The notes below the pieces were generated by a model. It searched no databases. It was not told where the DNA came from and worked only from the letters and a program-made list of their open reading frames with translations. A stretch of DNA of 24,551 nt from a virus: the IMG/VR virus record IMGVR_UViG_3300037119_000595, positions 1-24,551 of that record. One strand, written 5' to 3'. A program made the translations under genes and the position numbers. Within the stretch, counting starts at the first letter, position 1. Each line of letters begins with the position of its first letter. This document shows, in pieces, positions 1-24,551 of the stretch.

Positions 1-2
1 TC

Positions 3-101
3 GAGCGCAAGACGAAGGGGAAGGCAGCGCCGAAGGCAGACGCACGCGCCGCGCTCGCGGCGGTCGCAGGCACGCTCGGAGTCGAGGCACAGGGCAGCTA
101 G
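3..101 (+). CDS. 3' end of an upstream gene (partial), Lys/Ala-rich C-terminus
   Basis: The frame is open from the left edge of the window to a TAG at 99-101. It gives about 32 residues rich in Lys and Ala, ending GTLGVEAQGS. The start lies outside the window and no function can be assigned. A strong intrinsic terminator begins 12 bases after the stop, which supports this being the real last gene of the preceding transcription unit. The Ala/Lys-rich composition resembles a flexible or nucleic-acid-contacting tail, but that is only an impression. Codons are mostly GC-ending (GCG, GCC, CTC). Confidence 0.55.
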   Translation, partial: ERKTKGKAAPKADARAALAAVAGTLGVEAQGS

Positions 102-112
102 ACGCAGGGCAC

Positions 113-160
113 GCGCCGCGCTCACAGTCAAGGGACTGTGGGCGCGGCGCTTTACTTTGA
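113..160 (+). terminator. strong intrinsic terminator
   Basis: A 17-bp stem (113-129 with 134-150, one G-U wobble) closes on a 4-base loop AAGG and is followed by TTTACTTT. The stem is very GC-rich. It separates the upstream partial gene from the late gene block and is the clearest transcription boundary in the window. The T-tract is interrupted, but the stem is exceptionally stable. Confidence 0.85.
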
Positions 161-185
161 TGCCGACCGACGCCGTTTCCCCTGC

Positions 186-239
186 TTGCACCAAATCGAC
201 ATGTGACAATTCGCACAAGCCCCCGGCCACCCGTATCCT
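186..239 (+). promoter_or_regulatory. candidate late promoter region (weak)
   Basis: This interval between the terminator and the first late gene is where a late promoter would be expected. The best elements I can see are an extended -10-like TGTGACAAT at 202-210, a TTGCAC at 186-191 (only 13 bases upstream of the -10-like hexamer, too close for a standard pair) and TATCCT at 234-239. None makes a good consensus pair. The call rests mainly on position and could be wrong, especially if a phage-specific sigma factor reads it. Confidence 0.25.
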
Positions 240-250
240 CGCGCGTAGAT

Positions 251-270
251 AAGGAGGTGTGTGCACACCT
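251..270 (+). promoter_or_regulatory. ribosome binding site overlapped by a small hairpin
   Basis: AAGGAGG at 251-257 is a near-perfect Shine-Dalgarno sequence. Its 3' part lies in AGGTGT (255-260), which is the exact inverted repeat of ACACCT (265-270), with a 4-base loop GTGC. The hairpin ends directly before ATG 271. It could mask part of the binding site, or shorten the otherwise long 13-base spacing to the ATG. The GTG at 259 abuts the Shine-Dalgarno and is an unlikely start. Confidence 0.5.
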
Positions 271-636
271 ATGGAACCCTTGAGCGATGCACAACGCAAG
301 GAACTAGATGAACTGAAGGAAGTGCTTCGTCAGGAGATGACGGACGGCGAAGCATCGAAGACGGTCAAGTCAGCCAAGAAGGACTTGGAGGACTTGAAGC
401 CGAACTTCCTCGCGGCGTTGCAGCATGCAGTGGATCACGGTACTACTGCACAGCGCATTACGGTTGCAACGTGGGGCTACAACAAGCTGCTTGAGGAAAG
501 CAAGGCCGACAGTGATCCGATCCGCAGGCTGATCGAGAACATGCCTGCGCCGAAGGAGGATCAGAATGCGGAAACGGCAGCGGACGAAAGCACAGCATCG
601 TCAGGCGATGGAGCAAAGGCGAGTGAGGTTTCTTGA
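271..636 (+). CDS. small charged protein, possible terminase small subunit
   Basis: This 121-residue protein is the first gene of the late block. The N-terminal half is highly charged and probably helical (MEPLSDAQRKELDELKEVLR). A central helical stretch, FLAALQHAVDHGTTAQRITV, followed by WGYNKLLEE, resembles the 'ala-rich helix, turn, helix' pattern seen in small terminase subunits and related phage DNA-binding proteins. The C-terminal about 30 residues are acidic and Ser/Ala-rich, so probably disordered. ATG 271 is preferred over GTG 259, which sits 1 base after the Shine-Dalgarno. The stop TGA overlaps the next start (TTGA). Terminase small subunit is a guess from helix pattern and position; it would be separated from the large subunit by about 11.7 kb. 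Confidence 0.6.
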   Translation: MEPLSDAQRKELDELKEVLRQEMTDGEASKTVKSAKKDLEDLKPNFLAALQHAVDHGTTAQRITVATWGYNKLLEESKADSDPIRRLIENMPAPKEDQNAETAADESTASSGDGAKASEVS

Positions 637-1040
637 GAGTCGTATTAGACCACTCGATCGTGGGCCAATCACTGACGACTCTATCGATCCGCAAGGACAG
701 GGAGTTCGCCGGTTGCGCCCTATGCGGCGCGGTCTTCCAGAGCGCGATGGCGATCCACGTAGCCGACGAGGAATGGAACGCGGACAAGATGGTGTTTGAG
801 CATGCCGTTGCAATCGAGACGAGGGAGTGGCGAGACGCACACAACAAGACGCACAGTGAGCGCGAGCATCGACAGTTCGTAGCGAGTGGGAGAACCTTCT
901 CGCCTGAAGCCGCGATCAAGCTTGCACCATTTGGTCTGGTGTCACTCGACGTAGACGATGCAGAGGTTGCACAGGCAATGCTTGAGGCTCCGCGTGCGCC
1001 TCGCGATGATGTAGAGACAACGAGAAAGGGATGGGTCTGA
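633..1040 (+). CDS. putative zinc-binding protein (CxxC...HxxxH), unknown function
   Basis: This 135-residue protein starts at TTG 633, overlapping the previous stop by 4 bases, with GTGAGG just upstream. An in-frame TGA at 624-626 rules out a much earlier start; GTG 660 is an alternative. Residues C28-A-L-C31 followed by G and F, then W66 and H70-x3-H74, make a CxxC / HxxxH set of potential metal ligands like those of phage zinc-finger-like proteins, though the Cys-His spacing (about 39 residues) is longer than in a classical finger. The C-terminal 50 residues carry no recognisable motif. Context suggests a small accessory protein expressed with the virion genes, but no role can be named. 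Confidence 0.7.
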   Translation: MRVVLDHSIVGQSLTTLSIRKDREFAGCALCGAVFQSAMAIHVADEEWNADKMVFEHAVAIETREWRDAHNKTHSEREHRQFVASGRTFSPEAAIKLAPFGLVSLDVDDAEVAQAMLEAPRAPRDDVETTRKGWV

Positions 1041-1465
1041 TGTTCCTAGAGGTGGTGTACGAGACGGGACGCATGTCAGTGATGGAGGTGGACACGCTGG
1101 AAGAGGGGCTAGAGGGGTTGCGCGTCCACAACGACAAGGCGAAGAAGGGTGAGCCGGGTGGCCCACTTGGTCAACCCGCAGAACGTGTTGCTGCGGTGTA
1201 TCAGTACGACGGGCACCCGAACGACTACAACGAAGACCAGACGATGAGTGCAGAGGTTGCGGAGAAGACGGTCAAGGAACTGATCGCCTCCACGAAGAAC
1301 AAGGATGGCGTCGTGAGCCTTGACAACCTCGCACAGCAGGTTCGCTCGCTGTCGCACCCGATGAACAACGAGAACGAGATCGAGGGGTTCGGTAGTCGGT
1401 ACAAGGTGAAGGAAGAGAAGGTTGTCGACATGGCGTTCCTTGACGCGAAGGGTGGTGCTAGCTGA
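1040..1465 (+). CDS. hypothetical protein
   Basis: This 141-residue protein starts at ATG 1040, which overlaps the preceding TGA by one base (TGATG) and has AAAGGG at 1025-1030 with 9-base spacing. The in-frame ATG at 1031 abuts that site and is less likely. The first 30 residues (MFLEVVYETGRMSVMEVDTL) look like beta-strand followed by a short helix. The middle is polar with Gly/Pro, and the C-terminal half is helical and acidic. No Cys pair, signal peptide or membrane segment is visible. I do not recognise the family. It lies between a putative zinc-binding protein and the first virion surface-type gene and is probably translationally coupled to both. Confidence 0.65.
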   Translation: MFLEVVYETGRMSVMEVDTLEEGLEGLRVHNDKAKKGEPGGPLGQPAERVAAVYQYDGHPNDYNEDQTMSAEVAEKTVKELIASTKNKDGVVSLDNLAQQVRSLSHPMNNENEIEGFGSRYKVKEEKVVDMAFLDAKGGAS

Positions 1466-2022
1466 TGGAGCATCTGCATCACTCAGACGTGTTCGACATC
1501 GATGGGACGTGCGAACGGCGCTACGCCACCATCGTCTTCAACCGCATGGCCCAGATGATCACCGACTACACGCTCGGTGCGTCTGGATCGATCACGCCGC
1601 CTGCTTCGTGGACTGTGGGCCTTTCCACCACTGTGGTGGGGTCGGGGTCGAACATGATGCGGAACAGCGTGTGGTCTGTGACGATCTCAGGTTCGAACGT
1701 CAACGAGATCGGTTCGACTACAGCCGCAGGCTATGCACGGCAGACGATTGCCAAGTCGATCAACACGGGTTCTATCGACTGGGGTACGTCGTCGCTCGAC
1801 AACACGTTCAGCACGGGTGGTTCGTCCACGACGGCTGATCAGGTCACGTTCGGTGCATTCACGGGGTCGGGGCCGTCGCCTAACGGTGCGAACTCTTGGG
1901 CGATCACGGAGGGCACGACGCTCAACGCAGGACTGCTGCACGTTGCTGCTGACACTGCCGCGACTCGTACGTTTGCGGTGGGTGACACGGAGAAGGTTAC
2001 GGCCACGATCAAGGCCGGATAG
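1465..2022 (+). CDS. virion protein, Gp80-like tail-fibre/minor structural family
   Basis: This 185-residue protein starts at ATG 1465, overlapping the TGA of the preceding gene. Its layout matches a widespread phage minor structural family (Gp80-like). An N-terminal helix is followed by a strand carrying WTVGLSTT, then a GYARQTI motif (about residues 88-94), a Ser/Thr/Gly-rich middle, a TFGAFT strand and a C-terminal strand set ending in VTATIKAG. Family members of similar size are usually annotated as tail-fibre or minor capsid/tail proteins. Composition (Ser, Thr, Gly, Ala; few charges) fits an extracellular beta-sandwich. It is the first of a run of virion-surface-type genes. The family call comes from remembered motif patterns, not a search. 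Confidence 0.7.
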   Translation: MEHLHHSDVFDIDGTCERRYATIVFNRMAQMITDYTLGASGSITPPASWTVGLSTTVVGSGSNMMRNSVWSVTISGSNVNEIGSTTAAGYARQTIAKSINTGSIDWGTSSLDNTFSTGGSSTTADQVTFGAFTGSGPSPNGANSWAITEGTTLNAGLLHVAADTAATRTFAVGDTEKVTATIKAG

Positions 2023-3302
2023 TGCCCTACAAGGGTGTAGGGTTCGACATGCCTACGAGTCCGGGGTCGTTCGTCATTGGCGACCTCGGATTCACCCCTC
2101 AAGGGTGCGTGTTCATGGGGGGTAATCAGACGACCGAAGATGCGGTCACGTCGCCGTCGAATGCGGGAGCGTTCTTCGGTATGGCATGGCTCGATGCAGT
2201 CACGGACGCTATCGATCAGCAGGCGCTTGGATCGATGGCACCTCAAGCGTTCCACTTCTATCCCGCCGCGATCAGCATGTGCGGCGGGAGTAGTGGTGCA
2301 ACGATCGACTACCGTGCAGTAGTCACATCGTTTGATGATGACTCGATCACGTTGAACGTGACGCATGCGGCGTCAGGCAACAGACCGATCCATTGCCTCA
2401 TCTGGGGTGACTTCGATGGGGCGCATGGATCGACGGGTGTGTCGTTCGACAACGCGCAAGTCAACTTCGACGTGGGGTATCGCGCTGGCACGGGACTGAT
2501 GTTCCACTTCTTCCCGACTGGTGGTGTGCGTGATCGTCAGGGGAACGGCGGCAACTGGTTCTCGATGGGTGTGGCGAACTGGCCCATCGACGAAGACCCT
2601 CCGACGCATGGGCCGTACTCACAGGCAGGAGCTAGCGCGATCAGGTTGTTCAGCGCGCTCGGCTCTGTGGGCTATACGCAGCAGTTGCTCAACCACTTCG
2701 GGCCGGGACACACGTCGCTGTCGTTGCGACCGTGGGTAGCTGGTTCGTACTTGACCGCGTACGATCTGTTGTACCCGTACCCCGGTTGGCCCGGTGGTGA
2801 TGAGACTCAGGTGCGCATGGAGATGTGGGGATACACGACACGTCATAGTGCTGCATGGTGGACGGGCGAGGGGAGTGTCGAGTTCGTCGGTACGCCCGAC
2901 AACGGTGATACCGATGTGCACACGGCCAATGCCAACGTGGAGGAAGTAGAGGCGGTGCTGTTCTTCGGTACGACGGGATACGGGACTGAGCAGCAGAGCG
3001 GGCCACCGTGCGCGTACATGTTCGGTGTGTTGACGGAGGACTACCAGGGATGCGTTGCGTACGATCTTGGTATCGGTAGCGAGGGCGCAGTCGACGGAAC
3101 ACCACGGTTCTTCCAGTCGACGCAGCACTGCTACGCGGACAACTTGTACGAGGGTGTGCGCACCGCGTCAGGAGAGATCGTAGGGAATGAAGTTCACATG
3201 ACTGGCGAGCAGGAGAACAGTGCCTCTGTGGGCAGTGCCTCGTTCATGCAGATGCTAGGCGGCGAGGTTGACCAACCCGACATGTGGCTGATGGAAGTGT
3301 AA
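2022..3302 (+). CDS. large virion surface protein, unknown family
   Basis: This 426-residue protein starts at GTG 2022, overlapping the TAG of the previous gene by one base. It is rich in Gly, Trp, Tyr, Phe and Thr, low in Lys, and has alternating hydrophobic strands throughout, as expected of a beta-rich capsid or tail surface protein. Aromatic clusters such as YDLLYPYPGWPGG (about 247-259) and HSAAWWTGEG (about 276-285) are typical of surface carbohydrate- or receptor-contacting proteins, but no catalytic motif is visible. No signal peptide or membrane segment. It sits between a Gp80-like protein and a large multidomain fibre-like protein. A role in adsorption or decoration is inferred from context only. 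Confidence 0.65.
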   Translation: MPYKGVGFDMPTSPGSFVIGDLGFTPQGCVFMGGNQTTEDAVTSPSNAGAFFGMAWLDAVTDAIDQQALGSMAPQAFHFYPAAISMCGGSSGATIDYRAVVTSFDDDSITLNVTHAASGNRPIHCLIWGDFDGAHGSTGVSFDNAQVNFDVGYRAGTGLMFHFFPTGGVRDRQGNGGNWFSMGVANWPIDEDPPTHGPYSQAGASAIRLFSALGSVGYTQQLLNHFGPGHTSLSLRPWVAGSYLTAYDLLYPYPGWPGGDETQVRMEMWGYTTRHSAAWWTGEGSVEFVGTPDNGDTDVHTANANVEEVEAVLFFGTTGYGTEQQSGPPCAYMFGVLTEDYQGCVAYDLGIGSEGAVDGTPRFFQSTQHCYADNLYEGVRTASGEIVGNEVHMTGEQENSASVGSASFMQMLGGEVDQPDMWLMEV

Positions 3303-3303
3303 C

Positions 3304-6087
3304 GTGCCTGCGCCTACCAATGACAACTTCGCATCGGCAGAAGCACTGTCGACCACGCTGCCCGGATCACTGCCGGGACTGACGACGTTCGATGCAACAC
3401 TTGAAGGTAGTGAGCCGATCTACGGTGGTGGTGGGGATCACCAGAGCATATGGTTCACGTTCACACCTACATCGTCGGGTTGGCATCGATTCCAGATTCC
3501 AGTATCGTCGCTTGTCTATAACGGTACGCATACCGATTCGTGGGGAGAGATCGGTATTACGTTGTACCTGGGTGGCACAATAGTCGATACTCTTGCTGAG
3601 ACTACGTTCGCCAACCGTTTCACGTATCCATACATCGGTTGGGATATGGGTTTCACTGACCCTGGTTGGTCGAACGTACACAATCCCACAGTCGCAGCGG
3701 ATTTGGTCAGTGGTACGACCTACTACATCAAGGTCTATTCGCAACAGAATGGATCATTCAACCGATGCACTGTTGACTTTGATCTTGAGTGGGATGAACA
3801 GGCTACCGCTGCCAATCAGGATTTCACTAGTCGTCAAACCATTACTGGTTCAAGTGGTAGTGAGGATGTAGAGTGGGGTGTTCCCACTCTTGCAGAAACG
3901 GATGAGCCGCCCGCGTTCTACTGGAACGATGGCTTCTTGGATGGGTACTGTACCGTGTGGTACGAATGGACTGCACCGTCTAGCGGATGGTTTCAGTTTG
4001 AACTAGATAGTCCATCTGGTATCTACCCTGAATTAGCCATCTATACGGGTAGTGCGTTGAATGCGCTCACTGTTGTAGGAAAGAATCTTCAGGGAGATCA
4101 ATCTGATCTTTCTGATCTTTCGCGGATGGTTGGTAAGTGTGTCATTCGTTTCAATGCTACGGCCAGCACTGTTTACAAGATTCAATGTGCAGTGTTCGGT
4201 TCTACTGCGGTATCGACCGGAGACGTTGGTGAACTCACATGGGCTACTGCGTCTGCTCCTACTCAGGAAACTACGGGAGCGGCTGCTAGTGGCTCGTTCG
4301 TTCTATCGCGCGTAGACAACTTCGGTAACACCGACGACGAGCTACCACCCGATGCAGTCACACGACTCAGTGGTCATGCTGAATGGTGGTATGAGGATGG
4401 TGCCGTTGGCCGATCCAAGTGGTGGAAGTACGTAGCAGCCGGAAACGGCACGATGGTCATTGAAGCCAATGGGTACCGTGATGGTTTTGATGATCCCGAT
4501 ACAGGACACGCAGCATACGATGAGTATGCGCTGCTCGTATACAAGGGCGCCAACTTCGGCAGCCTAACTGACGCCACTACCAATGGTGACACTGGTACCC
4601 AGGATGCCGTTCTGATTGGCGCGGATCAATCGTATGCTGTTACCCACGATGGGAACTTCACTAGCCTAACAGTTGACTTCACTACGGGTGAAACTCTTTG
4701 GGTTTGCATGGTGGGTCTGTACGACAAGGACTACGATGCAGACACCATCGACGAAGCTGTTGCAGAGGATTGTCCGCAGCGTTCTATTGACCTCACGTTC
4801 AGTGATGGGTCTGTTCCTACTGATCCCCCAGAGAACGACGTGTACGCTGACACGCCCAACGCATGGCCGTACAATCTGTCGAAGAGTCGATGGGGTAACT
4901 ACTTCAACGTGCCTGATGCCGTGCAGATTGCAGGCACCACCATCCTCGCGACTGCCGATGTTGGTGAAGACCCTCATGGTGGGTTCGGCCCTGAACGAAG
5001 CGTGTGGTACCGCTTCTACGTCGAGAACGCTGGTGACTGGAAGTTCTGGGTCGAGTCGGCTGTTGACTGTGTGCTTTCCGTATATGACCTTGTGGGACTG
5101 GGCATCGTGTCCATCGGTGAGGATGATGACAGCGGTACAGGCAACTGGCCTGAGCTTACGTTGACGTTGCCGCAGGGAGAGATTGCAATCGCAGTCGACT
5201 CCAAGACTGAAGGCGACTTCGTTCTCAAGATTCAGCGTCAGCCCGATGGCGGTGACACACCGCCTGCGAACGATGAGATTGCAAACGCAGTTGATATCTC
5301 ATCTATCCCGTTTACGGACACGGGTACTACGGTCGAAGCACAGGTAGAACCATTTGAGTGGGACTCGCCTGAGCTTGGTATTGGGCCGTACGATTCAGTG
5401 TGGTACAAGTACGTCGCGCCTGCCAACGCCATGCTCAAGGTATGGTGTGACAACATCTCGCAGCTAGATGACTGGTATGTCTTCGTTGATCTATGGCATG
5501 GTGATGATCCCGAGACAATGGTGCCATATCCGAACCCGCCTGCGTACTGGTCACAGGGCGTGTTCTACGCGGATGCCATCGAAGACCCTGGCGAGAATCT
5601 TGAGAATGCACTTACTTTCCCAGTCGAGTCAGGCGAGACATACTACATTCGTGTACAGACTGAGAGTGGTGGATCAGAGGACTTCACGATCCACGTTGAT
5701 GAAGGGCCGATCTACGTTGACATCCAGGTCAGTGGCGACGAAGAGATGCATGGCACGCTGTTGGATGATGCAGAGGTGTACATCGACATCCAGGTCAGCG
5801 GCAGTGAGATTCACCACATCGCCAACACGACAGATGCTGATACGGTGTTGGTTGACATCCAACCTAGTGGTGTTGAGTTCACCGCTGACGAGTTTCTTGA
5901 CTCGGCTACCGTGTATGTCGACATTCAGTTCATGGGTGGTGAATGCTTCTCAGCACACACTGGTCTGATGATGGATGCAGAGGCTGATCCACGTTGGATC
6001 GCAGGAGCGGACGTGCGCTGGCAAACGATGGACGTGCGACAGCGTTGGGAAATCGTGGACGTACAGAATGAAGGAGTGCACTGCTGA
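3304..6087 (+). CDS. multidomain fibre-like virion protein with VDIQ repeats (cassette copy 1)
   Basis: This 927-residue protein starts at GTG 3304, one base after the previous stop. Residues 1 to about 800 appear to hold five related regions (roughly 1-165, 166-320, 321-505, 506-650, 651-800). Several open with a '(P)xNDxxxxA' segment, carry a 'S(V/I)WF/YxFT/YxxP..G' strand and end with 'GxTYYIxV'. This pattern resembles bacterial pre-peptidase C-terminal-type beta-sandwiches, many of which bind polysaccharide. Residues about 800-885 are four repeats of the VYVDIQVSG type. The last about 35 residues contain spaced RW motifs (DPRW, VRW, QRW). It overlaps its small companion by TGATG. The N-terminal two thirds use more A/T-ending codons than the head genes. 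A role as tail or head fibre contacting the cell surface is inferred. Confidence 0.72.
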   Translation: MPAPTNDNFASAEALSTTLPGSLPGLTTFDATLEGSEPIYGGGGDHQSIWFTFTPTSSGWHRFQIPVSSLVYNGTHTDSWGEIGITLYLGGTIVDTLAETTFANRFTYPYIGWDMGFTDPGWSNVHNPTVAADLVSGTTYYIKVYSQQNGSFNRCTVDFDLEWDEQATAANQDFTSRQTITGSSGSEDVEWGVPTLAETDEPPAFYWNDGFLDGYCTVWYEWTAPSSGWFQFELDSPSGIYPELAIYTGSALNALTVVGKNLQGDQSDLSDLSRMVGKCVIRFNATASTVYKIQCAVFGSTAVSTGDVGELTWATASAPTQETTGAAASGSFVLSRVDNFGNTDDELPPDAVTRLSGHAEWWYEDGAVGRSKWWKYVAAGNGTMVIEANGYRDGFDDPDTGHAAYDEYALLVYKGANFGSLTDATTNGDTGTQDAVLIGADQSYAVTHDGNFTSLTVDFTTGETLWVCMVGLYDKDYDADTIDEAVAEDCPQRSIDLTFSDGSVPTDPPENDVYADTPNAWPYNLSKSRWGNYFNVPDAVQIAGTTILATADVGEDPHGGFGPERSVWYRFYVENAGDWKFWVESAVDCVLSVYDLVGLGIVSIGEDDDSGTGNWPELTLTLPQGEIAIAVDSKTEGDFVLKIQRQPDGGDTPPANDEIANAVDISSIPFTDTGTTVEAQVEPFEWDSPELGIGPYDSVWYKYVAPANAMLKVWCDNISQLDDWYVFVDLWHGDDPETMVPYPNPPAYWSQGVFYADAIEDPGENLENALTFPVESGETYYIRVQTESGGSEDFTIHVDEGPIYVDIQVSGDEEMHGTLLDDAEVYIDIQVSGSEIHHIANTTDADTVLVDIQPSGVEFTADEFLDSATVYVDIQFMGGECFSAHTGLMMDAEADPRWIAGADVRWQTMDVRQRWEIVDVQNEGVHC
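5701..5958 (+). repeat. four ~20-residue 'VDIQ' protein repeats
   Basis: Four in-frame copies of a 20-23 residue unit with the core (V/I)Y(V/I)DIQ.SG occur near the C-terminus of the 927-residue protein. They are the same unit as the 34 copies in the 782-residue protein further downstream. Nucleotide sequences differ between copies, so they are not a recent tandem duplication. Confidence 0.85.
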
Positions 6088-6389
6088 TGCCTATCGGACA
6101 GCTAGTTCCAGGCACGAAGGAGAACATTCGCGTCACCGTGCGCGACAACGCGGGAACGGTCACTGATCTGACAGGCTCAGGGCCGACGTTCACGGTGAAG
6201 GACAGTGCTGGCGCAGACAAGGTGACGGCGGTTGCTGCATCGGCATCCGGCCTCGTCATCACTGTGCCGCTTGATACAACGTCAGGGGGTGTATGGGACG
6301 AGGATGAATATCGCCTGTTCGTCAAGTACACGGTCGGCTCCGAGGTGATCGAGAAGGGGCCGTTCTACTTCGTACTCAGTTACGCATAA
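6087..6389 (+). CDS. small beta-rich companion protein (cassette copy 1)
   Basis: This 100-residue protein starts at ATG 6087, overlapping the TGA of the large fibre-like gene. It reads as a single small beta-sandwich: strands around IRVTVRD, PTFTVKD, LVITVPL, EYRLFVKYTV and GPFYFVLSY. It is clearly related to the 103-residue protein encoded at 11849-12160. Both carry 'VRD/LRD..(T)DL', then '(D)EY(R/K)L(F/Y)VK(Y/W)T', then 'KGP(F/L)YF' at matching positions. Both follow directly on a large protein ending in VDIQ repeats and an RW-rich tail. I infer that it binds or caps that fibre, or acts as its chaperone. No signal peptide or catalytic motif. Confidence 0.72.
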   Translation: MPIGQLVPGTKENIRVTVRDNAGTVTDLTGSGPTFTVKDSAGADKVTAVAASASGLVITVPLDTTSGGVWDEDEYRLFVKYTVGSEVIEKGPFYFVLSYA

Positions 6390-6399
6390 GGAGAGAGGC

Positions 6400-6924
6400 A
6401 TGGCACGCAAGAACGACACACAACTGTACGAACTGTTGACCACATCGAAGTGCTACATCGATACGGTCGATCCTGTCGACAAGCAGAAGGTCATCCGTGC
6501 ACGTCAACAGGGTAAAGCTGCACCAGAGCCGGGATCGAAGATTGGTCAGGTTGCACAGGAGCTAGGGCTGCGTGCGTGGGAACAGAAGCCACCACCGCCT
6601 CCCCCGCCGCCCCCACCCCCGCCTGACAAGAAGGCGCTGTTCTTCCCGCGCACGTTCAACAAGGAAGGCGGGTCGGACGCACGCTTCTGTGTGAAGATGG
6701 ATGCGCCGCAGTTCTCGCACGTCGACTCACGTGGTCGCCTCGTTGATAAGGGCGGCGGTGTGTACGACAGCAACGGACTGTGCGATGGTGGACGTGACCC
6801 GAACTACATCTCAAAGAGAGAGGATGGTACACCGCTACGCGGCGCGAAGACGATGGACAGCTTCGGCCCATGCGATCTCTATGACGGACTCAAAGAGTGG
6901 CCGCCCGACAGCTATAACGGATGA
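6400..6924 (+). CDS. hypothetical protein with a 12-proline linker
   Basis: This 174-residue protein starts at ATG 6400, preceded by AAGGAGAG at good spacing. The N-terminal domain (about 1-63) is helical and basic. Twelve consecutive prolines (residues 64-75) form a stiff linker. The C-terminal domain (about 76-174) has four Cys, many Gly/Asp and the sequence KALFFPRTFN at its start. The prolines use mixed codons, so the tract is kept at protein level rather than being a simple DNA slippage product. No family is recognised. Translation of such a run normally needs elongation factor P. The last 44 bases overlap the proposed start of the sigma-like gene in another frame. Confidence 0.7.
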   Translation: MARKNDTQLYELLTTSKCYIDTVDPVDKQKVIRARQQGKAAPEPGSKIGQVAQELGLRAWEQKPPPPPPPPPPPPDKKALFFPRTFNKEGGSDARFCVKMDAPQFSHVDSRGRLVDKGGGVYDSNGLCDGGRDPNYISKREDGTPLRGAKTMDSFGPCDLYDGLKEWPPDSYNG

Positions 6925-7429
6925 TCATCTCCTAGAGACTGTTGATCACATCTGCCGTGTCCTTCGTGCACGGCAGATGTGGTCGGCAGATCACGCGGAT
7001 GATGTGTTCCAAGAGATATACATCGCCCTGTTCAAAGCACGTGATCGATACGACCCGGAGAAGAACACGTGGCTCAACTACGCATTCATGACCGCAAGGC
7101 ACACCGTACAAGACTTCTTCCGAGGCAAGCAACTGATAGGCATGGAATGGGGTCGGGACGCAGAGCCTGCGATGATGAATGCGATAGACGAGTACGATGC
7201 CGTCACACGAATGGATACACCGCTGCTATGGGAGCTAGAGACATACACGCTGAAGGAGCAGAGAGTCTTGCTGCTTATCATCGCGGGTTACTCGCAGCGA
7301 GAGATAGCAAGCTATCTGAGTACAGGCGAAGCGTACGTGTCGAAGATCATCGCACGCTTACGGATTCGGAGTACTCCACTCTCTTCTTCGCTGCATACGG
7401 ATTCACTGCCGCTGAGACGGGCCGCGTGA
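6881..7429 (+). CDS. sigma-70-like (ECF-type) RNA polymerase sigma factor-like protein
   Basis: This protein is 182 residues from ATG 6881. Residues about 14-75 match sigma region 2: an acidic helix, HADDVFQEIYIALFKARDRY, then NTWLNYAFMTARHTVQDFFR, the typical 'F..WL...ARN...D..R' helix. Residues about 118-158 match a region 4 helix-turn-helix: LKEQRVLLLIIAGYSQREIA followed by a recognition helix AYVSKIIARLR. The protein would recruit host RNA polymerase to specific promoters. It sits inside the virion gene block rather than with early genes. The start is uncertain: there is no good Shine-Dalgarno, 44 bases overlap the proline-rich gene, and ATG 6921 is out of frame. The last about 25 residues (RSTPLSSSLHTDSLPLRRAA) look non-homologous and overlap the LuxR-type HTH in another frame. 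Confidence 0.72.
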   Translation: MTDSKSGRPTAITDDHLLETVDHICRVLRARQMWSADHADDVFQEIYIALFKARDRYDPEKNTWLNYAFMTARHTVQDFFRGKQLIGMEWGRDAEPAMMNAIDEYDAVTRMDTPLLWELETYTLKEQRVLLLIIAGYSQREIASYLSTGEAYVSKIIARLRIRSTPLSSSLHTDSLPLRRAA

Positions 7430-7542
7430 TCCACTTGGGTGCAGAGACAATCAAGTCGTACAGAAAGTCGATTGCCATGAAGCTTGAGTCGAAGAACATC
7501 ACACACTCGGTTGTCATCGCCATGAAGCAGGGTTGGCTATGA
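7228..7542 (+). CDS. LuxR/GerE-type helix-turn-helix protein (start unresolved; possible -1 frameshift product)
   Basis: From about position 7354 this frame encodes a classic LuxR C-terminal HTH: LTDSEYSTLFFAAYGFTAAE, then GAETIKSYRKSIAMKL, then a C-terminal helix ending AMKQGWL. This matches the family pattern 'LT..E...L.....G.t..EI...L.....TVK.....I..KL'. The nearest in-frame ATG is 7228, which has no Shine-Dalgarno and adds about 40 Arg/Ala-rich residues that look like a shadow of the overlapping sigma-like gene. There is no ATG, GTG or TTG between 7228 and the HTH. The frame is -1 relative to the sigma-like gene, so the HTH may be read by frameshifting as the C-terminal domain of that protein, or an indel may have split one gene. 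The stop TGA overlaps the next ATG (ATGA). Confidence 0.55.
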   Translation: MGARDIHAEGAESLAAYHRGLLAARDSKLSEYRRSVRVEDHRTLTDSEYSTLFFAAYGFTAAETGRVIHLGAETIKSYRKSIAMKLESKNITHSVVIAMKQGWL

Positions 7543-8261
7543 GTAAGTATCTCGATGGCGTAAACGATGAAATCGGTTGGTCAGACGCAGCATTCACTGG
7601 TTCGGGGGCATTCACTATCGCTATGTTGTTGAAGCTCAACAATGCGAACGGTGATTGGGCATCGTGCATCAACATAATCGACAGCTTTGCCGACAATGCA
7701 ATTGAAGTAACTAGATCGGGAGCATCCAACAAGTCTGCGCTAACAACTGAGAACGAGAGTAACTTTAGTGTACCGACATACGGGTGGACGACAGCCGACG
7801 GTTGGTGTCTGATTGCCGTTTCTAAAGCAAGCGGTCTAGTATTTCCATCCTTCACCAAGTATCCTATTGGTGGATCACCTACTCACGGCGACGGTGATGT
7901 TCTGATACCGAATCAGAATGCAGCCATCAGTATTGTATTCGGTACATTTCAAGGGACTGACTGGTTTGATGGATGGTTGGCAGCAGTAGCATTGTGGAAC
8001 TCAGCACTAAGTACTGCACAACGGGAATCTCTAGTCACAACCATGACTAGAGACAACTGGGTCAGCCTGTCTCCACAATGGATGTTTGATGAGCTAGATG
8101 ACTTTCAGACGGACTATTCATCTGGTGGTGCTACACGAGTTACGTATAGCGGCCCTACGGATGATGCAGATGATCCTGCGGGTTGGGACGATTGGGCAGT
8201 AGTACCGCCTGAGAAGCAAACGTATTACGCATCTCGTCGTCGAACTACGAGTAGACGCTAA
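7539..8261 (+). CDS. LamG/concanavalin A-like virion protein
   Basis: This 240-residue protein starts at ATG 7539 (ATGA overlap with the preceding stop; TTG 7533 is a weaker choice). The opening KYLDGVNDEI and TIAMLLKLNN, and the later DWFDGWLAAVALWNSALSTA, match the LamG/concanavalin A-like pattern 'LDG.nD.i...F.i...vk' ... 'w.dG.i..v..wn.aLs..e'. In phages such domains sit on fibres or minor tail proteins and bind sugars or pack as jelly rolls. The C-terminal 12 residues (YYASRRRTTSRR) are strongly basic. Codons are more A/T-ending than in the head genes. Function as a surface or adsorption protein is inferred. Confidence 0.7.
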   Translation: MSKYLDGVNDEIGWSDAAFTGSGAFTIAMLLKLNNANGDWASCINIIDSFADNAIEVTRSGASNKSALTTENESNFSVPTYGWTTADGWCLIAVSKASGLVFPSFTKYPIGGSPTHGDGDVLIPNQNAAISIVFGTFQGTDWFDGWLAAVALWNSALSTAQRESLVTTMTRDNWVSLSPQWMFDELDDFQTDYSSGGATRVTYSGPTDDADDPAGWDDWAVVPPEKQTYYASRRRTTSRR

Positions 8262-9025
8262 TGGCTATCGCACATGTAGCTACAGGAACGGCACTGTTTG
8301 GTGTGAACACATTCTCGCCTGTCGTGGGGAGTGAAGCCGCTACGCACATGATGATCCTGCTTGTCGGCGGTAAGCCATACAATGCTTCAATAACTGTGCC
8401 TACATCTGGATGGACAGAGATCGGTTCTGGATTCACAGATGGCACTACTGCTGCTGGCGTCGATACAGGGTCGATGGTTGTACGTGCGTATTACAAGGAA
8501 GCTACTAGTGGTGCAGAAACTGATCCCGCCGTTACTGAGGGTGGTACAGCATTCAACGTAGTCGGTGGATTGGTGATGGTATTCTCAAAGGATGGAAGCG
8601 AGGTATGGGATACGCCTGTAGCAGTAGGGGGTGGCGATGCCTCTGCTGGTACAGGATTCTCGGTCACAGGAGGATCGAACCCGGGCATCACCGCAGGCGA
8701 TCATTGTATCTCGTTTGCAGCATTCAGAAGCGATGCTGCTACTCCGTGTTCATCGCATCTAACGCCTACTGCAACTGGTGCTACGTTCACGAATACACAC
8801 GATCCTGCTACAGACCCTGAGACTACATCGGGCGGCGATATGGGCATGTGTGCTACGCGAAGCACACTTACAGGAACTGCAAGTGCTGCGCCTGTAATGG
8901 CTGCAACTCTTGCTGCTTCCCATACGGGATCAGCCATGTTCATTCGGTTGCGTGTTTCGACCCCCGTGCCTAATCCTGCTCCGCGTCGTCAACGTACTGC
9001 CCACAGATTCCTCACAATGAGATAG
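8261..9025 (+). CDS. virion surface protein (minor tail/fibre type)
   Basis: This 254-residue protein starts at ATG 8261, overlapping the TAA of the LamG-like gene (TAATG). It is Thr/Ser/Gly/Ala-rich, with 'MMILLVGGKPYN', 'PTSGWTEIGSGF' and 'MVVRAYYKEATSG' segments of the type found in beta-sandwich minor tail proteins (PSGWT... followed by a strand with R.YYK). Cys occurs in three places without a clear metal site. The C-terminus NPAPRRQRTAHRFLTMR is basic, like that of its upstream neighbour. No enzyme motif is visible. It is probably part of the same surface structure as the LamG-like protein. Confidence 0.65.
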   Translation: MAIAHVATGTALFGVNTFSPVVGSEAATHMMILLVGGKPYNASITVPTSGWTEIGSGFTDGTTAAGVDTGSMVVRAYYKEATSGAETDPAVTEGGTAFNVVGGLVMVFSKDGSEVWDTPVAVGGGDASAGTGFSVTGGSNPGITAGDHCISFAAFRSDAATPCSSHLTPTATGATFTNTHDPATDPETTSGGDMGMCATRSTLTGTASAAPVMAATLAASHTGSAMFIRLRVSTPVPNPAPRRQRTAHRFLTMR

Positions 9026-9032
9026 GAGAGGT

Positions 9033-9506
9033 ATGCCACGTGTATACACAGTGTCAGTAGAGAACGTCACTATTACCAACGCTGGTGGTGACGCTGATCT
9101 GGTCGAACTCGATGCGGCGACAGATAAGCCCATCGAGTTGTTCGGCATCCAGATCATGTCTACATCCGAAGTGCAGGAAGCACAGGAAGAGTGGATTCGA
9201 TGTAAGGTCATCCGTGGTCATACGACTACGGGTAACGGTACGTCGGCTACGCCACGTCCTCTTGCTACTCCTGATGCAGCAGCAGGCTTCGTTGCTGAGA
9301 CGTTCGGCACAACGATTGCATCTGCTGGTACGGGAATCGATCTGGCTTCGTTCGCGTTCAACGTGCGAGCAGGCTATGAAATCTTCCTACCCGAAGGATG
9401 CGGCTTCTGGACGAGCGGTGCTGACCTACTCGTCGTTCGCATGATGGCTGCACCCGCAGACGACTTCAGTGCCAACATGACGTTCTGGGTGAAGGAATAC
9501 CCGTAG
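9033..9506 (+). CDS. small virion structural protein
   Basis: This 157-residue protein starts at ATG 9033 with GGAGAGG upstream. The protein (MPRVYTVSVENVTI...) is beta-rich: an N-terminal strand pair, 'KPIELFGIQIM' strand, a polar loop 'GHTTTGNGTS', and a C-terminal 'LLVVRMMAAPADDFSANMTF' strand pair. This order resembles single jelly-roll phage structural proteins whose two sheets end with a 'l.vr...ap....n.tf' pair. Length and lack of a signal peptide fit a minor capsid or tail decoration. No specific name can be given. It lies between the basic-tailed surface proteins and the 34-repeat fibre protein. Confidence 0.65.
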   Translation: MPRVYTVSVENVTITNAGGDADLVELDAATDKPIELFGIQIMSTSEVQEAQEEWIRCKVIRGHTTTGNGTSATPRPLATPDAAAGFVAETFGTTIASAGTGIDLASFAFNVRAGYEIFLPEGCGFWTSGADLLVVRMMAAPADDFSANMTFWVKEYP

Positions 9507-9509
9507 GCC

Positions 9510-11858
9510 GTGCCGCGCTTCCCCATCAGAGCTAGGCGTCGTCCAGGGCGGATCGGTCTATACCGATCTATCTTCGCGATCGGTGGTGCAGTCGCTGGTG
9601 ATGTTGAAGAGGAAACCACTGATAGTGCAACAATCCTCGTTGACATTCAAGTCACGTCGTCGGACATCCTTGAGGCGAGTGACGCAGCAACCGTACTCGT
9701 AGACATCCAGCCGTCGGGTACTGAACTACGTGAGTCAACGGATGCTGACACTGTACTGGTCGATATTCAAGCGATCTCTACCGCAGAGATTGCGGAGTTT
9801 GTCGATGCAGCCACGGTGACGGTCGACATTCAGGTTACGTCGGCAGACATCCTAGAAGCTGTTGATGCAGCAACTGTGCCTGTCGACATTCAGGTGTCGG
9901 GTGTTGAAGAACGTACTGTCACGGATGCGGCAGAGGTGTACGTAGACATCCAGTCGTCGGGTACTGAGCTACGTGAGGTATTCGATGCTGCCGAGGTGTA
10001 CGTCGATATTCAGGCTAGTGGCACAGACGTAAGGGAGGTAGAGGATGCAGCTACCGTCTATGTCGACATCCAGACAAGTGCAGTTGACGTTGCCGACACT
10101 GTGGATGCAGCCGAGGTATACGTTGATATTCAGTCTAGCGGCACTGATGTTCGGGACGCTACTGATGCTGCAACAGTTGAGATCGACATACAGACATCTG
10201 GTACGGAGCTTGCTGAGTACGTAGATGCACAGACTGTACTAGTTGACATCACGCCAAGTGGTACAGATACTCGCGAGAGCGAGGATAGTGCTACAGTGCT
10301 GGTTGACATTCAGGCCAGCGGAACCGAGTTCAGGGAGACGCTAGAGAGTGCAGAAGTTTACGTCGACATCACAGTTAGTGGAAGCGACGAACACGTACAC
10401 GAAGACTCTGCAACAGTTCCAATCGGCATTGCAGTCGATTCATCAGAACTGGCAGAGTTCACAGACAGCAGTACGGTCTTGGTCGACATCGATGTCGCGA
10501 GCAGTGACATCCTTGAGGCCACCGATGCAGAAACCATTTACGTTGACATCAGTGCGAGTGGCACCGACATCCTTGAGGCCACCGACGAAGCTACAGTCTT
10601 CGTCGACATTCAGGTTGCATCAGCAGATATCCATGAGGCCGATGATTCCGCGACCGTCTACACGGATATCACAGTCGAGTCGACGGATGTCCTTGAAGCG
10701 TCGGATGCTGCGGAAGTCTATGTAGACATCCAGGCGAGCGGGACTGATGAGTACATCCCGCCCGGTACGACTGACTACGAGGATGCGGATACCGTCCTCG
10801 TTGACATCGACGTACAGTCGAGTGAAGAGCGTGAGTCGACTGACGCTGCCGAGGTGTACCTCGACATCAGCGTGGCCTCGTCGGACATCGCTGAGTTCGT
10901 AGACGACAACACCGTCTACCTCGACATTCAGGTCACGCCCTCCGACATTCTTGTCGCGACGGATGACGCCACTGTGCCGATCTTGATCTCGGTGGCCTCG
11001 TCAGAGATTGCACAGTTTGTTGATGAGGCCACTGTCCCGGTCACGATCACTCCGTCCGCGACTGACATCCATGACGCAGTGGATGCCAACGAGGTCTACG
11101 TTGACATCCAGCCGTCTGGTACGGATGAACACAGCACAGAGGGTGTCGATGCCGCGACGATCCTTGTCGACATTCAGCTTACGTCGAGTGAACTGGCCGA
11201 GTTCGTTGACGAGGCTACCGTCCCGATTGACATCTCCGTACAGTCTACTGAGCAGCGTGAGTCCACCGATGCCGAGACTGTCTACGTTGACATTCAGACT
11301 TCGGCCACAGAAGAGCGGGTCGTTGAGGATGCTGCGTCCGTATACGTCGACATCAGCACCCAGGCTGACGACGTTGCTACATACACGGATGCGGCCACGG
11401 TGCCCGTCGCCATCTCCGTGCAGTCCGTCGACACGGCGCAGTTCGTTGATGCAGCCGAGGTCTACGTTGACGTGCAGGCGTCGGGCACCGAAGAAGTCAC
11501 CACAGAGGCAGACGACGCTGCCACAGTCTACGTTGATCTGACTGTCATCCCTGTCGAGTTCCTTGAGGCACTTGACGCGGCCACAGTCTATCTCGACATC
11601 CAACTGATCAGTGTTGAGTACGCTGAGTACAGCGACGAGGCTACGGTCTACGTCGACATTCAAGTCCAGTCGGAGCGTGTACGAGTCGACTTCATCTTGG
11701 ATGTTGTAGGATTCAAGTTCCGATGGCGCTGTGAGACTGCACTCTTCCGTTGGGAACACAGTCAGCCTGTCGTACAGTGGCGTGTCCTTGAGATGATCAC
11801 CCGTTGGGCGGTCATGACCACGAAGAAGCTCACATGGAGGTCGGAAGCATGGAAGTGA
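9510..11858 (+). CDS. 34-repeat 'VDIQ' fibre-like protein (cassette copy 2)
   Basis: This 782-residue protein starts at GTG 9510, three bases after the preceding stop. Residues 1-36 are basic (PRFPIRARRRPGRIGLYRS) and then hydrophobic. Residues about 38-728 are 34 consecutive units of about 20 residues with consensus DAATVYVDIQ.SGTD..E, each probably two short strands and a turn. The tract is very acidic and lacks Cys. The last about 50 residues hold spaced Trp/Arg motifs (FRW, FRW, VQW, TRW, TWR). The regular length and register suggest an extended stalk or solenoid. It may be a tail fibre shaft, head whisker or a length-setting element; which one cannot be told from sequence. It overlaps its companion gene by 10 bases. 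Confidence 0.75.
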   Translation: MPRFPIRARRRPGRIGLYRSIFAIGGAVAGDVEEETTDSATILVDIQVTSSDILEASDAATVLVDIQPSGTELRESTDADTVLVDIQAISTAEIAEFVDAATVTVDIQVTSADILEAVDAATVPVDIQVSGVEERTVTDAAEVYVDIQSSGTELREVFDAAEVYVDIQASGTDVREVEDAATVYVDIQTSAVDVADTVDAAEVYVDIQSSGTDVRDATDAATVEIDIQTSGTELAEYVDAQTVLVDITPSGTDTRESEDSATVLVDIQASGTEFRETLESAEVYVDITVSGSDEHVHEDSATVPIGIAVDSSELAEFTDSSTVLVDIDVASSDILEATDAETIYVDISASGTDILEATDEATVFVDIQVASADIHEADDSATVYTDITVESTDVLEASDAAEVYVDIQASGTDEYIPPGTTDYEDADTVLVDIDVQSSEERESTDAAEVYLDISVASSDIAEFVDDNTVYLDIQVTPSDILVATDDATVPILISVASSEIAQFVDEATVPVTITPSATDIHDAVDANEVYVDIQPSGTDEHSTEGVDAATILVDIQLTSSELAEFVDEATVPIDISVQSTEQRESTDAETVYVDIQTSATEERVVEDAASVYVDISTQADDVATYTDAATVPVAISVQSVDTAQFVDAAEVYVDVQASGTEEVTTEADDAATVYVDLTVIPVEFLEALDAATVYLDIQLISVEYAEYSDEATVYVDIQVQSERVRVDFILDVVGFKFRWRCETALFRWEHSQPVVQWRVLEMITRWAVMTTKKLTWRSEAWK
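9621..11693 (+). repeat. 34 tandem ~60-base coding repeats (20-residue protein units)
   Basis: The repeats are in phase with the reading frame at about 60 bases each; a few units carry 1-6 extra residues (for example the 19th, 25th and 31st). Protein conservation is high at the VDIQ core, but codons vary freely between copies (GTTGACATTCAA, GTAGACATCCAG, GTCGATATTCAG), so DNA identity is low. Early units use more A/T-ending codons than late units. Confidence 0.9.
11836..11840 (+). promoter_or_regulatory. ribosome binding site deciding the companion start
   Basis: GGAGG lies 8 bases before ATG 11849. It overlaps an in-frame ATG at 11834, which therefore cannot be served by it. This selects ATG 11849 over ATG 11834 and over a TTG at 11804. 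Confidence 0.65.
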
Positions 11859-12160
11859 TCACGAAGGGTAGCGTCGAGCCGCTGATGGTTGCACTCCGCG
11901 ACCGACTCAACAACATCACCGATCTCGATGATGTCACTGGCAAGTTGTACGACGTGAAGAGGAAGTCCGACGATCTGGCCGTGCAGACGAATCAGGTCTG
12001 GGTTGTCGATCCCGACTTCCCCATGTACGCCGTGTGCGTGGTTGATTCCACCCTTTCCAACTATGCCCCTGGCGACGAGTACAAGTTGTACGTCAAGTGG
12101 ACAGAAGGAGGCTCACAAGTGGTGAAGGGGCCACTCTACTTCCGTGTCGAAGGTGACTGA
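11849..12160 (+). CDS. small beta-rich companion protein (cassette copy 2)
   Basis: This 103-residue protein starts at ATG 11849, chosen by the GGAGG 8 bases upstream. It is a paralogue of the 100-residue protein at 6087-6389. Shared positions include 'LRD....(I)TDL', the 'GDEYKLYVKWTEGG' strand pair (WDEDEYRLFVKYT in the other copy) and 'VKGPLYFRVE' (EKGPFYFVLS). As with the first copy, it directly follows a gene ending in VDIQ repeats and an RW-rich tail, overlapping it by 10 bases. The repeated pairing argues that the two proteins act together, for example as fibre plus cap, adaptor or assembly factor. No enzymatic motif. Confidence 0.72.
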   Translation: MEVITKGSVEPLMVALRDRLNNITDLDDVTGKLYDVKRKSDDLAVQTNQVWVVDPDFPMYAVCVVDSTLSNYAPGDEYKLYVKWTEGGSQVVKGPLYFRVEGD

Positions 12161-12356
12161 GCTAGAGGACATCACTGAGGCTGATCGTGTGGTTGGCTTC
12201 AAGATGCAGTGGCTGATCCATGCAGGCTACTCCCCCGACAACGCCGAGATGCTTGCGAAGACAGAAGGTGTAGACTGGCACCTCGCAGTCGATATCTATC
12301 CGCTCGCCAAGGCAAAGGGAGTAGATGAGCAAGTGATCGTGGACATGTTCACATGA
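12144..12356 (+). CDS. small helical protein next to terminase
   Basis: This protein has 70 residues from GTG 12144; GTG 12153 is an alternative start, and neither has a good Shine-Dalgarno. The core, FKMQWLIHAGYSPDNAEMLA followed by VDWHLAVDIYPLAKAKG, is a helix pair of the type 'l..aGY....A..lA....vD.h.Av.ll..G'. I associate this pattern with small uncharacterised proteins located beside head genes of actinobacterial phages. It may help terminase or head assembly, but no role is established. The stop TGA overlaps the terminase start (ATGA), implying coupled translation. At 70 residues it is short for a full small terminase subunit. Confidence 0.6.
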   Translation: MSKVTELEDITEADRVVGFKMQWLIHAGYSPDNAEMLAKTEGVDWHLAVDIYPLAKAKGVDEQVIVDMFT

Positions 12357-13765
12357 GCCTCGTTGACCTAGAGCGCAAGGCGTACATCTTTGAGCAGCTT
12401 GACTACAAGCCGCACGATGGACGCCAGCAGGCCATCCACGATTCTGACGCACGGTTCAAGGCACTCGCCTGTGGGCGTCGTTACGGAAAGACCACGTTCG
12501 GTGCGCGTGAGCTAACCGCCGCCATGTGCGATCCATACGATCCCGGTAGGTACTGGATCGTTGGCCCGAAGTACACGCTTGCAGAGAAGGAGTTCCGCAT
12601 CGTGTATTTCGACATCATGCGCACTCTTGGCTTCGGCAACCACAAGGGTGTCAAGAAGTCGTACAACTTGACGCAGGGCAACATGTCTATCGAGATGCCG
12701 TGGGGTTCCGTGCTTGAGGTGAAGTCGGCGCAGCATCAGGACACATTGCTTGGTGACAAGTTGAAGGGCGTCATCATGGCAGAGGCAGCGCGACACACGT
12801 CTGACACGTGGGAGCAGTACGTACGTCCGGCCCTCTCGGATGAGAAGGGATGGGCGATCTTCACGTCTACCCCTCGCGGATACAACTGGTTCCAGGGACT
12901 GTGGATGCTTGGACAGGATCGTGCCACACATCCGTGGTATGAGTCATGGCGTCTACCCTCATGGGAGAACAGGCACATCTTCCCCGGCGGCTTCGACGAT
13001 CCTGAGATTCAGGAGATGAAGGAACGTAACTCGCCGCAGTACTTCGCGCAGGAGATTGCAGCGGAGTTCACTGCGTTCACTGGGAAGATTTACGACGAGT
13101 TCGATCCATCCATCCACGTCTACGATCACAGGGACATTCCGTACAATCCTGCGTTCACAAACGTGTGGGCACTTGACTACGGATGGAGCAACGAGTTCGT
13201 CTGTCTCGATGTGATGATCGATGCAGAGGACAACATGTACGTGTGGCGTGAGTATATGAAGAGCGAGGTCGCCACCATGCAGCATGCGGACATCCTCATG
13301 GCGCGTGATCATCCCACTTCGTACCATGTGGATTGGGGTGCAGGCGATCCCCGTGGCCCTGATCAGGCATCGACCATCTCGCAGAAGACGCACGTCCAGA
13401 TTTACAGCAACGATGTCGCATCCAACTCGCATGAGTCGTGGGTACTCGGTGTCGAACAGGTCAAGCAGATGCTGAAGGTACAGCCCACAGGCTTGCCTAA
13501 GCTCCGTATCAGCAACGCCTGTCCTAACCTCATTCGACAGATGGATCAGTTGCATGCCCTTGAATCGAAGGAAGACAAGAACGCTGTTGAGGGTCAGCAC
13601 AAGTACGACGATCACGGCCCTGACGCATTGCGCTACCTCGTTGGTCAGTACTTCCTCAACGGCGCTGGTTCGTCCCTGGGAGATATCTACCGTCCCGGTC
13701 AACGAACCGAAGCCGCCACCTTCTTCCAGACGGAAGGGCACATGAGTCGGTATGGCCGTTATTAG
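12353..13765 (+). CDS. terL: terminase large subunit (DNA-packaging ATPase/nuclease)
   Basis: This 470-residue protein powers genome packaging into the prohead and cuts the concatemer. The ATPase domain has Walker A GRRYGKTT at residues 41-48 and a Walker B-like strand GVIMAEAAR at 139-147 with catalytic Glu144; the usual Asp just before it is Ala143. The coupling motif lies near FTSTPRGYNWF. The RNase H-like nuclease domain shows an Asp in WALDYGWSN, an Asp in YHVDWGAGDPRG and the C-terminal DDHGPDALRY. Start ATG 12353 overlaps the preceding stop (ATGA). The gene overlaps the portal gene by 14 bases. Length is normal for the family. It is followed by portal, protease and capsid genes in standard order. 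Confidence 0.95.
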   Translation: MSLVDLERKAYIFEQLDYKPHDGRQQAIHDSDARFKALACGRRYGKTTFGARELTAAMCDPYDPGRYWIVGPKYTLAEKEFRIVYFDIMRTLGFGNHKGVKKSYNLTQGNMSIEMPWGSVLEVKSAQHQDTLLGDKLKGVIMAEAARHTSDTWEQYVRPALSDEKGWAIFTSTPRGYNWFQGLWMLGQDRATHPWYESWRLPSWENRHIFPGGFDDPEIQEMKERNSPQYFAQEIAAEFTAFTGKIYDEFDPSIHVYDHRDIPYNPAFTNVWALDYGWSNEFVCLDVMIDAEDNMYVWREYMKSEVATMQHADILMARDHPTSYHVDWGAGDPRGPDQASTISQKTHVQIYSNDVASNSHESWVLGVEQVKQMLKVQPTGLPKLRISNACPNLIRQMDQLHALESKEDKNAVEGQHKYDDHGPDALRYLVGQYFLNGAGSSLGDIYRPGQRTEAATFFQTEGHMSRYGRY

Positions 13766-15236
13766 CGACGAGCAGATCGTTCAGTATGTGTTGGAGCATC
13801 CCAACACAGTAGGGATGATCGTCCCGCAGGAACCGAAGCGAGGGTTCCTGTCACGCATGCTTGGCGCGAATCAAGCTGTTCCTGTACTCGATCCCCGTCG
13901 ACCGGCGGGAAACACGTCGTACACGTCTGGTGGAACAATCGATGCTCCGAAGGGTGACGGTGAGGCAGGCTCATCCCGTGGTGGTCTGAGTCGCGATGTC
14001 GTTCCCGCGCTAGCCACTCGATCACAGGCGTTCCTCGTCTATGACGAGATGGTCAACGGTGACGCGGCAGTCGATGTATCTCTACGTGCGGCGAAGACAC
14101 CCGTCATGGGTGCATCCTATTTCGTAGAGGCTTTCGATCAGTCGCCCGAAGCTGCCGACATCGCGGAGTTCGTGGCGTTCAATCTGTTGCACGGATCGAA
14201 CAGCCCGTTCCTCAACGTGCTTGAGGACATCCTCCGCATGTATGAGTACGGATTCTCCGTGCTTGAGAAGGTGTACGAGGAACGAGAGTGGGCACCGAAG
14301 CGCACTGGCGCGAATCGCAAGAAGTACACGATGCTGCGCAAGTTGAGCGCACGGCCCACTGCCACGATCAAGGAGATCAAGTACGACAACAACGGTGGGC
14401 CAGTAGAGATTCTACAGTCTGCTGTGCAGGCCGATGGTAAGGCCGTCGACAAGACGATCCCCATCGAGCAGGCCATCATCTTCACCCATAATCGCAAGGG
14501 CGGCAACCTTGAGGGCAAGTCGCTACTTCGTACTGCGTATCGTCCTTGGTACTTCAAGAACAATCTGTACAACATCGACGGTATCCAGAAGGAACGGCAC
14601 GGCATGGGGTTCCCCGTGATCGAGCTTCCTGCTGGTTACAAGGAAGCGGATAAGACTGCTGCACTTGAACTGGTGCGCAACATCCGCACGAACGAACATG
14701 GTGGCGCAGTCCTTCCGCCTGGATGGGTACTGCGCTTCCTAGAGCTTCCCGGCCAGCCGGTCGACGTGATGAGATCGATCGAACACCACAACGGGACGAT
14801 CATGCTCAACACGATGACGCAGTTCCTGTTGCTTGGTCTGGAAGGTTCCGGCGGTGGTAGGGCCACGTCTGGTTCACACCAAGACATGTTCAACAAGTCG
14901 CTGCGATATGTAGCGAACCAGATATGCGACAGCGTGAACTTGTACTGTGTGCCCTACCTCGTCGGCTACAACTTCAAGACGGACAAGTTCCCGAAGCTAC
15001 GCGCACGCAACCTTGGTGAGACGAAGGACTTGCAGCAGTGGGCTTCGGCCATGAGCAACTTGAAGAAGAACGGACTGATCACCTACACGCCTGAGACTGA
15101 AGAGTGGGTGCGCGAGATCGCTGACGCTCCGCTCACACCGGGCGATCCAGATGCGGATGCTGCACGCGGTGCAAGTTCCGATCCCGGTCGGCTCAATGCA
15201 CGTGATGATGCCGCGACCGATAACGCGGAGGGCTAA
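13752..15236 (+). CDS. portal protein (DUF935/Mu gp29-like)
   Basis: This 494-residue protein forms the dodecameric channel at one head vertex through which DNA enters and leaves. The middle carries EGKSLLRTAYRPWYFKNNL, a hallmark of the DUF935 (Mu gp29-type) portal family, preceded by 'PVMGASYFVEA' and 'EDILRMYEYGFSVLEKVY', which fit the clip and stem regions. The C-terminal 'LKKNGLITYTPETEEWVRE' helix and acidic, Ala-rich tail are also usual. Start ATG 13752 lies inside the end of the terminase gene. The stop TAA overlaps the protease ATG (TAATG). Length is close to that of known relatives. Confidence 0.92.
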   Translation: MAVISDEQIVQYVLEHPNTVGMIVPQEPKRGFLSRMLGANQAVPVLDPRRPAGNTSYTSGGTIDAPKGDGEAGSSRGGLSRDVVPALATRSQAFLVYDEMVNGDAAVDVSLRAAKTPVMGASYFVEAFDQSPEAADIAEFVAFNLLHGSNSPFLNVLEDILRMYEYGFSVLEKVYEEREWAPKRTGANRKKYTMLRKLSARPTATIKEIKYDNNGGPVEILQSAVQADGKAVDKTIPIEQAIIFTHNRKGGNLEGKSLLRTAYRPWYFKNNLYNIDGIQKERHGMGFPVIELPAGYKEADKTAALELVRNIRTNEHGGAVLPPGWVLRFLELPGQPVDVMRSIEHHNGTIMLNTMTQFLLLGLEGSGGGRATSGSHQDMFNKSLRYVANQICDSVNLYCVPYLVGYNFKTDKFPKLRARNLGETKDLQQWASAMSNLKKNGLITYTPETEEWVREIADAPLTPGDPDADAARGASSDPGRLNARDDAATDNAEG

Positions 15237-16897
15237 TGAAGAGTTACCCACAGATCGTTTCAACTATCACGTCTACGCCGTGGATGATGATGCCCAACGC
15301 GTTGCAGATGATGCTTGAGATCGTCGAGGCTCATCTCAATGGGACGGTACACATCGATAACGACGTGCGTGATACACGCGTGAAGCTCCCTGCACGTCAG
15401 GGTGCTATCGGCGTGTTGCAGTTGCATGGGCCTATCTTCCCGAAGGCCAACATGATGACGCAGATGAGCGGGGCCACTTCGCTTGAAGAGTGGTCTGGTC
15501 AGTTCCAGCAGATGATCGCAGATGATTCTATCTCTGCCATCTTGCTCGACATCGATTCGCCCGGTGGATCGTCCATGATGATCCCTGAGACTGCACAGAT
15601 GATTCGTGAGGCTCGGGAGGTCAAGCCGATCTACGCTGTGGCGAACACGATGGCGGGGAGTGCAGCTTACGGCTTGGCCGCACAAGCCACACAGTTGTTC
15701 GCCTCGCCATCTTCTGTGGTTGGTTCCATCGGTACGTACATGGTGCATACCGATACGTCGGAACTGGCAGAGAAGATGGGCGTCAAGCAGACGGTCATCA
15801 AGGCAGGACGCTTCAAGGCTGTCGACATGGAAACACTCGATGCCGATGCCAAGCAGTACATGCAGGAACTTGTCGGTGACATCAACGATGTCTTCATCAA
15901 CGAGATTGCACTGGGTCGCAACCTATCGTCGGATGCGATCAAGGGAACGGAGGCCCGTATCTATGCACCCCGACAGGCTGTCGAGGTTGGCATTGCTGAT
16001 GGGGTTGCATCGTTCGATGAAGTTCTCAGTGATCTAGTTGAGCAAGCAGGAGGTGGTCAACAGAGCGGCGTCTCGTTCGCGTCATCCAACGGTGGCACAG
16101 GGTGGTATCAGTTCACCCCTCGGCCTCATGCATCCTACGATGCAGACAAGGAACACTCGGAACCCGGCACTGGGTTGGGCGGCGAGCCTACTCCACGTGA
16201 GCCGCCTGAAACTGGTGATCCCGCCATCGTGGGTGGATGGAGGCGCGATTCACCTCCCGCAGCATTCGAACCGGAAACGGAGGAAGCAGTGAATAGAGAG
16301 TGGCTGATTCGTCAGGCAACAACTCTCGGTATCGCGTTCGATGAGGACACGACCGATGAGATGCTTGCTGAAGCGGTCGAGTCGCGGATGGCTGAGATTG
16401 TGGTGCCTCTCAACGATGCAACACAGCACGCACAGCAGGCACGTGACTTCGAGCGCGACTATCCTGAGCATGCTCGGCAGCTTCGCGAGATGCAGGATAG
16501 GGAGCGTGCTGGCGCAGCCAGTGCGTTCGCAAACATGTACGAGAGGTTCGATGGTCAGAACCGTGGCTTCTCGCCTCTCGTCCGTGATCAGATTGTCCAG
16601 TCTCATGAGAGGGCCGCTGCACGTACGTTCAGCGTGACCGATCTTCGTGAACTACTCGACACGGTTTCGTCGGGTGAGGCAGTCGTGCAGTACGGTGAGA
16701 TCGGTTCGACTCGGCAGATCGACTCGGACGGATCGGACGAGGTGACGGGTGACTTCACTGTGGATCGCAAGCGATTCACTGATCTCGTCAAGCAGGCAAT
16801 GACGGAGGACAACCTGGATCGTGCGGCAGCAGTGGCGCATGTGTCGCAGGCACATCCCGATCTTGCGCGTGCATACGCGCATGGGCACACACGCTAG
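15236..16897 (+). CDS. S49-family head maturation protease fused to scaffold domain
   Basis: This 553-residue protein is organised like lambda gpC. Residues about 55-260 are an S49 (SppA-like) peptidase: LLDIDSPGGS (103-112), then MAGSAAYGLA with nucleophile Ser142, a PSSVVGSIGTY segment (158-168) and AGRFKA with Lys194 as the likely general base. The 52-residue Ser-Lys spacing equals that of the lambda gpC dyad. A Gly/Pro/acidic linker (about 285-350) precedes a helical, charged scaffold-like region (352-553). A second start at GTG 16289 probably yields that region alone. It processes the scaffold and portal-proximal proteins during prohead maturation. ATG 15236 overlaps the portal stop. Confidence 0.92.
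   Translation: MKSYPQIVSTITSTPWMMMPNALQMMLEIVEAHLNGTVHIDNDVRDTRVKLPARQGAIGVLQLHGPIFPKANMMTQMSGATSLEEWSGQFQQMIADDSISAILLDIDSPGGSSMMIPETAQMIREAREVKPIYAVANTMAGSAAYGLAAQATQLFASPSSVVGSIGTYMVHTDTSELAEKMGVKQTVIKAGRFKAVDMETLDADAKQYMQELVGDINDVFINEIALGRNLSSDAIKGTEARIYAPRQAVEVGIADGVASFDEVLSDLVEQAGGGQQSGVSFASSNGGTGWYQFTPRPHASYDADKEHSEPGTGLGGEPTPREPPETGDPAIVGGWRRDSPPAAFEPETEEAVNREWLIRQATTLGIAFDEDTTDEMLAEAVESRMAEIVVPLNDATQHAQQARDFERDYPEHARQLREMQDRERAGAASAFANMYERFDGQNRGFSPLVRDQIVQSHERAAARTFSVTDLRELLDTVSSGEAVVQYGEIGSTRQIDSDGSDEVTGDFTVDRKRFTDLVKQAMTEDNLDRAAAVAHVSQAHPDLARAYAHGHTR
16277..16284 (+). promoter_or_regulatory. internal ribosome binding site for a nested scaffold gene
   Basis: ACGGAGGA lies inside the protease gene, with GGAGG at 16279-16283 and 5 bases to an in-frame GTG at 16289. 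Sequence and spacing are as good as for the main genes of this window. It falls exactly at the border between the linker and the helical scaffold region. Confidence 0.7.
16289..16897 (+). CDS. nested scaffold protein (Nu3-like), in frame within the protease gene
   Basis: Starting at GTG 16289 (codon 352 of the protease), this frame gives a 202-residue protein with the composition of a phage scaffold: highly charged, helical, Gln/Glu/Arg/Ala-rich (QHAQQARDFERDYPEHARQL), without Cys. The lambda Nu3 scaffold is made in just this way from inside gene C. Scaffold proteins direct capsid assembly and are later cleaved or expelled. The evidence is the well placed GGAGGA site, the domain border at this point and the absence of any other scaffold gene before the capsid gene. 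Production in vivo is inferred. Confidence 0.68.
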   Translation: MNREWLIRQATTLGIAFDEDTTDEMLAEAVESRMAEIVVPLNDATQHAQQARDFERDYPEHARQLREMQDRERAGAASAFANMYERFDGQNRGFSPLVRDQIVQSHERAAARTFSVTDLRELLDTVSSGEAVVQYGEIGSTRQIDSDGSDEVTGDFTVDRKRFTDLVKQAMTEDNLDRAAAVAHVSQAHPDLARAYAHGHTR

Positions 16898-16914
16898 AAG
16901 GGAGGTAAGGACAC

Positions 16915-17310
16915 ATGCCGCCTAGCAAGACTCGTAACTACATTCAGGACAAGGGGTACGACGCAGCCGAAGCTCTCACCAAGTTTCGTGCAGTGAAGTT
17001 CACCGCTGCTGAGACTGTTGGCCCCGTCACTGCTGACACCGATATCATCGCTGGTGTTGTGCAGCATGATGTAACCGCAGGAGAGATTCTGCGCGGCAAG
17101 GGTGCGTCCATCGCTGTCGAAGGCGATACGCTGATGGAGTGCACGGCGAACATCGCCATTGGTGCACTCGTCGTCATCAGCGCCAACGGACGTGCAACGA
17201 CAGGCACGGCTGGTGATCGAGTGGTTGGTCACTGTGTCGAGGCAAACGCCGACGGAGCCGGTGGGTTCGCGAGGGTTCATCTCTCGCCTGCTGCTGGTAT
17301 CCACCCGTAG
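16915..17310 (+). CDS. capsid decoration (cement) protein
   Basis: This 131-residue protein starts at ATG 16915 after GGGAGG. The sequence is dominated by short strands and small residues (FTAAETVGPVTADTDIIAGV, GDTLMECTANIAIGALVVIS, VVGHCVEANADGAGGFARVH). This matches the DUF2190-type decoration proteins that bind trimer positions on expanded HK97-fold capsids, the functional counterpart of lambda gpD. Position between protease/scaffold and the major capsid protein is exactly that of gpD. Length is typical (about 110-140 residues). No catalytic residues. Confidence 0.82.
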   Translation: MPPSKTRNYIQDKGYDAAEALTKFRAVKFTAAETVGPVTADTDIIAGVVQHDVTAGEILRGKGASIAVEGDTLMECTANIAIGALVVISANGRATTGTAGDRVVGHCVEANADGAGGFARVHLSPAAGIHP

Positions 17311-17331
17311 AAAGGTAGGTGAGATAACGAC

Positions 17332-18336
17332 ATGTTCTACGATCCCGGTACCTTGTATGTCGACCCATGGCTGACAGACTTCTCGGTCGGCTATGGCTCG
17401 CCTACTCTCATCGGGCTTCGCCTGATGCCGCTGGCACCTGTCAACACGCAGTCAGCGAAGTATCGCGTGTTCGACAAGTCCGGTCGCGTTCGCTTCCCGT
17501 CTCGTCGTGAGCCGGGTGCCGTTGCGAACGAGGTTCGCGGTAGGCGTTGGAGCGAGGACTCGTTCAAGACGCGCGAGCATTCGCTTCAGGCCGCAGTTGC
17601 TGATGAGGAATATCAGCAGCTTGGTTCGCAGGGTGGTCTTGCGAACAGTGCAAACGGTGGTGCAATCCAGTTCAATCCGGGTGAGGATGCTGCAACGCAG
17701 ACGCTCGACTCGCTTCTGCTTGAGCATGAGATTGCAACCGCTGCACTACTTCGCAACACGGCAACGTATCCCGTGGGCAACACGGTCACGCTGGTTACAG
17801 CAGATCAGTGGGACAACTACGCGGGTGCAACGTCGAACCCCATCGACATCGTTCGTGCCGCGGTCAACAAGATCACAGTGCTGACGGGTCAGGCACCGAA
17901 CCGCATGGCAATGGGTTCACCGGGCCAGGGATGGCTTGAGAACCACCCCGACATGGTGGCGCGCTTCACGAACTTCGCGCTCACCGATGACGGTGCATTC
18001 CGTGCGCTCACGGGCTACGACGGTGAGATGATTCTCATCGGTGACGACTACTACAACGACGACGACATTCAGGAGTCCACCACCAACCTTGTGTCGGTGT
18101 GGGGCAAGGATGTCTGGCTCGGCTACGTCAACGACTCGTTGGGCCAGAACGATCTGTCCTTCGGGAAGACGTTCGCACAGACGTATCCCGATGGTACTAC
18201 TCGTCCCGTCGACAGATGGCGCGAAGAGGGCCGCAAGTCCGATCTCGTCCGCACATCGTGGAAGTGGGACTTGAAGGTCACGTTCTCATCCGCAGGCTAT
18301 CTGATCAAGGATGCCTTCGGTTCATCCGCGTGGTGA
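17332..18336 (+). CDS. major capsid protein (HK97 fold)
   Basis: This 334-residue protein starts at ATG 17332, with AAGGTAGG upstream. It fits a lambda gpE-like capsid subunit. An N-terminal arm (FYDPGTLYVDPWLTDFSVGY) is followed by an extended loop with many Arg/Ser, a spine helix region (TQTLDSLLLEHEIATAALL), an A-domain segment with NRMAMGSPGQGWLENHPDMV, and a C-terminal strand WKWDLKVTFSSAGYLIKDA that is characteristic of the family. Size and place between the decoration protein and connector genes support the call. No N-terminal scaffold (delta) domain is present, which fits the separate scaffold encoded with the protease. Confidence 0.9.
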   Translation: MFYDPGTLYVDPWLTDFSVGYGSPTLIGLRLMPLAPVNTQSAKYRVFDKSGRVRFPSRREPGAVANEVRGRRWSEDSFKTREHSLQAAVADEEYQQLGSQGGLANSANGGAIQFNPGEDAATQTLDSLLLEHEIATAALLRNTATYPVGNTVTLVTADQWDNYAGATSNPIDIVRAAVNKITVLTGQAPNRMAMGSPGQGWLENHPDMVARFTNFALTDDGAFRALTGYDGEMILIGDDYYNDDDIQESTTNLVSVWGKDVWLGYVNDSLGQNDLSFGKTFAQTYPDGTTRPVDRWREEGRKSDLVRTSWKWDLKVTFSSAGYLIKDAFGSSAW

Positions 18337-18348
18337 TAGGAGAGAATC

Positions 18349-18786
18349 ATGGCGCGACCGCGTAACGAGAAGAAGGAAGAGTCCGAGTTCTACGCATGGA
18401 GCAACATCTACTACGGTGGCGAGACTGAAGAGCGTACTGCACCGAACGGTAGTACTCGCAAGATCGTGGTGAGTCGCAACATCGTGGAATGCGGACAGCC
18501 TGTGTCACAGGCACAGCTTGGCCTGGATGATGATGAATGGGCGCATCTGCTGGAAGGACAGTCGGTGCGTCCATATCCTCTTCCCGCGGGTACCGACGAG
18601 CATACGTCGGCACATCGTGCAGTCATGCGCATGATCGTGGACGAGGAAGGCGAGATCGATCCCAACAAGCTGATGGCGTTGACGGGTGCACAGCATGGTG
18701 CAATCGTCACGCTGCCCCCTGCAATGCACGGGCCTGCGTCGGAAGACGCACCTGTGTTGGGTGAGGATAAGCCCGAGGGGGCGTAG
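18349..18786 (+). CDS. hypothetical protein between capsid and connector genes
   Basis: This 145-residue acidic protein starts at ATG 18349 with GGAGAG upstream. Residues about 14-65 look like a small beta domain (FYAWSNIYYGGETEERTA ... KIVVSRNIVECGQPVS). The middle is helical (LGLDDDEWAHLLEGQSVRPY), and the C-terminus is Pro/Glu-rich and probably flexible. The family is not recognised. The position is where many long-tailed phages encode a small head-completion or capsid-accessory protein. The following gene starts 2 bases after the stop, so translation is probably coupled. Confidence 0.62.
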   Translation: MARPRNEKKEESEFYAWSNIYYGGETEERTAPNGSTRKIVVSRNIVECGQPVSQAQLGLDDDEWAHLLEGQSVRPYPLPAGTDEHTSAHRAVMRMIVDEEGEIDPNKLMALTGAQHGAIVTLPPAMHGPASEDAPVLGEDKPEGA

Positions 18787-18788
18787 CG

Positions 18789-19223
18789 ATGCCGTTTGTC
18801 AGCGATGCAGATGTGCAAGTTCATCTGCCGTATGACAAGCTGAAGATAGAGACTATCCCTGACGATCTGATCCAGTGCAAGCTTGACTCGGAGAGGATCG
18901 TCAGGGGTTATCTCGCTGGCGTTGTCGATTCGGCAGTACTTGCGTCTTGGGCTACACCCGAGACGACACCTGAAGTCATTCGTGCTATCACGGGACGCTT
19001 CTGTGCTGCTCTGATCTATCGCACACGTTACAGCGAGAATCGTCTTGGTGATCCCGAGTTTGCACAGAACAAGTACCAAGAGGCGATGGACTTGCTGATG
19101 AAGGTGATCAACGGAACGCTACCCATTCCTGATGTCGAGATCGGCACGAACTTCGACAACACGTGGTTCTGGCCGAACGACACAACAGACGATCCTAAGT
19201 TCACGATGGCTGACCAATACTGA
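18789..19223 (+). CDS. head-tail connector/adaptor protein (gp36/gp6-like)
   Basis: This 144-residue protein starts at ATG 18789. The pattern FVSDADVQVHLPYDKLKIET, 'IPDDLIQCKLDSERIVRGYL' and a long helix with 'EVIRAITGRFCAALIYRTRY' is that of the helical adaptor proteins (DUF1320/gp6-like) that stack under the portal. The C-terminal tail is extended. Its place between the capsid and tail-completion genes fits. The precise subfamily (Mu gp36-like or HK97 gp6-like) cannot be settled by eye. The stop precedes the next start by 5 bases. Confidence 0.75.
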   Translation: MPFVSDADVQVHLPYDKLKIETIPDDLIQCKLDSERIVRGYLAGVVDSAVLASWATPETTPEVIRAITGRFCAALIYRTRYSENRLGDPEFAQNKYQEAMDLLMKVINGTLPIPDVEIGTNFDNTWFWPNDTTDDPKFTMADQY

Positions 19224-19228
19224 TCTCG

Positions 19229-19828
19229 ATGGGCGCACACATCACATGGGTGTGGGAACCTGACCCTGGCGTATATGCGAGCGCCATGTATCGGACAGCG
19301 GATGCGTTGCGCAACCCTGCTGCACCATTGCTGTTCGCTGCGAAGCAGATGCAGGAAGAGATCAAGGCATCTTTCCTCTCGCAGACTTCACCCGATGGTA
19401 GGCAATGGGTGGACTGGTCGGACAAGTACAGGCCCATTGCGGAGGCGTATCCCAACGTCGGCATCCTACGTCGAGATGAACATCTGTACGAAGCAGCTAT
19501 TGACGAGGATGCATTCGTCATCACGGGTGACACTCTGTTCTATGACACAAAGGGATGGCCGTGGTCGACGGGTAAGAATCGCATCCAGTACGGGTGGGTG
19601 CATCAGGATGGATCGGATGCAGCTAACATCGAACAGCGACAGTTCGTAGGAGTTAGTGTTGAAGGCAATCGCATCATCCTGAACGCATTCGGTGAGTGGT
19701 TCGATAACGTGTTGGCGCTGTATCTCACCCCGTCTGGTGGTCTAGGCATTCGTGGTCGTAGCTCACTGGGTACGTTCGTTCCGATGGAAGCGATGACGTT
19801 CCGTCCAGGGCGTCGTAGGCTCCGGTAA
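19229..19828 (+). CDS. virion morphogenesis / head-tail joining protein (Mu gpG-like)
   Basis: This 199-residue protein starts at ATG 19229; the Shine-Dalgarno is poor, so coupling to the upstream gene is likely. Key segments are a helix ending 'EIKASFLSQTSPDGRQWVDW' followed by SDKYRP, 'GILRRDEHLYEAA' and 'FYDTKGWPWSTGKNRIQYGWVHQDG'. These match the 'F....sPDG..W..Ls..Y' ... 'IL..tG.L' ... 'Y...hq.G' layout of the Mu gpG / phage virion morphogenesis family (Pfam05069-type), which acts in tail completion and head-tail joining. The C-terminus RPGRRRLR is basic. Length is somewhat above the usual 150-180 residues. Confidence 0.78.
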   Translation: MGAHITWVWEPDPGVYASAMYRTADALRNPAAPLLFAAKQMQEEIKASFLSQTSPDGRQWVDWSDKYRPIAEAYPNVGILRRDEHLYEAAIDEDAFVITGDTLFYDTKGWPWSTGKNRIQYGWVHQDGSDAANIEQRQFVGVSVEGNRIILNAFGEWFDNVLALYLTPSGGLGIRGRSSLGTFVPMEAMTFRPGRRRLR

Positions 19829-20283
19829 TGGCACAGGATTTCCATGACATCCTTCAACCATTCGACTACATCATTCAGATGCTCAAGGACGCACAGCCTG
19901 CCCTCGGCCTTGAGTATGTTGCAGAGAATGATGAGGACTTGCTCCCGGTCTATCCTGCCGCTCTCGTACAAGCAGATCGAACCGACCGGCAGATTCACAG
20001 CACGAACATGTTTCGTGTGGAGTTTCACCTGGACATATGGGTGTTCCACGCCGAACTATCCGTCGATACGGCGACACGATCTCGCAAGGACATTCAACTC
20101 GCAACCGATATCCGTAAGTTGCTTCATTCGGATAGGACGCTAGGAGGCCACATCATCCACGGATTCGTAGACGGTGAGTTTCCTGGCCTCTCGGCGCGAG
20201 TGACCGACATGGGTCAGACAGGGATTGTGACGACACGATTGACGTGGAGTGGATCGAATCGTGTCTTGTTCGATCAATCATAA
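19828..20283 (+). CDS. tail terminator protein (probable)
   Basis: This 151-residue protein starts at ATG 19828, overlapping the preceding TAA (TAATG). An alpha/beta arrangement with an N-terminal helix, a 'MFRVEFHLDIWVF' strand pair, a helix 'RSRKDIQLATDIRKLL' and a final strand 'GIVTTRLTWSGSNRVLF' resembles tail terminator proteins (lambda gpU / HK97-type), which cap the tail tube and set the joining surface to the head. Gene order (after the head-tail joining protein and before the tail tube) supports this. No search was run, so the call rests on fold-like pattern and position. Confidence 0.72.
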   Translation: MAQDFHDILQPFDYIIQMLKDAQPALGLEYVAENDEDLLPVYPAALVQADRTDRQIHSTNMFRVEFHLDIWVFHAELSVDTATRSRKDIQLATDIRKLLHSDRTLGGHIIHGFVDGEFPGLSARVTDMGQTGIVTTRLTWSGSNRVLFDQS

Positions 20284-20295
20284 GAAAGGCGGGAG

Positions 20296-20556
20296 ATGGC
20301 TTACACACTTGAAGTGAATCACCCGGACTTGCCGAAGGGTACCGAGATGGACTGCGACGGCATTCTGGTTGAGAACGGTTCGTCTCGTAAGCTCACAGCA
20401 GAAGATGAGCTTGCGTTTCTCGGACGTGTTGGCCGTAGCGTGAAGGACATCTACGGGCACGGTACGTTTGCGAAGCTCAGTGGTACAACTGAGCTTGACA
20501 CAAAGGCAGAGAAGACACAGGCTGCCGCTCTAGTGAAGGATGGAGGTGACAAGTAG
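20296..20556 (+). CDS. small hypothetical protein before the tail tube gene
   Basis: This 86-residue protein starts at ATG 20296 with AAAGGCGGGAG upstream. It follows a pattern I recall from small proteins near tail tube genes of actinobacterial phages: 'v....DfP.GTE....G......G....l...e...f..r.G.sv.d..g......sGt..l'. Here that appears as HPDLPKGTEMDCDG, ELAFLGRVGRSVKDIYG and FAKLSGTTEL. The function is not established. The last 20 residues are Lys/Ala-rich. The tail tube start follows directly after the stop, with the Shine-Dalgarno GGAGGT inside this gene. Confidence 0.65.
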   Translation: MAYTLEVNHPDLPKGTEMDCDGILVENGSSRKLTAEDELAFLGRVGRSVKDIYGHGTFAKLSGTTELDTKAEKTQAAALVKDGGDK

Positions 20557-21552
20557 ATGCCTGCGGGACTCGGCGGTGGAGGTAAGGTCGGTATCGCATT
20601 CGAGACGGTCATGGGTACGTACGTGGCCCCGTCTGTGTTCGTGCCTGTGCTGAGTGAATCACTCATGTACACGGAAGAGAAGTACAAGAGTGAGCAGATT
20701 CGTCAGCAGACGATTCACTCTGATGTCAAGCCTGCCCCGTACCACGTGGAAGGCTCAGTCGAGATGGAGGTTGACGTTCAGAACCTTCCATACTGGCTGT
20801 ATGCATCGAGGCACAACATCACGAAGACGGGCGCAGTGGCACCGTTCACGTACAAGTTCACACCGGGCAATCAGGGTTCCGCATCGACTGCGGCCTCTGG
20901 TGCTGTCGCAAGATCGGCTTCTATCACTGTCGTACGTAACAACGTGGTCTTCGGCTACGTCGGATGCGTCGTGGGTTCGTTTGAGTTCACGATCAGCGAC
21001 GAGGGCATCCTGATGGTCACGATGGAAGTCCTTGGTATGGGTGAGGCTGAAGAGTCTGCACCCTCCCCGACGTGGCTTGCACCTCAGTTGTACGGTGCGG
21101 ATGCATCGAACGTGTATCTCGCTGCATCGGCTACCACACCGACGTTCACTACGAACGACGTGAACTTCGATGGCTTCACATTCCGTGCGAACTACAATGC
21201 GGAAGCACAGAACCGCATCCGCTCGGATCGTCAGGCCAGCTACATCTCGTTCGGTATCACCGAGGCTGAAGTGGAGTCGGAGCTTGACTTCATTGATCGT
21301 ACGGACTACGACAACATGGTCAACAACGCATTCCGCGCGATCAAGCTAGAGGCCACGAACGATGGTGGACTCTTCTCGGCTGCAACACACGGCGTCAAGC
21401 TTCAGGGCAACCGCGTCTCGTTCGATACGTACGAGGTGAACCTTGAAGGGATGGGCGACCTGATCATGGCTGGATTCACTGGCAGCATGGTTGGCATTGC
21501 CGGTGGCGATGCCTATCAGATCGAGGTCAAGACCGCAGTCGACATCACCTAG
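20557..21552 (+). CDS. major tail tube protein
   Basis: This 331-residue protein starts at ATG 20557, directly after the previous stop, with GGAGGT 9 bases upstream. It polymerises into the tail tube. The N-terminus (GGGGKVGIAFETVMGTYVAP) is typical: 'iG...E..yGT...p..fip'. A mid segment 'VEGSVEMEVDVQNLPYWLYA' matches the '.G.i...l.....G.ll...lg' tube core. The C-terminal half adds another beta domain. Length is at the upper end for tube proteins, suggesting an extra surface domain. It is followed by tail chaperone and tape measure genes, as usual. Confidence 0.85.
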   Translation: MPAGLGGGGKVGIAFETVMGTYVAPSVFVPVLSESLMYTEEKYKSEQIRQQTIHSDVKPAPYHVEGSVEMEVDVQNLPYWLYASRHNITKTGAVAPFTYKFTPGNQGSASTAASGAVARSASITVVRNNVVFGYVGCVVGSFEFTISDEGILMVTMEVLGMGEAEESAPSPTWLAPQLYGADASNVYLAASATTPTFTTNDVNFDGFTFRANYNAEAQNRIRSDRQASYISFGITEAEVESELDFIDRTDYDNMVNNAFRAIKLEATNDGGLFSAATHGVKLQGNRVSFDTYEVNLEGMGDLIMAGFTGSMVGIAGGDAYQIEVKTAVDIT

Positions 21553-21571
21553 CACTACAAAGGAGAGAGTA

Positions 21572-22036
21572 ATGCCACGCGCTACCGTTTCGCACGACAC
21601 AGTTCGGCACAATCTGAAGACACTGCCCGATGGGTGGGTCGATCTACGCACCCTGACGTTCCATGAGATGAACACGCGGCAGGACATCGCCACGCGGATG
21701 TATCAGGAACAGACGACAGGGAAGAAGCAGAGCAAGCGCGACGAGGAAACCATTCGCGGTTACTTTGAGATCATGAACGTCGCAGTCACGGAGTACGAGT
21801 TCCGTAACTGCATCGTGGAACACAATCTCGAAGACGAGAACGGTGCACTGATCGACTTCACTCGTCCGATGCAGGCATGGCGTCTCGACCCGAAGATCGG
21901 GCAGGAGATCGATCGCATCATCGATGACATGAATATGATCGATGATGAGGATGATCTTGGCCCTTTGGAGAGTGTGCTTTCGCTGTCCTCATCAACCGAG
22001 GCGAACTCGCAGTCGTCACCTACGGAGAGCGAGTAG
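21572..22036 (+). CDS. tail assembly chaperone, short form (gpG-like)
   Basis: This 154-residue protein starts at ATG 21572, with AAGGAGAG upstream; extensions further upstream run into the tail tube gene and are not needed. It is helical and acidic (RDEETIRGYFEIMNVAVTEY, IDRIIDDMNMIDDEDDLG), ending in a Ser-rich tail. Lying between tail tube and tape measure, it corresponds to lambda gpG, which coats the tape measure during tail assembly. A -1 slippery heptamer at 21961-21967 diverts some ribosomes into the longer form; ribosomes that stay in frame terminate at TAG 22034-22036. Confidence 0.85.
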   Translation: MPRATVSHDTVRHNLKTLPDGWVDLRTLTFHEMNTRQDIATRMYQEQTTGKKQSKRDEETIRGYFEIMNVAVTEYEFRNCIVEHNLEDENGALIDFTRPMQAWRLDPKIGQEIDRIIDDMNMIDDEDDLGPLESVLSLSSSTEANSQSSPTESE

Positions 22037-22278
22037 TAAGCGAAGCTGTCAGATGGTTGCGTGTCGGAGCCATCTGCAAGCAACTGCATGTACTTCCCCG
22101 GTCAGGTGGTGTACTCGACCAACCTGACCGGGAAGTGCAGCAGCTTGAGGTGATCCTGCAATCGTTCAATCGATATGAGGACTACCTCGATAAGAAGAGC
22201 AAGACGAGGGACAGGAACCGTAAGCGTCATCAGCCTGATAGACAGGCTGATCTGCAAGAAAGATTGAGAGGGCACTAA
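21572..22278 (+). CDS. tail assembly chaperone, frameshifted long form (gpGT-like)
   Basis: This is the product of -1 slippage at 21961-21967: 132 residues of the short form plus 103 residues from the -1 frame (about 235 in all). The extension includes EAVRWLRVGAICKQLHVLP and ends in a strongly basic, helical tail (KKSKTRDRNRKRHQPDRQAD). In lambda, the T domain of gpGT contacts the tail tube protein while G binds the tape measure. A similar division is inferred here. The extension contains a long hairpin at 22089-22139. It ends one base before the tape measure start. Confidence 0.82.
21961..21967 (+). promoter_or_regulatory. programmed -1 ribosomal frameshift site (CCCTTTG)
   Basis: In the frame of the short chaperone the codons read GGC CCT TTG, so C CCT TTG is a perfect X XXY YYZ heptamer. 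Slipping back one base continues in a frame that is open from 21955 to TAA 22276-22278. The last in-phase stop of that frame (TGA 21952) lies just before the heptamer, so the site sits where it must. Position and direction match the gpG/gpGT frameshift of lambda-like tails. Confidence 0.88.
22089..22139 (+). other. long stable hairpin inside the chaperone extension
   Basis: Positions 22089-22095 plus 22097-22107 pair with 22122-22139 (18 pairs, one bulged C, one G-U). A further 3 pairs (22108-22110 with 22118-22120) close a 7-base loop. The hairpin lies after the short-form stop codon and about 120 bases after the slippery site. It is followed by GCAGCTTGAGG, not a T-run, so it is not a standard terminator. 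Confidence 0.7.
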
Positions 22279-22279
22279 C

Positions 22280-24551
22280 ATGGCAATGCGCGTAGGCGAG
22301 ATGATGGTGATCATCAGGGCGCAGGACTTCGCCTCGCGTACGCTTCGCCGTGTCGGTAATGAGTTCGCTCACATGTCGCGTGAGCAGATGATCGCAGCGC
22401 GACAGGCACAGCTATCAGCAGAGAAGCTTCGTGCCGCTACTGAACTCAGAGCCGCTGAGAAGAATCTCGGCAGACTTCGTGCGATCAAGCAGGAGCAGAT
22501 TGCCGCCGATCACAGTGCACGTGCCTTCCAACGACTAGAGCAGGTAGCGGCTCAGGCGGGTAGAGCAAGACAGAAGCTCGCAAAGGATGTTACTGCGCAT
22601 CGAATGAACGCAGCCACTGATGCTGCTGACGCGCATAGCAAGGCACTCAAGAATCTAAGCGACATCAGTAGGCGGATGGATGTCGTCCACGGAAAGGGGG
22701 CAGCAGCCAAGGCAATAGAAGATATGAACAACGGCATCCGTAGGCAGGGGCCGTTGATGAAGCAGTTGCGCTCTGCTGTGCAGGGGGTTGACAGAGCGTA
22801 CGAACACATGATGAAGACACGTGCGAAGGCCGTACGTGCAATGAGACGTGCCCCGCTCACGGAGGCACAGATACAACGTGCGCCGCCCATTGAACAGGCT
22901 GTACGTGCTGCACGCGCACGTCCTGATGTATCCGTAGCGCGAGGTGTACTGGATAAGGCCAACGCGCAGTGGGCCAAGCTTGGCGACATGATCCAGAAGA
23001 TGCCCAGTCGGTACATTCGACTGTCGCAGGCTATCAACGGTACATCCAACGCACAGGCGGTAATGAACGAACACATGTCGTCCGCGCATCAGCGGTTGGC
23101 ACGTGCACATGCTGCGCTGGACGAGAACACGCGCCAGCAGCTTGCGTTCAACGAGGCACTGCGCCGCATGCCGCTCAACAGAATGCAGGATTTGGGCCAT
23201 GCCTTCGGTGGCGTAGGTCGCACGATGCAGTTGTTCGGCGCTGTATCCACTGTGGCGCTTGGCGCGGCAGCTAACTCCGCAGCCAACTTCAACACACAAG
23301 TTTCTCTTGCCGCTACTCAGGCGCGTGACCTGAAGGCACCTATCTCTCAGGTGGGAACGCGCATCGATCAGTTGACCCACGGGTTTACACAGGCAAGTCA
23401 TCCTGTCGAGGGCATTCTCGACCTGATGGAGAAGTTCCCTGCCGCACAGGGAGAGATGGCCGACTCTGCATACGACATCTTCTCATCGATGGACTTGATG
23501 ACGAACGGTGTTACCGATATGCGCAAGGGACTTGAGCTACTTGCTACGGCCAACAAGATCGCAGTTGCGGGTGGTGAAGACCTAGACATAGCAACGAACG
23601 CAATGATCACCACCTTCAACAACTTCGGTGATTCCGCCGAAGAGCAGGCAGAGAATCTCGACACGATGTTCGACATCATCCGCTTCGGTCGTATGCGACT
23701 GGGCGACTTCAACACGATGATGAACAAGGTGGCCCCGGCAGCGGCGGGTGCGAATCTATCACTGCGTGATGTCGGTGGCGCGATGGCCTTCCTCACGGAA
23801 GTGATGCCATCACAGCGCATGGTCGCGACGGGAATCTCTCGACTGATCGAAGCACTCAACCATCCCGATATCGTCAAGGGCTTGAAGATGCTCGGTGTCG
23901 AGACACGTAAGGCCGAAGGCGGTCTACGTCCACTGGACGAGATCATGAAAGACCTTGCTGAGACATTCCCACAGCTAGCAAGCGGACAGCTATCTGCTGC
24001 TGAGTTCTTCAAGGTTGTCAGTTCACTTGCACGTGGTGGTGGTCAAGGCGTCATGTTTACAGCAGAGGGACGTAAGGCGCTGACGCAGATGATCACGCAC
24101 ATGGATCAGTACCTTGCGCGTCAGAAGCAGATCGATGACAACAAGGGTGAATTCGGTAAGGCGTATCAGGCACAGTTGAAGGCACTTGGTATCCAATGGG
24201 ATATCTTCATGAATCGCATTCGTGCGATTGTGGTTGCCATCGGTACCGATGCCATACCCGTATTTCAGGAGCTTGGTCAAGCACTGAAGAAGATGCTCGA
24301 CTGGTGGCAGGCACTAGACCCATCCACACGTAAGTCCATTGTTCGCTTCGCTGTGTATGCCTCCGTAGCCACACTACTCGCGGGTGCATTGCTTGCAGTC
24401 ATTGGTGCTGGTCTGGGTCTTGCCGCAATGATCGGTCGATGGGGGGTTGCTCTCAAGGGCATCGAGGGTGTTGGTGGTAAGGCGTTGAAGATTCTCAGCA
24501 AGCTCAGGATCGCGGCTGCCTTCCTCGGCACAATCGGTACGATCTCTCTCA
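22280..24551 (+). CDS. tail tape measure protein (partial, continues past the window)
   Basis: The frame is open from ATG 22280 to the end of the window (757 codons, no stop). The N-terminal about 330 residues are helical and rich in Ala, Arg, Gln and Lys with coiled-coil-like spacing. Residues about 335-600 resemble the TP901-type tape measure domain (NSAANFNTQVSLAATQARDL ... GGEDLDIATNAMITTFNNFG ... GISRLIEALNHPDIVKGLKM). A hydrophobic stretch at about 688-716 (FAVYASVATLLAGALLAVIG) is a likely membrane-inserting segment. The protein sets tail length and helps deliver DNA. No chaperone gene follows within the window. Confidence 0.92.
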   Translation, partial: MAMRVGEMMVIIRAQDFASRTLRRVGNEFAHMSREQMIAARQAQLSAEKLRAATELRAAEKNLGRLRAIKQEQIAADHSARAFQRLEQVAAQAGRARQKLAKDVTAHRMNAATDAADAHSKALKNLSDISRRMDVVHGKGAAAKAIEDMNNGIRRQGPLMKQLRSAVQGVDRAYEHMMKTRAKAVRAMRRAPLTEAQIQRAPPIEQAVRAARARPDVSVARGVLDKANAQWAKLGDMIQKMPSRYIRLSQAINGTSNAQAVMNEHMSSAHQRLARAHAALDENTRQQLAFNEALRRMPLNRMQDLGHAFGGVGRTMQLFGAVSTVALGAAANSAANFNTQVSLAATQARDLKAPISQVGTRIDQLTHGFTQASHPVEGILDLMEKFPAAQGEMADSAYDIFSSMDLMTNGVTDMRKGLELLATANKIAVAGGEDLDIATNAMITTFNNFGDSAEEQAENLDTMFDIIRFGRMRLGDFNTMMNKVAPAAAGANLSLRDVGGAMAFLTEVMPSQRMVATGISRLIEALNHPDIVKGLKMLGVETRKAEGGLRPLDEIMKDLAETFPQLASGQLSAAEFFKVVSSLARGGGQGVMFTAEGRKALTQMITHMDQYLARQKQIDDNKGEFGKAYQAQLKALGIQWDIFMNRIRAIVVAIGTDAIPVFQELGQALKKMLDWWQALDPSTRKSIVRFAVYASVATLLAGALLAVIGAGLGLAAMIGRWGVALKGIEGVGGKALKILSKLRIAAAFLGTIGTISL

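Follow-up and report, generated by a model that had tools for sequence, protein, structure and literature searches.

Our analysis of a 24,551-nt stretch of viral DNA (IMG/VR record IMGVR_UViG_3300037119_000595; hereafter, the window) points to a probable adhesion fibre of a tailed-phage virion, the stalk of which would be formed by a protein with 34 units of a 20-residue repeat. Its C-terminal tail, a row of segments headed by basic-aromatic pairs (the RW tail), would dock on a small immunoglobulin (Ig)-like adaptor encoded by the next gene. We hold this combined reading with moderate confidence. That the repeat protein is a stalk or fibre had already been put forward in a preliminary description of this DNA and is likely because of the gene context, the adaptor-like partner and the lectin-like domains that some repeat proteins contain. 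We further infer its presence in the virion, its anchoring by the RW tail, its orientation and its oligomeric state.

The 34-unit array

The repeat protein is encoded by an ORF with exact boundaries at 9510-11858 (+ strand, GTG start, 782 aa), which divides into a short basic leader of 37 aa (9510..9620, +), the array of 34 units at residues 38-728 (9621..11693, +) and a 54-aa RW tail made of tandem 8-10-residue segments (11694..11855, +). The anchor pattern and the unit HMM alike delineate 34 consecutive units, whose spacing is 20 residues in 29 of the 33 cases, the rest being 21, 22, 22 and 26. An HMM built from units 18-34 only recovers the first half of the array completely (17 of 17), and 500 shuffled versions of the protein yielded 7 HMM matches in total versus 34 in the real one; the near-constant period given in the preliminary description is thus upheld. 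The acidic array and basic N-terminus that it reported are likewise seen: the array has 163 D+E and 12 K+R residues (net -151), while the N-terminus carries a charge of +3 and the C-terminal tail one of +5. Its statement that Cys is absent is true of the array but not of the whole protein, the sole Cys of which lies in the tail (RWRC).

A consensus drawn from 554 distinct units in 44 proteins reads D-[AS]-[AN]-T-V-Y-V-D-I-Q-[PVA]-S-[GSA]-T-[ED]-x-x-E-x-V, with a near-invariant 20-residue period, a hydrophobic V5/V7/I9 pattern and turn candidates that are not invariant (P11 in 37% and G13 in 40%). Covariation within the unit is mainly of the i,i+2 type and falls in two stretches, positions 4-10 and 13-20, which argues for two β-strands per unit, as first supposed. 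Couplings between units are weak and join position 8 with positions 17/18; we draw no conclusion from them. AlphaFold models of six units, run as a single chain with 34 in-register rows, reached a pLDDT of 65 in the best case, with one long strand per unit, and of 41-51 in the others. Foldseek with the six-unit model returned no significant match, none being better than E 0.34, and the weak matches were mostly to β-solenoids (FapC, CsgA and ice-binding proteins). Such a poor single-chain prediction would be expected of an obligate oligomer, yet it is no proof of one.

Consistent with the earlier remark that no named fold is known for the unit, sequence and profile searches gave no valid match: the repeat protein retrieved nothing above the curated cut-offs of Pfam and NCBIfam, and the unit matched no named family in the PDB. 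An MvaI_BcnI match to the array of a relative (L006; 26.8 vs 25 bits) includes no stretch that passes alone and was judged spurious; a PDB sequence match to IcmE/DotG aligns a different short repeat across low-complexity sequence and was rejected; and the profile matches to 2kxy, which we take to be a YbbR domain, and to L-fuculose phosphate aldolase are not significant (E 0.055 and 0.1). The 50-position family phrog_10131, of unknown function, reaches E 4.6e-6 summed over weak matches, none of which is significant alone. A literature search for 20-residue phage repeats found nothing. By these sequence comparisons, the unit appears to define an undescribed repeat family.

The array is also old, its synonymous sites being saturated. 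The third base agrees at 43.4% of codons for identical residues versus 41.6% expected from codon usage alone, so the wide codon differences between units noted earlier are real, and Tandem Repeats Finder detects no DNA-level array at the repeat ORF. Unit identity is independent of distance (0.396 at lag 1 and 0.385-0.410 at lags 2-10). Given both this and the near-expected third-base agreement, the array has not been shaped by recent duplication. Together with the saturation, dN/dS values of 0.10-0.29 bear out the proposal of an old array under protein-level selection. The companion proposal, that the array avoids DNA recombination, is only partly right: the positional correspondence of units is maintained among close relatives, but a clean three-unit deletion separates two of them, one (L007) being without exactly units 9-11 of the other (L006). 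Unit number changes by whole units. Three relatives (L005, L006 and L025) have 36 units each, many single units of L025 being down to 25-60% identity.

The RW tail and its Ig-like partner

Judged from the available loci, the RW tail and the Ig-like protein form a constant pair, whereas the array is not constant. The segments of the tail in the window are RWRCETALF, RWEHSQPVV, QWRVLEMIT, RWAVMTTKKL and TWRSEAWK, and across the family basic-aromatic pairs lie 8 or 9 residues apart in 91 of 104 intervals, as against ~1.7 expected. The gene for the Ig-like β-sandwich partner (103 aa; 11849..12160, +), with an ATG at 11849 and GGAGG upstream, overlaps the stop of the repeat gene. An Ig-like ORF directly follows nearly every RW-tailed repeat protein, often with overlapping start and stop, and most repeat proteins without an RW tail have no Ig-like ORF after them. 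The partner is a separate ORF in the 36 cases detected, and these proteins of ~100 residues all belong to one family. An independent search that took the Ig-like protein as its starting point led to an RW-tailed product of the gene upstream in nearly every locus. The tails themselves are seen with 34, 31, 30, 28, 19, 13, 8, 4, 2, 1 or 0 units; in L063/L015 the paralogue's tail is degenerate, with EF/EW instead of RW.

Among close relatives, the number of units at this locus ranges from 0 to 36. In two contigs of ~57.5 kb each (G016 and G017), in which no unit was found anywhere, the place of the 782-residue protein is taken by orthologues of 69-70 aa that consist of the short leader followed by the RW tail. 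These contigs are near relatives of the window (terminase 70% and portal 73-77% identical), and the substitutions in the 69-70-aa ORF number 13, 10 and 27 at codon positions 1-3, a coding-type pattern. Tail and Ig-like sequences co-vary across the family (Mantel r 0.35, 0 of 5000 permutations). A within-genome swap test agrees in 9 of 15 comparisons, and in 6 of 6 among four genomes with a strong signal; linkage of adjacent genes alone could also suffice to produce this co-variation.

AlphaFold predicts the Ig-like protein with a pLDDT of 91.9. Its fold matches in the PDB include the baseplates of 80alpha (6v8i chain AN, TM 0.65) and TP901-1 (4v96, TM 0.60), and R4C (8gtd). The 80alpha chain, at 121 residues, has the length that the N-terminal domain of FibU should have, and the matched TP901-1 chains, at ~295 residues, are of the length of BppU. 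Since the phage chains score E 6e-3 or worse and immunoglobulin and T-cell-receptor domains score equally well, these matches speak to the fold class only and not to homology. In BFVD, 30 viral models match at E<=0.001, and phage proteins of ~100 residues are numerous among them; minor tail proteins appear once at E<=0.001 and twice just below. The model therefore suggests that the partner folds like the BppU-type adaptor domains, a likeness at the level of fold only.

Gene neighborhood and phage lineage

Four large contigs (G005, G001, G009 and G003) share one gene order on the same strand: variable fibre-type genes are followed by those for the repeat protein and the Ig-like protein, and then by the genes for terminase, portal, protease, decoration protein, capsid, tail tube and tape measure, with a separate small gene set 3′ of the tape measure gene. 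A group of ORFs heads this order (orf125/135/144/185), not all being detected in each contig. No protein of the cassette is more conserved than orf185 (1465-2022 in the window), with 70-85% identity across the lineage versus 45-60% for the terminase in the same contigs; neither cultured phages nor GTDB genomes yielded a match to it. A paralogous fibre-type protein of 927 aa (3304..6087, +) comprises ~800 residues of PPC-like β-domains, recognized by eye, then 4 units at 5698-5958 and, at 5959-6084, a short RW tail; directly after it comes a second Ig-like partner of 100 aa (6087..6389, +). The PPC domain is weakly detected in L033, a relative of this paralogue. Farther along the fibre-gene cluster lies a LamG/concanavalin-like protein (7533..8261, +; Laminin_G_3 E 1.9e-4, below the Pfam cut-off). 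Downstream of the Ig-like gene, the small conserved orf70 (12144..12356, +) precedes the genes for the large terminase, portal, S49 protease, decoration, major capsid and tail tube proteins (12353..22036, +), named from order, sequence and synteny; the tape measure gene is open at the end of the window.

Many of the repeat proteins bear globular inserts of 116-232 aa between units or extended N-terminal regions of up to 1123 aa; in L032, a LamG domain inside the repeat protein is detected above cut-off (E 5.7e-11). The leader TFxQSSxxPAFxxLPHLWxRRR occurs twice in L011:9827-11050 and L013:1862-3085, once in front of a sub-array of 7 units and once in front of one of 6, an arrangement that looks like a fusion of two complete proteins. 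Some phages encode additional repeat proteins upstream of the RW-tailed one (L009:7265-10585, L018:2674-3315 and L029:9902-10537); these lack a full RW tail, and no Ig-like gene follows them. Also within the fibre-gene cluster, two small ORFs at 6701-7542 resemble, by eye, HTH/sigma-type regulators (sigma-70-like and LuxR-like); the first is conserved in G009, and in L078 the zero-unit orthologue is immediately preceded by a LuxR-like ORF. The neighboring orf174 (6400-6924) has a run of ~12 prolines.

Two IMG/VR scans recovered relatives on 30 contigs with more than 550 distinct units, the repeat being widespread in one uncultured tailed-phage lineage. Scans of GTDB genomes with the repeat patterns used found no relative, and when four family members were compared with cultured phages by tblastn, the outcome was none but two weak cyanophage matches, to Pseudanabaena phage Pan4 and Microcystis phage Mae-JY02, the repeats of which are unrelated by HMM, so that we treat them as analogues. 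The terminase is ~36% identical to those of Arthrobacter and Microbacterium phages and the capsid protein shares no more than 28% identity with any known one; the source is a distant tailed phage with an HK97-type order of head genes.

Comparable systems, alternative readings and the proposed fibre

The cyanophage analogues (L053:5107-7292 in Pan4, as Pan4_26, and L054:5107-9323 in Mae-JY02) show a similar architecture, with 20-residue β-type repeats and an RW-like C-terminus, the repeat gene being followed by one or more genes for β-proteins of 98-125 aa, as here; the repeat proteins are annotated as hypothetical or as glycerophosphodiester phosphodiesterase. In Mae-JY02, one of the small β-proteins itself ends in RW segments. 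Among characterized systems, Ig domains attach the fibres of 80alpha in FibU/FibL (PMC7048315), and an Ig domain is used likewise in BppU (gp26) of phage Claus (PMC13252515). These BppU-type domains, in 80alpha, TP901-1 and Claus, are also Ig-like β-sandwiches of ~100 residues (TM 0.60-0.65) in proteins linking fibres or lectin domains to the virion; however, there the domain is the N-terminal part of the fibre protein, whereas here it is a separate gene. A stand-alone attachment protein is known in T5-like phages, where LtfC attaches the fibre LtfA and receives β-strands from it (PMC10713586). It too is a small single-domain β-protein with a gene adjoining that of the fibre, but in that system the root of the fibre is N-terminal and ltfC is upstream, while here the partner gene is downstream and the constant end of the fibre C-terminal. 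We also found no sequence relation between LtfC (PF23926) and the Ig-like partner, the hhalign probability being 0.1 and a profile match occurring in 1 of 13 contigs, below cut-off.

For the stalk itself, the triple β-spiral of the adenovirus and reovirus fibre type offers a parallel in its shaft of tandem two-strand units of similar length. Its hallmarks are a homotrimeric state and a two-strand repeat with a near-invariant Gly/Pro turn, and it shows no sequence match to our unit. The pentameric β-bracelet of the Orsay virus δ protein (PMC7565637) shares with the unit the φ-x-φ-x-φ strand (VYVDI), and its 8-residue period resembles that of the RW tail; however, it comes from an unrelated virus and the array has a period of 20, the 8-9-residue period being confined to the tail. 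With the per-residue values given in that work, the 690 residues of the array would extend ~61 nm as a β-spiral or ~33 nm as a triple β-helix (PMC7565637).

Several other readings can be set against the same observations. A monomeric parallel β-solenoid, with one coil per unit and the conserved D8/Q10 forming a binding face, would be compatible with a fibre role, and 20 residues is a normal coil size; moreover, the best AlphaFold model and the weak Foldseek matches tend that way. Yet those predictions are inconsistent and of low confidence, same-position coupling of neighboring units is near background (mean Z 0.48 vs 0.29), and if D1, D8 and D/E15 were stacked from coil to coil, a single rod would have to bear three ladders of acidic residues. 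These points render the solenoid doubtful. The coil spacing of such folds is ~0.48 nm, which would give ~16 nm for 34 coils. The strong acidity, the few residue types, the poor AlphaFold confidence and the tolerance of 0 to 36 units and of large inserts would also suit a largely unfolded, extended entropic bristle between leader and tail, but the near-invariant period with its hydrophobic V5/V7/I9 positions, the strand-typical i,i+2 covariation and the purifying selection make it improbable.

Position on the virion is a separate matter. The same stalk and adaptor might sit on the capsid or neck as a head or neck fibre rather than at the tail tip, as hinted by the location of the genes directly 5′ of those for terminase, portal and capsid in all mapped contigs, apart from the small set after the tape measure, and by the single Ig-like fold match in a portal-adaptor complex (8gtd). 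Nevertheless, the better phage matches are to baseplate fibre domains (6v8i and 4v96) and minor tail proteins, and gene order alone gives no virion position; we regard this placement as rather unlikely. A non-virion protein, for example a secreted or intracellular one that lies in the late operon by chance, would accord with the indirect nature of the virion assignment, but it is hard to square with the lectin-like domains, the adaptor-like partner and the invariant place beside structural genes, and we deem it quite improbable. The preliminary description had also raised a ruler, in which unit number sets the length of a virion part. Three relatives do hold 36 units despite the divergence of the units, but phages with 70% identical terminases have 0 to 34 units at one locus, two near relatives being without any, and in the four contigs compared, unit number does not follow the length of the tape measure (1086 aa with 36 units, 1133 with 13, 1345 with 27, and 1891 with 15 and 19-21). 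The ruler is thus highly improbable.

In the fibre that we favor, the C-terminal RW tail, with its row of 8-9-residue, β-prone segments, would dock on the Ig-like protein of ~100 residues, which may form a ring or collar holding the fibre on the virion. The units, each contributing two short β-strands, would build a regular and highly acidic stalk, at the outer end of which the N-terminus would face the host surface; any lectin-like domains that interrupt the row of units would be borne outwards with it. Unit number would set the length of this stalk and be free to vary from 0 to 36 in whole units; units and lectin-like domains would be optional extensions, the constant element being the root and not the repeats. 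In its ordinary aspect this is a probable phage fibre; what is unusual is the 0-36 range at one locus and the proposed split C-terminal docking module. A bolder version, which we offer tentatively as a possibility, is that these fibres form a class of their own with a novel oligomeric β-fold, in which a stalk of 0-36 modules, their length being fixed in close relatives, is rooted by C-terminal RW strands in a separate BppU-like ring, and the RW tail with its Ig-like partner constitutes a general docking standard. If that were true, unrelated 20-residue repeat stalks, those of the cyanophage analogues included, would be mounted on one standard of RW tail and stand-alone Ig-like protein. The unit is a candidate for a new β-fold and for a length-programmable protein rod, and the two-gene module of RW tail and Ig-like protein may mark fibre genes where sequence searches find nothing. 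Moreover, the natural series of 0 to 36 units at one locus would let the effect of fibre length on the phage be asked directly.
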